From the NCBI GenBank assembly GCA_008087055.1, contig VIEA01000002.1, positions 396,764 through 460,763 of the forward strand: a stretch of DNA of 64,000 nucleotides, written 5' to 3'. Source of the DNA: Gammaproteobacteria bacterium LSUCC0096. GTDB taxonomy: Bacteria > Pseudomonadota > Gammaproteobacteria > Pseudomonadales > Litorivicinaceae. Position 1 is the stretch's first letter; the number at the start of each line of letters is the position of its first letter. This document shows, one piece after another, positions 1 to 64,000 of this stretch. Position numbers and translations under genes: made by a program. The notes under the pieces were generated by a model. The model did no database searches. It was given only the letters and a program-made list of their open reading frames with translations, and was not told where the DNA came from.

Positions 1-853
1 ACCACGTGTCATCTTTGCGCTTTGAGCGTCCGATGACTCGAGATATAAGCGTCATACTCGGTGCAGAGATGGCGCGACCAGGCTCTGCCATCAGATGGAT
101 ATGATCAGGGACCTCTGCGATTGCTTCGCGAATTGGCGCGCAGAACGCCTCGAAATCAACTGGTCGATTTGAGTAATTTGCAGGAAATCCACCACCAATA
201 TCGATACGTTCAATATCAGCGATGCCCTGGTTCTTCGCATCGAGAGCGATTTCGACACATTTGAGTAATGCAGTTCGATGGGTGTCAGCGCTTGCTGCTT
301 GAGATCCAACATGGAAGCACAAGCCATCAACGGTAATACCCATTTGCTTTGCAACCGACATGATGTGAAGAGCATCTTCTGGTTGCGAACCAAACTTCCG
401 TGATAAATCAATCGGAGCGTCAGGTGCAACAAAAGCGAGCCGTAACATCAAGGTAACGTCATGACGATAAGGGGCAACCTTCCAGAGTTCATCCAAGTTA
501 TCGACGACAAATGAAGTCACACCAAGTTGAACTGAAGTTTCGAGATCGTTTTCTGTTTTGATCGGATGGGTATGAATCATGCGATTCGTCGGTACGCCGA
601 AGGGCAACAACGCCTGGATTTCTGGCGCAGAAGCTACGTCAAATGAGGCACCCTCATCGACTAGCGTTGCTAATAACGAATGGTACGGGTTTGATTTCAC
701 TGCGTAATACAGTGTGACCTGCGGCAGTGCACGCTGCAGTGCGCGCCAAGTCTCGCGAACTCGGTTCGGGTTAAACAGAAGTGCAGGCGAGATACCACCA
801 GCCTGCGCCAGCCAGAAGTCGCCCTCTGATCGTGGTCGAATGGTTGTCAACAC
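1..853 (-). CDS. Ornithine/lysine-type PLP decarboxylase (fold type III), 3' end outside window
   Basis: A minus-strand reading frame stays open from a GTG start at 853 to the window edge (284 codons). GGAG lies 7 bases before the GTG, which decides the start. The translation shows the alanine-racemase-like barrel of eukaryotic-type ornithine/diaminopimelate/arginine decarboxylases: YYAVKSN (the PLP-binding lysine) near residue 49, FHVGSQ, a glycine-rich GGGFPANY, and AEPGR (phosphate binding) near the end of the visible part. The family decarboxylates basic amino acids to polyamines such as putrescine or cadaverine. The C-terminal active-site cysteine region lies outside the window, so the substrate cannot be judged. 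An operator-like TTGTCAACAC covers the start codon. The family call is secure and the substrate is not. Confidence 0.85.
   Translation of the reverse strand, partial: MLTTIRPRSEGDFWLAQAGGISPALLFNPNRVRETWRALQRALPQVTLYYAVKSNPYHSLLATLVDEGASFDVASAPEIQALLPFGVPTNRMIHTHPIKTENDLETSVQLGVTSFVVDNLDELWKVAPYRHDVTLMLRLAFVAPDAPIDLSRKFGSQPEDALHIMSVAKQMGITVDGLCFHVGSQAASADTHRTALLKCVEIALDAKNQGIADIERIDIGGGFPANYSNRPVDFEAFCAPIREAIAEVPDHIHLMAEPGRAISAPSMTLISRVIGRSKRKDDTW
844..853. promoter_or_regulatory. Operator-like site TTGTCAACAC over the start codon of the PLP decarboxylase
   Basis: This 10-base sequence differs at one position from the TTGTNNACAA core found before other genes of the island. It covers the GTG start of the decarboxylase, so it may be chance coding sequence. 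It is listed because its reverse complement GTGTTGACAA closely resembles the sites before tctC and leuC. Confidence 0.3.
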
Positions 854-1078
854 GGATAGTCTCCAAATTTGTCTTCGTCGCTCAGACACGTCTAGACAAA
901 CTCAGACGCCGGGTCACAAACGCATAAAAAGTTCCAAGTGGTTTTGTTTAAGTGCGCGCATTTTCGATCTTTTTTTTGGAAAAGCAATAGGGTGAGAAAA
1001 ATATTTTTTGGGCAGATTTTTTTGAGAAGTACGAACATACTCTGAGGTCATTTATGTGGCCAATCTACTGGTCTGTGG

Positions 1079-1096
1079 TAAATTGTTAACAATTTA
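1079..1096. promoter_or_regulatory. 18-bp perfect palindrome, probable GntR operator (autoregulation)
   Basis: TAAATTGTTAACAATTTA is a perfect inverted repeat ending 8 bases before the first possible start of the GntR gene. Its core TTGTTAACAA matches the TTGTNNACAA pattern in front of other island genes. FadR/FCD-type GntR proteins bind short palindromes of this form, so autoregulation is the simplest reading. Confidence 0.65.
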
Positions 1097-1104
1097 TTAG
1101 ATAG

Positions 1105-1806
1105 ATGAACGAAGGGATTTCGAGCACGATGTCTGACTTTCTTACTACAGGTCTTTCCACTGCTGTTCAGAAAAAAATTGAGGATCTTGTTCTTCAGGGC
1201 AAGCTTCAAGGTGGAGATAAGCTGAATGAAGTCGAATTGGCTGAAATGTTTGGAACGAGTCGAGGACCAATCCGTGAGGCATGCAAGGGCCTGGTTCAGG
1301 CTGGTCTACTTACTGCTGTTCCCAATCGAGGCGTGTTTGTTCGAAAAATGGATGTTCGCGAGGCTCTTGAGGTTTACGATATTCGCGCATTCCTCGATCA
1401 GTTAATAGGGCAGCTCGCAGCAACAAATGGGACTGAACAGCAGATTCAGGAGTTATGGGATATTCACGCGCGGCTAGATAAAGCTGTTCGGGCTGATGAC
1501 TTTGAGGCTTACTATCCCGAGAATTTGGCGTTTCATGAGAAGTTGTTGGCGATGACTGGTAGTGAACGCTTAACTCAGATGTATCTTGCCCTTGTCAAAG
1601 AGTTGCATTTGTTTCGACGCAAAGGTTTGATTCAGCAAGGATCAATGGATGTATCTAACGCAGAACACGCTTTGATATTGGAGGCGATTACACACCGCGA
1701 TCCAGTCAAAGCAGGTTTGGCGATGAGAAGTCATGTCATGACTGCAAAACAACGGCTGATGACAGCGATTGAATTGCAGTCAGTTAATGATCAGATTGCG
1801 TCTTAA
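1105..1806 (+). CDS. GntR family transcriptional regulator, FadR/FCD subfamily
   Basis: This 233-residue protein has an N-terminal winged helix (about residues 12-78, with LAEMFGTSRGPIREACKGL as recognition region and PNRGVFVRKM as wing) and an all-helical FCD ligand-binding domain (about 90-220). The FCD part carries the usual metal-ligand histidines, for example in LAFHEKLL, the AEHALI segment and SHVMTAK. Such proteins are usually repressors of organic-acid catabolism released by a pathway metabolite. An 18-bp palindrome lies directly upstream, and related palindromes precede the TTT, lyase, leuCD, tauE and D-tartrate dehydratase units, so it probably governs the island. An in-frame ATG at 1129 has a better ribosome site (GAAGGGA, 11 bases upstream) and may be the true start. 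It converges on the enoyl-CoA hydratase gene. Confidence 0.85.
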   Translation: MNEGISSTMSDFLTTGLSTAVQKKIEDLVLQGKLQGGDKLNEVELAEMFGTSRGPIREACKGLVQAGLLTAVPNRGVFVRKMDVREALEVYDIRAFLDQLIGQLAATNGTEQQIQELWDIHARLDKAVRADDFEAYYPENLAFHEKLLAMTGSERLTQMYLALVKELHLFRRKGLIQQGSMDVSNAEHALILEAITHRDPVKAGLAMRSHVMTAKQRLMTAIELQSVNDQIAS

Positions 1807-1812
1807 AGCCGA

Positions 1813-2595
1813 CTAACAGCCTTTAAATTGCGGAGCCCGCTTTTCCATGAATGCGGTGCGGCCCTCTTTGTAATCTTGGCTATCGAAACACGCATCAACG
1901 AGAGCATCGCATTGTGCGAGATCTCTGTTGTCTGGATCAGTTAACACTTGTGTTGCGATAAATTTCATCGCTTTGACGGTTAATGGGGCGTTTGATCCGA
2001 TTTGATTAGCAAGAGCTGCGACTTCTTGTTCTAGAGCAGACTCATCATGAACGGATTGCACAAACCCCATACGGTAAGCGGTATCAGCATCTATGCGCTC
2101 AGCAGTAAACATCAAATATTTCGCATTTGAGGCTCCGATTGCATTAACGAGTCGCTGAATTGCGGGGAAGGGGTAGCCGAGGGCTAACTTAGCGGCCGGC
2201 ATCGCAAACTTGGATTTAGTAGAGCATATTCGGATGTCGCAACACACAGCGAGGTTGAGTCCACCTCCGATGCAGTATCCGTCAACCTGAGCGATTGTTG
2301 GCTTAGGGAAATGATCGATGCGTTCATAGATTGCCCGAATGCGTGCATTGTAGTGCTTTGTCGCCTCGGCTGAACCACGTTCTTTTTCAAATTTGGAAAT
2401 ATCTGCGCCACTTACGAATGATTTCCCGCCAGCTCCTGTTAAAACAACCACGCGTACATCTGGATTCGATTCAAACTCGTCTAAAATTGCGTCTGTTGCA
2501 TCCCACATTTCAAGCGACACAGCATTGTGCTTTTCAGGGTTGTTAAAAATAAGGTATCCAATCGAGCCCTCAATTTTTGAAAGCATTTTGTCCAT
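1813..2595 (-). CDS. Enoyl-CoA hydratase/isomerase family protein
   Basis: This 260-residue crotonase-fold protein is the last gene of a seven-gene minus-strand operon. The oxyanion-hole segments are visible: GKSFVSGADISKF and the IAQVDGYCIGGGLNLAVCCDIRI stretch. The family hydrates or isomerises enoyl-CoA thioesters. The conserved catalytic glutamate in the second half is not obvious by eye, as the segment reads AMPAAKLALGYPF, so the exact chemistry is uncertain. The start is the ATG at 2595 with AAAGG about 11 bases upstream; a GTG at 2607 is an alternative. It directly follows a CoA-transferase gene, which suggests that it acts on the CoA ester made by that enzyme. The substrate is not known. 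Confidence 0.85.
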   Translation of the reverse strand: MDKMLSKIEGSIGYLIFNNPEKHNAVSLEMWDATDAILDEFESNPDVRVVVLTGAGGKSFVSGADISKFEKERGSAEATKHYNARIRAIYERIDHFPKPTIAQVDGYCIGGGLNLAVCCDIRICSTKSKFAMPAAKLALGYPFPAIQRLVNAIGASNAKYLMFTAERIDADTAYRMGFVQSVHDESALEQEVAALANQIGSNAPLTVKAMKFIATQVLTDPDNRDLAQCDALVDACFDSQDYKEGRTAFMEKRAPQFKGC

Positions 2596-2609
2596 GATGT
2601 TTTGCACCT

Positions 2610-3800
2610 TTAAATCACGTTGTTTTGTTTTAGGGACTCTGAGTCATCAACACCGAGCTCAGCCAATATTTCACCGGTATGTTGACCTCGACTAGGAGGT
2701 GGGGAGACGATCGAACTTGGAGTTCGATTCATTGAAAACGGTTGTCCCACGAGCTTCGTATCACCAAATGGGATCGTTCCCAGTGCTTCGGTGGCAATAC
2801 CCAAATGCTCAACTTGCGGATCTGCAAAAACTTGGTCTACTGAATAGATCGGCCCAGTTGGCACGCCGGCCTCGAGAAGAGTTTCAACCCAATACTCTGA
2901 CGTGTTCGTCGCTGTGACTTCTGATATCAGTGCGTTGAGAATCTTTCTATTCTTTGATCGGTCTGCGTTTTCCAAGAAGCGTGGATCATCAATCCAATCA
3001 GCGTGACCCAGTGCTTTAGCGCAGCGTTGCCATATTGCTTCCCCAGCACAGGCAATATTGATTGAACCATTCGTTGTTGGGAATACACCAGTTGGAATAC
3101 TTGTTGGGTGATCATTGCCCGCCTGCTTCGGAATCTCGCCTTGCGTCAACCAACGAGCGGCTTGAAAATCCAGCATAAATATTTGTGATTGAAGCAGGCT
3201 GGTTTGAACCCATTGGCCTTCTCCAGAATTATTGCGTTCTAACAGTGCTGTAAGAACTCCCATCGCGCAAAAGAGCCCTGCGCATAAATCAGCGATTGGA
3301 ATACCAACTCGCATTGGTCCATGATCCGGCTCTCCAGTGATCGACATCAACCCACCCATACCTTGAGCGATTTGATCAAATCCTGGTCGTTTTGCATACG
3401 GACCATCCTGGCCGAAACCAGAAATACTGCCGAGAATGATCCGAGGGTTAATTTTTTTTAAGCTTTCGTAATCGAGTCCAAGACGATCTTTCACGTCTGG
3501 GCGGAAGTTTTCGATCACGACGTCAGCTGTTTTAATCAGCTCTTTTAAAATCCGTATTCCGTCTTCGGATTTTAAGTTGAGTGTCATACTTCTCTTGTTT
3601 CTTTGTAGATTCTGAAAGTCTGCAGTATTACGTCCTGCCCCAAGAGTTCCGTCTGGTTCTAGGGACTCTGGTGGCTCAATCTTAATGACGTCGGCTCCCC
3701 AATCAGCAAATTGTCTGACAGCAGTCGGACCAGAACGAACACGGGATAGATCGATGACCCGAATCCCTTTGAGAGCTGTGGATGCAATAGGTAATGTCAT
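2610..3800 (-). CDS. CaiB/BaiF (class III) CoA-transferase family protein
   Basis: This 396-residue protein has the class III CoA-transferase layout. It begins GIRVIDLSRVRSGP, has IKIEPP near residue 41 and RNKRSMTLNLK near 68, and places a catalytic-type aspartate (about Asp171) in GIPIADLCAG, where formyl-CoA transferase carries Asp169. These enzymes move CoA between carboxylic acids, commonly from succinyl-CoA to a dicarboxylate. The ATG at 3800 has GGAG 8 bases upstream and overlaps the stop of the MmgE/PrpD gene as ATGA, so translation is coupled. Within this operon it probably activates an acid imported by TctABC or produced by the dehydratase and lyase steps. The substrate is inferred only in outline. 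Confidence 0.9.
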   Translation of the reverse strand: MTLPIASTALKGIRVIDLSRVRSGPTAVRQFADWGADVIKIEPPESLEPDGTLGAGRNTADFQNLQRNKRSMTLNLKSEDGIRILKELIKTADVVIENFRPDVKDRLGLDYESLKKINPRIILGSISGFGQDGPYAKRPGFDQIAQGMGGLMSITGEPDHGPMRVGIPIADLCAGLFCAMGVLTALLERNNSGEGQWVQTSLLQSQIFMLDFQAARWLTQGEIPKQAGNDHPTSIPTGVFPTTNGSINIACAGEAIWQRCAKALGHADWIDDPRFLENADRSKNRKILNALISEVTATNTSEYWVETLLEAGVPTGPIYSVDQVFADPQVEHLGIATEALGTIPFGDTKLVGQPFSMNRTPSSIVSPPPSRGQHTGEILAELGVDDSESLKQNNVI

Positions 3801-5179
3801 GATTTTTCTCCGATCATTGCGAGTGCTTTGACGCACTCTCGGATGTTGTTGTTTGAGTTGAAAAGCTGGTTGATACGATCTCGCGCTGAAGCAATGTCAT
3901 GAGAGTCGAGACCTGCAAACACCAAGTTATTCGTAAACTTATCCTCAAGCTCCTGCTGAGACATTGGCTCTTTCTTACCGCCTCTTAGACACGATTGCTT
4001 GAAGGTGTACCTGTTTCCTTCAATATCAATCAGGTCTATCCAGCCCACATACTCTTTCGGGTATGGATCTTCCGGGTTGATTGAATAAGTGATTTTTGAG
4101 GTGACTGACTGGATATCGTTTCTCGAGAGCTGTTCTTCGGTGAACTCGTTCAATCCAGCTTTTCCATCGAGAAGACCAATGGCAATACAGTAAGGAACAG
4201 AAAATTTTGCGCCATAAGGTGTTGATGGATTTCTCTTTTCTTGAAGCGGCTCCCAAAGGCGATGCACAGTGCCTTCGCCGACATGTGCATGGATTTCTTG
4301 AATATCTTCGGGTCTTAATTTTTTTGCAGCCTGAAGCGCGCAATCAACAAATGGTTGCGTCATGGTTCCACAGGCATAGGGCTTGAATGCGAGTCCTGCG
4401 GAAATCCATGTGTCACCGAATGATTCAAGATGACTAAAATCTGGAGTGATGGTATCCGAAGAAAAGCCTTTGAATAGTCCATGCGTTCCCTCGAATACAG
4501 TCCGAGGGCCCTGAAAACCAGCTTTCGCCATCACAGCAGATTTGATCCCTGCCGAGGCTGCCCAGCCTGGATGCATGCGTTTGGTCCATGTGCCTTCTGC
4601 GAGGTATTCGATGATGCCTGAGGCCATGGAACCGACGATTCCAAGTGCCGACGCGGTCTGTTTTGGGCTCAATCCGTAGGCGATTGACGCTGTTAGACTC
4701 GCACCAAACGCGCCTAAGATTGCTGTTGGATGGAATCCTTGACGATGAACAGCTGTAGGGGCCACTAGTGCGAGTCTACAGATGAGTTCGGCACCAAATG
4801 CCATCGATCTAATAAATCTATCCGGTGAAAGTTCTTCACGCTCTGCGATCGCTAAGATTGTGGGTACAATCACTGATGACACATGCACAGGTGTTCCTTC
4901 GAATGTGTCGTCAAAATCTTCACCGTGAATTGCAGTTCCGTTGATCAATGCAGCATCTTGCACTGTAAAGCGCGACCCGTGCCCAAATGCTGTTGCAGTG
5001 CCGTGATCGATGCAAGAAGATCTAATCGCTTGAATGTAATCGGTATTGCGAGCTGAAAACATTAGCCCGTATGCGTCAAGAGTCACCCGCTGCAACATCT
5101 GTGTGACTGCTTTAGGAATGGGTGTTGATTGATTAGCCGAAACGGTAGCGATGTGTTCGGCGAGAATGACGGAACTCAT
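3797..5179 (-). CDS. MmgE/PrpD family (2-methylcitrate dehydratase-like) protein
   Basis: The protein has 460 residues, close to the family's usual length. Diagnostic segments are the FGHGSRFTVQDAALINGTAIHGEDFDDT stretch (about residues 71-100, with the HGEDFDD signature), HRQGFHPTAILGAFGA and KRMHPGWAASAGIKSAVMA. The family covers 2-methylcitrate dehydratase (PrpD), cis-aconitate decarboxylase and iminodisuccinate epimerase, so it handles tri- or dicarboxylates by abstracting a proton next to a carboxylate. It overlaps the CoA-transferase and SDR genes by ATGA junctions and shares its operon with a tricarboxylate transporter. A dehydratase acting on a citrate-like substrate fits the context best, but sequence alone does not separate dehydratase, decarboxylase and epimerase. 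Confidence 0.88.
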   Translation of the reverse strand: MSSVILAEHIATVSANQSTPIPKAVTQMLQRVTLDAYGLMFSARNTDYIQAIRSSCIDHGTATAFGHGSRFTVQDAALINGTAIHGEDFDDTFEGTPVHVSSVIVPTILAIAEREELSPDRFIRSMAFGAELICRLALVAPTAVHRQGFHPTAILGAFGASLTASIAYGLSPKQTASALGIVGSMASGIIEYLAEGTWTKRMHPGWAASAGIKSAVMAKAGFQGPRTVFEGTHGLFKGFSSDTITPDFSHLESFGDTWISAGLAFKPYACGTMTQPFVDCALQAAKKLRPEDIQEIHAHVGEGTVHRLWEPLQEKRNPSTPYGAKFSVPYCIAIGLLDGKAGLNEFTEEQLSRNDIQSVTSKITYSINPEDPYPKEYVGWIDLIDIEGNRYTFKQSCLRGGKKEPMSQQELEDKFTNNLVFAGLDSHDIASARDRINQLFNSNNNIRECVKALAMIGEKS

Positions 5180-5916
5180 GGCAGAAATGCTCCACCGTTG
5201 ACATGGATTGTTTGCCCTGTAACGAAGCCACTGTGAGGGCCGACGAGCATCGCGATGACTCGGGCGACATCTTCCGGTTGGCCGTAGGGAACATTTTTTC
5301 CTTCGAAATTCGGGTGTTTGAGGCGCGCCCCAGCATCTTTGGATCGCTCCACTTCAATGTGACCGGGTACAACACAATTGAACGTTACGTTCGATTCAGA
5401 GAACTCAACTGCCAGAGCCCTTACTAAACCCGGAACACTGGACTTTGACGTCACTACGGCAGCGCGTTCGATCGCACCTGTGTGGGCAGATAAACCTCCA
5501 AGACAAATAACGCGCCCCCAGTTCGCCTTGAGCATGTCAGGTAGAAAACGCTGGGTACACAAAAATTGTGCATCACAGTTGATGCGGAACACCTCGTGCC
5601 ATTCGTCAAGAGTAGTCTCGAGAAAAGGCTTCGTTTTGCGAACTGATGCATTATTTACCAGAACTTGGCAGGGGCCGATGGCGCGTGCCACTTTTTCGAT
5701 TTGGTCTATCGTTTCAATAGAATCGAGTGGACCAATAATTCCCTCGCACTTCATGCCAGTGGCGCGAACCATTTCAATCGTGTGTTGCAGATTCGCCTCA
5801 TCGTTTCGCGTGTGAAGGACGATGTGGTAACCAAGTCCCGCTAGCTCGAGCGCAGTGGCCCGCCCAATATTTCGGGCAGACCCAGTGATAACGGCGACTG
5901 CATTATCTAGTTTCAC
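5176..5916 (-). CDS. SDR-family protein lacking the catalytic tyrosine
   Basis: This 246-residue Rossmann protein has the cofactor motif TGSARNIG (residues 11-18), NNAS at 88-91 in place of NNAG, the helix-4 asparagine in FRINCDAQ, and the C-terminal ending GQTIHVNGGAFLP typical of FabG-like classical SDRs. Ser143 and Lys158 are present, but the tyrosine of the YxxxK pair is Val154 (codon at 5455-5457, segment AAVVTSK). A known SDR branch with a VVxxK active site exists, so this may be a functional variant rather than decay. It starts at GTG 5916, overlapping the tctA stop by GTGA. Oxidoreduction of a hydroxy or keto acid is the family role; the missing tyrosine makes ordinary alcohol dehydrogenase chemistry doubtful. 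Confidence 0.88.
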   Translation of the reverse strand: MKLDNAVAVITGSARNIGRATALELAGLGYHIVLHTRNDEANLQHTIEMVRATGMKCEGIIGPLDSIETIDQIEKVARAIGPCQVLVNNASVRKTKPFLETTLDEWHEVFRINCDAQFLCTQRFLPDMLKANWGRVICLGGLSAHTGAIERAAVVTSKSSVPGLVRALAVEFSESNVTFNCVVPGHIEVERSKDAGARLKHPNFEGKNVPYGQPEDVARVIAMLVGPHSGFVTGQTIHVNGGAFLP

Positions 5917-7394
5917 GCTTTACCCTTCCTATTCTTAAACCCAGTCCAGAAAGGTGTCGACAGATTAAGTGCCGTGAGGGCGAAGAAGAATAAAACAATT
6001 GGGCTCTCCATGAGTGCCCAAAAGTTATTGTCATAAATGATCATTGACTGACTGAATGCTTCTTCGACCATCTTTCCGAGAATAAGGCCCATCACGAGAG
6101 GTGCTGCGCCGAATCCATGGCGGTTCATGAAGTAGCCGACGAGGCCTGCGACCATCATCACATACACATCAACGAATGATGAGCTCGATGAATAGGCGCC
6201 AATTACTGCGAAAATAAATACGGCAGGCCAAAGCAACTGTTTTGGAATGAAGGTTACAAGCGAGAAAAACTTGGCACCAGCAAGACCAATCCCAAGGAAA
6301 GCAATGTTTGCAAACAACATCGCTCCGAAGATCGCGTACAGGAACTCAGGCGTTTCATTTAGCAGGTAAGGGCCTGGTCTAAACCCGTGCATGATTAAAG
6401 CAGCAAGAATCAGAGCTGTTGACCCCGAACCTGGAATTCCAAGAGCGAGCGTGGGTACCATGGCTCCTCCGGCAGCAGCATTATTTGCTGCTTCAGGTCC
6501 AACAATACCCTCCGGAGTTCCAGTTCCAAATTCTTCTTTCTTGTTGCTGAATCGTTTCGCTTCGTTGTAGCCAACGATCGCGGCAACAGTAGAGCCTTCT
6601 GCAGGCAAAATCCCAATAAAGGTGCCGATTCCAGAAGAGCGTAAAATACAGTTTCTTAACTCTTTAAGTTCCGCCCACGTTGGCAACTTCATTGCCTTTG
6701 CTTCGATTCGCTCGACAGCTGCATTCAAAGTGCTCGATTGGCTCAAAAGCTCGCCCATTGCAAACAGTCCGATCAGAACAGGGACGAAGTGGATACCTTC
6801 ATCAAGATCCGGAATTCCAAATGTGAATCGCTCAACACCGGTCGTCAGATGAATCCCGACCGTAGCTAGTAAGACACCCACAGCGCCTGCGATTAGGTTT
6901 CTCAACGAACTCTTACCAGTCATTGATGCGAGCATCGATAGAGCAAAGACTGCCAAGGCAAAGTACTCAGGCGGGCGAAATTCAAGTGCCACCGCAGCAA
7001 GTGTTGGCGCTGCAACGATAAAAATGATCAAACTGATGATGCCCCCGGCTACTGAAGAGACTGTTGCAAGCCCAAGTGCTCGACCTGGTTCGCCTCGTTT
7101 GGCCATCGGATAACCATCCAGGGCTGTAGCAACCGATGGAGGTGCTCCTGGAGCGTTAATTAAGATGGCTGTAATAGAACCGCCAAATGTGCCAGCGCAG
7201 TAGAGTGCAGCCATCATCGCAATCGCCGGAATCGGCTCGAGTTGTAGTGTAAATGGAGTCAATAAGGCAATAGCCATGGGTGAGCTGAGCCCTGGTAGGG
7301 CGCCCACAAGTACTCCGATTAATACACCTAAGGTAATTAGAATTATATTTTCGAGCTCCAGCAGGAGTGAAAATCCTTCGATAATTGCATCCAT
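5913..7394 (-). CDS. tctA: Tripartite tricarboxylate transporter, large membrane subunit (TctA family)
   Basis: The 493-residue hydrophobic protein has about ten to twelve membrane segments and the TctA signature regions: GVLIGVLVGALPGLSSPMAIALL near the N-terminus, GTFGGSITAILINAPGAPPSVATALDGYPMAKRGEPGRALG, and the second-half repeat GIPGSGSTALILAALIMHGFRPGP. TctA forms the permease of solute-binding-protein-dependent secondary carriers that import citrate, tartrate, aromatic acids and similar carboxylates across the inner membrane. It is the third gene of the operon read from tctC. A short gap separates it from tctB and its stop overlaps the SDR start. The cargo cannot be told from sequence, but the operon suggests a tri- or dicarboxylic acid. 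Confidence 0.95.
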   Translation of the reverse strand: MDAIIEGFSLLLELENIILITLGVLIGVLVGALPGLSSPMAIALLTPFTLQLEPIPAIAMMAALYCAGTFGGSITAILINAPGAPPSVATALDGYPMAKRGEPGRALGLATVSSVAGGIISLIIFIVAAPTLAAVALEFRPPEYFALAVFALSMLASMTGKSSLRNLIAGAVGVLLATVGIHLTTGVERFTFGIPDLDEGIHFVPVLIGLFAMGELLSQSSTLNAAVERIEAKAMKLPTWAELKELRNCILRSSGIGTFIGILPAEGSTVAAIVGYNEAKRFSNKKEEFGTGTPEGIVGPEAANNAAAGGAMVPTLALGIPGSGSTALILAALIMHGFRPGPYLLNETPEFLYAIFGAMLFANIAFLGIGLAGAKFFSLVTFIPKQLLWPAVFIFAVIGAYSSSSSFVDVYVMMVAGLVGYFMNRHGFGAAPLVMGLILGKMVEEAFSQSMIIYDNNFWALMESPIVLFFFALTALNLSTPFWTGFKNRKGKA

Positions 7395-7416
7395 CAGATC
7401 AAAACCTTTTTATTTG

Positions 7417-7944
7417 TTATAAGGCGATGCCGAATATTCCTGAGTCAAAGTAGACGCGCAGAACTTTCGAGAAAACGAGAGAAACGACCACTGGGAAAAC
7501 GCCAGCGAACAGGAGGATAGGGATTGGCTTTCGATACCCCCAAAGTCTTGGCATCACGAGACAGATCGTAATCATCGTCAAGAGCATGCCGAGATACGGC
7601 GAAGCCAAAACAATAGCAATCAAGAACCCGATTGTTAATTGGGTCAAAGGATGGACTGCTTCACTCCGGTCCTTATCAATATTCTTACCTTTCTTCGTCA
7701 GAAGGATGTGCTCAAACGGAAGAAGACAAGCTAGGAGACCGATAATCCACAATAATAATTGCGGATACATTGCAGGCTGAATATTTTGGGCGAACAGCGG
7801 AGATACCTCATCAAACTGAGTTGTTTCATAAAAGAGATATCCAACACCAGTCAGGATAATTGAGCTCACAACTAGATCAACTGGATGCACGAGCCGATTG
7901 GCTCGTGCTTCAGTTGATGGAGCTGTTGAATTTTGCGAAGTCAT
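7417..7944 (-). CDS. tctB: Tripartite tricarboxylate transporter, small membrane subunit (TctB family)
   Basis: This 175-residue protein has four predicted membrane helices: VDLVVSSIILTGVGYLFY, LLLWIIGLLACLLPF, the pair around LTIGFLIAIVLASPYLGMLLTMITICLV, and PIPILLFAGVFPVVVSLVF. That is the TctB pattern. It pairs with TctA in the membrane. The ATG at 7944 has AAAGGAG 7 bases upstream; an in-frame TTG just before it is not needed. The gene lies between tctC and tctA in the usual C-B-A order. TctB sequences diverge widely, so the call rests on topology and position more than on motifs. Confidence 0.9.
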   Translation of the reverse strand: MTSQNSTAPSTEARANRLVHPVDLVVSSIILTGVGYLFYETTQFDEVSPLFAQNIQPAMYPQLLLWIIGLLACLLPFEHILLTKKGKNIDKDRSEAVHPLTQLTIGFLIAIVLASPYLGMLLTMITICLVMPRLWGYRKPIPILLFAGVFPVVVSLVFSKVLRVYFDSGIFGIAL

Positions 7945-7962
7945 CAACGCGCTCCTTTAGCT

Positions 7963-8955
7963 TTACTTAATGATGCCTAGCTCTTTGAGAGCTTCAGCTG
8001 CTTTCGCGTACTCTTCTTTCAGACCTTTATCCCAAACCTCAGTACCTGCAACACTCGTTTCTACCTTCAGACCTGCTGTCGCTAGATAGTTTGCAAACAC
8101 TTCATGCTGCATTGCTTTGACCATGCCTTTTGAGATTTGATCGATTTTGTCTTTAGGAGTTTTCGCGAGTACTGCGTATCCACGAGTTGTTGAAGTTTTC
8201 ACTTCATAACCCATTTCGAAGGATGTGCGGACATCCGGGTAGTCTGGGAGACGCTCCTCTGCCAGCAGTACTAGAGGACGCACTGAGCCGTCAGCGATCA
8301 ATGTTGCAGCTTCACTTACGTTTGGCAAAGTTGCATCGATGGCACCTGAAAGCAGTGCTTGTAACATTTCGCCACCGGAGCCAAATGGAACCACTTTGAA
8401 CTTAATACCTGCTGCTTTCGAGAGTTGCGCCAGACCAATGTGTTCTGTACCACCAACTTGAGCGACACCAAAATTCAGTGTCCGCTTCTTCGACGCTGCA
8501 ACCAAATCTTCTAGCGTCTTTGCTTCGCTTTTCGCTCCCACAACTAAGAAAGTTGGATCATCCATTGCTCGAGCGACACCAACAATGTCGTCGATCTTCA
8601 TGTCTGATTTACCTTGCGCCATTGTATAGAGGTGCGACTGTGTCAATGCCATGATGGTGCAACCATCAGCTGGCTTTGAAAGGACGTAGTTTTGAGCCTT
8701 AGCTCCAGAACCGCCACGCTTACTGATCACGAACATATCTTGATCAAGGGTGCGGCGTGAGCGAATCATCATCATTCGCGCAGTGACGTCAGTGCCACCG
8801 CCATAAGACGAGTGGATAACAACTTCGATTGGTTTATCGCAGACGGGCGTCGCTTCCTTTTTATCACCATGAGATGCTGCCATCACTGAGCTCGATAATG
8901 CGAATGAAGCACAAACTGCGATTGCTGTCTTTTTCAGAGTATTTATAGGAATCAT
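7963..8955 (-). CDS. tctC: Tripartite tricarboxylate transporter substrate-binding protein (TctC family)
   Basis: This 330-residue periplasmic binding protein has a clear signal peptide (MIPINTLKKTAIAVCASFALSSSVMA, cleavage near residue 26). The mature part carries TctC features: IEVVIHSSYGGGTDVTARMM near the N-terminus (ligand loop), SKRGGSGAKAQNYVLSKPADGCTI, and VVPFGSGGEMLQALLSGAIDAT, which contacts carboxylates in solved members. It is the first and so probably the most expressed gene of the operon. Its promoter region, shared with the divergent lyase gene, holds an operator-like site at 9036-9047 and a 16-bp palindrome at 8992-9007. Position 8955 is the only sensible start. The ligand is unknown; a carboxylate is expected. 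Confidence 0.95.
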   Translation of the reverse strand: MIPINTLKKTAIAVCASFALSSSVMAASHGDKKEATPVCDKPIEVVIHSSYGGGTDVTARMMMIRSRRTLDQDMFVISKRGGSGAKAQNYVLSKPADGCTIMALTQSHLYTMAQGKSDMKIDDIVGVARAMDDPTFLVVGAKSEAKTLEDLVAASKKRTLNFGVAQVGGTEHIGLAQLSKAAGIKFKVVPFGSGGEMLQALLSGAIDATLPNVSEAATLIADGSVRPLVLLAEERLPDYPDVRTSFEMGYEVKTSTTRGYAVLAKTPKDKIDQISKGMVKAMQHEVFANYLATAGLKVETSVAGTEVWDKGLKEEYAKAAEALKELGIIK

Positions 8956-8991
8956 TTTGTTCCCCTTTATTATTGATTTAGTTCGAACCTA

Positions 8992-9007
8992 GATTCTTGC
9001 AAGAATC
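8992..9007. promoter_or_regulatory. 16-bp perfect palindrome in the tctC leader
   Basis: GATTCTTGCAAGAATC is a perfect inverted repeat about 37 bases upstream of the tctC start. It does not match the TTGTNNACAA operator, so it may be a second regulator's site or part of the 5' untranslated leader. Confidence 0.4.
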
Positions 9008-9035
9008 CAAGATCAGATTTCATTAATTTATGTAT

Positions 9036-9047
9036 ATTGTCAACAGA
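9036..9047. promoter_or_regulatory. GntR operator-like site before tctC
   Basis: ATTGTCAACAGA matches the shared core TTGTNNACAA at 9 of 10 positions. On the minus strand it reads CTGTTGACAAT and contains TTGACA, a perfect -35 hexamer for the tctC promoter. A bound repressor would therefore block RNA polymerase. Confidence 0.55.
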
Positions 9048-9083
9048 GATGGCGTATTTTGGTCGGTTTATTATGTAATTGTG

Positions 9084-9111
9084 TTGGATCTATCGATAAA
9101 TACCGCATAAT
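9084..9111 (+). promoter_or_regulatory. Candidate sigma-70 promoter for the lyase operon
   Basis: TTGGAT (9084-9089) and CATAAT (9106-9111) are separated by 16 bases. The -10 element directly abuts the TTGTCGACAA operator at 9112-9121, a classic repressor placement. The prediction is by eye. Confidence 0.45.
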
Positions 9112-9121
9112 TTGTCGACAA
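9112..9121. promoter_or_regulatory. GntR operator-like palindrome TTGTCGACAA before the lyase gene
   Basis: This perfect 10-bp palindrome sits immediately downstream of the candidate -10 element and 23 bases before the ATG at 9145. It has the same core as the 28-bp palindrome before the D-tartrate dehydratase gene. Confidence 0.6.
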
Positions 9122-9144
9122 TATTAAGCTTAAGGGTTGGTTTT

Positions 9145-9966
9145 ATGGTTCAGATGCAGTCATTGAATATTCTCCCTGGTGTCTACGACGGCCTTGGTGC
9201 ATCGATCGCGAGGCACGTGGGAGCCTCTGGGGTCTATGCAAGTGGTGGCGCAATTGCTCGCAGTTTGGGGTTGCCTGATCTCGGACTTGTTTCGATGACT
9301 GAAATGGCTGCGCGCTTGGAAATTATTGTGCGTGCGTTTGGTGGTCCGGTGATAGCTGATGGTGATACGGGATATGGGGATGTACAGCACGTTCGCCGAA
9401 TGGTTCAAATGTTTGAAGGATCTGGAATCCGAGGATTACATATTGAAGATCAGGATTTCCCGAAACGTTGCGGACACCTTGATGGGAAGTCTTTAATAAC
9501 CATTGATGCGATGGCTCGGAAGATTGAGGCAGCAGTAAACGCGCGCCTGTCTCCCGAATTTCTGATCATTGGTCGTACTGATGCCATCGCTATTGAGGGT
9601 TTCGATAAAGCGATTACTCGAGCTCAGGCAATGGTCGACTCAGGTGCAGATGTTGTCTTTATTGAAGCTCCAGAAACAAACGAGCAAATTGAATTAATTC
9701 CGTCGCTATTTGATGTGCCTGTGCTCATCAATATGTTCCCAGGAGGGAAAACCCCCTATACCAAGCCTGCCGATCTCGAGGCGTTTGGGTATCGGTACAT
9801 GATTGTCCCATCTGATTTGCAGCGTGCATGTATCCGCGCAAGTGAGGCGGTTTTAAGTGCAATCGTTAACGACGGAAATTCTGAGTCAGTTGCCAATTTG
9901 TTAAGCCCATTAGCTGACCGCGACCGTTTTGTTGATCAGGATGCATGGTTGGGGGAGGTGAAATAA
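9145..9966 (+). CDS. Isocitrate lyase/PEP mutase superfamily carbon-carbon lyase
   Basis: This 273-residue protein has the ICL/PEPM barrel. IADGDTGYGD (the metal-binding Asp pair) lies near residues 72-81, followed by HIEDQDFPKRCGHLDGKSLI near 102-121. The KRCGH motif carries the catalytic cysteine of true lyases (isocitrate, methylisocitrate and dimethylmalate lyases), which phosphonate-forming PEP mutases lack. Such enzymes split 2-substituted malates or isocitrates into pyruvate or glyoxylate plus a second acid. The ATG at 9145 has AAGGG 8 bases upstream; an earlier TTG at 9112 lies in the operator and is rejected as start. It is divergent from tctC and followed by the OCD-family gene. Next to PrpD-like and LeuCD-like genes, a methylisocitrate or dimethylmalate lyase type role is plausible. 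Confidence 0.88.
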   Translation: MVQMQSLNILPGVYDGLGASIARHVGASGVYASGGAIARSLGLPDLGLVSMTEMAARLEIIVRAFGGPVIADGDTGYGDVQHVRRMVQMFEGSGIRGLHIEDQDFPKRCGHLDGKSLITIDAMARKIEAAVNARLSPEFLIIGRTDAIAIEGFDKAITRAQAMVDSGADVVFIEAPETNEQIELIPSLFDVPVLINMFPGGKTPYTKPADLEAFGYRYMIVPSDLQRACIRASEAVLSAIVNDGNSESVANLLSPLADRDRFVDQDAWLGEVK

Positions 9967-9967
9967 C

Positions 9968-10939
9968 GTGGGTCGTATTCGAATTATCTCTGAGACTACT
10001 GTGCAGTCGTGTCTAAACGATAAGGTATCGGCGTGCTTCGATACCTGCGCCGCAGCATATCGGTATTACGGTCAGCGCGGTGCCGTGCTGTCGGAGCCGA
10101 GTTCTTTGTATCTTGAATTACCTGGTGAACAGTCAAAGAAATGTCGATTGAAGGGAGCCCATTTTGCCGATGGGGGTGTCGCTGGCTTTCGTTTAGCAAG
10201 CCCCGGCTCGTACTTCACCTGGGTGATTGACTCTGAGAGTGGGGAGCCAAAAGGGTTGGTCGCTGAGAACTGGCTACATCGGCGTCGAACTGCTGTAACA
10301 GGCGCTTTAACTTTGTCCTGGCTCAAGCCGAATATTGAACGTATCGCTCTCATTGGAGCGGGAAAGATTGGGTTTGAGTGTGCAATTGCACTGGGGCATG
10401 CTTTCCCGCAAGCGAGCATTGTGTTGGGTGCTCGAGATGAGGCAAAAGGATCAGCTTTTCAGAAATCATTACCTCCTGATTTAGCATCTCGCTTGAGTGT
10501 GCAGACAATTGAGTCGGCTGTCCGGACTTCTCAGGCTGTATTGACCATTACCAAAGCCGAGAAAGCGTTCGTTCGCGGTGAATGGCTGCAGGACAAGGCC
10601 ATTGCGTTATCGATGGGTGGGGTCCCTGAATTTGATTTCCGGACCTGGGAGCGCGCAGAGCATTTCATATTGGATGATATTGGGTACGCGCTAAAACAAG
10701 GCGATTTGCATCACTGGGTACGATCTGACGGATTAACCGTAGAGCAGATCGAATCAAGATTGACTGCACGAATCGGGGATGTCGCACTTGACCCCGAAAA
10801 ATATAGCGCCAACTGTGATGGTTTGACGCTCGCGGTGATTCAGGGCATGGCTGTCTGCGACGTGGCGATGGCTGGGCTGGCGTTGGCCTCTGCCGAAGCA
10901 GATGGCCTAGGCCAAGTTGTCGATTTGAGTTACTGTTAG
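9968..10939 (+). CDS. Ornithine cyclodeaminase/mu-crystallin family protein
   Basis: This 323-residue protein starts at GTG 9968 with GGAGGTGA 7 bases upstream and follows the lyase gene by one base. The family's N-terminal substrate region includes RLKGAHFADGGVAGFRLAS, and the Rossmann part has IALIGAGKIGFECAIALGHAF (dinucleotide loop, about residues 118-138) followed by VLGARDE. The family includes ornithine cyclodeaminase, alanine dehydrogenase (archaeal type), ketimine reductases and L-arginine or lysine cyclodeaminases. It may act on an amino or imino acid made by this island or by the PLP decarboxylase at the window start. Its stop overlaps the convergent TauD gene stop by four bases (TTAG). 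The substrate is unassigned. Confidence 0.87.
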   Translation: MGRIRIISETTVQSCLNDKVSACFDTCAAAYRYYGQRGAVLSEPSSLYLELPGEQSKKCRLKGAHFADGGVAGFRLASPGSYFTWVIDSESGEPKGLVAENWLHRRRTAVTGALTLSWLKPNIERIALIGAGKIGFECAIALGHAFPQASIVLGARDEAKGSAFQKSLPPDLASRLSVQTIESAVRTSQAVLTITKAEKAFVRGEWLQDKAIALSMGGVPEFDFRTWERAEHFILDDIGYALKQGDLHHWVRSDGLTVEQIESRLTARIGDVALDPEKYSANCDGLTLAVIQGMAVCDVAMAGLALASAEADGLGQVVDLSYC

Positions 10940-11778
10940 GCAGCCAGCGATTTGAGTTGTGTTCGATGCATCACGCGTCGGATAGATCCATCGAACGCAT
11001 CTCGACGATGCAAGACCAAGAGGTTTTGCCACATCAGTACATCCCCTACCTGCCATTCGTTAAACCATGTCCAAGCTGAATTGGTTGCGTGACTCCAGAG
11101 CTTATCGAGTAATAATTCACTTTCACTTAGTGGTAAGCCAAGAATATAAGCGTGGGGGCGACGGCCCAAGAAGAGCGCTTTTCGGCCATTTTGATTCGTC
11201 CACACTAGCGGGTGCCTGGCACCTGGTGTGTCACGAGGATCTGTGACTTCCGAATATCCTTTCCTTAGCATCCCTGCGCTATTGTGGGCTGCGTCATGAA
11301 TTAAGATTTTTCCTTCGATGGCTTCCTTTAACTCATTGGGTAGCGCGTCGTATGCTTTGATCATATTCGCGAAGTAGGTATGCCCTTGCCCAACGGGAAT
11401 TTCTAGCGCGTGTAAAATTCCAGCTTCAGGCGGTTTTTCAATATAAGTCATGTCCGCGTGCCAGACGGCTTCACCATCTCCCAGGTTTCCCATAGGTGTG
11501 CCATCTGCAGCTTTCACGTTTGAAATGACATTGATCTCCGGATATTCCGGTAAGAAAGTTATGCCATAGGGGTTCGGGCCAGGCGGATCAAGTTCTCCGA
11601 AATACTTGCTGAACCGGAGTAGGTCATCGTCATTGATCGATTGGTTTCTAAAGCGTATGACGAGATGCTCATCCCATGCCTCTTTGATGTTTTGAATGAT
11701 CTCGGGGCTAAGTGGTTTCCCAAGATCGATGCCATCTATATTGGCTCCAATATTTGGTGATAGTTGCGTGATCTCCAT
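10936..11778 (-). CDS. TauD/TfdA family Fe(II)/2-oxoglutarate-dependent dioxygenase
   Basis: The 280-residue protein shows the iron facial triad: His-x-Asp in AVWHADMTYIEKPPEAGILHA (about residues 99-119) and the distal His in LVLHRRDAFDG near 255, with the 2-oxoglutarate-binding Arg in RRVMHRTQLK. ARHPLVWTNQNGRKALFLG is typical of TfdA-like members. These enzymes hydroxylate sulfonates, phenoxyacetates, quaternary amines or other small acids with release of CO2 and succinate. The ATG at 11778 has GGAG 7 bases upstream and follows the enolase-family gene by one base, so it is the last gene of the leuC-leuD-enolase-tauD unit. With sulfur-anion exporters nearby a sulfonate substrate is possible, but that is inference. 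Confidence 0.9.
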   Translation of the reverse strand: MEITQLSPNIGANIDGIDLGKPLSPEIIQNIKEAWDEHLVIRFRNQSINDDDLLRFSKYFGELDPPGPNPYGITFLPEYPEINVISNVKAADGTPMGNLGDGEAVWHADMTYIEKPPEAGILHALEIPVGQGHTYFANMIKAYDALPNELKEAIEGKILIHDAAHNSAGMLRKGYSEVTDPRDTPGARHPLVWTNQNGRKALFLGRRPHAYILGLPLSESELLLDKLWSHATNSAWTWFNEWQVGDVLMWQNLLVLHRRDAFDGSIRRVMHRTQLKSLAA

Positions 11779-11779
11779 G

Positions 11780-12871
11780 CTAGTTCTCCGAATTTCCATA
11801 TGCTTCTACACGAACTGTTTGAGTGTTGATGACTTGCTGATTCAGAACTAAAGGCTCTGATTGTTTCAGCACCATGTGCCCATCTTCAAATTTGAGGTGT
11901 GGTTTGAGGATCCTGGCACCATCTTGGATTTTAAAACATCCGTTAAATTCGCCTGCCCGAGCGAGATATTTCTCTGAGACGAGCGCCTCTAAATAGCAAT
12001 TGATGTCTGAACCTAGGCCATCGCCAAGCACGATTTGAAGGCCTAGCTCATGCGCTCTTTCGATCGCTTCACATAAAGCGCTCACTGAGCCAAAGCGTTT
12101 GAGTTTGACTTTGCAAAAGCCGACTCCAGGCATTGTCGATGCGCGCTCAATGTCTGCGATGCTGCAGATCGGTTCATCTAACATTAAGGGGACAGGGGAT
12201 GCTTTTGCGACGCCGCCGTTGCCTTCCCAGTCATAGGTATCGCAAGGCTGTTCAAATAGTTCGCAAACCTTCGGGTCCAGTACTTGGCTGAGTTCAATTG
12301 CATCATGCATCGAATATGCACGGTTAGCATCGACACGGATGGTCCCTTGGTCCCCGAGGGTGTCTTGAATGATGTGAACTCTTTCCTTGTCTGCCGTCAC
12401 ATCTTTGCCGACTTTGATTTTGAATGTTCTAAATCCAAGTTTGAGTTTCTCATTCAGCTCATTTTCGATTTCGTCTCGCGTGTTTGCAGAAAAAGCAGTC
12501 AGAACTGGAATGCGAAGGTGGTCTTTCGGAGTCCAATACCCAGGTGCTTTGAGTTGATCAAGCGCGTTGAGGAGAGCGCTGGCGGCGACTGGGCTGTCGG
12601 ACCGCTTATCAGCTATTTGTTCAAAAGCGTCGATTATGTCTAATCCAATCATGTCTGCTGCCGAAGATGTGAGGAAAGACCATCCGCCCTCACGTGTTTC
12701 GGAACTGGACCCGGGGGAAATATGCTGCTCTCCGAATGCAATTTGCCCTGAGTCAGTCGTGATTGTGACAAGGTAAGGTTCGAACGACTCAAATGTCCTA
12801 TAGCTCAACACATAGGGTTTGATGAGTGGCAGGTCGAGATGCCGAACTTCGATACTTTGAATGTGATTCAT
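11780..12871 (-). CDS. Enolase-superfamily (mandelate racemase/muconate lactonizing type) enzyme
   Basis: The 363-residue protein has the N-terminal capping domain and modified barrel of the MLE subgroup. The Lys-x-Lys pair is in FRTFKIKVGKD (about residue 159), the metal ligands follow in IRVDANRAY, LFEQP and LMLDEP, and a second Lys-x-Lys-type strand is KVKLKR. Lysines on both faces of the barrel fit the muconate lactonizing, dipeptide epimerase and o-succinylbenzoate synthase group rather than the D-tartrate dehydratase group. The ATG at 12871 overlaps the leuD stop by ATGA. It abstracts a proton next to a carboxylate; the substrate is not recognisable. It is clearly distinct from the second enolase-family gene at 19337. 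Confidence 0.88.
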   Translation of the reverse strand: MNHIQSIEVRHLDLPLIKPYVLSYRTFESFEPYLVTITTDSGQIAFGEQHISPGSSSETREGGWSFLTSSAADMIGLDIIDAFEQIADKRSDSPVAASALLNALDQLKAPGYWTPKDHLRIPVLTAFSANTRDEIENELNEKLKLGFRTFKIKVGKDVTADKERVHIIQDTLGDQGTIRVDANRAYSMHDAIELSQVLDPKVCELFEQPCDTYDWEGNGGVAKASPVPLMLDEPICSIADIERASTMPGVGFCKVKLKRFGSVSALCEAIERAHELGLQIVLGDGLGSDINCYLEALVSEKYLARAGEFNGCFKIQDGARILKPHLKFEDGHMVLKQSEPLVLNQQVINTQTVRVEAYGNSEN

Positions 12872-13479
12872 GAGGTGATCCAAGGGAACGCTTTGCGGTA
12901 ATCGGACTCAAATTGAGTGATTGCATCATCGAACTCGAGCGATAGATCAATTTCATTTAATCCATTTATCAGGCAATGCTTTTGAAATGGATCGAGATCG
13001 AGTCCGATTTTTGTCCCAGCGGAGGTGATGAGAGCCTCTTCCGCAACATCGATCGATAATTCGGGATTTTCTGTCGTTGTTAGTTCAGTCTGAATTTGAT
13101 GTATGGCATCAGCATTGAGTCGCGCTGTTAACATCCCATTTTTCAAACAATTGGATGCGAATATTTCGCCAAAGCTTGGTGCGAAAATGGCCCGAAAGCC
13201 CGAATCGTAGAGTGCGTAGACCGCCCCTTCCCGAGAACTTCCTGAACCAAAATTTGGGCCCGCTACGAGAATCTTTGACTCGCTAAATTTTTCCTGGTTC
13301 AGAGGGAATTCGGTGCTGAGTTGCCCGTCGTCTGTGCGTCTGATGTCATGAAACAAATACTGCGCATATCCCACTGCACGAGGTTTTTTGATGAATCGCG
13401 CTGGGAACAGTTGGTCGGTATTGATGTTGGCAAGAGGCAGTGGAACTGCTCTCGATGTGAGCTTGATTAAAGGTTCCAT
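12868..13479 (-). CDS. leuD: 3-Isopropylmalate dehydratase-type small subunit (LeuD family)
   Basis: This 203-residue swivelling-domain protein has the family segments PLPLANINTDQLFPARFIKK and GPNFGSGSSREGAVYALYDSGFRAIFAPSFGEIFASNCLKNGML. Classical LeuD has SREHAPWAL; here it is SREGAVYAL, a paralog-like variation near the active site. It forms a heterodimer with the LeuC-type subunit, whose gene overlaps it by 13 bases. No leuA or leuB is adjacent; instead the pair is transcribed with an enolase-family and a TauD gene behind a site shared with the transport operon. It may therefore serve a catabolic hydro-lyase role (isomerising a malate- or citrate-like acid) rather than leucine synthesis. 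The name leuD denotes the family only. Confidence 0.85.
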   Translation of the reverse strand: MEPLIKLTSRAVPLPLANINTDQLFPARFIKKPRAVGYAQYLFHDIRRTDDGQLSTEFPLNQEKFSESKILVAGPNFGSGSSREGAVYALYDSGFRAIFAPSFGEIFASNCLKNGMLTARLNADAIHQIQTELTTTENPELSIDVAEEALITSAGTKIGLDLDPFQKHCLINGLNEIDLSLEFDDAITQFESDYRKAFPWITS

Positions 13480-14885
13480 GAGCTTGCCTCTGCATAGTTG
13501 CTAATGTTTTCAAATTGTCCAGTAATCGACGCAGCCGCTGCCATTGCAGGACTCACGAGGTGGGTCCTTCCTCCTTGGCCCTGTCGTCCCTCAAAATTCC
13601 GGTTAGACGTCGAGGCTGCGCGCTCTCCTGATCCGAGCTTGTCACCGTTGATCGCGACACACATTGAGCATCCTGGGGCAAGCCATTCGGCTCCGGCACG
13701 CTGAAATATTTCATGCAGACCTTCTTCTTCCGCAGCCCGTTTGACCTGTTCTGACCCAGGAACGATCATCGTTGGTATGCGGCACGATTGGTCGTTAAGT
13801 ACTTGTGCTGCGATCCGTAAATCCTCGAGTCGGCTATTTGTGCAGGAGCCGATGAACACGCGATCAAGTTGGATGGATTGAATCGATTGGTTTGCCGAGA
13901 GCCCCATGTACTCCAATGCACGAATCATGCGCCCTTGACGTTCTGAGTCAGCCTCCGATGCGGGATCTGGGATTTTAGACGTTACATCGACAACCATTTC
14001 TGGGTTCGTCCCCCATGTCACTTGAGGAACGATTGATGAAGCATCGATTTGAACCTCTCTATCAAAGGCTGCATCACTATCTGACTTGAGCGATGACCAA
14101 TGAGCGATGGCTTTTTCCCAGTCTGGACCAGTGGGAGCTAGCGGTCTGCCTTTCATGTAATCAAACACTTTTTGATCTGGGGCGATTAGTCCAGCTCGCG
14201 CTCCAGCTTCAATTGACATGTTGCAGACAGTCATTCTTGCTTCAACAGACAATTGTTCTACCGTGTCTCCGCCATATTCGACAGCGAATCCAACAGCACC
14301 GCCGCTGCCGATGGTTCTGATTAAAAATAGAATAAGATCTTTGCTTGAGACCCCGGGTCGCCTCTCTCCGTTGATCGTCACTCGCAATGTCTTGGGTTTT
14401 GAGCGCCAAAGCGTTTGCGTTGCCAGCACGTGCGCGACCTCAGACGATCCGATGCCGAATGCATATGCTCCCAAAGCTCCGTGAGTCGATGTATGTGAAT
14501 CAGCGCCCGCGATGACCAGCCCTGGCTGGGTAATCCCATATTCGGGGCCGACGACATGTAATATGCCTTGATAATCGTGCCCTATACCAAAGAGCTCAAT
14601 CCCATAAGCATCTGTATCAGATGCAATCAGATCCACCATGTTACGAATTTCAGGATCCGTGATGCCGTCAAGGCCGAGTTCTCGGTTTCGTGTTGGAACG
14701 TAGTGATCCGAGAAGGCGAATGCTTGGTTTGGATTGCGAACCGCGCGCTTTTCTCGCCTTATTTTGTCGAACGCATGGAACGAATTTTCCTGGAGTAACA
14801 GACGGTCAACGTAGATCAGTGATTCATGATCTCGATCAGTGACAACGTGATTTTTCCAAATCTTCTCAAAAAGGGTGGTGCCCAT
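13467..14885 (-). CDS. leuC: 3-Isopropylmalate dehydratase-type large subunit (LeuC family, aconitase superfamily)
   Basis: The 472-residue protein matches bacterial LeuC in length and layout. GADSHTSTHGALGAYAFGIGSSEVAHVLATQT lies in the first third, VFIGSCTNSRLEDL supplies the first Fe-S cysteine, and WLAPGCSMCVAINGDKL supplies the other two. The ending includes ASTSNRNFEGRQGQGGRTHLVSPAMAAAA. It binds a [4Fe-4S] cluster and dehydrates and rehydrates 2-substituted malates. It is the first gene of the leuC-leuD-enolase-tauD unit and is divergent from the tauE gene; an operator-like site lies 34 bases upstream. Biosynthetic isopropylmalate isomerase is possible, but the neighbourhood is catabolic. 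Confidence 0.9.
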   Translation of the reverse strand: MGTTLFEKIWKNHVVTDRDHESLIYVDRLLLQENSFHAFDKIRREKRAVRNPNQAFAFSDHYVPTRNRELGLDGITDPEIRNMVDLIASDTDAYGIELFGIGHDYQGILHVVGPEYGITQPGLVIAGADSHTSTHGALGAYAFGIGSSEVAHVLATQTLWRSKPKTLRVTINGERRPGVSSKDLILFLIRTIGSGGAVGFAVEYGGDTVEQLSVEARMTVCNMSIEAGARAGLIAPDQKVFDYMKGRPLAPTGPDWEKAIAHWSSLKSDSDAAFDREVQIDASSIVPQVTWGTNPEMVVDVTSKIPDPASEADSERQGRMIRALEYMGLSANQSIQSIQLDRVFIGSCTNSRLEDLRIAAQVLNDQSCRIPTMIVPGSEQVKRAAEEEGLHEIFQRAGAEWLAPGCSMCVAINGDKLGSGERAASTSNRNFEGRQGQGGRTHLVSPAMAAAASITGQFENISNYAEASSWNL

Positions 14886-14918
14886 TGGCTTCTCTCAACT
14901 CTGTTTATCGTAATAATT

Positions 14919-14928
14919 ATGTTGACAA
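14919..14928. promoter_or_regulatory. Operator-like site ATGTTGACAA before leuC
   Basis: The reverse complement TTGTCAACAT matches the shared core TTGTNNACAA at 9 of 10 bases. The flanks (TATTGTCAACATAAT on the minus strand) resemble the site before tctC. Confidence 0.5.
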
Positions 14929-15015
14929 TATGTGAATTAATATCGCACTGTTCACGGAGTGATTCAATACACTTCCATTTAAACAGGCGTTTTTTAGCGC
15001 CTTTAAGAGATACAT

Positions 15016-15027
15016 ATTGTAGACAAT
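15016..15027. promoter_or_regulatory. Operator-like palindrome ATTGTAGACAAT abutting the tauE start codon
   Basis: Apart from its two central bases the site is a perfect palindrome of the shared type. It ends one base before the ATG at 15029, so a bound protein would cover the translation start region and probably the transcription start. Confidence 0.55.
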
Positions 15028-15028
15028 A

Positions 15029-15778
15029 ATGGGTGATATCGACTTTCTTTTTGTATTTCTGGTTGCGGCAGCGGCGTTTAGTTCAGCAGTTTTCCACTCG
15101 TTTTCTGGTTTCGCAGGTGGGCTTGTGCTTGCTGTGATGCTCGCTCCGCTTCTGGGGGTTAAAGAAACAGTCCCTGTCGTGGCAACAGCACTGATTATTA
15201 GCAACGTAGCGAGGATTTGGGCGTTTCGTAAATCTGTCGCAATCAAGGAATATTTTGCTGTGTTTTTAGCGGCACTTCCATTTATTGTGCTGAGTGCCTA
15301 CATCTATGTGTCCTTGCCAGTCGGAGTCGTTGCACTTGTTCTCGGTCTTTTCTTATTGATTTCTATTCCTTTGAATAGGACTCTCAAGAAGAAGGAAGTT
15401 AAGGTTGGTTTGAGAGGCTTGGCGCTAGCTGGTATCCCTTATGGAATTGTCTCGGGGAGCACTTTTGGAGCTGCAGTGATGCTTGCGCCTTTTCTCATCG
15501 GAGCCGGTCTTGCTGGTGAGACTATGATAGGAACTATTGCAATTCTTGGCTTTAGTTTGAACGTCACAAAAACAATTGTTTTCGGAATGTCCCCGCTGTT
15601 GACTTCAGAATTATTGACCATGGGTATTTTGGTTGGCCTCTGTACTATGCCAGGGGCCTATGTAGGGCGCTGGCTCGTTCGAAACACTTCAGTACGGGTG
15701 CATGCGCAATTTATGGAAATATTTATTGCTTGTGGTGGGTTGTTATTTCTCTATGAGGCATACCAAAACTGGGTTTAA
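15029..15778 (+). CDS. TauE/SafE family sulfite/sulfoacetate exporter-like membrane protein
   Basis: The 249-residue protein has seven to eight hydrophobic helices and the two repeated family segments, GFAGGLVLAVMLAPLLGVKETVPVVATALIISN in the first half and GIVSGSTFGAAVMLAPFLIGAGL in the second. TauE/SafE proteins export organosulfonate breakdown products such as sulfite or sulfoacetate, although many members move other anions. There is no clear ribosome site before the ATG at 15029: an operator palindrome occupies that position and the best purine run (AAGAGA) is about 20 bases away. A leaderless or nearly leaderless message is therefore possible. A TACATA element at 15011-15016 could be the -10 box. 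It is followed after three bases by the alpha/beta hydrolase gene. Confidence 0.85.
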   Translation: MGDIDFLFVFLVAAAAFSSAVFHSFSGFAGGLVLAVMLAPLLGVKETVPVVATALIISNVARIWAFRKSVAIKEYFAVFLAALPFIVLSAYIYVSLPVGVVALVLGLFLLISIPLNRTLKKKEVKVGLRGLALAGIPYGIVSGSTFGAAVMLAPFLIGAGLAGETMIGTIAILGFSLNVTKTIVFGMSPLLTSELLTMGILVGLCTMPGAYVGRWLVRNTSVRVHAQFMEIFIACGGLLFLYEAYQNWV

Positions 15779-15781
15779 TCC

Positions 15782-16627
15782 ATGACTGCTCATCCAACTC
15801 CTCCAGCTTCGTATAGTCAGATTCTCGACCGAGCATCGTCTGAGCGCATTATCGTTAATGGGTTGGGGGTTCAGCTCTATCGTTGGGGTAGTGGGCCGGC
15901 ATGTATCGTTTTATTACACGGTGGTTATGGCTCTTGGGCTCACTGGATTAAGGTCATTCCTCGGCTTGAAAGCTATGCGACAGTCATCGCGGCTGATATG
16001 CCTGGATTCGGGCGTTCTGATACTCCGGCTGAGCCACATACAGCTGAATCAGTTGCGGGCCCTCTGACTTCAGCTTTGACTGAATTGGTTGGCCAACAAA
16101 AAATCATACTGGCTGGATTTTCTTTCGGTGGCGCGATTGCAGGGCATGTGGCGTCCCTCATCGCATCGCAAATTGAGCATTTGGTTTTATTGGGCCCGGG
16201 TGGAACTGGTGCGCCGCGCGGTGACATGCCGGAGTTAATCAGGCGCACAAAAGAGATGAACCGCAAAGAGATCATTGAGGCTCATCGTAGAAATCTTGAG
16301 ATCTTGATGGTTAGAAACGCTGCGTGCATCGATGACCTTGCGCTTTACATTCAGGAAACCAACACAGGCATGCATCGGCTGAAAAGTCGTCCGATCTCTG
16401 CGACAGATACGCTTGCACGAGTATTGGTCGGTGCGCGTTATCCTGTCTCGGTATTGTTCGGTGAGTTCGATGCGTCAGTCGGTAAATATCGCCCAGAGCG
16501 TGAAGCTATCATGAGGCAGTCAGTGCCCCATGTAGAGATCGAGGTTGTCCCAAATGTTGGTCATTGGTTAATGTGGGAATCTGACCAGTTAGTCGCCGAC
16601 CGGCTGTTGGTTTTGCTCCCCAAATAA
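15782..16627 (+). CDS. Alpha/beta hydrolase fold protein
   Basis: The 281-residue protein carries the complete catalytic set. The oxyanion HGG is in IVLLHGGYGSWAHW, the nucleophile serine in LAGFSFGGAIAGH (about residues 114-126), the acid in VLFGEFDAS and the histidine in VPNVGHWLMWE. The short GYG-SWAHW loop and general layout resemble carbon-carbon hydrolases and lactonases of organic-acid degradation (for example enol-lactone or meta-cleavage product hydrolases), but the substrate cannot be assigned. It follows the tauE gene in the same unit. Its last 39 bases overlap the 3' end of the convergent nitroreductase gene. Confidence 0.87.
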   Translation: MTAHPTPPASYSQILDRASSERIIVNGLGVQLYRWGSGPACIVLLHGGYGSWAHWIKVIPRLESYATVIAADMPGFGRSDTPAEPHTAESVAGPLTSALTELVGQQKIILAGFSFGGAIAGHVASLIASQIEHLVLLGPGGTGAPRGDMPELIRRTKEMNRKEIIEAHRRNLEILMVRNAACIDDLALYIQETNTGMHRLKSRPISATDTLARVLVGARYPVSVLFGEFDASVGKYRPEREAIMRQSVPHVEIEVVPNVGHWLMWESDQLVADRLLVLLPK

Positions 16628-17434
16628 ACCCTGGCTTTCGCACATTTCTCTAAAGTCTGGGCGTTCGAGCACCGCTGTTTGTCGCGCGACATTATCGGAC
16701 CATGTACTTTGGTTTGGCATGCCAAATTTCTCTGGGTATCGTGCTTTTGGTGGTCCGGCTAGGCGGTTATATGTATCGTCATATTTATCAATTTCACTGA
16801 AATCGACCGGCTGGTAGGTGTCATGATGCACTATTACCGATTGTGGTAGTCGCGGTGATATTGATGGAGTCTCGCTTTGCGGATACCCAAATGCACATGC
16901 ACAGATGGGGAAAGCACCTCTTGGTAAATTCAAAAGCTTTGTAATAGCTTCACTCGATTCTCTAACTTTCGATATTGGGCAAGTTCCGATACCAATCCCT
17001 TCTGCGGCGGCAATCATAAAAGCGAGTGCGAGTGATGCATCCACGGTTGCATTAAGAAATGCGTCTGTTTGCTCCCAGCGAAATGTTTGGTTTCTTGCGC
17101 GGTTTATTTCTTGTGTTCGATGTGTGTCTCCGATAATGAAAATGAGCATTGGAGCTTCCAATGCCCAGCGAATCGATGGAAACATGTGAACGAGCTCTGC
17201 TCGAATGGACTCACTCTTTACATCGATAAAACTATATTGTTGTAAATTGGATTTGCTGGGAGCAGATTGGGCTGCTGCGAATAACAGCCGTTTCATATCA
17301 TCATTAATCGTTCGGTCCAGAAATGCTCTGCACGATTGATGTGATAGCAATGTATCAATCGTCCTTCCGCTTTCGATTTCTGGGATTGCTGAAGGTGAGC
17401 CATATCGCAAATGTTCAGTTATCTTTTTATTCAT
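16589..17434 (-). CDS. Nitroreductase family protein (NfsA/FRP-like)
   Basis: The 281-residue FMN-dependent oxidoreductase has the N-terminal phosphate-binding segment SHQSCRAFLDRTI, the AAAQSAPSKSNLQQYSFIDV stretch, the central AFMIAAAEGIGIGTCPISKVR (flavin contact) and a C-terminal NAD(P)H-dependent reductase tail with KFGMP and WSDNVARQTAVLERP. Members reduce nitro groups, quinones or flavins with NAD(P)H. It overlaps the rhodanese-repeat gene by ATGA and is probably co-translated with it. Its own 3' end overlaps the convergent hydrolase gene by 39 bases. Its natural substrate is unknown. Confidence 0.87.
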   Translation of the reverse strand: MNKKITEHLRYGSPSAIPEIESGRTIDTLLSHQSCRAFLDRTINDDMKRLLFAAAQSAPSKSNLQQYSFIDVKSESIRAELVHMFPSIRWALEAPMLIFIIGDTHRTQEINRARNQTFRWEQTDAFLNATVDASLALAFMIAAAEGIGIGTCPISKVRESSEAITKLLNLPRGAFPICACAFGYPQSETPSISPRLPQSVIVHHDTYQPVDFSEIDKYDDTYNRLAGPPKARYPEKFGMPNQSTWSDNVARQTAVLERPDFREMCESQGLFGEQNQQPVGD

Positions 17435-18984
17435 ATGTGAACCTTTTGGTAAAACGCTGTGAGATGCGATATCGGATGATCAAGTGGGTGATCAATCGGT
17501 TGCCAAGGAATCTCTCCATCGTCTTTCAGTGTCGGAAGAAGACTGTGTTCCCAGTCAAGGTATCCTTGTGCATGTTCCAGGTTTCCCTGGTGTCTGTCTG
17601 GAAAAAATAGCGCTTGGTCGACAGGATGAGATTCGAGGCTAATGGCGCATGAGTCGATATGTTTTTTGGGTATCGTATCGAAGGTGATGCAATGTCCATC
17701 CGATAGATTGAGTTCGTTAATGAGTGTCTCAGTGTGAGTGATTTGAGAGGGATTGCAAACAATCAGGTACCGACCTGATTTGGGTAATGTGTGGAATTGT
17801 GATCTGGGTATCCAATTCGAGCCGCTGAGTCGACTCGTTTTGAAGGCGTTACTTGAACGGATATCGATAATACGATCAGCGGATAACCACTGATCATTCC
17901 ATTCGAGGGGTTTGATAGTTGAGCGCTTGCGCGCGACCGGTTCTGGCGCCGACTCATCGCGTAACCAAGCGTCCCAGCCCATGCGACGCAGCCATAATAC
18001 GGACACGGCACAATCCAGTTGATTGGATCCTTGAACGACGATCGGCATATTGTGCGTACCCAAATACTGATCTGTGCTTTGGATTAGCGTGGTGGGAGAG
18101 ATCGCTTGATCGGTCGTCTGATCTTCGCCGACAGTGATGATTCGGAAGTGAGTCTTTGAATCTGTCCAGCTACTCTCACACTCTTTTGTGGCGATTGGTA
18201 GATTAAATTTTTCGATGAGATAGTTGGCGTGCTGACTCATCGGTTCTTCTGAGAACAGCTCATCTGCTGACTTATGGTTGTTGAATGAGCGAATCCCTCC
18301 TGCGAGCTCCCACCCCTGAGTGCCACCGGTTATGCAATAAATAGAGGCTTTGAAATCTTGGTCTGCCAAGGTCTGTGCTGCAATGATTCCGCGTGTTCGG
18401 CCTGCGCAATGAACATAAATTGAGCTATTGGTAATTGAGAGTGCTCCGAGCCTACTAGTAGAACAGTGAATTGAGTTAGGTAAGCTGAACTTTCGGTATT
18501 CCGTAAAAGGCCTGACATCGAATTGATACTGGGGTGGTTTCTTGATGGCGTTTTGCGGCGTAATGTTATTGATTTTCCCAGTGATTTCGACCCACTCACC
18601 GAATGCTTTGGATGGTGTGTACTCCCCGCCCCAGGTTGGGAGTTGGTGCATTTTCCATGCATTAAATCCTCCGTCGAGGATCCGTGGCGCTAGGCAAGTG
18701 GTGGTCTGAATTACTGCTGCGGCCCAATCCGTGAGTATTGGATTGTCCCCAATCACCAAGGCAATTCCAGCTTCGCCACCGAACAGTTGATTAATGTGTA
18801 ATTCAATGGAGTCGATAGGGGCGTTAACCGAGAATATGGGGTGCTCATCGACATAGGCTCTTCGATCGCGGACGTCAATGAACGCGATGCGTTGAGGTTG
18901 TCGTAGAAGCTCCAGTGCCTCATCAATCTGAATATGCTGAATATTATTGTGCGGTGCATTATTAGGCGTTACCATATTACTCAT
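17431..18984 (-). CDS. Four-module rhodanese-domain protein (sulfurtransferase-like)
   Basis: The 517-residue protein shows four rhodanese-like modules. Module 1 (about residues 15-120) has IDVRD and LDGGFNAW but no active-site cysteine (VIGDN). Module 2 (about 135-240) has FDVRPF, the active loop HCAGRTRG with Cys193 and ITGGTQGWELAGG. Module 3 (about 245-345) reads VVQGSNQ in place of the loop, without cysteine. Module 4 (about 360-460) has IDIRSSNAF and VCNPSQ with Cys410. Tandem inactive-active pairs are the usual rhodanese plan, here duplicated. It lacks a signal peptide and is probably cytoplasmic, moving sulfane sulfur. It heads a unit with the nitroreductase gene. No shared operator was found just upstream. 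Confidence 0.83.
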   Translation of the reverse strand: MSNMVTPNNAPHNNIQHIQIDEALELLRQPQRIAFIDVRDRRAYVDEHPIFSVNAPIDSIELHINQLFGGEAGIALVIGDNPILTDWAAAVIQTTTCLAPRILDGGFNAWKMHQLPTWGGEYTPSKAFGEWVEITGKINNITPQNAIKKPPQYQFDVRPFTEYRKFSLPNSIHCSTSRLGALSITNSSIYVHCAGRTRGIIAAQTLADQDFKASIYCITGGTQGWELAGGIRSFNNHKSADELFSEEPMSQHANYLIEKFNLPIATKECESSWTDSKTHFRIITVGEDQTTDQAISPTTLIQSTDQYLGTHNMPIVVQGSNQLDCAVSVLWLRRMGWDAWLRDESAPEPVARKRSTIKPLEWNDQWLSADRIIDIRSSNAFKTSRLSGSNWIPRSQFHTLPKSGRYLIVCNPSQITHTETLINELNLSDGHCITFDTIPKKHIDSCAISLESHPVDQALFFPDRHQGNLEHAQGYLDWEHSLLPTLKDDGEIPWQPIDHPLDHPISHLTAFYQKVHI

Positions 18985-19015
18985 TCTCTATAACGGTTTT
19001 GGCTCGAGGTTTGTA

Positions 19016-19210
19016 ATGTCAACACTTTCTCTTGTTCGTTCAGGTTTGGCTTTTGTTAATCCTTTGTCTGGGTTCTGTGGTTCTCTGATCGCTTCTGTTG
19101 CTGGTTTTTGTCAATCGTTGCGCATCGCAATTGAGGTTTCCGGAGAGCTTGATAATGCAAATCGTCTCACTGCTCGCGGCAAAGAATTACTCGGTATCCA
19201 CAACGCATAA
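19016..19210 (+). CDS. Small protein of unknown function (64 residues, possibly DUF1127-like)
   Basis: The ATG at 19016 is preceded by GAGG with 6 bases spacing, a good ribosome site that decides the start. The protein has a mildly hydrophobic N-terminal two thirds (LAFVNPLSGFCGSLIASVAGF) and a polar C-terminal end, RLTARGKELLGIHNA. The tail recalls DUF1127 small proteins, which end in an arginine-rich, ELxxIG-type helix, but the likeness is weak. It stands alone between the rhodanese and D-tartrate dehydratase units. Confidence 0.5.
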   Translation: MSTLSLVRSGLAFVNPLSGFCGSLIASVAGFCQSLRIAIEVSGELDNANRLTARGKELLGIHNA

Positions 19211-19242
19211 CCCCCAAATATCGTCAGATATAAAGCCATATT

Positions 19243-19270
19243 GATGACAGATTGTCGACAATCTGTCATC
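19243..19270. promoter_or_regulatory. 28-bp perfect palindrome, strongest GntR operator copy, before D-tartrate dehydratase gene
   Basis: Positions 19243-19270 form a perfect inverted repeat centred between 19256 and 19257, with core ATTGTCGACAAT and arms extended by GATGACAG/CTGTCATC. It lies 66 bases before the start at 19337. The core is identical to the site at 9112-9121. Confidence 0.7.
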
Positions 19271-19336
19271 GTGCGCGCATCGAAATAATCAAGAAAGGCG
19301 CAAGTTGAGCGCTGTTGAATTCATTAAGGTGGTCAC

Positions 19337-20509
19337 ATGCGCATTACTGCAATCCACGATTCTGTCGAATCGATCGCATCAGATATTCAAAACGCCTATA
19401 TCAATTTTTCGAAAATGACCTGTTCGGTTGTTGCTGTTGTCACTGATCAAGTGATTGATGGCAAGCCTGTGGTTGGCTTTGGGTTTAATTCGAATGGTAG
19501 GTACAACGCCTCAGGAATTTTGAAAGATCGATTGATCCCGCGTCTTCTTGACGCTGACCCAGCCGACTTGGTCGGCCAGGATGGATTTCTGGACCCTCAC
19601 AAAGCCTGGGACATCATGATGACAAATGAAAAGCCTGGCGGTCATGGCGAGCGCTCAGTTGCGGTTGGTGTTCTCGATATGGCCCTGTGGGACGCTCGCG
19701 CCAAGATGCAGGGTATTCCTTTATATCAATTACTCGCTGACCGAGCTGGTAGAAAACCTGATTCAAAGGTTTGGGTCTATGCAGCAGGAGGGTATTACTA
19801 CCCCGGGAAAGACATTTCTGGGCTGCAAGACGAATTTCGTCAGTATCTGGATCTAGGCTATACGGTTTGCAAAATGAAAATTGGGGCCGCTGACCTTTTC
19901 CATGATTGTGATCGGATTGAGGCGGCTTTGAAGATTGTGGGGGAAGGGAATCTTTGCGTTGATGCAAATGGTCGATTTGATCTTGATACCACGCTTGCTT
20001 ATGCAGATGCACTGAAGCAATACCGGTTGTTTTGGTATGAAGAGGCTGGTGATCCATTAGATTTTGAAATTCAGGCGGCGTTGAGTGAAGCGTATGATCT
20101 ACCAACTGCGACAGGTGAAAACTTGTTTTCTCACCAGGATGCGCGCAACTTGGTCCGCTATGGTGGCATGCGTCCAGACATTGATTATCTGCAATTCGAC
20201 TGCGCGTTATCTTATGGGCTAGTTGAATATTACCGAACTCTTGGTGTTCTTGCTGAGTATGGCTGGTCACCGCGGCGAGTCGTGCCGCATGGTGGGCATC
20301 AGATGTCCTTGCACATCGCTGCAGGCCTCGGCTTGGGCGGCAATGAGTCTTACCCTGGTGTTTTTCAGCCGTTTGGAGGGTTTTCCGACGAGCTATCGAT
20401 CAAAGACAGTTATGTAGATTTGCCCACAGCACCCGGGCTTGGGCTTGAAAACAAAGCTAACTTCAGACAGATGCTGTCGCGTGCATTCGGTCATGTCCTG
20501 ACGGTTTAG
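19337..20509 (+). CDS. tarD: D(-)-tartrate dehydratase (enolase superfamily)
   Basis: The 390-residue protein closely follows the characterised Bradyrhizobium D-tartrate dehydratase. Matching segments are the IRNAYIDF-like IQNAYINFSKMT, VVGFGFNSNGRYNASG, MMTNEKPGGHGERSVAVG, VWVYAAGGYYYPGKD, CKMKIG with the catalytic Lys-x-Lys, CVDANGRFDLDT, WYEEAGDPLD, TGENLFSHQDARNLVRYGGMRPD and VVPHGGHQMSLHIAAGLGLGGNESYP with the catalytic histidine. The enzyme dehydrates D-tartrate to oxaloacetate using Mg2+. The gene is preceded by the 28-bp operator palindrome, and its stop overlaps the convergent YeiH gene stop by TTAG. The assignment is strong at family level; activity on a related 2,3-dihydroxy acid is not excluded. 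Confidence 0.92.
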   Translation: MRITAIHDSVESIASDIQNAYINFSKMTCSVVAVVTDQVIDGKPVVGFGFNSNGRYNASGILKDRLIPRLLDADPADLVGQDGFLDPHKAWDIMMTNEKPGGHGERSVAVGVLDMALWDARAKMQGIPLYQLLADRAGRKPDSKVWVYAAGGYYYPGKDISGLQDEFRQYLDLGYTVCKMKIGAADLFHDCDRIEAALKIVGEGNLCVDANGRFDLDTTLAYADALKQYRLFWYEEAGDPLDFEIQAALSEAYDLPTATGENLFSHQDARNLVRYGGMRPDIDYLQFDCALSYGLVEYYRTLGVLAEYGWSPRRVVPHGGHQMSLHIAAGLGLGGNESYPGVFQPFGGFSDELSIKDSYVDLPTAPGLGLENKANFRQMLSRAFGHVLTV

Positions 20510-21489
20510 ATGATCCAGTGGATGCCACAAATCACCCAGGTAGCTAGAAGAATTGTTTCAACAATAATCAGAGAAACAGATCGTATCCCGTACCGCGCGA
20601 TATCTTGCAGTGAAGTTTTTACTCCAAGTGCGGCAATAGCGGTTACCAAGAAAGTGCTTGAAGTGATGTTTGCCAGTTTGTTGATTTCTTGAGGGATGAA
20701 TCCAAAGGAATTGATCAACACAAAGCTGCAAAATGCGATTAAGAAATAGGGTATCGTCAGTTTGCTCTTCGATCTGTCTGACTGCTTTGAGATGACGAAG
20801 GCAATGAGCATTACGACGGGCACGAGGAGTGCCACTCGAAATAGTTTGATGATGGTTGCGGTATCGCCAGTATTTGAGTTCATGCCATAACCTGCACCAA
20901 CCACCTGTGCAACATCATGAATGGTTCCGCCAAGAAATATTCCAGACTCGAGGTCATTGAATCCGAGGCGCATTGCAATAATTGGATAGAGAATCATGGC
21001 TACTGTTGAGAGAGTCGTAACAGCCACAACTGTCACAATCGTCGCTTTTTCTGTCTCTCGGTTGTTTGGGAATACGCTGGAAATAGCAAGCGCGGCAGAT
21101 GCACCGCATATACCAACTGAGCCACCGCTGATGATGCCGAACGTTCGGGTACTCCCAAATGCGCGGGCGAGCAATAAACCAGCCAATAAGGATAATACGA
21201 TGCCCCCACTGATCCAGAACAAGATGTCATAGCTAAGGCCGGCGATATCTTCAAAGGTAATCCGAAAACCTAACAGCGCAACTCCTATTCTCAATATGGA
21301 TTTAGAGCTAATTTCGATTCCTGGCTGGTAGGTCAGTGTTTTGCTTAGAAAGCTCAATGCCATTCCGAGCAGCAGAGCAAATAACATTTGAGGCGCGCCA
21401 TAATACGATCCTAGAAAAGTCGCGATGAAGCCAATGAAGAAGCATAAAGCGACTCCTGGGATGAACTCTTTAAGCCTAGTCGTAATCAT
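20506..21489 (-). CDS. YeiH family (UPF0324) putative sulfate/anion exporter
   Basis: The 327-residue membrane protein has about ten hydrophobic helices and the YeiH signatures ISKSILRIGVALLGFRIT-type region, GGSVGICGASAALAISSVF and GIFLGGTIHDVAQVVGAGYGM. The family is annotated as putative sulfate or anion exporters and is often found near sulfur-compound catabolism. Its start at 21489 overlaps the dehalogenase gene end by 14 bases, so it is probably the last gene of the minus-strand gntR-HAD-yeiH unit. Its cargo is not established. Confidence 0.87.
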   Translation of the reverse strand: MITTRLKEFIPGVALCFFIGFIATFLGSYYGAPQMLFALLLGMALSFLSKTLTYQPGIEISSKSILRIGVALLGFRITFEDIAGLSYDILFWISGGIVLSLLAGLLLARAFGSTRTFGIISGGSVGICGASAALAISSVFPNNRETEKATIVTVVAVTTLSTVAMILYPIIAMRLGFNDLESGIFLGGTIHDVAQVVGAGYGMNSNTGDTATIIKLFRVALLVPVVMLIAFVISKQSDRSKSKLTIPYFLIAFCSFVLINSFGFIPQEINKLANITSSTFLVTAIAALGVKTSLQDIARYGIRSVSLIIVETILLATWVICGIHWII

Positions 21490-22186
21490 CGAGGAGTCTG
21501 CTTAGTTCGATGATTGATTCGGCTTTCAACTCCCAGTTATCGGAAGGTTCAAGATCGATCGTTTGGGTGGGGCCATGCTCATTTGGGCGCCTGATGAAAG
21601 CTGTTTGAAGCCCCTGTGCTCTTGCTGCAGCGAGGTCTGTATTGTGTGCTGCAACCATCATGCATTCGTTAGGCTGCAATCCGAGTGCATTGCATGCGCG
21701 AATATAAGATTCGGGTGCTGGTTTATATGTTCGAACGACTTCAGCCCCCAGAATGACGTCCCACGAAAACTGATTGTATTTTGCGAGATTGACTGCGAGG
21801 GCGATGTGACCGTTCGACTGCGATGCGCAAATGAATTGTTCTTTTAGACTCTCAATTCCATTCGCACTGTCTGGCCAACATGGAAGTCGATGCCACGCTT
21901 TAACCAGCCATTCTTTTTGACTGGTGGTGCCGAGTTCGAATTCGAATTGTCTCGCGATTGATTCGAGGTTTTCACCGTGGAGTGTATCGAGGTCAACATA
22001 ACCGCGACTTCCGCTTCGTACGGGCTCCATCGATGGTTGATATTCTGCCCGCCATGCATCTGCAATGACTGCTGGGTCATGACTGCAGGGATATGTTTTG
22101 AAATGGATTGTGAGATCTCGAATGATCCCTGAACGCCAGTCAACAACCGTTCCAAAAACGTCGAAAAGTAATGCTTTGGGCTTCAT
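21476..22186 (-). CDS. Haloacid dehalogenase type II (HAD superfamily)
   Basis: The 236-residue HAD hydrolase has the nucleophile motif ALLFDVFGTVVDWRSG near the N-terminus, SNGHIALAV (motif II), RTYKPAPESY with the conserved lysine, and MVAAHNTDLAAARAQGL. This is the 2-haloacid dehalogenase-specific pattern, with WRSG after motif I. The family hydrolyses (S)-2-haloacids to hydroxy acids. It overlaps the GntR gene by ATGA and is read with it, divergently from the malonate TRAP operon. Why a dehalogenase should be tied to malonate use is unclear; it could act on halogenated short acids or have a different substrate. Confidence 0.87.
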   Translation of the reverse strand: MKPKALLFDVFGTVVDWRSGIIRDLTIHFKTYPCSHDPAVIADAWRAEYQPSMEPVRSGSRGYVDLDTLHGENLESIARQFEFELGTTSQKEWLVKAWHRLPCWPDSANGIESLKEQFICASQSNGHIALAVNLAKYNQFSWDVILGAEVVRTYKPAPESYIRACNALGLQPNECMMVAAHNTDLAAARAQGLQTAFIRRPNEHGPTQTIDLEPSDNWELKAESIIELSRLLDDYD

Positions 22187-22836
22187 TGTGTTTGTTCCAT
22201 ATGAACGAGAAGATCATTAAATCGTTCACCTTGGATCATGACGTGTTGTCGTGAAACGAGGTCTGCCTTGTCGGCATTTCCCGATTCGAGAGCTTCGATG
22301 ATCTCATAATGCTCATTAAATGACTGAGGCATCCGCCCTCGAACGCGGAGCTGGAGACGCCTGAACGACTGAAGTCTTCTGCGAAGGGAGCGGGTCTCAC
22401 TTGCGAGAAAGCTGTTTCCGCATGCGGTGTAAATGCACTCATGGAATTCGACGTTTTTGTGATAGTAGAGGTCGCTGTCGTTCGCTTGAATAGCTTCTTC
22501 GCAGCCTTCATTTGCGGCCTTTAAAGCTGCGAGCTGTTGATCACTAATGCGGCGAGCGGCTAGTCGGGCACACATTCCTTCGAGTTCACTCATGACTTCG
22601 AACATTTCAATCATTTCTCGAAACGATGGTGCTTTGACAAAACAGCCGCGTTTCGGGATTTGGGTCGCCAGGCCTGACCCCACAAGCTGAAGAAGCGCCT
22701 CCCTTACAGGTGTACGGGATACTTGGAATCGTTCAGCCAATGAAGCTTCATCTAATTTTTCTCCATCTTTCAATTGCCCGGTCGCGATTTGTTCTTCGAC
22801 CCCTTGAAAGACTCGAGTGGCGGCTCGACTACTCAT
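22183..22836 (-). CDS. matR: GntR family regulator, FCD type, probable malonate regulator (MatR-like)
   Basis: The 217-residue protein has a winged helix at residues 5-72 (LAERFQVSRTPVREALLQLV, PKRGCFVKA) and an FCD domain with metal-ligand segments VEFHECIY, EHYEIIEAL and RQHVMIQG. It is divergent from a TRAP operon with malonyl-CoA decarboxylase and synthetase genes, matching the matR-mat arrangement of rhizobia. A TTGTATACGA site lies between the two start codons, similar in form to the reported MatR half-sites TCTTGTA/TACACGA. Malonate or methylmalonate is the expected effector. The matR name is inferred from context. Confidence 0.85.
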   Translation of the reverse strand: MSSRAATRVFQGVEEQIATGQLKDGEKLDEASLAERFQVSRTPVREALLQLVGSGLATQIPKRGCFVKAPSFREMIEMFEVMSELEGMCARLAARRISDQQLAALKAANEGCEEAIQANDSDLYYHKNVEFHECIYTACGNSFLASETRSLRRRLQSFRRLQLRVRGRMPQSFNEHYEIIEALESGNADKADLVSRQHVMIQGERFNDLLVHMEQTQ

Positions 22837-22862
22837 ATTAGAAAACTCGTTGCATCTTATTT

Positions 22863-22872
22863 TTGTATACGA
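22863..22872. promoter_or_regulatory. Probable MatR operator TTGTATACGA in the divergent malonate promoter
   Basis: The near-palindrome has a GTATAC centre and overlaps a GATAAT element (22871-22876) that could be the -10 box of the TRAP operon. TTGCAT at 22850-22855 is a possible -35 box, with short spacing. It differs from the TTGTNNACAA island sites in its centre and flanks. Confidence 0.55.
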
Positions 22873-22939
22873 TAATTTCTACATAGCATACATAAATATG
22901 CAAGCCGTAATAACTCATAACAATCGGCAGGAGCCTATG

Positions 22940-23923
22940 ATGAAAATAAAAGCCCTTTTTTCCGCTGCAATCGGCGCAGCATTTTTAAGCTCAGCGGCTA
23001 CAGCGACCGAGCTACGTGTCTCTCACCAATTCTCGTCAACCGACGTGCGTCATAAAGTCGCGCAAATGGTCGCCGATCATGTGAAAGAAGCGAATGTGGG
23101 ACTCGATATCAAAATCTTCCCATCGCAGGCGCTTTTCAAAGCGCGTGAACAGTATAAACCGTTGTCTCGGGGTCAGCTCGATATGACCGTGTTGCCACTG
23201 TCATATGCCGGTGGACAACAGCCAGCCTACAACCTTACGCTAATGCCTGGCCTTGTGAAGAATCACGATCATGCAGCGCGATTGAATTATTCGCCGTTTA
23301 TGCAAGAGATCGAGAAGATCATGGCCAGTGATGATGTGATGGTCCTTGTGCATGGATATCTCGCAGGCGGATTTGCCTCTACCGAAAAGTGTATTACCAA
23401 GCCAGCGGACGTGGCAGGTCAGCAGACGCGGGCGGCCGGTAAAGCATTTGAGCAGATGCTCGTCGGTGCGGGTGCATCGATTGCTTCGATGGCCTCTTCT
23501 GAGGTTTACAACGCAATGCAAAGCGGCGTGTTGCAAGCTGTTAATACATCTTCCTCATCTTTTGTTTCATTCCGTTTGTACGAGCAAGTTAAGTGCTACA
23601 CGCCAGCGGGCGCGAACGCACTATGGTTTATGTACCAGCCAATGTTGATGAACAAGTCTACATTTGATGGATTGACTGCAGCGCAACAAAAAGCACTGCG
23701 TGATGGAGCCAAGAAAGCCGAAGCCTTCTACTTGAGCGAAGCAAAGAAAGCAGATGCTGAGTCTGTGCGTGTGTTCAAAGAAGCAGGTGTTGAAGTGGCT
23801 GACATGAGTACAGCGGATTTCAACGAATGGCAGTCGCTCGCGAAGACGACTTCCTATAAAGAGTTCGTTGCAAACTACCCTGATGGGCAACGTTTATTGG
23901 ATCTTGCCTTAGCCGTTGAGTAA
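22940..23923 (+). CDS. TRAP transporter solute-binding protein (DctP family), probably malonate
   Basis: The 327-residue periplasmic protein begins at ATG 22940 with AGGAG 6 bases upstream; the adjacent ATG at 22937 is too close to the ribosome site. The signal peptide runs to about ATATA (residue 22). The mature protein has the DctP fold: ELRVSHQFSSTDVRHKVAQMVADHV, IKIFPSQALFKAREQYKPLSRGQLDMTVLP, and GQQTRAAGKAFEQMLVGAGASIASMASSEVYNAMQSGVLQAVN, in which the arginine binds the ligand carboxylate. Downstream genes for malonyl-CoA synthetase and decarboxylase point to malonate (the matP role in rhizobia). A stable hairpin follows the gene. Confidence 0.9.
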   Translation: MKIKALFSAAIGAAFLSSAATATELRVSHQFSSTDVRHKVAQMVADHVKEANVGLDIKIFPSQALFKAREQYKPLSRGQLDMTVLPLSYAGGQQPAYNLTLMPGLVKNHDHAARLNYSPFMQEIEKIMASDDVMVLVHGYLAGGFASTEKCITKPADVAGQQTRAAGKAFEQMLVGAGASIASMASSEVYNAMQSGVLQAVNTSSSSFVSFRLYEQVKCYTPAGANALWFMYQPMLMNKSTFDGLTAAQQKALRDGAKKAEAFYLSEAKKADAESVRVFKEAGVEVADMSTADFNEWQSLAKTTSYKEFVANYPDGQRLLDLALAVE

Positions 23924-23933
23924 TTGACGAATC

Positions 23934-23956
23934 CAGGCGGGGGTTCTCCCCGCCTG
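23934..23956 (+). terminator. Hairpin between dctP and dctQ-type genes (attenuator or mRNA stabiliser)
   Basis: CAGGCGGGG and CCCCGCCTG form a 9-bp GC-rich stem around a GTTCT loop, followed only by TTT. It lies between the binding-protein and permease genes, where such hairpins commonly lower downstream expression or protect the upstream message. Confidence 0.6.
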
Positions 23957-23969
23957 TTTGGAAGACATC

Positions 23970-24485
23970 ATGGAATTTTTTATACGTTGGGTGAATCGCT
24001 TGTCTCAAGCGATTGGGGTGTTGTCCGCCTTAATGATTGTGTTAGCAGTAGTCATAACCTGCCAGATGATTGTGGTTCGGTATTTCCTTAATGTATCCAC
24101 CGTCTGGCAGACCGAAGCTGTGGTGTACCTAATGATTTCAGCGACCCTTATGGGCCTTCCATACGTGCAGAAGCTGAAAGGCCACGTCAATGTGGACTTG
24201 ATTCCGATGTTGCTACCACCTGTCGCCAGGAAAATGGTTGTCTTGCTGAGTTTGTTCTGTGCGGTTGGCGTTCTCGCAGTGATGGCCTTTTACGGTTACG
24301 AGTTGACCCATATTGCCTTCACGCGTAACTGGAAGTCAGAGACAGTGTGGGCTTTTCCGTTATGGATTCCATATCTATCGATTCCCATGGGCCTCGGGCT
24401 GTTTTGCCTGCAACTTTTAGCTGATTTTTTTGAGACTCTGCGCACCAAGGCAGAGGACATCGTGATCGAGGGAGCAGGCCACTAA
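23970..24485 (+). CDS. TRAP transporter small membrane subunit (DctQ family)
   Basis: The 171-residue protein has four membrane helices. It includes the family motif around QTEAVVYLMISATLMGLPYVQKLKGHVNVDLI, where TEA and GHVNVDL are hallmarks of DctQ. It partners the large permease subunit in Na+-driven uptake. The ATG at 23970 follows a GGAAG-like site; an upstream TTG at 23958 is not needed. The stop overlaps the next start as TAATG, indicating coupled translation with the DctM gene. Confidence 0.9.
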   Translation: MEFFIRWVNRLSQAIGVLSALMIVLAVVITCQMIVVRYFLNVSTVWQTEAVVYLMISATLMGLPYVQKLKGHVNVDLIPMLLPPVARKMVVLLSLFCAVGVLAVMAFYGYELTHIAFTRNWKSETVWAFPLWIPYLSIPMGLGLFCLQLLADFFETLRTKAEDIVIEGAGH

Positions 24486-25804
24486 TGGATCCGTTACTAC
24501 TTGGAGCGATCGTAGCGATTGCCACAATTTTGGTTCTGTTTTCAGGGGTCGCCGTGGCCAACGGTTTGTTGATTGTGTCGGCTCTATTTTTGATTGCCTT
24601 CGATGGGTTTCGCTCACTCGAACTGATGCCTGAAATTTTGTACGGCAAGCTCGATAATTTCGCGTTGCTATCGATTCCAATGTTTATTTTGATGGGTGCG
24701 TCGATTGCTTCTACGCGCGCAGGTGCAGACCTCTATGAGGCGCTGGATCGTTGGCTTACGAGGGTGCCGGGTGGGCTTGTGATTTCGAACCTGGGCGCGT
24801 GTGCACTGTTTGCCGCTATGTCAGGGTCATCGCCCGCGACCTGTGCTGCGATCGGCAAGATGGGTATTCCCGAGATGCGTAAGCGTAATTTCCCCGACGG
24901 TGTTGCTACTGGCTCGATCGCGGCTGGTGGAACGCTTGGTATTTTGATTCCGCCGTCTGTGACGATGATTGTGTATGGGATTGCGACAGAAACTTCTATC
25001 GGTCGTCTATTCTTGGCCGGTGTGATGCCCGGATTGTTGCTGGTGGCTCTTTTCATGGTTTGGTCGATTTATTCGACTTGGCGCGCTGGCAACATGGACG
25101 CGCTCGCAGGTCGGTCTTTCACTTGGAAGCAAAAATTTGAAGTATTGCCGCGAGTAGTACCATTTTTGTTGGTCATTGCGGGTGTGTTGTACACGCTTTA
25201 CGGTGGTGTAGCGACACCGTCTGAGACCGCTGCTGTGGGCGCAATTTTCTGCGTCATCTTAGCCGTCATCATCTACCGTATGACCGATGTTACACAATTG
25301 TGGACAATGCTGAGAGATACCACCAAAGAGTCAGTGATGATTTTGTTTATCATAGGCGCGGCTGGTGTCTTCTCTTATATGCTATCAAGCCTTTTCATTA
25401 CCCAGGCAATCGCCGAGTGGATCGGTACCTTGGATGTGAATAAGTGGGTGTTGATGTTTTACGTCAATATCTTCTTGCTCGTAGCTGGATTTTTCTTACC
25501 TCCAGTCGCAGTGATTTTGATGGCTGCACCGATTTTGATGCCAATTATTCTAGGTGCTGGATTTGATCCTTACTGGTTTGCCGTGATCTTAACGATCAAC
25601 ATGGAGATTGGCTTGATTTCACCACCTGTAGGATTAAATCTGTATGTAATCAACGGCATCGCGCCTGAGATTCCGTTGAAAACGATTTTGCGTGGCTCGA
25701 TTCCCTATGTTGGCTGCATGATCCTCGCGATTATCCTATTGAGTTTCTTCCCAGGAATCGCAACCTGGTTGCCAGATCTCATGATGGGACCAGTGGTGTC
25801 ATGA
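24485..25804 (+). CDS. TRAP transporter large membrane subunit (DctM family)
   Basis: The 439-residue permease has about twelve membrane segments and the DctM motifs LDNFALLSIPMFILMGASIA, AAMSGSSPATCAAIGKMGIPEM, GSIAAGGTLGILIPPSVTMIVYGIATETSIGRLFLAGVMPG, and in the second half PVAVILMAAPILMPI and LISPPVGLNLYVINGIA. It catalyses sodium-coupled transport with the DctP and DctQ partners. It overlaps the following racemase-family gene by ATGA. The substrate is inferred as malonate from the metabolic genes of the same operon. Confidence 0.93.
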   Translation: MDPLLLGAIVAIATILVLFSGVAVANGLLIVSALFLIAFDGFRSLELMPEILYGKLDNFALLSIPMFILMGASIASTRAGADLYEALDRWLTRVPGGLVISNLGACALFAAMSGSSPATCAAIGKMGIPEMRKRNFPDGVATGSIAAGGTLGILIPPSVTMIVYGIATETSIGRLFLAGVMPGLLLVALFMVWSIYSTWRAGNMDALAGRSFTWKQKFEVLPRVVPFLLVIAGVLYTLYGGVATPSETAAVGAIFCVILAVIIYRMTDVTQLWTMLRDTTKESVMILFIIGAAGVFSYMLSSLFITQAIAEWIGTLDVNKWVLMFYVNIFLLVAGFFLPPVAVILMAAPILMPIILGAGFDPYWFAVILTINMEIGLISPPVGLNLYVINGIAPEIPLKTILRGSIPYVGCMILAIILLSFFPGIATWLPDLMMGPVVS

Positions 25805-26544
25805 GTCGCAGTTACCGAATTGGTCAAATAGTTCCGAGTTCCAACGTGACTATGGAGACAGAAATACCCGCGGTGTTTCGAACGCGGGAAATACACTATG
25901 ACGATCGATTTACATTCCATTCGAGCCGCATGCGAATGAAACAAGTGACTCAAGAAGAGCTCGCAGCGATGGATCGCGATAGTGATCGTTGTGCTCTTGA
26001 GTTGTCAGACGCTGCGGTTGATGTCATGGGCTATGCCTGTTTGGTAGCGATTATGTCGATGGGCCTTGGCTATCACCGTGAGAGTCAAGCGAGGCTCCAT
26101 CAAGTGACCTTAGATAATGGGCATCCATCTCCGGTTGTCAGTTCGGCAGGTGCGTTGGTCGACGGTTTATCGGTTCTCAAAGCAAAAAAAATTGCCTTGA
26201 TTACGCCATACAGAAAGCCGCTAACCGAACTTGTGTGCCAGTACCTTGAATCTGAAGGGTTTGAGGTGATGGATGCAATTAGCTTAGAGATTCCAGACAA
26301 TTTAGAAGTTGCTCGACAAGACCCCAAAGCTCCAATTGATCTCGTTGATCGGTTGGCTCTTGCGAATGTCGATACGTTGGTTGCCTCAGCATGTGTTCAG
26401 ATGCCTTCACTGCCGGCAGTTTCCGGGATACAAGCCAAGACAGGGATTCCAACATTGTCAGCATCGGTTGCGACAAGCTTCCGCATGATGAAGGAACTCG
26501 GGCTCGACACGCGTATTCCCGGATACGGCGCGTTGTTTGAGTAG
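25801..26544 (+). CDS. Maleate isomerase/arylmalonate decarboxylase-like protein (Asp/Glu racemase superfamily)
   Basis: The 247-residue protein starts RIGQIVPSSNVTMETEIPA, the opening typical of maleate cis-trans isomerases. Two cysteines stand in the active-site positions: VMGYACLVAIMSMGLGY (about residue 80) and LVASACVQMPSLPAV. Two cysteines fit an isomerase or racemase, whereas arylmalonate decarboxylase uses one. Maleate isomerase turns maleate into fumarate. Inside a malonate operon the substrate could instead be a substituted malonate or maleate. It overlaps the DctM gene by ATGA and precedes malonyl-CoA decarboxylase, so import and processing by this operon are likely. Confidence 0.8.
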   Translation: MSRSYRIGQIVPSSNVTMETEIPAVFRTREIHYDDRFTFHSSRMRMKQVTQEELAAMDRDSDRCALELSDAAVDVMGYACLVAIMSMGLGYHRESQARLHQVTLDNGHPSPVVSSAGALVDGLSVLKAKKIALITPYRKPLTELVCQYLESEGFEVMDAISLEIPDNLEVARQDPKAPIDLVDRLALANVDTLVASACVQMPSLPAVSGIQAKTGIPTLSASVATSFRMMKELGLDTRIPGYGALFE

Positions 26545-26553
26545 GAGGGCATT

Positions 26554-27831
26554 ATGCCAACTGGGATAAAAGAGTGGATTCAACAAGTCACTGATCGGGC
26601 GCTTGAGATTCTCGACTTAAAATCAGATGGAGTCCCTCTGGATGATTTGATTGCCCAATGCCATGCTGTCCTATCGCGAAAAGGCGAGGCAACGGGGCTC
26701 GCGCTTGCTGGGTCGGTAGTCTCTTCATGGCACGCGCTTGATGAGTCTGAACATTTGGCATTCTTTTGCAGTTTGATTGAGGAATTTGGTCCTGATAGGG
26801 CGCGTCTGAATCAGGCAATTGCAGATTACCAATCGTCGAATGATGAATCCTTTGCGATGGCATTGCATCAAGCGGCGGAAGCAAAGCGTCAAGAACTGTT
26901 TCGCCGAATGAATGCAGCCCCTAACGGGCTACAAACGTTGATACTCATGCGTGAAGCATTACGCAAATTGCTCCGTGATCACCCTGAGCTGAAACCAATA
27001 GATCAAGACCTGGTTCATCTATTCACGTCGTGGTTCAACAAAGGGTTTTTAAGACTCGAACGAATCAATTGGCAGACGCCGGCAGCGGTCCTCGAAAAGC
27101 TGATTCAGTACGAATCAGTCCACGAAATCCAGGGCTGGGATGATCTGAGACGCAGGTTGGCAGAGGATCGCTTGTGCTTCGCTTATTTCCATCCAGTAAT
27201 TCCTGACGAGCCTTTGATCTTTGTAGAGGTTGCATTGGTACAGGGTGTAGCTGATGCGATCGGACCGTTGCTTGATACGCCCCCAGCGCCTCCGCTTTCT
27301 GCTGATACGGCTGTGTTTTACTCGATCAATAATTGCCAACCTGGTCTTGCAGGTGTGAGTTTTGGGAACCTGCTGATTAAGCAAGTGGTATCGGTCTTGC
27401 AGGCTGAGCATCCAAAGCTAAAGCGTTTCGTCACGTTGTCACCAATACCGGGACTGCGCCGGTGGCTCGATACGGAGGGGCGGCAGTATTTGTCGCTATT
27501 CGAGACATCGACGGATCACGCCGAGCTGAAACCAATAGTCGCCAAATATTTGACCTCCGGACAGGGTCCTAAACTCAAAGATCCGGTTGCTCGATTCCAT
27601 CTGGGTAATGGTGCGACCCTTGAGCGAATCAATCCAAATGCGGATCTTAGCCCTCGAGGTCACAAGCAGAGCTTCGGCTTTATGGTCAACTACTTATATG
27701 AGCTCGATGACATCGTGAGCAACCATGAGCAACTCATGGAAACGGGGCAGATCGCGACTTCTAAAGACGTACAGCAGTTATTGAAGAAAAATATAAAGCA
27801 TAAATTGAAGGAACTTTCTTATGACGCATAA
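26554..27831 (+). CDS. matA: Malonyl-CoA decarboxylase
   Basis: The 425-residue protein has the two-domain MCD layout: a helical N-terminal part (to about residue 160) and the acetyltransferase-like catalytic part with VFYSINNCQPGLAGVSFGNLLIKQV, FVTLSPIPGLRRWL, and DPVARFHLGNGATLERINPNADLSPRGHKQSFGFMVNYLYEL, which contains the catalytic His and Ser/Tyr region. It converts malonyl-CoA to acetyl-CoA and CO2. GGAGGGC precedes the ATG at 26554. It overlaps the malonyl-CoA synthetase gene by 11 bases, reproducing the matA-matB pair. Confidence 0.95.
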   Translation: MPTGIKEWIQQVTDRALEILDLKSDGVPLDDLIAQCHAVLSRKGEATGLALAGSVVSSWHALDESEHLAFFCSLIEEFGPDRARLNQAIADYQSSNDESFAMALHQAAEAKRQELFRRMNAAPNGLQTLILMREALRKLLRDHPELKPIDQDLVHLFTSWFNKGFLRLERINWQTPAAVLEKLIQYESVHEIQGWDDLRRRLAEDRLCFAYFHPVIPDEPLIFVEVALVQGVADAIGPLLDTPPAPPLSADTAVFYSINNCQPGLAGVSFGNLLIKQVVSVLQAEHPKLKRFVTLSPIPGLRRWLDTEGRQYLSLFETSTDHAELKPIVAKYLTSGQGPKLKDPVARFHLGNGATLERINPNADLSPRGHKQSFGFMVNYLYELDDIVSNHEQLMETGQIATSKDVQQLLKKNIKHKLKELSYDA

Positions 27832-29335
27832 TGTTTTTGCGGCAATCCAAGTCAATCTCCAGCGTTATGCTGATAAGACGCTGCTTTCGATCCCCGGGGG
27901 TCGAGATTTGACAGGCACAGATCTGGATACAGAATCAGCAATATTATCGGCAGCGCTTGTCGATCTTGGATTGGAACCGGGAGATCGAGTTTCTGTTCAG
28001 ATTGACAAAGGGTGGATGAACGTCGTTTTGTACCTCGCTGTTTTACGCTGTGGTGCGGTTTATCTCCCTTTAAACTCGGCTTACACGAATAGTGAAATTG
28101 AATATTTCTTAACAGATGCGGAGTCGAAGCTTCATGTATGCGTTGCCGATAGGCTTGACCATGTTGAGTCTTTGAAGGGTTCGATTCCTGGCTTACAGGT
28201 GTTAACGCTCGATGGTGAAGCTGGAACGCTAATTGATGTTTTTGAAGGTGCGAAAGCAGCGAGCAAGTCTTTCACTGAAGTGGTCACCAGAGCTTCTGAT
28301 GATTTGGCATCGATTATCTATACTTCGGGGACTACAGGTAAACCGAAGGGTGCCATGATCACGCACAGCAACCTGGTTGCTAACGCGGAAATGTTAACCG
28401 AGGCATGGAACTATAGCTCTGACGATGTTCTATTGCACTCGTTACCACTCTTTCACGTGCACGGACTGTTCGTAGCATTGAATCTAGCGCTAATGAATGG
28501 TGGGCCGGTTATTATGCTTCCGAAGTTTGATCCAGATATGGTTTTGGATGCGATGCCGAATGCTACGGTGATGATGGGTGTACCGACTTATTACACACGG
28601 TTACTGGCTGATCCTCGTTTTAATCGTGACGTTAGTGGTCACATGCGTCTGTTCATATCAGGATCTGCGCCGTTACTCGTTGAGACCTCAGATGAGTTTT
28701 TTGAGCGGACAGGGCAACGCATTCTCGAGCGTTACGGGATGACTGAGACTGGGATGAGTTGCTCGAACCCTTTAAATGGTGACCGTCGTGCAGGCTCTGT
28801 TGGGCCACCTCTGCCTGGTGTCGAAGTAAGGATCATTGCTGAGGATGGATCTGAATTACCCCGTGGCGAAATCGGCTCTCTCGAGGTCAAAGGTGATCAT
28901 GTATTCAAGGGTTATTGGAAACTGCCAGAAAAGACAGCTGCCGAATTTAAGGGTGACTGGTTTATTACTGGAGACATGGCGACGTTGTCTGAGGATGGCT
29001 ACGTCTCGATCGTCGGTCGTGGTAAGGACCTCATCATTTCTGGTGGGCTGAATATTTATCCGAAAGAAATCGAAGATGTGCTGAATGACCAGGATGGTGT
29101 TGTTGAAAGTGCCGTTGTGGGTGTACCTCATCCCGATTTTGGGGAAGGAATCGTCGCTGTTTTGGTCGGCGAACGTGAACTTGATATGGATTCACTTCAA
29201 GCCATTTGCCGAGAGAAGTTGGCGGGATTTAAAGTTCCAAGGCGATGGATTCAGTTAGATTCTCTCCCACGCAACACCATGGGTAAGGTGCAGAAAAATC
29301 TCTTAAGAGATGACTACACAGACAGTTTTGCATAG
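27821..29335 (+). CDS. matB: Malonyl-CoA synthetase (acyl-CoA synthetase family)
   Basis: The 504-residue adenylate-forming enzyme has the ATP motif DDLASIIYTSGTTGKPKGAMITH (about residues 161-183), LFISGSAPLL, ERYGMTETGMSCSNPLNGDRRAGSVGPPLPGVEVRI, the hinge aspartate in FITGDMATLSEDGYVSIVGRGKDLIISGGLNIYPKEIE, and the terminal catalytic lysine in PRNTMGKVQKNLL. The layout and operon partner (malonyl-CoA decarboxylase) identify it as MatB, which makes malonyl-CoA from malonate, ATP and CoA. An intrinsic terminator follows within 10 bases. Confidence 0.93.
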   Translation: MTHNVFAAIQVNLQRYADKTLLSIPGGRDLTGTDLDTESAILSAALVDLGLEPGDRVSVQIDKGWMNVVLYLAVLRCGAVYLPLNSAYTNSEIEYFLTDAESKLHVCVADRLDHVESLKGSIPGLQVLTLDGEAGTLIDVFEGAKAASKSFTEVVTRASDDLASIIYTSGTTGKPKGAMITHSNLVANAEMLTEAWNYSSDDVLLHSLPLFHVHGLFVALNLALMNGGPVIMLPKFDPDMVLDAMPNATVMMGVPTYYTRLLADPRFNRDVSGHMRLFISGSAPLLVETSDEFFERTGQRILERYGMTETGMSCSNPLNGDRRAGSVGPPLPGVEVRIIAEDGSELPRGEIGSLEVKGDHVFKGYWKLPEKTAAEFKGDWFITGDMATLSEDGYVSIVGRGKDLIISGGLNIYPKEIEDVLNDQDGVVESAVVGVPHPDFGEGIVAVLVGERELDMDSLQAICREKLAGFKVPRRWIQLDSLPRNTMGKVQKNLLRDDYTDSFA

Positions 29336-29344
29336 CGAGTGTTA

Positions 29345-29370
29345 AGCCGGCGAAAGCCGGCTCTTTTTTA
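29345..29370 (+). terminator. Intrinsic terminator after the malonate operon
   Basis: AGCCGGC and GCCGGCT pair around a GAAA tetraloop, followed by CTTTTTTA. This is a clear rho-independent terminator for matB. On the opposite strand the T-tract is missing, so it serves rpoD poorly. Confidence 0.92.
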
Positions 29371-29465
29371 GGGTGGCTGTACTCGGTTAAGTATGAAATT
29401 TTATAATTGATGCCTAGCAAATGCCTGATTCCAATTAGGCGAAAATTTCGCTGGCAGGTCCTAAC

Positions 29466-31343
29466 CTACTCGTCCAAGAAAGATCGAAGATGATCTGAGC
29501 GACTCGGATGTCTGAGCTTCCGGAGTGCTTTTGCTTCGATCTGACGAATCCGCTCACGCGTAACATCAAACTGCTTGCCGACCTCTTCGAGAGTGTGGTC
29601 AGTATTCATGTCGATACCGAAACGCATGCGAAGTACCTTAGCTTCTCTTGCGGTCAGACTCGCAAGCACCTGACGGGTTGACTCAGTCAGTCCCTCGACA
29701 GTTGCTGAATCAACTGGTGATGAAATCGTCGTATCTTCGATAAAGTCGCCAAGTGAGCTATCTTCGTCATCACCGATTGGTGTTTCCATTGAGATTGGTT
29801 CTTTCGCGATCTTTAATACCTTCCGCACTTTGTCTTCAGGCATTTCCATGCGTTCGCCCAACTCTTCTGGTGTCGGTTCACGGCCCATTTCTTGAAGCAT
29901 TTGGCGGCTGATCCGATTCAATTTATTGATCGTTTCGATCATGTGAACTGGAATCCGGATGGTTCGCGCTTGGTCAGCAATCGAACGAGTGATCGCTTGA
30001 CGGATCCACCAAGTGGCATAAGTCGAAAATTTATAACCGCGACGATATTCAAACTTATCAACCGCTTTCATGAGACCGATGTTGCCTTCTTGGATCAAGT
30101 CTAAGAATTGCAGGCCGCGATTCGTGTACTTCTTAGCGATTGAAATCACCAGACGCAGGTTTGCTTCGACCATGTCTTTTTTCGCACGGCGAGCTTTCGC
30201 TTCACCCATTGAAAGACGACGATTAACGTCACGAAGTTCAGGGATCGTGACCCCAACACCCTCAGCAATCGACTGGAGTCTTGCTTGGCAACGCTGGACG
30301 TCTGGAATAACTGCTTCCAGTTTTTCTAATTTTTTCTTCTTGGCGAGACCAGGAACCCATTCAAAATTGGTCTCGTTACCATGCCATTCTTTAATGAAAA
30401 TCTTCCGATCAAGTTTTCCTTGTTTCGTGCAAAGACGCAGGATTTCTCTTTCTTGATCGCGGATCGAATCCAGTACAGTTCTAAACTCAACGCACAGCTC
30501 GTCGAATAACCTAGGGGTTAGCTTCAGTGACGAGAAGACATCTCCAATCGCGTTCAATGCATCTTTGCCCTCTTGTGAATCGCGACCCTTTTTGGCGATC
30601 ACTTTCTCGGCTTTTTCGAGATTGGTGCGCAGTGCTTCGAAGCGCGCTTTGACTTCTTCAGGGTCAGGACCTGTGTCGCCTTCTTCTGCATCATCTTCGT
30701 CTGAAGCATCATCGTCATCAGATGAATTTGAATCGTCAAAATCTTGATCACTGACTTCTTCTGTAGAGTCTGCTTCGACTGGTGCTTCATCTTCAGGATC
30801 GGGATCTAGAAAACCGGCTAGAAGATCGGACATGCGGCCTTCTTCGGTTTGAATGCGATCATAAATGGCAAGGACTGACTCAACGATCCCTGGGTAGTAA
30901 GCCATCGCCTGCATGACTTCACGGATGCCTTCTTCAATCCGTTTCGCAATCACAATCTCGCCTTCGCGAGTCAAGAGCTCGACTGTTCCCATTTCGCGCA
31001 TGTACATGCGCACAGGATCAGTGGTTCGACCTACGTCATTCTCGACAGCAGCGAGTGCAGCGGCCGCTTCTTCAGCAGCTGCATCGTCTGTTGTTGTGGA
31101 ATTTTCGCCAAGAATCAGTTGGTCATCATCAGGGGCTTCTTCACCAACTGCGATCCCCATATCTCCGATCATTCGGATGATATCTTCGACTTGATCAGGA
31201 TCTGCAATTTCTTCTGGAAGATGGTCATTAACCTCAGCATAGGTGAGGTATCCCTGTTCCTTACCTTTGGCAATCAAATCTTTTAGACGTGATTGACGCT
31301 GCTCGGTTTGCGTAAGTTCCTGATCTAACGGTTTTTCTGCCAT
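29466..31343 (-). CDS. rpoD: RNA polymerase sigma factor RpoD (sigma-70)
   Basis: The 625-residue primary sigma factor has region 1.1 at the N-terminus, a long acidic non-conserved insert (about residues 190-230, rich in Asp and Glu), then region 2 ([57 protein letters not shown]), region 3 ([20 protein letters not shown]) and region 4 with the helix-turn-helix ([33 protein letters not shown]). It directs housekeeping transcription. It is the last gene of the conserved rpsU-yqeY-dnaG-rpoD operon. A TAGG ribosome site precedes the ATG at 31343. Confidence 0.98.
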
Positions 31344-31410
31344 GAACTGACCTAAGAGGTGTGTTGTGAAAAAGGTCGCAAATTATACACTGATTTGTCC
31401 GTAATTTTCA

Positions 31411-33303
31411 TTACTTTTTATGTGCTTCGAGTGCTTGATGCAGCTGTTCGGCTGAAATTTTCCCGCGCTTCGCATCTTCTGCGAGGAGCCTCATCGATTC
31501 TGTTACCAACTGTTTTTTCAACTGGGTGAGGCCGCCTTTAAATTCTGGCTCGTATGAGCTTTCGCTAAAAAGTGCCTCGCGACTCAGTAGTTTAGACAAT
31601 AATCGCCCAAGTTCGGTTCCGCTAAAGTGCCCCATCAATCCTGCGGTAGTCGGCTTATCGGCGCTCGAAACCCAGTCAAAAACCTGGCTGAGTGCGTGGA
31701 TGTTGATTAATCGACTGCGTTCAGGGATCGAAAATGGCTCTGTAAGTAGTGCGGGGTTTTGCAGCACAAGCCAGAGCAAGCGGTTCACAAGTGGCTCAGG
31801 TTTATTGGGATCTGGAAATTGAAGTGTCGGTGGCGCGTCAATCTCGTCCTCGATTTCTATTGGTGGTTCGGCGCTCTCTGAAAAATCACTTAATAGAGCA
31901 TCCTCATCCGGTCTTAGGGATTCAAAGCTCGCAATTTCAACATCAATGTCAGATCCATCGTTTTGCGGAGGTATTGCAGTTGGAACGCTCTCAACAGTCG
32001 TTGGTTCGATGTGTAGATCTCGCAAGCGTGCATCGAGATCTGTTCGACGAGTGCCTGACAGTTCGCTCAGTGAATCTAGCATCAGAGAGCGGTAGATACT
32101 CGCAGGAACCTTTGCAATTTTTGGGAGCGCGAGTGCTGTCAGGCGTGCGCGTCCATCAATTTTCGTGAGATCAACGTCATCTGAAAGCAGTCGGATGAGG
32201 GCCTCAGATGCGGGAAGTGCATCATTCAGTCGGCTCAAAAACGCCTCATTTCCCTCGTCCCGTACCAGCGAGTCAGGGTCATGCCCGTCTGGTAAAAATA
32301 AAAATCGAATGCTGAACTCGTCACTTAAAAATGGAAGCATGGTATCGAGCGCGCGTTTAGCCGCTGTTCGTCCGGCTTTATCACCATCGAAGCAGACAAT
32401 GACCTGCGCAGTTTGGCGGCTGAGGCGATCGAGGTGCTGACCCGTGAGGGCAGTTCCAAGCGTTGCTACCGCAAAGTCGATCCCAAATTGCGCAAGAGCG
32501 ACCACATCCATGTAGCCTTCTACCACGAGTACTCGATCTAGGGACCGACATGCTTGGCGAGCTTCGTAAAGCCCATAGAGCGTATCGCTTTTATGAAATA
32601 ACTTGGTTTCAGGGCTATTCAAGTATTTGGGTTTGCTGTCATCGAGGACCCGCCCGCCGAATGCGATGGTACGACCGCGGATGTCTCGAATCGGGAACAT
32701 GACCCGTTCTCTGAAACGATCATATTCGCGTCCCTGTGCGTTGACGACTGTTAAACCGGCTTCAAGCAATTGTTTCTTGGTTTGCGCATCATTGCCTAGT
32801 TGATCGTATAAAAAACGCCAACCATCGGGTGCATAACCGAGGCCAAATCGATGTGCGATTGTTCCCGTCAGTCCGCGACCTTTTAAATAATCGACCGCGC
32901 GCACTCGGTTCGGATTGGATTTGAGAGCCTTTCTAAATGCTTGATCCGCTCTTTCAACGATTTCATAGAGCGCTTTGCGCTGTCCCGCTTCTGGGTCTGC
33001 CGCTTCCGTGGGAACTTCGAGACCTGCTAGTGACGCTAAGTTTTCGATCGCACTAACGAAATCAACTTTGTCATATTCCATGATGAAGCTAATCAGGCCG
33101 CCTGAAGCTCCACAGCCAAAACAGTGATAAACCTGCTTGTCAGGACTTACTGAAAACGAAGGGGATGAGTCGTCATGGAAAGGGCAGCGGCCGTGATACT
33201 CGCGACCGGATTTTTTCAGCGGAACGCGGGTGCTAATCACATCAACGATATTGACGCGATCATTCAATGTTTCGATAAAAGAATCAGGGATTCGTCCAGC
33301 CAC
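31411..33303 (-). CDS. dnaG: DNA primase
   Basis: The 630-residue protein starts at GTG 33303. It has the CHC2 zinc-binding domain (CPFHDDSSPSFSVSPDKQVYHCFGCGASGG, about residues 40-70), the catalytic core with VEGYMDVVALAQFGI (Toprim Glu), CFDGDKAGRTAA (DxD-type Toprim aspartates) and LPDGHDPDSLV, and a C-terminal DnaB-interaction domain after a linker rich in Asp, Glu and Pro. It makes RNA primers for replication. The gene lies between yqeY and rpoD in the macromolecular synthesis operon. Confidence 0.98.
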   Translation of the reverse strand: MAGRIPDSFIETLNDRVNIVDVISTRVPLKKSGREYHGRCPFHDDSSPSFSVSPDKQVYHCFGCGASGGLISFIMEYDKVDFVSAIENLASLAGLEVPTEAADPEAGQRKALYEIVERADQAFRKALKSNPNRVRAVDYLKGRGLTGTIAHRFGLGYAPDGWRFLYDQLGNDAQTKKQLLEAGLTVVNAQGREYDRFRERVMFPIRDIRGRTIAFGGRVLDDSKPKYLNSPETKLFHKSDTLYGLYEARQACRSLDRVLVVEGYMDVVALAQFGIDFAVATLGTALTGQHLDRLSRQTAQVIVCFDGDKAGRTAAKRALDTMLPFLSDEFSIRFLFLPDGHDPDSLVRDEGNEAFLSRLNDALPASEALIRLLSDDVDLTKIDGRARLTALALPKIAKVPASIYRSLMLDSLSELSGTRRTDLDARLRDLHIEPTTVESVPTAIPPQNDGSDIDVEIASFESLRPDEDALLSDFSESAEPPIEIEDEIDAPPTLQFPDPNKPEPLVNRLLWLVLQNPALLTEPFSIPERSRLINIHALSQVFDWVSSADKPTTAGLMGHFSGTELGRLLSKLLSREALFSESSYEPEFKGGLTQLKKQLVTESMRLLAEDAKRGKISAEQLHQALEAHKK

Positions 33304-33361
33304 TTGATATCCGACGATTGAGTTGAGTGGTTAGAGTGTATCTGAAAAAATGAGATTGGAT

Positions 33362-33808
33362 TTAACCGAGACGACCTTTGACGAGCTTGCTGATCACTTG
33401 CATATCGGCACGTCCTTGGACCTGGGGTTTGAGTTGCCCCATGACTTGCCCCATACCCTGCGGACCTGAAGCGCCTGTGTCAGTGATCGCTTGCTCAATA
33501 AGTGACAAGATTTCATCTTCAGTCAACTGTGCTGGAAGAAACTCTTTAAGGATTTCGACCTCAGCAAGTTCAATATCTGCTAGGTCTTGACGCCCTCCGT
33601 CCACAAACTGATTTGCAGCGTCTCGGCGTTGTTTTGACATTTTATCGATGATGGCGAGACAGCGAGCGTCGTCGACATCGATACGTTCATCCACTTCAAT
33701 GCGTTTGATCTCGGAGAGTGCCATGCGAATGACACCGAGGCGAAATTTTTCTTTCGCCCGCATGGCATCTTTCATGGCTTCCGTGAGAGTGTTTTTCAGC
33801 GAACTCAC
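33362..33808 (-). CDS. yqeY: GatB/YqeY domain-containing protein
   Basis: The 148-residue helical protein starts at GTG 33808. It matches the YqeY family: LTEAMKDAMRAKEKFRLGVIRMALSEIK near the start and GASGPQGMGQVMGQLKPQVQGRADMQVISKLVK near the end, which corresponds to the tail domain of GatB. Its role is uncertain, and a link to tRNA-dependent amidation or aminoacylation has been proposed. The position between rpsU and dnaG is common in gammaproteobacteria. Confidence 0.93.
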   Translation of the reverse strand: MSSLKNTLTEAMKDAMRAKEKFRLGVIRMALSEIKRIEVDERIDVDDARCLAIIDKMSKQRRDAANQFVDGGRQDLADIELAEVEILKEFLPAQLTEDEILSLIEQAITDTGASGPQGMGQVMGQLKPQVQGRADMQVISKLVKGRLG

Positions 33809-33824
33809 GCGAACGACTCAACGA

Positions 33825-34040
33825 TTAATAGAGACGTTCGAATTTTTTCGTTTCGCGAGACACCTTTTTCAGATGACGCTTAACCGCTGCAGCAGCTGCA
33901 CGCTTGCGCAGAGTTGTTGGCTTCTCATAGCACTCACGACGACGAACTTCAGAGAGAACGCCAGCTTTCTCGCAAGCACGCTTGAAACGACGAAGTGCGA
34001 CGTCAAAGGGCTCGTTGTCTTTAATTTTTACCGCAGGCAT
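33825..34040 (-). CDS. rpsU: Small ribosomal subunit protein bS21
   Basis: The 71-residue basic protein begins [41 protein letters not shown], the standard bS21 sequence, and ends in a lysine/arginine-rich helix. It sits on the 30S platform and helps translation initiation. It is the first gene of the operon that continues with yqeY, dnaG and rpoD. The divergent promoter region shared with tsaD spans 34041-34136 and includes a CCCCACTTGGGG hairpin at 34086-34097. Confidence 0.98.
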
Positions 34041-34136
34041 TAAAAAGCACCTATCCTTAAATTAAACTATGTTTGAATTTGGTATCCCCACTTGGGGCGC
34101 GAGAGAATACCAGTGTCCGGAGAAAAAGGGAACCAA

Positions 34137-35165
34137 ATGCGTGTCTTAGGTATAGAAACTTCATGTGATGAGACTGGTATTGCGATCTATAGCGATCAAG
34201 ACGGGCTCATGGCACATCGAGTTCACAGCCAAATCGATGTGCATGCCTACTACGGTGGTGTCGTTCCCGAGCTCGCTTCACGTGATCATGTTCGCTACCT
34301 CCGTCCATTAGTTGATGAAACAGTGACTGCTTCAGGTTTGGAACTGGCTGATATCGATGCCGTTGCTTATACAACCGGGCCGGGTCTTTTGGGTGCGTTA
34401 TTGGTTGGGTCCACCTTCGCTAAGTCGCTTGCTTTTTCGCTAGATCGGCCAGCACTCGGAATTCATCACATGGAAGGACATTTGTTGGCCCCTTTGATGG
34501 AAACCCCTGATCTTCCGACTCCCTTTGTTGCCTTGTTGGTCAGCGGAGGACACTCGCAATTGATTTTGGTTCGAGGTATTGGTGACTACGAATTGTTGGG
34601 CACTACCCTTGATGATGCGGCAGGTGAGGCTTTTGATAAAACAGCGAAATTGCTCGAATTAGGTTACCCAGGGGGTCCTAAAATTTCGGCTTTGGCTGCC
34701 AATGGTGATGCAACCCGGTTTCGCTTTGCGCGGCCGATGACTGACCGTCCTGGGTGCGATTTCAGCTTTTCCGGATTAAAAACTCAAGTGCTCACAGAAG
34801 CACGTCGTTTGGTAAAGTCGGGTCAGCTCAATGAACAAGCTAAAGCTGATTTGGCGGCGAGCTTTCAGCAGGCAGTTGTTGATACCCTAGTCATCAAGTG
34901 CGAACGAGCGATTGCTCAAACTGGTGCCCAGGCTCTCGTGATGTCAGGTGGTGTGAGCGCCAATCGATTACTTCGCCAATCTTTGAAATCGCTTGAGTCG
35001 ACAGGGATACAAGTTGCCTATCCGGCACCTGAATTTTGTACAGATAACGGCGCTATGATTGCCTTTGCAGGCCTGATGCGGTTAAGTCGTGGACAGAAAG
35101 ATTCTTCGCTTGCGATGACGATTCGCCCGCGCTGGCCATTAAGTGAACTACCAAAGGTGTCGTAA
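34137..35165 (+). CDS. tsaD: tRNA N6-adenosine threonylcarbamoyltransferase TsaD
   Basis: The 342-residue ASKHA-fold protein starts at ATG 34137 (AGGGA 6 bases upstream), giving the usual [18 protein letters not shown]. It contains the metal-binding [10 protein letters not shown] (His-x3-His), [12 protein letters not shown], and [10 protein letters not shown] near the C-terminus. With TsaB, TsaE and TsaC product it makes t6A37 in ANN-decoding tRNAs. It is divergent from rpsU, as in E. coli, and overlaps folB as TAATG. Confidence 0.98.
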
Positions 35166-35518
35166 TGGATACGATGTATGTTTCAAGACTCCCGCTCCTT
35201 TCACTGATCGGGGTGTACTTGCATGAAAAAGAGAATCCGCAGCCTTTATATCTAGATTTAGCGATTAAGTTATCGTTATCTGAGGCCGCAGCATCAGATG
35301 ATCTAGAAGATACGCTCGACTACGCTGCGCTGTGTCATGACATCCAAGCGGCCGCTGCGAGAGAGCACTGTAATCTTATCGAGAGACGCCTGACTGATTT
35401 TTTAGAAATTGTCTTGTGGGACGACAGAGTGGTCGAAGTGACCGGCAGACTCTATAAGCCTGGAGCCGTGCCTGGCGCAGAGATTTCGGTCGAGAGAACA
35501 CTCAAGCGCTCTGCATAG
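35165..35518 (+). CDS. folB: Dihydroneopterin aldolase
   Basis: The 117-residue protein has the FolB tunnelling fold features: RLPLLSLIGVYLHEKENPQPLYLDLAI at the start, DTLDYAALCHDI in the middle (the substrate glutamate/tyrosine region) and CNLIERRLTDFLEIVL. It converts 7,8-dihydroneopterin to 6-hydroxymethyl-dihydropterin in folate synthesis. It is translationally coupled to tsaD. Its final 67 bases overlap the 3' end of the convergent cca gene, an unusually long overlap for two essential-type genes. Confidence 0.92.
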   Translation: MDTMYVSRLPLLSLIGVYLHEKENPQPLYLDLAIKLSLSEAAASDDLEDTLDYAALCHDIQAAAAREHCNLIERRLTDFLEIVLWDDRVVEVTGRLYKPGAVPGAEISVERTLKRSA

Positions 35519-36591
35519 AGCGCATCGCCAAGTGCTTTGCCACTCAACCCTTGTTCGCTGAATTTTTCCACTGAGACCTGGCGAACCCTCTCGCGTATGT
35601 CGAGCCAACGACGAATCGGTACCATTAATCGATGTGTTTGATCGAATTCAGAAAGTAATCGATCGATGTCTGCATCCGGTGGATTTCCTCTCAACCACCC
35701 GAGTTGGCCGAAAACATCAAGGCATTGTCTGGCATCGTCAAACGGAAGATCTGTTAATCGGGTGGCAGCTTTCAAAAACGCGGTACGCTTATTTGTTAAT
35801 CGAAATTCTTTTGCATGATGTTCAATGCATTCAATTGTCGGCTGATTCAGAATCATCCATTCAGCAAGGCGTGCGTCAGCCGATTGGCAGGTAAACTTGT
35901 CTGGCACGATGCGTAGAGCAGAAGTCAGCGCATCGGTAATGCCGAGATCATTGATATGTTGAAGCCCTAGTTCTGGGTGACTCGAGGCGAGCGTTTTATC
36001 GAGTTCAACAATGATGCGCTCAACCGAGAGCTCTCGCAAAGACTGAGACATCGATCGCATCACTGATTGTGTTTCTGGTGCGATATGAAATTTGAATTCA
36101 CCAAGCTGTCCGAGAAAGCGGATGCCTCGGAGGACACGCAGAGGGTCTTCAGTAAACGCATCTGACACATGGCGTAATTGCCGAGACTTGAGGTCGTTTT
36201 GGCCGCCATATGGGTCGATTAAATCACCTGTGCGTGACAAGGCGATTGCATTGATTGTGAAATCGCGGCGAAGAAGATCCATTTCTAAGGTGACAGAGGG
36301 ATCTGCGTGCACTGCAAAACCCGTGTGGCCTTGACGCGTTTTTCGCTCTGTTCGAGCCAGCGCTACCTCGACATGGCTTTTTGGGTGCAAAAACACAGGA
36401 AAATCTTGCCCAACTTGCTGGAAACCGAGCTTTAGAAACGTGCCAGGTGTAGTGCCTACCGCCACATAATCGATATCTTTAGGGGTGAGCCCAAGTAAAG
36501 AATCACGGACCGCTCCACCGACAACGTAGATCTCTAATCCCTCAAGATTGGCGCCTTTGAGAGGTGCGAAAAGATGCTGCAAATCAAACAT
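35452..36591 (-). CDS. cca: CCA tRNA nucleotidyltransferase
   Basis: The 379-residue protein has the class II nucleotidyltransferase head: IYVVGGAVRDSLLGLTPKDIDYVAVG (metal-binding Asp pair), RRDFTINAIAL, DPYGGQNDLKSRQLRHV and DPLRVLRGIRFLGQLG. No C-terminal HD phosphohydrolase signature is visible, so it is the shorter form. It adds or repairs the 3' CCA of tRNA. It follows apaH with an 8-base overlap and is the last gene of the lptD-surA-pdxA-rsmA-apaG-apaH unit. Its 3' end overlaps folB by 67 bases. Confidence 0.93.
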   Translation of the reverse strand: MFDLQHLFAPLKGANLEGLEIYVVGGAVRDSLLGLTPKDIDYVAVGTTPGTFLKLGFQQVGQDFPVFLHPKSHVEVALARTERKTRQGHTGFAVHADPSVTLEMDLLRRDFTINAIALSRTGDLIDPYGGQNDLKSRQLRHVSDAFTEDPLRVLRGIRFLGQLGEFKFHIAPETQSVMRSMSQSLRELSVERIIVELDKTLASSHPELGLQHINDLGITDALTSALRIVPDKFTCQSADARLAEWMILNQPTIECIEHHAKEFRLTNKRTAFLKAATRLTDLPFDDARQCLDVFGQLGWLRGNPPDADIDRLLSEFDQTHRLMVPIRRWLDIRERVRQVSVEKFSEQGLSGKALGDALYAERLSVLSTEISAPGTAPGL

Positions 36592-37399
36592 CAGAGGCCA
36601 CCTGTATTAACTGCCGATCATCGAGCCGTATCGCAGTGAGATAACCACCCCAAACACAGCCAGTATCCAGTGCGACGATATGTGAGTCGTTTTTGCGGCC
36701 GTTAAGGGTCGCCCAGTGACCAAACAGAATTTGTCGATCGACGGTAATTCTTTTTGGAGCGTCCATCCATGCACACAAATTCTTAGGTGCGAGCTCAGGT
36801 GCATCTTTGCAGTTGAAATCGAGCGCAAGGGACTTCTGATCGACAAACCGCATCCGTGTACAGGCATTAATTAAAAAGCGCGCTTTTTCATCATCTGTTG
36901 TCGCTTGATCGAAATGGGCTGGTGTATTGCCATACATGGAGCGAAGCGAATCGATCCAGTCATCTCCACGCAGTCGGCGATGGACGGCTTCGATTTCGGT
37001 GAGAAGAGTGTCTCGATCAAACTGTGGCCAAACGCCTGCATGAATAACTAACGCGTTGTGCTCTGGAAGGTCTTTTGCGAGGGAACATTGGCGATACCAC
37101 TCGATGACATCATCACAGATGAGAGAGTCGAGAAGCGGTTGCGTTTTGTCTTTTGGTTTGGCTTCCCGAATCCCTGATGCAACAGCTAAAAAATTGAGAT
37201 CATGATTACCAAGAACAGCTGAGCATGCATTCTGATGATCAAGCACCCACTGCATAACGGCTTCTGAATCTTCGCCGCGCGCAATTAAATCACCAGCGAA
37301 AATCATGTGATCTCTCTGCGGATTGAACGCGAGTGTCGCTAGCAATCTCTGAAAAGCGCCCCAGCAGCCTTGAACATCGCCGACCACATAGGTCGCCAT
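36584..37399 (-). CDS. apaH: Symmetrical bis(5'-nucleosyl)-tetraphosphatase
   Basis: The 271-residue metallophosphatase has the motifs VGDVQGCWGAF (GDxxG), FAGDLIARGEDS (GDxxxRG) and LGNHDLN (GNHD), with later His ligands in VIHAGVWPQFD and ILFGHWATLNG. It hydrolyses Ap4A to two ADP and affects stress signalling and RNA 5' caps. It overlaps apaG as TAATG, the classic apaG-apaH arrangement. Confidence 0.97.
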   Translation of the reverse strand: MATYVVGDVQGCWGAFQRLLATLAFNPQRDHMIFAGDLIARGEDSEAVMQWVLDHQNACSAVLGNHDLNFLAVASGIREAKPKDKTQPLLDSLICDDVIEWYRQCSLAKDLPEHNALVIHAGVWPQFDRDTLLTEIEAVHRRLRGDDWIDSLRSMYGNTPAHFDQATTDDEKARFLINACTRMRFVDQKSLALDFNCKDAPELAPKNLCAWMDAPKRITVDRQILFGHWATLNGRKNDSHIVALDTGCVWGGYLTAIRLDDRQLIQVASDV

Positions 37400-37779
37400 T
37401 AGTGAAGAGCTCCAGGATTAAGGAGAGTGAATACTGGGATCCTGGCTTTAAATATTTCGCCATCTGAGGCTACCATTTCAAAGTAACCTTCCATGGTGCC
37501 GATCGCAGTCTCAAGAATTGCTCCTGATGTATATGTGAATTCGTCTCCTGGGACGATTGTCGGCTGTTCTCCCACCACGCCGTCACCGTGAACTTCGCGA
37601 ATACCACCTTCACCGTCTGTTATTTTCCAATAGCGATGTAATAACTGCGCAGGTAGGGTGCCGTTATTTGCGATTCTGACCGTATAGGTAAAAACGAAAC
37701 GGCTATCCGATGGATTGGATTGAGCCTCGATGTAAGTTGCCTGCGCATTCACGTTGACTTGATATCGCAAATCCTGCAT
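37399..37779 (-). CDS. apaG: ApaG protein (Co2+/Mg2+ efflux-associated)
   Basis: The 126-residue beta-sandwich protein has the ApaG segments RFVFTYTVRIANNGTLPAQLLHRYWKITD, VHGDGVVGEQPTIVPGDEFTYTSGAILETAIGTMEGYFEMV and IPVFTL. Its function is not firmly known; it has a fibronectin III-like fold. The length and the location between rsmA and apaH are standard. Confidence 0.97.
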   Translation of the reverse strand: MQDLRYQVNVNAQATYIEAQSNPSDSRFVFTYTVRIANNGTLPAQLLHRYWKITDGEGGIREVHGDGVVGEQPTIVPGDEFTYTSGAILETAIGTMEGYFEMVASDGEIFKARIPVFTLLNPGALH

Positions 37780-38582
37780 TACGCCTTCCCCTCTCTACGA
37801 CCCAAATAGTTGCCCAATTCAACATAGGTTTCCACAGACAACCGTTCAGGTCGATCCTGCGGGTTGATGCCGAGTGCTTCGAATTCATCCAAGCTGACGA
37901 TATCTTTTAGATTATTCCTGAGTGTTTTGCGGCGCTGACTGAACGCTTGGCGAACCACGTGAGTCAATCCATCCATTGACTCAATCAATGCGCGTTTATT
38001 TGCGTCGGGGATAATTCGAATGACGCCAGAATCAACTTTTGGTGGTGGCGCAAAACTCTCAGGTGGCACATCAATCAGGGGTTCCACGCGCGCAGTCGCC
38101 TGAATCATGACGCCCAAGCGCCCATAGGCTGATTCACCAGGTGCCGCAGCAATCCGATTAACGACTTCTTTTTGGAGCATCACATGGATGTCTTGAATCT
38201 GATCACCCAGTTCTAATAGTTTGAAGAGTAATGGTGTTGAGATGTTGTAAGGCAGATTGCCCACGATTCTCAAAGGACTACTTAACTGTGCGAAGTCGAC
38301 TTTAAGCACATCTTCATTGAGGAGGCGGCATCGCTCCGGAGATTTGCTAACAAAACTCGCCAACAGCCCAGGGACAAGATCGCGATCCAATTCGATCAAG
38401 GTGAGATCACACTGTGAGGCGTACAAGCCTTCAGTAATTGCGCCATGACCCGGACCGATTTCAACAACCGCATCAGCGGTCGATGCGTTGATCGATGCTA
38501 AAATCGCATCGATAACGCGACCATCAATCAAAAAGTTTTGACCGAACCGTTTGCGTGCTGATCTAGCGAGTTCTTTGGACAC
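37779..38582 (-). CDS. rsmA: 16S rRNA (adenine(1518)-N6/adenine(1519)-N6)-dimethyltransferase
   Basis: The 267-residue methyltransferase starts at GTG 38582, with AGGAA about 5 bases before it. It has ARKRFGQNFLID at the N-terminus, VVEIGPGHGAITEGL (SAM motif I), NEDVLKVDF and the catalytic NLPYNISTPLLF. It dimethylates two adjacent adenines in helix 45 of 16S rRNA. It overlaps apaG as TAATG. Confidence 0.97.
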   Translation of the reverse strand: MSKELARSARKRFGQNFLIDGRVIDAILASINASTADAVVEIGPGHGAITEGLYASQCDLTLIELDRDLVPGLLASFVSKSPERCRLLNEDVLKVDFAQLSSPLRIVGNLPYNISTPLLFKLLELGDQIQDIHVMLQKEVVNRIAAAPGESAYGRLGVMIQATARVEPLIDVPPESFAPPPKVDSGVIRIIPDANKRALIESMDGLTHVVRQAFSQRRKTLRNNLKDIVSLDEFEALGINPQDRPERLSVETYVELGNYLGRREGKA

Positions 38583-38628
38583 TGTTGTTCCTGCAAAAAG
38601 AGATCAGTGTACCTGACTCGTGGATTCT

Positions 38629-39612
38629 TTAGGCAATCGAGGTGGTGAGGCGATTCGCTTCTCGGATTGCCGCGACCAAGCCTCCAGTGCTCGCTAAGCC
38701 TCTGCCAGCTAAATTCAATGCTGTGCCGTGATCGACGCTGGTACGGACGATAGGGAGCCCAAGTGTTATGTTGACGGAGTCTCCAAACCCTTGGTACTTC
38801 ACCACAGGAAGGCCCTGGTCGTGATACATCGCAATATGGCAATCAGCCTGGGCGCGCATGTCTGGTGTGAATGCAGTATCAGCTGGCACAGGTCCTTCAA
38901 TATGCACGTTCGGATGCTGAGGTCTTAATGATTCAAGCGCAGGCCGAATGATCTCAATTTCTTCTCGTCCAAGGTGTCCATCCTCTCCTGCGTGAGGATT
39001 CAATCCCAGCACATGAATCCGAGGATGCGGTATTTGAAACACCTCGCTGAAAGCGTTGATGACAATACCCGTGACTGTTTCGATTCGCTCTTTTGTAATG
39101 GCTTTGGGGACTTCAGTGAGCGGTAAGTGGGTTGTGACCAATGCGACGCGACAATCTGTTGATGCGAGCATCATCACGACCTCAGAGAGACCATAAAAGT
39201 CTCTGAGGAATTCCGTATGTCCAGTAAAAGAGCTGAACCCTCCATCGCGAATTGTTGCCTTATTCACTGGTCCTGTAACCAGCGCACGAAACCGTTTTTC
39301 TTGGATGCCGTAAAGCGCATGTTCAATCGACTGAAGGCAGTATCCAGCGTTAATCGGGTCAGAAATTCCCGGCTGGTTGGTTGGATCGGCTGCAGCAACC
39401 GGATCAACGTAGATGATTCCTTGTGTGCGCTCTGGATTATAGTGATCCGCATCCATGATGCTGACAGGGAGGCCTAAAATCTCTGCGCGGCGTTTGATGA
39501 TTTCAGGATCTGCGATGACAACCCCTTCGAGCTCGCCATCAATGGCCGCTTGGATGCAAAGATCAGGACCGATGCCGCCAGGGTCACCTGGCGTGATGGC
39601 AAGGGGAATCAT
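38629..39612 (-). CDS. pdxA: 4-Hydroxythreonine-4-phosphate dehydrogenase
   Basis: The 327-residue protein starts at ATG 39612, overlapping the surA stop by ATGA; the longer frame is not needed. It has PLAITPGDPGGIGPDL at the start, LVTGPVNKATI, FTGHTEFL (metal His), GLNPHAGEDGHLG (second metal His) and CHIAMYHDQGLPVVKYQGFGDSVNITLGLP (third). It acts in vitamin B6 synthesis. Confidence 0.97.
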   Translation of the reverse strand: MIPLAITPGDPGGIGPDLCIQAAIDGELEGVVIADPEIIKRRAEILGLPVSIMDADHYNPERTQGIIYVDPVAAADPTNQPGISDPINAGYCLQSIEHALYGIQEKRFRALVTGPVNKATIRDGGFSSFTGHTEFLRDFYGLSEVVMMLASTDCRVALVTTHLPLTEVPKAITKERIETVTGIVINAFSEVFQIPHPRIHVLGLNPHAGEDGHLGREEIEIIRPALESLRPQHPNVHIEGPVPADTAFTPDMRAQADCHIAMYHDQGLPVVKYQGFGDSVNITLGLPIVRTSVDHGTALNLAGRGLASTGGLVAAIREANRLTTSIA

Positions 39613-40898
39613 GACTTCAGTTCGACAAACGCATCCGCGCGAACTTGACGGAGCCAAGAATCGAGTTCTTGTGAAAACTTGCGTTCAGTTAAAATGCGGC
39701 GTGCTCGATTCTTCATTTGTTCCTCAGAGATATCTGACTCACGAGTCTCTAGCACTTCGATCAGATGGAACCCGAAACGGCTCCGACTCACTTGGCTCAA
39801 AGTATTCAACGGAAGCTTTGTCATGACCGAGGCAAAACCTGGGACCAATTGATCCGCACGGACCCATCCCAAATCACCGCCTTTAGCAGCACTCAGTGGA
39901 TCTTCAGAGAATCGACGCGCAAGCTCAGCAAAATCAGCGCCACCCTCTAATTCACGACGGACGTTTTGAGCGAGCTCTTCCGCTTTTTCAGGCGAGCGAA
40001 CGGCGTCTGGCTTGATCAGAATGTGACGTGCTTTATATTCGGTCACTACGACTGATTGATCGCCTCGACGATCTCTGACTGCAATCAGGTGAAATCCCCC
40101 TGGTGAGCGAATCGGCCCAATTAATGTATTCTTTTTTGCTTCGTTCAGAGCATCGGCAAAGACGGGATTGAGCTCTAAAATATTCCTCCATCCAAGATCG
40201 CCACCTTGGCTCGCTTCAGGTGCATCTGAGTAGCGAACAGCCATTTGCCCAAATGGCGCACCCTGAAGGAGTGCATCACGGATCGATACAGCTTTTTGTT
40301 CAGCTTGCTGGATGACTTCAGGGCTTGGACGGTTAGGAAGCCCAACAACGATCTGGCTCAGTAGAAGCTCAGGTGCTGTACTGATCTGGCCGCCGGTTGT
40401 TTCCATAAAGCGCCCGAGTTCTGAGTCGCTGATACGAATCCGACTGCGTACTTCACGATCACGAATCGCGTTAATTAGGAGTTCCCGGCGAATTTGTTCG
40501 CGGAACACGGTGAAGCTCTTGCCTTCGGACTCGATTGCATTTTTGAGTCCGAGTAGATCGGTATCTCGATTCTTAGCGATTTGCAGTAACGTTTCGTTGA
40601 CGCGCGCGTCATCAATCTGCAGTCCGCGACGTTTTGCGACTTCGACTTGGGCTTGCTCGAGAATCAACCGTTCGAGTACCTGTTGACGCAATTCTTCGTT
40701 GATCTCGATCGCGTTACCACGTGATTCGGCTTGTGTTTTCAGATCATTCAGTCGCGTCTCGACGTCACTTGACAGAACGATGCCTGTGTCGACTACTGCG
40801 ACAATTTTATCAATCACTCGTGCTTCAGCAGTCCCCAATAGACCGCTGAAAACGAGAGCGGAGAATGCAAACTTAATACCGAGCTTCAGAGAGTTCAT
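39609..40898 (-). CDS. surA: Periplasmic peptidyl-prolyl isomerase and chaperone SurA
   Basis: The 429-residue protein has a signal peptide ending near GTAEA (residue 26), the SurA N-terminal chaperone domain beginning RVIDKIVAVVDTGIVLSSDVETRL, then two parvulin PPIase domains (about 172-270 and 285-385, each with an ARRFSEDP- or RYSDAPEASQGGDLGW-type signature). It escorts outer-membrane proteins. It overlaps lptD by 26 bases and pdxA by ATGA. Confidence 0.97.
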   Translation of the reverse strand: MNSLKLGIKFAFSALVFSGLLGTAEARVIDKIVAVVDTGIVLSSDVETRLNDLKTQAESRGNAIEINEELRQQVLERLILEQAQVEVAKRRGLQIDDARVNETLLQIAKNRDTDLLGLKNAIESEGKSFTVFREQIRRELLINAIRDREVRSRIRISDSELGRFMETTGGQISTAPELLLSQIVVGLPNRPSPEVIQQAEQKAVSIRDALLQGAPFGQMAVRYSDAPEASQGGDLGWRNILELNPVFADALNEAKKNTLIGPIRSPGGFHLIAVRDRRGDQSVVVTEYKARHILIKPDAVRSPEKAEELAQNVRRELEGGADFAELARRFSEDPLSAAKGGDLGWVRADQLVPGFASVMTKLPLNTLSQVSRSRFGFHLIEVLETRESDISEEQMKNRARRILTERKFSQELDSWLRQVRADAFVELKS

Positions 40899-43122
40899 AA
40901 CCTTCCAATAAACGTTCCATGATTGAAGAAGCTCCGCGACCTAAGACGCCGAGTCCTTTGAGTTCAACTTGTAATTTGACGGAGTGTCCGCCATTGGTTG
41001 CAGTGACTTGGTCACGCTCATAGGCATGAACCATTGCGGCACGCCAACAGCAGCTTTCGTACTCAATACCCACAACTTGGTTGACTCGCTCTTCCGTATT
41101 TGGTTCCCACTGGAGACCTGCGAGGAAGCGCCAATCTTGACCAATTTGATTTGAGACATAGAGGTCTGTCCGAGTTGCCGCATCATTGTCCCAAACAATA
41201 CGTTGTGTGACGTAATCTGTATCTGATGTTCGATACTTAAATTCGTTTGTTGCAGTATCCATAGTCTCGCCATCAGCTATAGACGAAAAGCGCGTATTCC
41301 AGTTGAAGGATTCAGCAAGGCGCGCAGTAGATTCAACAACCAAAGGTCCCTGGTCGGTAGTTTCCGGATTGCCGGATAAGGTCACGCCGCGATCTTGTAA
41401 GAAAATAGTGCGTCCAGCGGTCACGCGATATGTTTCGATACCGTTTGAATTGATGCCGCGAGAAGTGAGCGATAATGCGATTTCACGGGTATCACCGACA
41501 AAGTCACCACCAGAGATCGGGTTATCTAAGAAGATCTGACTTACCGTATCTGTTTCGTTGGCTGTGTCGGGAGTATCGAATTTAACAACCGTTGGATCCT
41601 CATTCGGTTCACGAACTAATAATTTCGCGCGGGGGATAATCTCGTGAAGCGAACCGTTCTCCCCGAACTTCTCAAAATTGAGGCTGCCATCGAGGGACGC
41701 ACCATAGGTGAAATATGCATTATCTTGGGTTGTTGTACCCGTGGTTGCTTCTGACCAACGTGCAAATCCTAAGGCTGCCGGAGTCAGCGCGCCGAAGGCA
41801 CGCGACATTGGATATTCAGCTTTTAAATCTGATGAAAGACGGCGTCCTTCCGATGGATCCGAGCTGGTTAGGCCAGTTGTTGTTCGTGTGAATTCAGTTG
41901 CATCCCCTGAAACAAAGAGATTCCAATCTTCACCGTATTCGGCCCACGATGCAGTCAGTTGAGGTTGACGGGAGAACTTGACGTCGGAACCGTTGACTGA
42001 CGGATCAACGACATCGATCCGGTCGACCAGCCATCCGGCACTCCAATTATCACCGCGGACAGTCGCTCCAATAGAAGACGTCAGCTGCTGCTTGTCCGAG
42101 AGATCCGCAAAGTTATCAAGATCATCCTGATAGGTGCCATCGGATGCATCTTCATATGTCATGTTCCAGATCACGGCCTTCGATGGGTCACTTGTCAGCG
42201 TCAGCTTCGAAATATGCCGGTCTGTCCCTGTTACTTTGTCGTCAGGTAACTGTTCGGTTTTGGCCTCAAATAGACTGAAGTCCTCGAACAGATATCGACC
42301 ATGGAGGCCGAGCGCAGTGCCTCGCGCTGACATAAATCGAGGCTGAATCAGGACGTCGTAATTTGGTGCAAGGTTCCAGTAAAACGGAGTAACAATTTCC
42401 GTTCCAGATGTTGAACCCAGTGAGTAACTTGGGAAAAGAAAACCAGTCAAACGCCTGTCATCGAGAGGGAATCCGAGAGCTGGTGTGTAAAACACAGGAA
42501 TTTCTTTCACGCGAACAACGACGTTGTTTGCCCAACCACGACCAGATGATTGATTCAAATAAATTTGATTGGCCTGTAAATCCCAGGAATTCACGCCTGG
42601 CGCGCAAAACGTAATGGTTCCATTGACCACGCGAATGTCGCCGTTCGGAGCTCCGATCGCGAACTCTGAGTCCCCACGCAACCGATTTTTGTGGGTTACA
42701 AACGATGAGTTTTTGAGATCAAAGGCATTGGTACGTACGTTGACTGATGCGGTATCACCTATCAGGAGCGTGTTTGGACGCCGAATCTTGACGTTCCCTT
42801 CGGCATCGCCGTCGCCTGTTGAATTTAAAAATGAAACACGATCAGCTTCGAGCTGGAAATCATTGCGGGTAATAAATGCATTACCACTCAAAATGACACG
42901 ATCATTCCCGTCGTAATCGGTGTTCTCCGCTTCAGCATTTAAATCATCACCGGGTGACCCTTCGACGAGCGGAGGGCTGTAATATCCTTGGCACAGATAG
43001 GTTCCAGAGGTGTCGACGACCCAGTCAGTGGCAGCGGCAGTCTGTCCATCGCCGTAGGCGAAACCTGAGCTCATTGCCAGCACACTGAGTGCGATTGATC
43101 GAGGTAATGTTAGATGATTCAT
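40873..43122 (-). CDS. lptD: LPS-assembly outer membrane protein LptD
   Basis: The 749-residue protein has a signal peptide, a periplasmic OstA-type beta-jellyroll (ADRVSFLNSTGDGDAEGNVKIRRPNTLLIGDTA) and a large C-terminal barrel. Four cysteines are present: YLCQGYY near the mature start, TFCAPGVNSWDL near residue 175, and the pair ESCCWRAA near 705. These are the cysteines of the two interdomain disulfides needed for function. It inserts LPS into the outer leaflet with LptE. It is the first gene of the operon with surA, pdxA, rsmA, apaG, apaH and cca, and is divergent from gph. Confidence 0.96.
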   Translation of the reverse strand: MNHLTLPRSIALSVLAMSSGFAYGDGQTAAATDWVVDTSGTYLCQGYYSPPLVEGSPGDDLNAEAENTDYDGNDRVILSGNAFITRNDFQLEADRVSFLNSTGDGDAEGNVKIRRPNTLLIGDTASVNVRTNAFDLKNSSFVTHKNRLRGDSEFAIGAPNGDIRVVNGTITFCAPGVNSWDLQANQIYLNQSSGRGWANNVVVRVKEIPVFYTPALGFPLDDRRLTGFLFPSYSLGSTSGTEIVTPFYWNLAPNYDVLIQPRFMSARGTALGLHGRYLFEDFSLFEAKTEQLPDDKVTGTDRHISKLTLTSDPSKAVIWNMTYEDASDGTYQDDLDNFADLSDKQQLTSSIGATVRGDNWSAGWLVDRIDVVDPSVNGSDVKFSRQPQLTASWAEYGEDWNLFVSGDATEFTRTTTGLTSSDPSEGRRLSSDLKAEYPMSRAFGALTPAALGFARWSEATTGTTTQDNAYFTYGASLDGSLNFEKFGENGSLHEIIPRAKLLVREPNEDPTVVKFDTPDTANETDTVSQIFLDNPISGGDFVGDTREIALSLTSRGINSNGIETYRVTAGRTIFLQDRGVTLSGNPETTDQGPLVVESTARLAESFNWNTRFSSIADGETMDTATNEFKYRTSDTDYVTQRIVWDNDAATRTDLYVSNQIGQDWRFLAGLQWEPNTEERVNQVVGIEYESCCWRAAMVHAYERDQVTATNGGHSVKLQVELKGLGVLGRGASSIMERLLEGYELSEARY

Positions 43123-43248
43123 AGATTCACTTTCAGAACTGAAACAGGATCATAGTTGAGTCTGATACATGTTGCCTAGGCCTTAGGGTGCTTGGTTGCA
43201 TAAACAATGATATGTTTTCGCACCTTTCTACCGTTGGAACCCTAGGGT

Positions 43249-43914
43249 ATGCAGGCTTATCTTTTCGATTTTGATGGCACTTTGGTTGACAGTGCGCCCG
43301 ATCTGACACGTGCGCTGGATCTTGCATTGAATAGAGCTGGACTTCCAGGTGTTGGCCTTGAACTCGGAAAACAAATGGTTGGTCATGGTGCCGGCAAGTT
43401 AGTTGAGCGAGCGGTACAGCATGTGACAAACGATCAGACTGTCACGATGGAGTCGCCCTTGTGCCGGCTATTGCTGTCCGTGTTCCTTGAGGAATATGAG
43501 CCGATTTGCGCTGAGACCTCTGTGTTGTATCCAGGTGCAATGAACTTGATCGAGATACTCAAGACCCAGGGCAAACAAGTGGGGCTAGTCACCAATAAGC
43601 CGAGGCGCTTTGTTGAATTGATGCTGCCAGCCTTTGACCTTCATGATGCGTTTGACAGCATCGTCGCAGGTGATGATTTGCCGACGAAAAAGCCGGAACC
43701 TGATATGGTGCACAAAGCACTTTCCGATTTAGATAGAGCTCCTCACGAGGCGTGCCTTGTCGGCGACAGCAAAGCGGATTTGGGAGCGGCTAAAGCAGCG
43801 GGTGTTGCTTCAATCTTAGTCAGCTTTGGATACGCTGGGGATTTAAACGTACACGACTGCGGTGCAGATCGTGTCATACATGATTTGATGGAATTACTTG
43901 GTAATGACGCCTGA
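43249..43914 (+). CDS. gph: Phosphoglycolate phosphatase (HAD superfamily)
   Basis: The 221-residue HAD protein has YLFDFDGTLVDSAPDL (nucleophile Asp), GHGAGKLVERA, LVTNKPRRFVEL (motif II), PTKKPEPDM (Lys) and LVGDSKADLGAAKAAGV (acidic motif IV). It hydrolyses 2-phosphoglycolate formed by DNA repair or oxygenation. ACCCTAGGGT, a short palindrome, ends directly at the start codon. The gene overlaps trpE by 11 bases, the gph-trpE arrangement seen in Pseudomonas and relatives. Confidence 0.9.
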   Translation: MQAYLFDFDGTLVDSAPDLTRALDLALNRAGLPGVGLELGKQMVGHGAGKLVERAVQHVTNDQTVTMESPLCRLLLSVFLEEYEPICAETSVLYPGAMNLIEILKTQGKQVGLVTNKPRRFVELMLPAFDLHDAFDSIVAGDDLPTKKPEPDMVHKALSDLDRAPHEACLVGDSKADLGAAKAAGVASILVSFGYAGDLNVHDCGADRVIHDLMELLGNDA

Positions 43915-45427
43915 ACAATTTGATCGGTATCGGGAGCTTGATTTAACTCGGGTTCCCGTTGCAGTAAAGCGGTTAGCAGATATGGAAACCCCTTTATCTT
44001 GCTATCTGAAGCTTGCCGATCGGCCATGGTCTTATTTATTGGAATCTGTGACAGGAGGGGAGACTTGGGGTCGTTACTCGTGCATTGGTCTTCCATCCCG
44101 AGAGCGTATTGAAGTCAGCGGACCTCGAATTACCCGCTTTGAGCGTGACGAAGTCGTAGAAATTATCGAGTCAGGCGACCCGTTGACGTGGATTTCGGAC
44201 TATCAGGTACGTCTGGGTGAAACCCCTTCGTGGGTTATTGAAGAGTTGGATTTGCCAAAATTCACAGGTGGTTTGGTTGGGTATTTTGGCTATGACACGA
44301 TTCAGTATGTGGAGCCGCGTGTTGCCAAAACGCTTCCTGAAAATGATCCGATTGGTTCCCCTGATATTATTTTGATGCGGTCTGATGATGTTGTCGTTTT
44401 TGACAATTTATCGGGGATGCTGACGTTGATTACGCACGCAAACCCACAAGAAGCTGGTGCTTATGAGGCAGCTTGTGAGCGGCTAGATGATATGTTGGAT
44501 GACCTCGCGTCAGCGATGGATCCATCAGCTTTTTATCCAACAGAACACGATCCAATTACCGAAGCAGATTACCAATACAGTCTTGAAAAAGATGCGTTCA
44601 AACATGCAGTCAATGAAGTGAAAGAGTACATCCAAGCTGGTGATGTAATGCAGACAGTGATCAGTCAGCGAATATCTGTCCCCTATGCTGAAAGTCCATT
44701 AGCACTCTATCGCGCATTGCGTGTCTTAAATCCATCGCCTTATATGTATTTTTTAAATTTGGATGACACACACATTGTTGGGTCTTCGCCGGAGATCCTC
44801 GCGCGGCTTGAAGACGGTCATGTGTCAGTCCGTCCAATTGCTGGCACGCGACCACGTGGCAAAACGCAAGAAGAAGATGTGGCACTGGAAAACGAATTGT
44901 TGTCAGATCCAAAAGAGGTTAGCGAACACTTAATGTTGATCGACTTGGGCCGTAATGATGTTGGTCGAGTTGCCGAGATTGGTTCGGTTGAACTGACTGA
45001 TAACATGGTTGTCGAACGCTATTCCCATGTGATGCATATCGTCAGTCATGTGGAAGGTAAGGTGCGTCCTGATGTTAGTGCGTTGGATGTTCTGAAAGCG
45101 TGTCTGCCGGCTGGAACATTGTCGGGTGCTCCGAAGGTGCGTGCGATGGAACTGATTAATCAGTTCGAACCTGTACGCCGAGGAATTTATGGTGGTGCCG
45201 TCGGGTATCTCGGTTGGTCGGGCAATATGGATACTGCGATTGCCATCCGGACTGCCGTGATCAAAGGCGGCATGATGCATATTCAGGCGGGTGCTGGTTT
45301 GGTGGCAGATTCAGTCCCGCAGTCTGAGTGGATGGAAACATTGAACAAGGGGCGAGCGGTGATTCGAGCTGCGAATGCTGCATTAACAGGATTTAAGGAT
45401 CTTAAAGGTCCGATGGTGCGGAGCTAA
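43904..45427 (+). CDS. trpE: Anthranilate synthase component I
   Basis: The 507-residue protein starts at ATG 43904. It has the tryptophan-binding N-terminal domain with LLESVTGGETWGRYSCIG and the chorismate-utilising core with DVMQTVISQRIS, IVGSSPEILARLEDGHVSVRPIAGTRPRG, LIDLGRNDVGRV, and LSGAPKVRAMELI. It makes anthranilate from chorismate with the TrpG glutaminase. It opens the contiguous trpEGDC cluster. No leader peptide was recognised upstream, where gph intrudes. Confidence 0.97.
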   Translation: MTPEQFDRYRELDLTRVPVAVKRLADMETPLSCYLKLADRPWSYLLESVTGGETWGRYSCIGLPSRERIEVSGPRITRFERDEVVEIIESGDPLTWISDYQVRLGETPSWVIEELDLPKFTGGLVGYFGYDTIQYVEPRVAKTLPENDPIGSPDIILMRSDDVVVFDNLSGMLTLITHANPQEAGAYEAACERLDDMLDDLASAMDPSAFYPTEHDPITEADYQYSLEKDAFKHAVNEVKEYIQAGDVMQTVISQRISVPYAESPLALYRALRVLNPSPYMYFLNLDDTHIVGSSPEILARLEDGHVSVRPIAGTRPRGKTQEEDVALENELLSDPKEVSEHLMLIDLGRNDVGRVAEIGSVELTDNMVVERYSHVMHIVSHVEGKVRPDVSALDVLKACLPAGTLSGAPKVRAMELINQFEPVRRGIYGGAVGYLGWSGNMDTAIAIRTAVIKGGMMHIQAGAGLVADSVPQSEWMETLNKGRAVIRAANAALTGFKDLKGPMVRS

Positions 45428-45430
45428 ACG

Positions 45431-46027
45431 ATGTTATTAATGATCGATAATTACGATAGCTTCACCTATAACCTCGTTCAGTACTTCGGAGAACTCGGTG
45501 AGTCAGTGACGACGATCCGAAATGACCAGGCGACGCTTGATGAACTCATCGCACTTGAGCCCGACCATGTTGTGATAAGTCCAGGCCCCTGTGATCCGGA
45601 TCAAGCTGGAATCAGCCTTCAAGTCATCGAGTATTTTTCAGGAAAAGTCCCTCTGCTTGGTGTGTGCTTGGGTCACCAAGCAATCGGGCAAGCATTTGGC
45701 GGGACAATTATCCGCGCACCAAAAGTCATGCATGGAAAAACGAGTCCGATTCATCATGATGGGCAAGGCGTCTTTTTGGGTCTGAATCAGCCTTTGGTGC
45801 AGACACGTTACCACTCGCTAGTGATTGATCCTGCGACCGTTCCTGATTGCCTTGAGGTTACCGCTTGGAGTCATGATGAGTTAGATGAACCTGAAGCAAT
45901 TATGGGCGTTCGTCATAAAACATTGACGGTTGAGGGTGTGCAGTTCCACCCCGAATCCATCGCAAGTCAACAGGGTCATGAGTTACTTCGAAACTTTTTG
46001 ACCGTCAGAGGGGGAGAGTGGTCATGA
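45431..46027 (+). CDS. trpG: Anthranilate synthase component II (glutamine amidotransferase)
   Basis: The 198-residue class I amidotransferase has [19 protein letters not shown], the nucleophile region [17 protein letters not shown] (Cys), and the His-Glu pair in [14 protein letters not shown]. It supplies ammonia to TrpE and may also serve aminodeoxychorismate synthase. The ATGA overlap with trpD shows translational coupling. Confidence 0.97.
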
Positions 46028-47049
46028 CCATCCAAGAAGCAATCGCAGCTGTCTGCGCGAAACGCGATTTATACGCCGAGGAAATGATTGCTGTGATGCG
46101 CTTGATCATGACCGGTGAGGCGACTGACGCCCAGATTGGAGCACTCCTGATGGGTCTTCGAATGAAAGGCGAGACCATCGATGAGATCGTAGGCGCTGCC
46201 AGTGTCATGCGTGAATTGTCACAAAAAGTCGACGTACCCCAGGAATTCTTGGTGGATACCTGCGGGACGGGTGGCGATGGTGCAAATATATTTAACGTGT
46301 CTACGGCTTCAGCCTTTGTTGTGGCTGCCGCGGGTGGTCGAGTTGCGAAACACGGTAATCGGTCGGTTTCTTCTAAATCAGGGTCGGCGGATGTACTTGA
46401 AGCTGCAGGTGTTCGTTTAGATCTCGATGCCAATCAAGTGAAAACCTGTATTGAGACGCTTGGCGTTGGGTTTATGTTTGCTCCTGCCCACCATTCAGCT
46501 ATGCGTCATGCGATTGGCCCGCGCAAAGAGCTTGGGATGCGAACCATTTTCAATGTTCTTGGACCGCTCACCAACCCAGCCAGTGCACCGAACCAAGTCC
46601 TTGGAGTCTTCGATGAATCGCTCCTGACGCCGCTTGCCGAAGTACTGCACCGACTGGGTTCACGTCATGTATTGGTCGTTCGTTCAGAAGATGGGCTCGA
46701 TGAGTTGAGTGTCTCTGCAGCGAGTCGTGTTGCTGAATTGAAGGATGGGCGGGTTCGTGAATACCGAATCAAACCGCAAGACTTCGATCTCGACTTAAGT
46801 GATCGAGATGAACTGATTGTCGAAACGGCCGAAGAGTCACTTGCCATGATTAAGATGGCGCTAGCGGCCGATGATCATCCAGCGTCAGACATCGTTGCAT
46901 TAAATGCAGGTGCTGCCATCTACACTGCAGGATGTGCTCATTCTCTCGAGGATGGTGTTGAGGCTGCGTGGGATGTCATGGAGTCTGGTGAGGCGATGCA
47001 AAAACTTGAAGCCTTGGCGCGTCTGACCCAAGAGTTAAAAGGCGAATAA
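46024..47049 (+). CDS. trpD: Anthranilate phosphoribosyltransferase
   Basis: The 341-residue protein starts at ATG 46024 with GGGGGAGAG upstream. It has the PRPP-binding [19 protein letters not shown], the [19 protein letters not shown] loop and [14 protein letters not shown]. It joins anthranilate to phosphoribose in tryptophan synthesis. It is followed after three bases by trpC. Confidence 0.97.
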
Positions 47050-47052
47050 TTG

Positions 47053-47856
47053 ATGAGCTGTTCGACAACGATTTTGGATCGCATTATCGCGAGAAAGCGT
47101 CAGGAAGTAGACGATCGTCAAGCAAGGCGGCCAATTGATGAACTCCATGCGATGCTGAATGATCAGGATGCCACACGAGGATTTACTGATCGGCTTGTTG
47201 CTCAAGCTGCAGCTCAAAAGTCTGCTGTGATTGCCGAAATCAAGCGTGCTTCACCGTCAAAGGGTTTACTGAGAGCTGATTTTCAGCCCGCGCTACACGC
47301 TGCACAATACGAAAAAGCGGGTGCATCGTGTTTGTCTGTTTTGACTGATCAAGACTTCTTTCAAGGTTCTGACGCTGACTTACAGGCAGCTCGAGGGGCA
47401 TGCAACCTCCCAGTGATTCGAAAAGATTTTATGGTTGATCCCTATCAGATCATCGAATCACGAGCGTTGGGTGCAGACTGTATTTTGTTAATCGTCGCCG
47501 CACTGAATGATGCCGATTTGAGGCGCCTTCACGAAACAGCGTTGTCAGTCGGACTTGACGTATTAATTGAAGTGCATGACGAACGAGAACTCCATCGAGC
47601 GCTTGAGCTTGATAATCGTTTGATCGGAATTAATAACCGGAATCTCCACACATTTGAAACCAAGCTTTCGGTAACTCTCGATCTGTTGGAGCAAATTCCT
47701 GATGACAGATTGCTCATTACCGAATCAGGAATACTCGAAGCGAAAGATGTTGAATTAATGCACACGCATGACGTCTATGGGTTCTTGGTCGGCGAAGCAT
47801 TTATGCGACAGCCCGATCCGGGTGTCGCATTGACGGGACTCTTTCAGGACCTTTAG
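47053..47856 (+). CDS. trpC: Indole-3-glycerol phosphate synthase
   Basis: The 267-residue barrel enzyme has [19 protein letters not shown] (catalytic Lys and phosphate site), [65 protein letters not shown] and ESGI near the end. It is the monofunctional form without fused TrpF. The ATG at 47053 is used; a TTG at 47050 precedes it. Confidence 0.96.
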
Positions 47857-47858
47857 GT

Positions 47859-48281
47859 ATGCCGTGGCTGATAGCTCTTGGGATTCTCATTGTTGCAAGT
47901 CTTGGATGGTACGCATGGTCTTTGACGCGCCAAGTCAAAACTCAAGAAGAGAAGCGGGCTCAAGCCCGGCAAGATGCTTTGCTTGGAATTCAAATATTAA
48001 TTGATTCGTATCTGGATGCTCAGGTGGACCGATCAGAATGCATATTGAGGATCCGGGTTTTATTGGATGCACACCACGATGATTGGTTATCGGAGCTTCA
48101 CTTGGATCGATTCGACGAAGTGAGCGACGCTATTCTTGCGATGCCCTTTGGTGAAGCGCGCCAGCAAATCGATGTAGAAACACGACGAGAGCATGACGCC
48201 GCGCGTCGTCAATTATTGCAAATTCATGAGGCTGAGCTCGAGGCAGAACTCAAGCGGTTAAAGGAGTGGGTCAACCAATGA
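47859..48281 (+). CDS. DUF2489 domain-containing protein
   Basis: The 140-residue protein has one N-terminal membrane helix (LIALGILIVASLGWYAWSL), then a long charged helix rich in Glu, Lys and Arg, and a C-terminal coiled-coil-like EAELEAELKRLKEWV. The layout and length fit the DUF2489 family of gammaproteobacteria, whose function is unknown. It starts two bases after trpC and overlaps the OsmC gene by ATGA, so it is expressed with tryptophan genes. Confidence 0.75.
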   Translation: MPWLIALGILIVASLGWYAWSLTRQVKTQEEKRAQARQDALLGIQILIDSYLDAQVDRSECILRIRVLLDAHHDDWLSELHLDRFDEVSDAILAMPFGEARQQIDVETRREHDAARRQLLQIHEAELEAELKRLKEWVNQ

Positions 48282-48694
48282 AAGCACGGGTCTCTTGGCA
48301 CCAAGAGGTGTCATTTGTTGCGGAGAGTGGCTCAGGCCATGCGATGGTCGTTGATGGAGCTCCAGAGCATGGCGGCCGTAATATCGGCCCTCGACCGATG
48401 GAGTTGATCTTGATGGGTCTCGGAAGTTGCGCAAGTTTTGACGTGATCACGATTTTGAAAAAGCAACGGCAAGACATCATCTCCTGTGAGTGTATGCTTG
48501 AGGCCGAACGTGCGGATGCAGTGCCGGCCGTCTTCACTAAAATCACCATGGATTTTCAGGTGTCCGGCAACAACTTAGATCAAGGGAAAGTCGAGCGGGC
48601 CGTCGCATTGTCTGCAGAGAAGTATTGTTCTGCATCGAAAATGCTCGAAGATGCAGGTGTTGAGTTGAGTCATCGAGTCACCTTCCTGTCGTAG
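48278..48694 (+). CDS. OsmC family protein (YhfA-like)
   Basis: The 138-residue protein begins MKARVSWHQEVSFVAESGSGHAMVVDGAPEHGG and has PRPMELILMGLGSCASFDVITILKKQRQDI, with one peroxidatic-type cysteine, and a second cysteine in SAEKYCSASKML. This YhfA-type OsmC pattern is linked to thiol-based organic hydroperoxide defence, although YhfA's own role is unclear. It is the last gene of the gph-trp unit. A long inverted repeat follows at 48695. Confidence 0.87.
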   Translation: MKARVSWHQEVSFVAESGSGHAMVVDGAPEHGGRNIGPRPMELILMGLGSCASFDVITILKKQRQDIISCECMLEAERADAVPAVFTKITMDFQVSGNNLDQGKVERAVALSAEKYCSASKMLEDAGVELSHRVTFLS

Positions 48695-48733
48695 TGGTCA
48701 AATCAAAAGCACCTGTGATGGGTGTTTTGACCA
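48695..48733. repeat. Inverted repeat after the OsmC gene
   Basis: TGGTCAAA at 48695-48702 pairs with the TTTTGACCA ending at 48733, and an inner CACC/GGTG pair extends the stem past a bulge. There is no U-tract, so it may be a weak or factor-aided terminator or an operator for the downstream receiver gene. Confidence 0.4.
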
Positions 48734-48802
48734 AGCGCATTTATTGGTCTTCAAACTGTCATCCTGGATTTAGACACTGCGCTCTTTGTTAAGGAGTGCA
48801 CA

Positions 48803-49177
48803 ATGGAATTACGCCGTAATTGTCTCGTCATTGATGACGATAAAATTGCTTTAAAGCTCGCCGCTAGTTGCTGTCATGAACTGGGCCTCAAAGTGTATAT
48901 CGCAGATACCCCGACAGAAGCAGTGGATGAGTTAAAGCGTCGTCGGTATGAATTGATCGTGGTCGACCATCATGTCCACGGCATTTCAGGGTGTGAAATT
49001 CTTGATCATTTGAGATCGCATGTTCGCGGTGCAGCGATCGTTGTTTTCACAAGCGATACGTCAGATGCCACTCGAGCGATGTATGAAGCCCGCGGTGCAA
49101 TGGAGTTTTTGTACAAACCACTTTCTAAACCAGCAATGCATTTTAAATTGAAAATGCTTCTGGATCGGGTCGCCTAA
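48803..49177 (+). CDS. Single-domain response regulator (receiver)
   Basis: The 124-residue protein is a lone REC domain: acidic pocket VIDDDK near residue 11, phosphoacceptor Asp in ELIVVDHHVHGISG (about residue 53), Thr/Ser in VVFTSDTSD and Lys in FLYKPLSKP. The usual proline after the phospho-Asp (MPGMDG) is replaced by HHVHG. No output domain is present, so it probably relays phosphate or binds a partner protein. It overlaps the Hpt gene as TAATG. Confidence 0.9.
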   Translation: MELRRNCLVIDDDKIALKLAASCCHELGLKVYIADTPTEAVDELKRRRYELIVVDHHVHGISGCEILDHLRSHVRGAAIVVFTSDTSDATRAMYEARGAMEFLYKPLSKPAMHFKLKMLLDRVA

Positions 49178-49509
49178 TGGATTTGTTGATTACTTGGGAC
49201 AGTGCTTTGTATCACGAGAATTTTTCGGACTTGTCGAAAGCAGAGCAGCTCGAATTATGGGTAGCCTTAGGCTCGAGTATTCAGGCAGCTCATAGCATGA
49301 TGCAAGACCTATCCGGATCACAACGATCCGAGGCCGCGCATCAGTTGGTCTCTGCGTTGGGTTGCCTGGGACTGACCGAGGCAAGTCAATTTTTCAAAGC
49401 CATTGAGCACCAGAGCGCGGAGGAATTCAGTGCCCCAGTCACTCTGTCAGCGCTTAAGTATCTGGCTCAATATGTAGATGACCAGTTAATTCGATTGTCC
49501 AGCAAATAG
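49177..49509 (+). CDS. Histidine phosphotransfer (Hpt)-like protein
   Basis: The 110-residue helical protein has SEAAHQLVSALGCLGLTEASQFFKAIE around His55. It resembles the Hpt signature AHxLKGxxxxxG, although the lysine after His is replaced by valine. It is translationally coupled to the receiver gene. The hybrid kinase 1 kb downstream lacks an Hpt domain, so this protein may serve as its phosphotransfer partner. It overlaps the convergent LysR gene by 24 bases. The call rests on one motif and context. Confidence 0.65.
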   Translation: MDLLITWDSALYHENFSDLSKAEQLELWVALGSSIQAAHSMMQDLSGSQRSEAAHQLVSALGCLGLTEASQFFKAIEHQSAEEFSAPVTLSALKYLAQYVDDQLIRLSSK

Positions 49510-50376
49510 GCGTTCTGGATCCCCGGTTAATAAATCGATCAGAAATGATCGGATCAGACAATGGGCTTTAGATTTCGTAAATAATGCCGACATCCCGATG
49601 TTTAAGCTATGCAATGCGATTTCAGGTAGGTCTGATCGCTTGACGAGAGTCGGATCATGCTTTTTGCCATAGCTCGGCAAACAGGCAATCCCATAGCCTG
49701 CTGTGGTGAGTTGGCTACGCTCCGTCGCTGATTGGATCCCATAGTGTCTAGATGGAGTCACAATTGAATCTGGCAGCATCAGGTTGTCGATCACCTCCCA
49801 CTCTTCATCGGTGTATCCACCGATTAATCGCTCTGGATATGACCCTCGGGCAGTGTAAAAGGCATGGAGAATATCGACCCGAATGCCTCCGATTAAATCA
49901 TCGGGTGCGATGGTTGTTTCTTTTGACGGGCGATCAATGAATAGCCCAACATGAATTCGACCACTCGCGATATCATCGATGGATGAGTGGCCTGCAAATT
50001 CAACAGATAGGCATGGATTCTGATTTGAGAAGTGAATCAAATGTGCGTGAAGAGCCTGAGCCGATTCGATTGCTGGGATGCCAACTATGACTTCTGTAGG
50101 CAACTGGCTGAGGGTTTGGATTTGTGAATTCAAACGTGTGAGAAGTTTGAGTTCTTCAACTAAGCACTGTCCTATTTTTTCACCTAAGGGTGTGAATTGC
50201 AGTGGTTTGCTCTTCGAGGCAAAGAGCGGTTTACCGATACGTTGCTCAAGCAAATCGATGTTCTTACGAATCGTGTTGTGACTAATAGATAGTTCGCGGG
50301 ATGCTTTGCGAAAACCGCGGGTACGAAAGACAGATTCGTATTGTTCAAGGTATTGCGTATTCAGTCGCCAATCCAT
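49486..50376 (-). CDS. LysR family transcriptional regulator
   Basis: The 296-residue protein has the LysR winged helix at the N-terminus (YLEQYESVFRTRGFRKASRELSISHNTIRKNIDLLEQRIGKPLFASKSKPLQFTPLGE, with the A-S-x-LSIS-x-x-T recognition pattern) and a periplasmic-binding-like effector domain (about residues 90-280). It is divergent from the hybrid kinase gene across a 126-base promoter region, so it may control that operon. The effector is unknown. Confidence 0.87.
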   Translation of the reverse strand: MDWRLNTQYLEQYESVFRTRGFRKASRELSISHNTIRKNIDLLEQRIGKPLFASKSKPLQFTPLGEKIGQCLVEELKLLTRLNSQIQTLSQLPTEVIVGIPAIESAQALHAHLIHFSNQNPCLSVEFAGHSSIDDIASGRIHVGLFIDRPSKETTIAPDDLIGGIRVDILHAFYTARGSYPERLIGGYTDEEWEVIDNLMLPDSIVTPSRHYGIQSATERSQLTTAGYGIACLPSYGKKHDPTLVKRSDLPEIALHSLNIGMSALFTKSKAHCLIRSFLIDLLTGDPERLFAGQSN

Positions 50377-50502
50377 GGCTGATGTTCCTTATGCATGGTC
50401 AAATTCAATCTGCTAAGAGGTCTCTCCTGGACCAAAAACGTCACCGAATCATAAGAAAGTAATTATTACAGTTTGACGTCTTAATTCAGGGTGAGATGTC
50501 AG

Positions 50503-52659
50503 ATGAACCAAATACAGCCAATGAGCCACGCGTTTCCTATTCCAATGGATGAAGAAGGACGAATCGAGGCGCTTCGTCAACTCGAGATACTCGACAGTCC
50601 AACGCATATTCGGTTCGATCGCATCACTCGTTTGGCTGCATCGCTTTTAGGCACTCCGATGTGCGCGATTAGTTTGGTTGATTCAAACCGGCAGTTCTTT
50701 TTATCTCATCATGGATTTGATGTCAGTGAGACCCCGCGAGATCAGGCATTCTGTAACTATGTCATTACTGATCAAGAGCCATTAATCGTTACCGATGCGT
50801 CCTTTGATGATCGATTTAAACACAACCCCTTAGTCACTGGGGACTTCCACCTGCGGTTCTATGCAGGGGTGCCAATCACGAATGCGGATGGACATTCCGT
50901 AGGATCCTTATGTGTTTTGGACAGGGAGGCACGAGATAAGGGCCTCAATGATGCACAAATCACAGTACTTCAGGATTTGGCTTCCGTTGTCATGAATGAA
51001 ATGACTGCGCGACTTGAGAATCGTCAGTTGGTTTTGGAAGTCGAAAGAGCTGAATTGCTGACAACGGCTCTTGAGAAAGAGAAGCAGCGTGCGGTTGAAG
51101 CGAGTCAGCACAAATCTGAGTTTTTGGCCAATATGAGTCATGAGATCAGGACACCGCTCAATGGCGTGATTGGTCTTGCTGAAATCCTCTCCGAGACCGC
51201 GCTTGATCACGAGCAGCGCGACTATCTCGACACTCTTCTCGCAAGTGCTGAGAGCTTACTTGGCATCTTAAATGACGTATTGGATATGTCGAAGATTGAA
51301 GCTGGCCAAATGAATTACGAAGAACTTGAATTTGATTTGGCGAAAGAAGTTGAAAAGGTTGCGACGATTCTCGCAAATAAGGCCACTAATACAGCTGTTG
51401 ATGTGATGCTCGAGATTGCTGATGATTTTCCCAGTCAGTGTCTTGGTGATCCAACTCGCATTGGACAGATCTTATTCAACCTCGCTGGCAATTCTCTGAA
51501 ATTCACCGAACAAGGTGTTGTGGTCATTCGCCTTGATGCACCGCGCCGTGATCGCATCCGACTGCAAGTTGAAGATACCGGGATAGGGATGAGTGATGAG
51601 GAAGTTGGGAGGATTTTCGATAAATTTACGCAGGCCGATTCATCGATAACCAGGCGTTTTGGTGGTACCGGTCTCGGTATGGCTATTGTTTCGCAGTTGG
51701 TTGAAGCATTTGAAGGGTCAATTGACGTAGCGTCAAGTCCAGGCCGCGGCACCATAGTCACAGTTGAGTTATCGCTTCAATTTATTAACGATACGCCTCG
51801 GCGCTTATGTCGCTTGCCAGCAAGTCTCAAAGATTGCCGCGTCTTGGTCATTGATGATCTCGAGCTCAATCGAACAATTATTGAAAGGATGCTGAGTCGG
51901 GCTGGAGCTATCGTCGAAGTCGTCGCGGATGGGTATACCGCATTATCTCAACTGGATAATGCCTGGCTCAGTGCAAAGAGTTTTGATGTGATCTTGTGCG
52001 ATGACTTGATGCCTGGAATGACCGGAGCAAGCTTTGTTCGCCAATTTAAAAAGCAGGCGATGCCGATACCAGTGATTGTTCTGACAAGCGCTGGTTTGAC
52101 TGCGGACTTAAAAGAAGTGGGGCCGGATCGGGTGTTGTCGAAGCCGGCAAGAGCGCATCAAGTGATTCCTGCGATTGCTGAAGTTGTGGAACAGTGTCGT
52201 GAGCGGTATCCAACGACAACCCTTGTCGCGCCGTCAAATACCATGAAAAAGCCAGCGACGGACGAGTTACCACTCGGCGGACTCTCGATCTTGGTTGCTG
52301 AAGACCATCGCACAAACCAACTGGTGATTGAGAAGATGCTCCACGCATTGGGTGCTCGATCTGTCATTGTGTCTAATGGCAAAAAAGCATGCGAGAAGGT
52401 CGTGGGCTCACAAGCCTTTGATCTTGTCTTAATGGATATCCAGATGCCTGTCATGGATGGCATTGAGGCTTGCCAGATATTGCGCACCGAAGAGAGTGGC
52501 AGAGACTTACCAATCATTGCACTGACAGCGAATGCGCTTGAAGGGGATCGAGAGCGCTACTTATACGCTGGATTTACTGGGTATTGCCCAAAGCCAATTC
52601 GCCGTTCGATGCTCGTATCTGTCATTCAGGATTCTCTAGGATTGGCGCTTGAGTCATGA
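50503..52659 (+). CDS. GAF-domain hybrid sensor histidine kinase with two receiver domains
   Basis: The 718-residue protein starts at ATG 50503 (AGGGTGAG upstream). Domains in order: GAF (about 30-170), coiled linker, HisKA with SEFLANMSHEIRTPLNGVIG (phospho-His213), HATPase (NLAGNSLKFTEQG, DTGIGM, FGGTGLGMAIV), REC1 (about 440-560, Asp in VILCDDLMPGM) and REC2 (about 590-710, Asp in LVLMDIQMPVMDG). There is no membrane segment, so sensing is cytoplasmic. It lacks a fused Hpt, which fits use of the separate Hpt protein at 49177. The stop overlaps the outer-membrane protein start as ATGA, an unusual coupling of kinase and surface protein. Confidence 0.93.
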   Translation: MNQIQPMSHAFPIPMDEEGRIEALRQLEILDSPTHIRFDRITRLAASLLGTPMCAISLVDSNRQFFLSHHGFDVSETPRDQAFCNYVITDQEPLIVTDASFDDRFKHNPLVTGDFHLRFYAGVPITNADGHSVGSLCVLDREARDKGLNDAQITVLQDLASVVMNEMTARLENRQLVLEVERAELLTTALEKEKQRAVEASQHKSEFLANMSHEIRTPLNGVIGLAEILSETALDHEQRDYLDTLLASAESLLGILNDVLDMSKIEAGQMNYEELEFDLAKEVEKVATILANKATNTAVDVMLEIADDFPSQCLGDPTRIGQILFNLAGNSLKFTEQGVVVIRLDAPRRDRIRLQVEDTGIGMSDEEVGRIFDKFTQADSSITRRFGGTGLGMAIVSQLVEAFEGSIDVASSPGRGTIVTVELSLQFINDTPRRLCRLPASLKDCRVLVIDDLELNRTIIERMLSRAGAIVEVVADGYTALSQLDNAWLSAKSFDVILCDDLMPGMTGASFVRQFKKQAMPIPVIVLTSAGLTADLKEVGPDRVLSKPARAHQVIPAIAEVVEQCRERYPTTTLVAPSNTMKKPATDELPLGGLSILVAEDHRTNQLVIEKMLHALGARSVIVSNGKKACEKVVGSQAFDLVLMDIQMPVMDGIEACQILRTEESGRDLPIIALTANALEGDRERYLYAGFTGYCPKPIRRSMLVSVIQDSLGLALES

Positions 52660-54725
52660 ACGGATGCAGCTTAAGGCTGGCAGTTGTTGGCCTTTGCATT
52701 CTGTTCTCATCACAGGTGCATGCAATATGTTTCTCGGTGACCAATCAAGAAATGACCGAAAACTCGATTCGACAGGTTAGCCCACAAACCGATCTTGCGT
52801 TATGTCGTTTGATTAGTGGGAGCTGGTCTGTCAGTTCAACTGACGGTGCGGCGATCTCAATTGATTCCGCGACCGGTCGATTGGAGCTCGGGCCATTTGA
52901 TTTTGAAAACCCTTGGGATAGTGATCTCGATAACCACTACGAAATTACTATCCAAGCCCGGTTTATCTCGGTTGCTAGTGGTCTGCTCAACTTAGAGATT
53001 GCGGCATCTGAGACCTTCATTGTTGAAGTGTTAGATATGGATGATCAGGCGCCCATCATTTCAGGTGATGCATCGCCCAGTGTTTCCGAGAATCAGATGA
53101 TGGTCGGGCAATTTAATGCAAATGAGCCAGTCACCTGGTCGATTGCTTCGTCCTTTGATGGTAATCGATTGGCATTATCGTCCAGTGGTCTATTAAGTTT
53201 TCAAGAGGCACCAGACTACGAACAGCCAAGTGATGGAGACTTAGATAATCGATATTTAGCGAACGTAGTTGCGACCGACATGGCTGGTAACCAAACGATG
53301 CAATCGGTGGTAATTTCTGTATTGGATGTTTCAGAATCCGTTGACCCAACAGACCCAACAGACCCAACAGACCCAACAGACCCAACAGACCCAACAGACC
53401 CAACAGACCCAACAGACCCAACAGACCCAACAGACCCAACAGACCCAACAGACCCAACAGACCCAACAGATCCAACAGATCCAACAGATCCAACAGATCC
53501 AACAGATCCAACAGATCCAACAGATCCAACAGATCCAACAGATCCAACAGATCCAACAGATCCTGAAGAGTCAGGGGCAGCGGAGTCTCCAACACCAGAC
53601 ATGGCCCCGATTGTCAGGATCCAAACATCCGGAGTTGTCGATGCTGCACAACGATCAATAGAACCGGTGCAGCAACGATTGATTTCGATGCGGGAGACTC
53701 AAGTCGATTGCGGGCCTCAGGTCGCTCAAGGATTTCAATTGAAAGTTGCAGATGCTCACGTGTCCAAAGCGCAAATGGCCAGTGGATTTAATGATTGGTT
53801 GAGTTCTCAGGGGTGTTGGTTGCTTGGAAAGCAGGTGTTGTGGGCAACAGGGGTCATCGAAGTGGGTGAATTTCGTGGTCCATTGGATGGTGAGTTTGAT
53901 GTGGCGCAACTCGCTCTCGGAATAGAACGTCGAGAGGCCACAGATGGAGTTCTTGGTTTTTCGGTTGGGTTGGGCACAACTGAGACAACGATCTCTGATC
54001 AATCCGCAGTGTCACAAGCGAACGCTGTTAATTTTCAGATGTACCGTAGTCGATCGATGGCTGAGTTTGACTGGTTGCATTGGATGTTGGGAGCAGCGTG
54101 GCTGAATTTGGAGTCAGAGCGATCAGTGACACAAGAGCGTCTGGTTGGCCAACGTGATGGACTTCAACTCTTTGGTCATGTGGGCTATGAGAAACGACTC
54201 AAAACTTTTTCCCACACAGAATTGAGCCTTCTCGCAACAGCGGATGGGGCATTTGCATCTCTTGGTCCTATGCGTGAAACAGGTGGTGTGAACGCAATCG
54301 ATGTATCGTCACAAACAGCTTGGCACCTCGGTAGCGAAATCGGATTAAAGGTTAATACTAAGCGTCGATGGGACCAGTGGTTAGTTGCACCCTCTCTATC
54401 AACCTTAGTGCTCGTCGATTACCGACATGGTAGCCGGTATCGACTGAATGAGATCGCCTCCGGCAATTCTTGGGAAGCCTCCTATACTCCCAGTATCGTC
54501 ACCGGTTGGGATTTGCAACTGGGTCTTAGCGCCACATCAGGTCGATCGGACTGGAGTATCGATTTGACCCATGGTCTCGATGAGACAAGACGCCGTTCAC
54601 GCATGCAAGCGACCTATCGCAGGCGTGTGCTAGATCAATCTGGAATATTAAGTTGGTCACTTGGGCAGACCGACGACTTATCGGCTGGATTGTCGACTCA
54701 AGTTGGTTTCACAACGCCATTTTAG
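52656..54725 (+). CDS. Cadherin-like outer-membrane barrel protein with Asp-Pro-Thr repeat stalk
   Basis: The 689-residue protein has a signal peptide (cleavage after QVHA, about residue 23), two cadherin-like calcium-binding modules (about 24-135 and 135-228, each with a DSDLDNHYEITIQA- or DGDLDNRYLANVVATD-type motif), a stalk of 24 Asp-Pro-Thr units (residues 230-301), a short acidic linker and a C-terminal region (about 360-689) of alternating strands ending in phenylalanine, as expected for an outer-membrane beta-barrel (autotransporter-like). The barrel-side Cys pair includes DCGPQ and QGCWLL. It is a surface or adhesion candidate. It is translationally coupled to the hybrid kinase and followed by a GGDEF gene. 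No close named homolog was recognised. Confidence 0.78.
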   Translation: MNGCSLRLAVVGLCILFSSQVHAICFSVTNQEMTENSIRQVSPQTDLALCRLISGSWSVSSTDGAAISIDSATGRLELGPFDFENPWDSDLDNHYEITIQARFISVASGLLNLEIAASETFIVEVLDMDDQAPIISGDASPSVSENQMMVGQFNANEPVTWSIASSFDGNRLALSSSGLLSFQEAPDYEQPSDGDLDNRYLANVVATDMAGNQTMQSVVISVLDVSESVDPTDPTDPTDPTDPTDPTDPTDPTDPTDPTDPTDPTDPTDPTDPTDPTDPTDPTDPTDPTDPTDPTDPTDPTDPEESGAAESPTPDMAPIVRIQTSGVVDAAQRSIEPVQQRLISMRETQVDCGPQVAQGFQLKVADAHVSKAQMASGFNDWLSSQGCWLLGKQVLWATGVIEVGEFRGPLDGEFDVAQLALGIERREATDGVLGFSVGLGTTETTISDQSAVSQANAVNFQMYRSRSMAEFDWLHWMLGAAWLNLESERSVTQERLVGQRDGLQLFGHVGYEKRLKTFSHTELSLLATADGAFASLGPMRETGGVNAIDVSSQTAWHLGSEIGLKVNTKRRWDQWLVAPSLSTLVLVDYRHGSRYRLNEIASGNSWEASYTPSIVTGWDLQLGLSATSGRSDWSIDLTHGLDETRRRSRMQATYRRRVLDQSGILSWSLGQTDDLSAGLSTQVGFTTPF
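53343..53558 (+). repeat. 24-copy 9-bp in-frame tandem repeat (Asp-Pro-Thr units)
   Basis: Twenty-four consecutive 9-base units read GAY-CCA-ACA: the first 14 use GAC and the last 10 use GAT, without mixing. The block adds 72 residues to the stalk. Because the unit is a multiple of three, copy-number change alters length without breaking the frame. Spurious open frames on both strands arise from it. Confidence 0.97.
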
Positions 54726-54736
54726 AGAGGATCACT

Positions 54737-55606
54737 ATGACCCTGTATACGTTGTTGTCGCATATATTCCCCAAGCGTTTTGGGCATAAGGTATTTTTCG
54801 CAGCCTTTATCGGCACACATATCCCGCTTCTCAGTTTTACAGTTTATGTGTTGCAGTCCAGTGATGACTTAGCGCGTTATGCACCAGATTTTGGGTTGAT
54901 CCTTTTGGCAACCCTCTTGGGGACAGCGCTGACATTGGCTGCGATGCACGCTTTGTTGACCCCGTTGTATCGAATCAATCAAGCCATGGACCATTATGAG
55001 CGACGTGGGGAGGTTCATCGATTACCTGAGCAGTTTGTTGATGAGATGGGCGAGGTCATGAGGCAGGTCAATCGCCTGGTTTTTCACGTCGATTCCTCAC
55101 TCAGCCGCCTGAATCACGAGGCCACGACCGATCCCCTGACTGGCCTTTTAAATAGAAAAGGTCTGCTTGATCGAATTCGCGGTATTAAGGAGGGTGCATT
55201 ACTTGTTTTAGATCTCAATCGATTTAAATCAATTAATGACACCTACGGTCACCGGGTCGGTGATGACGTATTGATTCGTGTCGCTCAGTGCATCCAAGCG
55301 AGAGTTCGTCAGGGTGGGCATGATGATTCAGACGACCTGATTGCACGTTGGGGTGGCGATGAGTTTTTGGTGATTTTAAAACATTCCTCCGAATCAACTG
55401 CCAGAAATAAGGCTGAGGACATTGAACGGGCAGTCCGTGAATCGTTTGCATCAACTCAAATTTCGCCTCGGCCAACCGTCAGCATTGGCATTCAAATGCT
55501 GTCGGGTCTCCAATTTTCGACAGCACTCGATCGGGCTGATTCAGCGATGTATGCCAACAAATCGAAGCGCTCGCTTCAATTGGTTCACGGAGGTGTTACT
55601 GCATGA
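54737..55606 (+). CDS. Membrane-bound GGDEF diguanylate cyclase
   Basis: The 289-residue protein starts at ATG 54737 (GAGAGG 7 bases upstream). Two membrane helices (about 18-38 and 50-75) lead into a HAMP-like linker (LYRINQAMDHYERRGEVHRLPEQFVDEMGEVMRQVNRL), then a GGDEF domain with DPLTGLLNRKGLLDRI, LDLNRFKSINDTYGHRVGDDVL and the intact active site RWGGDEFLVIL. No RxxD inhibitory site precedes GGDEF (the residues are DSDD), so product inhibition is not expected. It makes cyclic di-GMP. It follows the surface-protein gene by 11 bases. Confidence 0.92.
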   Translation: MTLYTLLSHIFPKRFGHKVFFAAFIGTHIPLLSFTVYVLQSSDDLARYAPDFGLILLATLLGTALTLAAMHALLTPLYRINQAMDHYERRGEVHRLPEQFVDEMGEVMRQVNRLVFHVDSSLSRLNHEATTDPLTGLLNRKGLLDRIRGIKEGALLVLDLNRFKSINDTYGHRVGDDVLIRVAQCIQARVRQGGHDDSDDLIARWGGDEFLVILKHSSESTARNKAEDIERAVRESFASTQISPRPTVSIGIQMLSGLQFSTALDRADSAMYANKSKRSLQLVHGGVTA

Positions 55607-56052
55607 GGGGCAGCACTGTCGGGCAGAGAGAGCAACCCATTTGGATGCGGTTAGGAAGTTATTTTTATTGTATTGCTTCTGTCTTAACAGTCGTTTCTTT
55701 ATCGACAAATATCGCGGCATTTATTTCACCAGAACGTATCCTGGATGCTTTTCACGTGCACCACGATGGGCAGCCAATTTGGGAGTTCTACATCCGTATG
55801 AGATCGGTATTGGCACTCGGTGTAATCAGTCTTTTTGGTGGTTGCTTAATGATGGCGAGATGGGTCAGGCCAATGACCTACGGTGTCATAGCATATTTAA
55901 TGATTTATCTGTTGATCGATTTAGTGACCATCATGATATTTGGGCACATTTCTGCCCAAGTATTTGCGCTTCTCAGTGCGCGGTTGGCGGTGATCGTTCT
56001 TTTGATGGCTGCAATCAGCCAGTATGTGGCGTTATTGAATCAGCGCCTTTAA
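55603..56052 (+). CDS. Small integral membrane protein of unknown function
   Basis: The 149-residue protein has four hydrophobic segments: YFYCIASVLTVVSLSTNIAAFI, SVLALGVISLFGGCLMMAR, MTYGVIAYLMIYLLIDLVTIMIF and LAVIVLLMAAISQYVALL. The pattern resembles small DUF4345/DoxX-like proteins, but no motif is decisive. It overlaps the GGDEF gene by ATGA, so it is probably part of the same signalling unit, and abuts the convergent coq7 gene. Confidence 0.75.
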   Translation: MRGSTVGQREQPIWMRLGSYFYCIASVLTVVSLSTNIAAFISPERILDAFHVHHDGQPIWEFYIRMRSVLALGVISLFGGCLMMARWVRPMTYGVIAYLMIYLLIDLVTIMIFGHISAQVFALLSARLAVIVLLMAAISQYVALLNQRL

Positions 56053-56682
56053 CTAGATGCGCTCAGATGTCGTTGTCATGAGTTTTGCGCCTTCCCACAT
56101 CAATCGTCGGATCGGTTTCGGAAGCTCCTCGCCGCCATGATCAAGCGCTGCTTGTCCATGGCGTATCTCATCATCGAGCATCTGTTTGAGGATCTGTCGA
56201 GACGCATGATCATTGTCTGGAAGCCTCTCGAGATGCTCCCTTAAATGACGCTCGACATTATCTTCTGTGGCGTGAACAAAACCGAGTGATACTTTGTCAG
56301 AAATCAGTGCCGCTCCAGCGCCTAAAGCAAAAGAAGCTGTGTACCACAAAGGATCAAGAATGCTTGGTTTGGCTCCAAGTTCATCGAGTCGCTCACGACA
56401 CCAGGCCAGGTGATCAAGTTCCTCTTCGGCGGCTTTCGTTAACGCCTCGCCAGTTGCTTGATCTGATGCAAATAATGCCTGGCCGTTGTATAGACCTTGC
56501 GCGCAAATTTCACCTGTGTGGTTTACCCGCATCAGTCCGCTTGAAAGTTTGGTTTCGGCCTCTGTCAGCGGATCATCGAGCGCGCCTTTTGCTGGCGTTG
56601 GGTTTTGTGCCTCGGGTTTGACTCGGGCAACAGTTCTTAAAAAACCATCGAAACCATGAATTAACCGGTCAACAGTATTCAA
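56053..56682 (-). CDS. coq7: 2-Polyprenyl-3-methyl-6-methoxy-1,4-benzoquinone monooxygenase
   Basis: The 209-residue di-iron hydroxylase has the ligand motifs RVNHTGEICAQGLY, AAEEELDHLAWCRERL, ATEDNVERHLREHLERL and MLDDEIRHGQAAL. It carries out the last hydroxylation of ubiquinone synthesis in aerobic gammaproteobacteria. The stop of the upstream APH-like gene overlaps its start by four bases. Confidence 0.95.
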   Translation of the reverse strand: MNTVDRLIHGFDGFLRTVARVKPEAQNPTPAKGALDDPLTEAETKLSSGLMRVNHTGEICAQGLYNGQALFASDQATGEALTKAAEEELDHLAWCRERLDELGAKPSILDPLWYTASFALGAGAALISDKVSLGFVHATEDNVERHLREHLERLPDNDHASRQILKQMLDDEIRHGQAALDHGGEELPKPIRRLMWEGAKLMTTTSERI

Positions 56683-58133
56683 CGCTGAACCCCTAAATGC
56701 ATGCCAAAAGACTGCCCTAGATCTCGCACTTCACGAATCATGCGTTCTGAATCATCAAGGCGTAATACGTGTGTTGAAGCGAGCTCTTCTTGGTCCAGAT
56801 TCGCATGATTCGCACTCTCTTCGTCGGTCAATATTCCAAAGAGAAGGCCATGCGATTCGGCAAGCCGTCTGAAGCGTTCGCGATCATCTCGGTTTTCAAA
56901 GCTACCAGAGACAACAACAGGGAACCCAGCCCTTAATGACAGCTCAGCGAGCTCAACGAGATGCCGATATGTTTTTGGTGAGGTATTTTCCTGGCCACCA
57001 TACAGGCGTTGACGTTCGAGGTCTGAGCGTAATCGAATCATCCCGAAGTCATCGATCAACTGGTGTGTGAGCGATTGGCGAATATCAATATCAAGGCCTA
57101 GCGTGATCAGTAACACCCGAGGCCGGATCGTCGTTGCATGTTCTGCCATGATGGCATAGCGACGATAGCGTGCGATGGGAGATGTATCCATTTCTGTTGG
57201 GAGCACAGGTGCATTCAACCCCAGAAGGCACTCTTTTGCTCGAACCATGGCTCGGTAGGCTTGATACCCTTGGTAAACCCAAAGAGCGTGATAGTCGCCC
57301 GTTAACTCGAGATAGCGATTCAGTAGGTGCCAAGCCGATGCGAAGTCGTCTCGAGCCTCCAAATCAACCGTTAAGAATGAAATTTCACTAATGACGTCAA
57401 TCCAGCGGAATTCAGCGCGGTATTCAATGCAGTCGAATAGACGGATTTCGGCAGAATCTGTTTCAACCACATTGCCGAGATGTAAATCACCGTGACACTC
57501 ACGGATCATCCCTAAATCCTTCCGTTCAGCAAAACGAGGCCATAACCGTTTCAGGTATTCGTGAGCCCAGGCTTCGAGCTGTAATAATTGTGCAAGATCT
57601 TTGGCTTCAGTTAGATGTGGTCTGACTTGGTCAAAATTTAACTGCGCTGGAACATACAGAGAATTGGGCTCTCCAAAAGGCATTTCGATACCAGAAATTG
57701 GAGCTTTGGAATGAAGATCAAATACTGCGAGGCAGAGCTTTTCTAATCGATCGTGGTTGAGACCTTCGCGATCATGAATTTGATCAAGTGTTTTGCTTGG
57801 ATCAAATTGACGCATCTTGACGGCATATTCGATCGGGTCACCATCGCCCACACCGATTCGCAGTCCGGCCTCAGATTGGTAAATACCGACCACGCCCAGA
57901 TATAAATCTTTGAAGCTTCGTTGGTTGAGACTGAATTCGCTCTGACACAATGCGTAGCGAGCCTCAATCGTGCTGGCATCTAGGAAATATAAATCGATCG
58001 GTTTTTTGATTTTGTACGCAAAATCACCGGTCAACACGATCCATGCAAGATCAGATTCGATCACGTCAATCGTTGTTACCTCATGCGGATAGCATGATTT
58101 TTGTCGCAATGCGTCAATGAGCGTCTCGCTCAC
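56679..58133 (-). CDS. Aminoglycoside-phosphotransferase-like/ATP-binding fusion protein with degenerate P-loop
   Basis: The 484-residue protein has an APH-type kinase N-terminal domain (about 1-330) with YKIKKPIDL, the catalytic loop RECHGDLHLGNV (residues 211-222) and LFDCIE (metal Asp). Its C-terminal part corresponds to the gluconate-kinase-like P-loop domain normally found in this fusion family. However, the expected Walker A after RPRVLLITL reads GLDIDIRQS (residues 346-354), without GKS/T, while the following IRLRSDLERQRLYG is conserved. The C-terminal ATPase is therefore probably inactive. Function is unknown. It overlaps coq7 and is divergent from mrcB by 26 bases. Confidence 0.83.
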   Translation of the reverse strand: MSETLIDALRQKSCYPHEVTTIDVIESDLAWIVLTGDFAYKIKKPIDLYFLDASTIEARYALCQSEFSLNQRSFKDLYLGVVGIYQSEAGLRIGVGDGDPIEYAVKMRQFDPSKTLDQIHDREGLNHDRLEKLCLAVFDLHSKAPISGIEMPFGEPNSLYVPAQLNFDQVRPHLTEAKDLAQLLQLEAWAHEYLKRLWPRFAERKDLGMIRECHGDLHLGNVVETDSAEIRLFDCIEYRAEFRWIDVISEISFLTVDLEARDDFASAWHLLNRYLELTGDYHALWVYQGYQAYRAMVRAKECLLGLNAPVLPTEMDTSPIARYRRYAIMAEHATTIRPRVLLITLGLDIDIRQSLTHQLIDDFGMIRLRSDLERQRLYGGQENTSPKTYRHLVELAELSLRAGFPVVVSGSFENRDDRERFRRLAESHGLLFGILTDEESANHANLDQEELASTHVLRLDDSERMIREVRDLGQSFGMHLGVQR

Positions 58134-58159
58134 CTCGTCCTCCCGGTATACTTGCGCCC

Positions 58160-60421
58160 ATGAATCGATGGTGGCGCCTTTTTTTGAAGCTCTCTCTCAC
58201 CCTACTGGTAGCAGTGGGGTTAGGTCTAGTCTATCTCAATGCGCATCTGTCGAGGCAATTTGAATCACTTTCATGGGCGGTTGGTGCAAAAATCTATGCG
58301 CGTCCTTTAGAACTGTTTCAGGGAGCTGCATTCACCATTGATCAAACGCGCTTCGAACTAGAGCTCCTAAACTATCAAGTTGTTGCAGGTCGTCCAGGCC
58401 AAGGTCAATATCAAAATGGTGGTCAGTCTTTGTGGGTCGGCATGCGAGGTCATGAATACCCAGATGGGATAGAACCAGATCGCTTGGTCCGTATAGATTT
58501 TCAAAATGGTCGGGTGAGTGGGCTAACTGATCAATACTCAAAGCCAGTCGACATCATTCGTTTTGAGCCGTTAGTACTCGCGCAGTTATCCGGTGCGCAT
58601 GCTGATCGTGAGATTATTCGATTAAGCGATTTGCCGCCTGGATTTGTTGACATGCTGATTGCAGTCGAAGATCGCGCTTTTTACGAGCATGCGGGAATTT
58701 CCATCACAGGGATCATGCGGGCCCTGGTCAATAACGTATTAGCAGGTCGATTTGCGCAAGGTGGTAGCACCTTGACGCAACAACTCGTCAAAAATTTATA
58801 TCTGACTCGAGAGCGCACGTTGACTCGTAAAGCCTTGGAGGCTGTGTACGCAATGTTGCTTGATGCTGGATTTTCTAAAGATCGGATCCTTGAAGCCTAT
58901 ATTAATGAAGTCTTTTTGGGTCAATGGGGTAATCGAGCGATTCATGGTTTCGGAACAGCTGCCCAGTTTTATTTTGGTCGTCCTCTCAATGAGCTGTCTG
59001 TCGCTCAACAGGCGCTTCTAATTGGTCTGATCAAAGGCCCAAGCGCGTTCAATCCAAGACGGTTTCCGGAACGAGCACTTGAGCGCAGAAATCTGGTTCT
59101 GTCCCTTGCTTCATCGCAGGGCGTAATTACTGAGAATACAGCGGGCCTCGCAGCGAGTTCCCCATTATCTGTTCCTAATCGCCCTGCGGATCGGATTGGT
59201 CGTTTTCCTGGTTATGTGTCGGTGGTTCGGCGTGAGTTAACCAATGACTATACGAGTAAGCAATTGACGGCAGCTGGTCTCAAAATCTATACGGCTCTCG
59301 ACCCTCAAGTGCATCGCGGGTTGATCGAAGGGCGGAAAAATATGCTATTTCGTCTCAAAGACATTGGCTTAGATCCGTCGGGTGACGTGCAAATGGGCGC
59401 GCTTGTCGTTGATATTCCGACAGGCGAGATACAGGCCGTGTTGGCCGGTCGTGATAACAGAGTGGGATTCCATCGTGTGCTTGATGCACGTCGTCAAATT
59501 GGATCCTTAATCAAACCCTTCGTCGTCGCTGCTGCGATTGAAGAGGACCCGCGTCTTCATGCCGGGACTCTAGTCCGGGATGAGGCTGTGTCCATTCGCG
59601 ATGAGAAAGGGAACGTCTGGGCTCCGAAAAATTATGACAAAACAGAGCAAGGTGTTGTTCGTTTAGAAAACGTGATTGCTAGCAGTATTAACCAAGCGAC
59701 AGTGCATTTGGCACTGGGGCTAGGGCTCGATTCGATTCTTGAACGACTGAGTGAATATGGAATTCCTGTCGGACCGACAAAACCACCTGCAACAGTGTTA
59801 GGGGTGCCTGAGATGTCGCCATATCAGGTGGCTACCCGTTATCAAGGACTGTTAAATCAGGGCTATCTCACACCGCTGAAAGCAGTTCGTACAGTGGTTG
59901 ATGATAGAGGCCGTGTCTTAACCCGACGTCCGTTTCAGTCGACCCGCTTGATGACAGCGCGTGCTGCTGTTCAGGTTGATCACATGATGCGAGTTGGCGC
60001 GAAGGTTGGCACTGGACGTGCGTTTGGTCAGCGCTACAGTCAAGTGATGGCATCGAAAACCGGAACCACCGATGACGGACGTGATGCGTGGTTCGTAGGT
60101 GCTGATGGCCGTCGTTTAGGTGTCGCTTGGATTGGGTTTGATGACAATCGAAAAGCAGGTCTCATTGGTTCTGTGGCAGCGCTTCCTGTGATCTCAGACG
60201 CATTTCAGCATGTTCAAAGAACACATCGTCCAGATACATTGCCTGAGGGTTTAAGGTACAGTTGGCTCGACCAATCAGGGCAAATTGTTGATCAGTCGTG
60301 TCAAGGTGCGGAAAAGCGCCCTTTGCCGATAGAATATCGACCAGCAAAGCCTGGTGAGTGCGGAGATAGTGGCTCCGGATCACCTAAGGGTCATTGGTTG
60401 AATAATTGGTTTGGAGGATGA
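58160..60421 (+). CDS. mrcB: Bifunctional penicillin-binding protein 1B
   Basis: The 753-residue protein has one membrane anchor (LSLTLLVAVGLGLVYL), the UvrB-like UB2H domain (about 60-150), the glycosyltransferase domain with catalytic Glu170 in AVEDRAFYEHAG and QGGSTLTQQLVKNLYL, and the transpeptidase with Ser449-x-x-Lys in RQIGSLIKPF, SSIN and SKTGTT. It builds and crosslinks peptidoglycan. Its stop is followed after one base by the lipoprotein gene, a likely activator. Confidence 0.96.
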   Translation: MNRWWRLFLKLSLTLLVAVGLGLVYLNAHLSRQFESLSWAVGAKIYARPLELFQGAAFTIDQTRFELELLNYQVVAGRPGQGQYQNGGQSLWVGMRGHEYPDGIEPDRLVRIDFQNGRVSGLTDQYSKPVDIIRFEPLVLAQLSGAHADREIIRLSDLPPGFVDMLIAVEDRAFYEHAGISITGIMRALVNNVLAGRFAQGGSTLTQQLVKNLYLTRERTLTRKALEAVYAMLLDAGFSKDRILEAYINEVFLGQWGNRAIHGFGTAAQFYFGRPLNELSVAQQALLIGLIKGPSAFNPRRFPERALERRNLVLSLASSQGVITENTAGLAASSPLSVPNRPADRIGRFPGYVSVVRRELTNDYTSKQLTAAGLKIYTALDPQVHRGLIEGRKNMLFRLKDIGLDPSGDVQMGALVVDIPTGEIQAVLAGRDNRVGFHRVLDARRQIGSLIKPFVVAAAIEEDPRLHAGTLVRDEAVSIRDEKGNVWAPKNYDKTEQGVVRLENVIASSINQATVHLALGLGLDSILERLSEYGIPVGPTKPPATVLGVPEMSPYQVATRYQGLLNQGYLTPLKAVRTVVDDRGRVLTRRPFQSTRLMTARAAVQVDHMMRVGAKVGTGRAFGQRYSQVMASKTGTTDDGRDAWFVGADGRRLGVAWIGFDDNRKAGLIGSVAALPVISDAFQHVQRTHRPDTLPEGLRYSWLDQSGQIVDQSCQGAEKRPLPIEYRPAKPGECGDSGSGSPKGHWLNNWFGG

Positions 60422-60422
60422 G

Positions 60423-60998
60423 ATGCGACTCGGTTTGAGCTTGGCATGTTTGGCAATTATGGTTGGATGTACGCAGGCACCTGTGTCACGGCCGCCGGTG
60501 GTCGATGCATCTTGGCGGGCTAATGAAGACGATAGAGTGTCATCATCAACGCGTATTATTTCAATGACCGCACCTGATACACGTCGTGAAAAAGGTGAAC
60601 GTAACCAAGCTAATCCGATCGAGCCTGTTGCGAAAATTGAGCCGATTGATCAACCAAAAGGGCAAACAGAGATTCCACCTGCCGTTTTGTCACTTTTAGA
60701 ACAAGCCGATCAATTAAGGACTGCTGGAGACTTGGCTGGCGCGTCAGCGCGTCTTGAACGTGCGCAGCGTATTGCGCCGACCGAGCCGGAAGTTTATTTC
60801 CAATTATCGAGTGTACGCTTGGAGCAGGGAAGTCTTGAGGACGCTGTGAATATCGCGACCCAAGGTGTCGATCTCGCAGGGACTGATCAAGCGATGAAGC
60901 GTGATTTATATACCGTTATTGCGCGATCAAAAGATGCCTTGGGTGATACTGCAGGTGCAGCAGAAGCGCGCCAATTGGCGCGCGCTTCCGGATCTTAA
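60423..60998 (+). CDS. lpoP: TPR lipoprotein, probable PBP1b activator (LpoP-like)
   Basis: The 191-residue protein starts at ATG 60423, one base after the mrcB stop. It has a lipoprotein signal ending LAIMVGC (lipid-modified Cys16), a disordered Pro/Glu-rich linker (about 20-85), and TPR-like helices ([55 protein letters not shown]). Pseudomonas LpoP, a TPR lipoprotein encoded next to the PBP1b gene, activates that synthase; position and layout match. The assignment is by analogy. Its stop overlaps the convergent hemL stop by TTAA. Confidence 0.72.
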
Positions 60999-62272
60999 AG
61001 AGCTGCAAAGGCGTCTTTTGCCGCTTTAAGAGTCGCGTCAATCACTGAGTCGCTGTGTGTTGAGGATACGAACCCTGCTTCATACATTGATGGCGCAAGA
61101 TAAATTCCGCGATCGAGCATGAGATGGAAAAAGCGCTTAAAGATCTCTTCATCACAGGCCGTGACTTCGGCAAACGACGTGACTGGTTCGTCTGCAAAAA
61201 ATAATCCAAACATGCCTCCGCGACTGACGCCTTGCATCGCAATGCCTGCGTCGGAGGCTTCGGAGATCATCCCTAAAACAAAGCGTTCAGTAGCGGCACT
61301 CAGGCGATCATAAAATCCCGGTTGCGATAACTCAGAGAGTGTTGCAATGCCGGCAGCCATTGCGACAGGATTACCTGATAGTGTGCCCGCTTGATACACG
61401 GGACCGAGTGGAGCGAGCATGTCCATGATGTCTTGACGCCCACCAAACGCACCAACAGGCATCCCGCCGCCGATGATTTTGCCGAGACAAGTCAAGTCAG
61501 GACGGATATTAGTGAGTGCTTGTGCACCACCTTTGGCAACTCGGAAACCTGTCATCACCTCGTCAAAAATCAATACCACGCCGTATTGGTCACACAACGC
61601 CCGAAGTCCCTCAAGATATCCAGGCTTTGGCAGAATCATATTCATATTGCCTGTAATGGGCTCAATGATGATGCATGCGATCGAGTCGCCCTGCTTCTTA
61701 AAGAGTGCTGTCGCCGCATCTAAATCATTGAAGGGTAGGTTGAGCGTATGTTTCGCAAGATCGGCCGGGACACCCGGTGAACTCGGAACACCAAAGGTGA
61801 GGGCGCCCGAGCCTGCTTTGACCAGAAGACTGTCTGAGTGTCCGTGGTAGCACCCTTCAAATTTCACGATCGTATCGCGTCCAGTAAACCCGCGTGCGAG
61901 GCGGATGGCGCTCATCGTTGCTTCGGTGCCGCTTGAGCAAAACCGAAGCTTTTCCATTGACGGAAAGAAGGATTTTACGAGCTCTGCCATATCTGTTTCG
62001 ATTGCAGTGGGTGCACCAAAAGACAACCCGTTTTCAATGGCATCACGCACAGCTTGTAATACGCGTGGGTTGGCATGCCCAGCAATCATTGGGCCCCAAC
62101 TGCCGATGTAATCAATATATTGTTTGCCGTCAGCATCATAAAGATAAGGTCCTTCAGCCTTGCTGAAGAAAACAGGCGTGCCGCCAACGGCACGGAATGC
62201 TCGCACGGGAGAGTTCACGCCGCCCGCAATAGACAGGCTGGCTCGCTCAAAGAGTTGTTCAGATTTAGACAT
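60995..62272 (-). CDS. hemL: Glutamate-1-semialdehyde 2,1-aminomutase
   Basis: The 425-residue PLP enzyme starts at ATG 62272, with AAGGA 8 bases upstream. It has [89 protein letters not shown] and the PLP lysine in [19 protein letters not shown]. It makes 5-aminolevulinate for heme. Confidence 0.97.
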
Positions 62273-62282
62273 GCAATATTCC

Positions 62283-62891
62283 TTAAAATAATTCTGTGAG
62301 TCGGCGTGCTGCTTCGCCAATATCCTTTGCACGAAACACAGCGCCTGATACCGCGAGCATTGACACGCCAGTATCTAAAACTTGTCTTCCATTATCGGCT
62401 GTGATGCCACCGATTGCGACAACAGGGATAGGACACTCCCTGACTAATACACCGAGTTGTCTTAGCGACAATCCGCTGGCGGCAGGTTTAGTGTTCGACT
62501 CGAATAGCCGGCCAAAAGCACAATATGTTGCTCCGTCGGCAACAGCTTCTTCCATCAGCTCTCTCGAGTCATGGCACGTACGTCCAAGAATCGCGTCAGC
62601 ACCCAAGTTTTTACGTGCTTCGCTTAAAGAACCGTCGGTTTGCCCGAGATGAACACCTTGTGCACCAACTGTTTGCACAATGCGGGCATTGTCATTGATT
62701 AAACAGGGTGTGCCATGTTGTTGACAGGATTCGACAACTGCTTCGGCAAGCGAAAGATACAGGCCCTCATCGTCTGTTTTATGGCGAAACTGAACGAGAC
62801 TCGCTCCACCATCGATTGCCTCACTGACCTGCTGATACAGCAGGTCAGGGTCAGCAATTGACGCATCGGTGATGACATAAAGTCCGTGCAT
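62283..62891 (-). CDS. thiE: Thiamine-phosphate synthase
   Basis: The 202-residue barrel protein has [90 protein letters not shown] and [30 protein letters not shown]. It joins the thiazole and pyrimidine phosphates. It overlaps hemJ as TAATG and precedes hemL. Confidence 0.96.
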
Positions 62892-63319
62892 TAGAACGGT
62901 TTGACGATGACCAGAATGACGATCGCAATCAGAGCAATGACGGGTGCTTCGTTAAACCAGCGATACCATACATGGCTTCGAGTATTGGCATCATTCTTAA
63001 ATGTTTTAACGATTTTCATACACCAATGATGATACCCAAGAAGCAGCACGACAAAAGTGAGCTTCGCATGCATCCATCCTTGGCTCATGTACTCGGGCAC
63101 AATCATCAACATCCAGACACCGAGAGCAACTGCAACGACCATTGATGGAGTCATGATGCCGTTGAGTAGTTTTCTTTCCATGATTTTGAAACGTTCGATC
63201 CCGGCCGTATCCGTGGCGTCGGTCATTGCGTGATACACGAATAGCCGAGGGAGATAAAACAAGGCCGCAAACCAAGTGACGACCGCGATGAGATGAAATG
63301 CTTTAATCCAAAGAAACAT
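62891..63319 (-). CDS. hemJ: Protoporphyrinogen oxidase HemJ (CopD/UPF0093 family)
   Basis: The 142-residue protein has four membrane helices and the HemJ pattern: LWIKAFHLIAVVTWFAALFYLPRLFVYHA (conserved His), RKLLNGIMTPSMVVAVALGVWML, WMHAKLTFVVLLLGYHHWC (conserved Lys) and RWFNEAPVIALIAIVILVIVKPF. HemJ oxidises protoporphyrinogen IX in heme synthesis, fitting hemL and thiE as neighbours. Confidence 0.92.
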   Translation of the reverse strand: MFLWIKAFHLIAVVTWFAALFYLPRLFVYHAMTDATDTAGIERFKIMERKLLNGIMTPSMVVAVALGVWMLMIVPEYMSQGWMHAKLTFVVLLLGYHHWCMKIVKTFKNDANTRSHVWYRWFNEAPVIALIAIVILVIVKPF

Positions 63320-63374
63320 GGTGCCTCCTAAAGTGGAGACAGGAGTACACCAAGTCTGTCACTGAAAGGCAAGA

Positions 63375-64000
63375 TTAGTCGCGTTCTTGATGCCTTACTG
63401 TCGATTGCACATCGATAACCGCTTTGAACAAGTCACCTTCTGTAATTACACCGAGTAGCTCTCGCGTATCTCTGGCAATGATTGGAACTGATTCACCGAC
63501 GAAGTCACTGACGGTGTGCATCGCGTGCTGTAATGAGTCATCAAGGTTTAACAGCATTGGGTCTGCGTCAGCGAATTGGAACACGGTCTGATCGCCAGCC
63601 TCAATCGCTTGGTGAACCGACAGTTTTCCAGCCAAGCGCCCGGAATCAGAGACGACGTAGGCTTCAGTTTGATCTGCCTGGCGCATGAGTTCGAGGGCTT
63701 CTGTCCCAGTCGACGTCTCATTCACTTTGACGTAATCATCACTCAAGTGCGTTTCGAGTGTGTGCTGAGATAGTGCAATTGCTTCACGACCCAGTGCGAG
63801 GTCAATCCCTCGATCCAGAAGTTGCCGATCAAAGAAGGAGTGCCCGAATAGCCGATGTGTTAACAGCATCGATGCCATGACAGCCATCAGTGCAGCCACC
63901 GCGTAGGCATATGATTGCGTTAATTCAAGGATGATCAGCACGGCTGCGACGGGGGCGCCGATGACGTTGGCTGCGACTGCGGCCATTGCAGCGATGCTGA
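63375..64000 (-). CDS. ClC-type chloride channel with C-terminal CBS domains, 5' part outside window
   Basis: The frame runs off the window edge and reads SIAAMAAVAANVIGAPVAAVLIILELTQSYAYAVAALMAVMASML. This is the ClC helix N-O-P-like region with the GAPxxAxLxxxELT motif. After LFGHSFFDRQLLDRGIDLALGREA comes a tandem CBS region (about 90-200 of the visible part) with QTEAYVVSDSGRLAGKLSVHQAI and VPIIARDTRELLGVITEGDLFKAVI. It is probably a Cl-/H+ antiporter or channel regulated by nucleotide binding to CBS. The N-terminal selectivity filter is not visible. Confidence 0.88.
   Translation of the reverse strand, partial: SIAAMAAVAANVIGAPVAAVLIILELTQSYAYAVAALMAVMASMLLTHRLFGHSFFDRQLLDRGIDLALGREAIALSQHTLETHLSDDYVKVNETSTGTEALELMRQADQTEAYVVSDSGRLAGKLSVHQAIEAGDQTVFQFADADPMLLNLDDSLQHAMHTVSDFVGESVPIIARDTRELLGVITEGDLFKAVIDVQSTVRHQERD

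Follow-up and report, generated by a model that had tools for sequence, protein, structure and literature searches.

RHOD4, a sulfurtransferase homologue of Gammaproteobacteria bacterium LSUCC0096, is, judged by its sequence and its predicted fold, a distant member of the four-rhodanese family represented by the solved structure 1YT8. Only one of its four modules carries an active loop that is conserved throughout the family, and in the OM252 clade the protein has exchanged its usual gene neighbors for others. With a probability of about one half, we propose that RHOD4 is a single-site sulfurtransferase for sulfite and sulfane sulfur in the breakdown of organosulfur compounds, and that its oxygenase partner has been replaced in OM252. 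The window, i.e., the whole stretch of DNA analyzed here, comprises 64,000 nucleotides with a GC content of 47-51% and stems from a genome of 1,935,310 bases in 4 contigs. In the available text of PMC8269220, strain LSUCC0096 is assigned to the marine OM252 clade ("Candidatus Halomarinus", sister to Litoricola) with a GC content of 48.5% and is stated to have grown with thiosulfate as sole electron donor.

Architecture and family membership of RHOD4

The Pfam Rhodanese family matches RHOD4 in three stretches. The AlphaFold2 model, for which only 8 OM252 rows served as input, exhibits four alpha/beta repeats at moderate confidence (mean pLDDT 73.7, pTM 0.66). On the basis of sequence alone, RHOD4 is related to 1YT8 beyond chance (E 2.1e-28). 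The model aligns with 1YT8 over 466 residues (Z 27.4, rmsd 5.7), the next solved structure reaching a Z score of 13.0, and Foldseek returns an E value of 2.1e-27 for the same pair; identity in these structural alignments is 21-22%. Four tandem rhodanese modules, as put forward in an earlier note on this DNA, are thus borne out by Pfam, by the four repeats of the predicted model and by the match with 1YT8 along the length of the protein. The positions of the modules and of the surrounding genes are listed in Table 1.

Table 1. Features of the RHOD4 region; positions refer to the window, module boundaries are approximate
Feature	Position	Strand	Remarks
PEP mutase/isocitrate lyase superfamily protein, methylisocitrate lyase-like	9112..9966	(+)	
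Ornithine cyclodeaminase/mu-crystallin family protein	9968..10939	(+)	
TauD/TfdA-family dioxygenase	10936..11799	(-)	His114-x-Asp116 and His264 present
Enolase-superfamily protein, muconate cycloisomerase-like	11780..12883	(-)	
LeuD-type small subunit	12868..13479	(-)	
LeuC-type large subunit	13467..14885	(-)	Second LeuC, 54% identical, elsewhere in the genome
TauE/SafE-family sulfite exporter	15029..15778	(+)	
Alpha/beta hydrolase	15782..16627	(+)	Convergent with nitroreductase
Nitroreductase-family protein	16589..17434	(-)	ATGA-coupled to RHOD4; nearest solved relatives YcnD, NfrA1, NfsA
RHOD4, four-rhodanese sulfurtransferase homologue, 517 aa	17431..18984	(-)	Intact ORF; Pfam, sequence, fold
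RHOD4 module 4, residues 350-450	17635..17937	(-)	Loop variable
RHOD4 Cys410 codon	17755..17757	(-)	Position variable across the family
RHOD4 module 3, residues 241-345	17950..18264	(-)	Loop without cysteine
RHOD4 module 2, residues 125-240	18265..18612	(-)	Conserved, predicted active module; starts with SKAFGE linker
RHOD4 module 2 active loop, Cys193-Ala-Gly-Arg-Thr-Arg198	18391..18408	(-)	Identical in 62/62 family proteins
RHOD4 module 1, residues 14-124	18613..18945	(-)	Loop without cysteine
Enolase-superfamily sugar-acid dehydratase-like protein	19337..20509	(+)	Neighbor in most OM252 loci
YeiH-family putative sulfate exporter	20506..21489	(-)	Only in some OM252 loci (L031, L032)

Members of the 1YT8-type family have four rhodanese-fold modules in succession within about 520-540 residues, an arrangement that RHOD4 shares. 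A linker of the form S-K-x-F-G-E after module 1 and a Y-L-x-W-E motif near the C-terminus are invariant in 13/13 rows and are also present in 1YT8. The latter is a thiosulfate sulfurtransferase from P. aeruginosa, which we take to be PA2603, and resembles RHOD4 in whole-length fold, module order, the CAGRTR and SKAFGE motifs and GYLDWE near the C-terminus. In the module-4 loop, CNPSQI of RHOD4 is aligned against CGSSLL of 1YT8. The 1YT8 structure has been out since 2005, so the four-module architecture was already known. According to the earlier note, an architecture that is both common and characterized would speak against its reading: the architecture is indeed widespread and structurally solved, but neither an enzyme assay nor an assigned reaction for the four-rhodanese family was found in our literature search. 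That search also retrieved no paper mentioning "1YT8" or combining "rhodanese" with "four rhodanese domains", and PA2603 was not matched in the main text of PMC9765439.

Other rhodanese proteins are less similar. Two-domain TST/MST enzymes such as SseA and bovine rhodanese share the rhodanese fold with RHOD4, which however has four modules. The two-module rhodanese-like protein 6MXV from Francisella aligns to RHOD4 modules 1-2 (224 residues, Z 12.1) but, unlike RHOD4, has only about 250 residues. EanB, an ergothioneine synthase with rhodanese domains, appears in the fold-match lists of RHOD4 with an rmsd of about 12-13, indicating that its arrangement differs, and no sign of EanB-type activity was seen in RHOD4.

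Active sites and origin of the modules

In RHOD4, Cys193 sits at the loop position of module 2 and Cys410 at that of module 4, while modules 1 and 3 lack a loop cysteine and other cysteines, e.g., Cys97 and Cys325, are situated off the loops. Active loops were compared in 62 proteins, consisting of 51 others and 11 from OM252 (one per carrier genome, matched by coordinates, with same-genome repeats omitted). The module-2 loop reads CAGRTR in all 62. A cysteine at or beside the module-4 loop position is present in 36/62 proteins (9/11 from OM252 and 27/51 others); it is missing in two OM252 proteins and in 24 of the others, 22 of which have a substitution and 2 of which are devoid of module 4. 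The typical sulfurtransferase loop pattern, CX4R, occurs at the module-4 loop in 0/62 family proteins. Cysteines in the loop region of module 1 are restricted to 1/11 OM252 and 2/51 other proteins, and in that of module 3 to 0/11 and 1/51, respectively. The alternation of cysteine-free and cysteine-containing loops claimed by the earlier note consequently describes the window protein correctly but does not extend to the family, and of the two modules that it considered active, module 2 alone is conserved as such. As far as can be judged from the sequences, the family pattern is one of a single constant active module, module 2, combined with three variable modules. Module 4 may be active where its cysteine has been kept, as in RHOD4.

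In two-domain TST/MST enzymes, an inactive module precedes the active one, and RHOD4 had been read as a duplicated version of such an enzyme. Simple duplication of a two-module unit should yield 1-3 and 2-4 as the top pairs in a comparison of module profiles. In this test, which is weak at such divergence, the scores were 98.5 for pair 1-4, 88.8 for 1-2, 85.8 for 1-3 and 73.3 for 2-4 with all rows, and 93.5, 85.9, 85.7 and 81.7 in the same order when OM252 was left out; the equally weak comparison of OM252-only profiles gave no significant pair. Superposition of two-domain TST/MST structures on the whole RHOD4 model with Foldseek, again a weak test, was poor (rmsd about 17). Thus, with 1-4 as the best pair and a poor superposition, both from tests of little power at this divergence, the duplication finds no support. 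Comparison of the module profiles with ten rhodaneses of the LSUCC0096 genome did not reveal a clear parent. This genome contains 15 rhodanese matches in 1.94 Mb, 13 of them above the Pfam cut-off; three of the 15 are RHOD4's own.

Distribution and phylogeny

The family profile matches 44 of 397 sampled Pseudomonadota genomes (requested completeness at least 90%), distributed across 25/232 genera. These are the LSUCC0096 genome itself, 33 others (33/396) with full-length homologues and 10 genomes of genus g170 that match over a three-module length. The narrow OM252 profile A1 yielded matches in only 2/368 other Gammaproteobacteria genomes, and the figure of 33/396 therefore depends on profile and sample. 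Among relatives, a single-sequence search found the gene in 11/22 genomes of the genus, including LSUCC0096, and in 0/74 outside it. The latter number does not show absence, since the family profile detects the gene in 9 genomes belonging to the same order. Plasmid sequences contribute 84 matching records, 47 of which cover at least 80% of the query. Among viral contigs, 23 stretches fit a pattern, and none encodes a relative of RHOD4. Two of the 10 genomes of genus g170 were inspected (L099, L102); they encode a shorter form without module 4 and have no thiol dioxygenase gene within about 8 kb.

In a maximum-likelihood tree, for which rows exceeding 600 residues were trimmed to the last 560, full support is obtained for a grouping that unites the 11 OM252 proteins, excludes all 51 others and is set off by a very long branch. 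The inner branches flanking the drawn root amount to 3.17 and 2.02 changes per column; as midpoint rooting was used and letter composition differs, the exact position of this root is unsure.

Partner genes in other lineages

Flanking sequences were retrieved for 35 of the 43 non-self carriers, the 8 omitted ones being g170 genomes with the three-module form. The resulting 49 non-OM252 loci comprise 40 genome stretches, 5 of which are second copies, and 9 plasmid stretches chosen from the 84 records. Of these loci, 38 encode a thiol dioxygenase at a distance of up to about 8 kb, and in the remaining 11 none is found nearby. In 29/49 loci the dioxygenase gene directly adjoins the four-rhodanese gene on the same strand, with no more than 340 bases between the aligned edges. 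Dioxygenase and four-rhodanese protein even share one open frame in 2/15 checked pairs (L101, 8019-10199, and the second copy in L037, 5398-6612), and length and phase point at two further single-frame cases (G253 C93 and G416). We found a cystathionine beta-lyase-like gene in 11/49 loci and a TauE gene in a single one, which is the source of a TauE marker. Two further homologues were inspected beyond the 49 loci, one of which is accompanied by a thiol dioxygenase and neither by a nitroreductase, such that a nitroreductase like that next to RHOD4 occurs in 0/51 loci of other lineages.

A comparable gene arrangement is described in the accessible part of PMC5373536 for the mercaptosuccinate region of Advenella, consisting of genes for a LysR regulator, the dioxygenase Msdo, cystathionine beta-lyase, a rhodanese-related sulfurtransferase and an amino acid ABC transporter. 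The gene sets of loci L041 and L042 come close to it. The rhodanese-related protein of that region, MIM_c37440, probably belongs to the RHOD4 family, judged by gene order only, but the OM252 block contains neither the dioxygenase nor the cystathionine beta-lyase that accompany it in Advenella. Deletion of the PA2603 homologue (tst) in P. protegens CHA0 did not significantly affect 3-mercaptopropionate, as far as the available text of PMC12947264 goes.

A thiol dioxygenase is the usual, though not a defining, partner of the 1YT8-type family, and is rarely detected in OM252. The thiol dioxygenase profile A3 gave a match in only 1/11 carriers of this clade, a weak one (E 4e-9) located on a different contig. 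As a control, the same profile matched 5/6 carriers, 4 of those 5 having supplied profile rows, and 16/18 other carriers that had supplied none, one of them weakly. Three of these 24 other carriers gave no match to A3 anywhere in their genomes (G309, G334 and G179), and OM252 is hence not the sole exception. A search with one dioxygenase sequence found nothing in the 22 genomes of the genus (0/22, run without positive control). Of three family dioxygenases, PF05995 recognizes one barely above its cut-off and fails to match two; it is thus a poor probe for these enzymes, which is why A3 was used in its place. PF05995 has no match in the LSUCC0096 genome.

The nitroreductase and the conserved block in OM252

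Stop codon of rhod4 and start codon of the nitroreductase gene overlap as ATGA. The coupling pointed out by the earlier note is confirmed and proves to be conserved among the carriers of the genus, as the order RHOD4, nitroreductase, alpha/beta hydrolase is kept in 10/10 other OM252 carriers, with the aligned edges of the first two separated by a few bases in 8 and by 36 and 68 bases in 2. Where the OM252 loci reach far enough, they continue in the same order with genes for TauE, LeuCD, an enolase-family, a TauD-family and an ornithine cyclodeaminase-family protein and the methylisocitrate lyase-like protein. Most genes of the block encode carbon enzymes without an evident role in sulfur metabolism. 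In locus L030, a GntR gene (5396-5846) was matched as two overlapping pieces, resembling a frameshift in that assembly. The nitroreductase scores 138.9 with the NCBIfam model for NfsA (NF008033), below the cut-off of 223, and matches 228 plasmid records. Given the nitroreductase-free loci of the other lineages, the protein says little about the general chemistry of the family, and the reductive sulfur-transfer step that had been derived from its presence is not supported.

The TauD-like protein scores 142.4 with the NCBIfam model for taurine dioxygenase (NF007104; cut-off 313) and is nearly equidistant from phenoxypropionate (116 bits) and taurine dioxygenases (113 bits). His114, Asp116 and His264 presumably are its iron ligands, as in the TauD family. 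Orthologues of the block TauD (identity at least 70%) reside in 8/11 OM252 carriers and those of the block TauE (at least 77%) in 9/11, and each is found in 0/11 non-carriers of the genus, which contain other TauD-family genes at 33-39% identity. The carriers without the TauD orthologue (G003, G005 and G021) are represented by genomes that are 60-68% complete. The OM252 carriers form one clade, and these counts do not represent independent events. Moreover, tauE is stated in the available text of PMC8269220 to be present in all OM252 genomes studied, so it is only the block orthologue and not the exporter function that follows the block. With TauE in a single locus outside, the link to an exporter rests on OM252.

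Possible function of RHOD4

From these observations we infer the catalysis of RHOD4, its direction and substrate and the role of the flavoprotein as follows. Within module 2, Cys193 of the CAGRTR loop would accept sulfane sulfur as a persulfide and hand it on. Modules 1 and 3, having lost their cysteine, may act as a scaffold or offer docking surfaces, and catalysis would not depend on module 4. In most Pseudomonadota carriers, thiol dioxygenase would convert organic thiols to sulfinates, from which sulfite is released. The four-rhodanese protein would then handle the sulfur, in the simplest case by combining sulfite and persulfide to thiosulfate or by catalyzing the reverse reaction. As a thiol dioxygenase goes undetected in nearly all OM252 carriers and RHOD4 is encoded there in a block with TauD, TauE and nitroreductase, the same sulfite/sulfane-sulfur job may be performed there on a different organosulfur substrate, and RHOD4 possibly feeds the thiosulfate oxidation reported for LSUCC0096. 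The main doubts about this proposal arise from the prevalence of carbon enzymes in the block and from the score of the TauD-like protein below the taurine dioxygenase cut-off. A more far-reaching version, which we regard as speculative and unlikely, is that the OM252 proteins make up a separate deep subfamily whose partners changed from thiol dioxygenases to a 2-oxoglutarate-dependent oxygenase together with a flavoprotein of the nitroreductase family. This would amount to a new organosulfur route, in which sulfur released by the oxygenase is converted via RHOD4 to thiosulfate and burned by the cell's thiosulfate oxidation, while the flavoprotein reduces an intermediate, either a persulfide or a disulfide.

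Other functions are conceivable. RHOD4 could have arisen by duplication of a two-domain sulfurtransferase and use both Cys193 and Cys410 as working sites, with the coupled nitroreductase releasing the persulfide by reduction. The presence of both cysteines in the window protein and in 9/11 OM252 proteins fits this idea, as do the ATGA coupling and the adjacency of the two genes in all ten other carriers. Still, it appears highly improbable to us because the module-4 cysteine is missing in two OM252 proteins and in nearly half of the others, the profile scores do not pair modules 1-3 and 2-4, and the nitroreductase is confined to OM252 among the loci compared. It is just as improbable that RHOD4 supplies sulfur for a cofactor, e.g., the molybdenum cofactor of a sulfite-oxidizing enzyme. 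Module 2 has a weak match with the rhodanese part of a MoeB model (41.5 against a cut-off of 449), but no cofactor-synthesis family was found among the window proteins scanned (part of the window's genes), and the other lineages link the family to thiol dioxygenases. A cofactor-sulfur role of this kind has been suggested for a rhodanese from Variovorax paradoxus B4 in the accessible part of PMC5373536.

The block may also be a catabolic island for carboxylic acids, degrading a branched or substituted dicarboxylate by means of LeuCD, the enolases, the methylisocitrate lyase-like protein and a tricarboxylate transporter. RHOD4 would then have a minor role in sulfur metabolism and handle, together with the nitroreductase, a cofactor or by-product. 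The carbon enzymes that make up most of the block, the breadth of the TauD family and the very deep branching of the OM252 proteins agree with this possibility, which we nevertheless hold to be rather unlikely in view of a catalytic loop that is unchanged in 11/11 OM252 proteins and of a TauE-type exporter as part of the block.

With its altered partners, the OM252 branch represents a variant of a known architecture and deserves a modest follow-up. That this branch manages without the usual thiol dioxygenase suggests that RHOD4 is more than a helper of that enzyme and opens a way to study its own chemistry. Should an organosulfur compound be the substrate of the block, OM252, a cosmopolitan marine clade able to grow on thiosulfate, would have an additional source of sulfur.

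Two further gene groups are located in the window. The stretch from 22817 to 29335 contains genes for a TRAP transporter, an Asp/Glu racemase-like protein, malonyl-CoA decarboxylase and malonyl-CoA synthase and resembles a block for the use of malonate. Positions 1105 to 8955 harbor a second carboxylate block with genes for a GntR regulator, enoyl-CoA hydratase, a type III CoA-transferase, an MmgE/PrpD protein, an SDR and a TctABC transporter.
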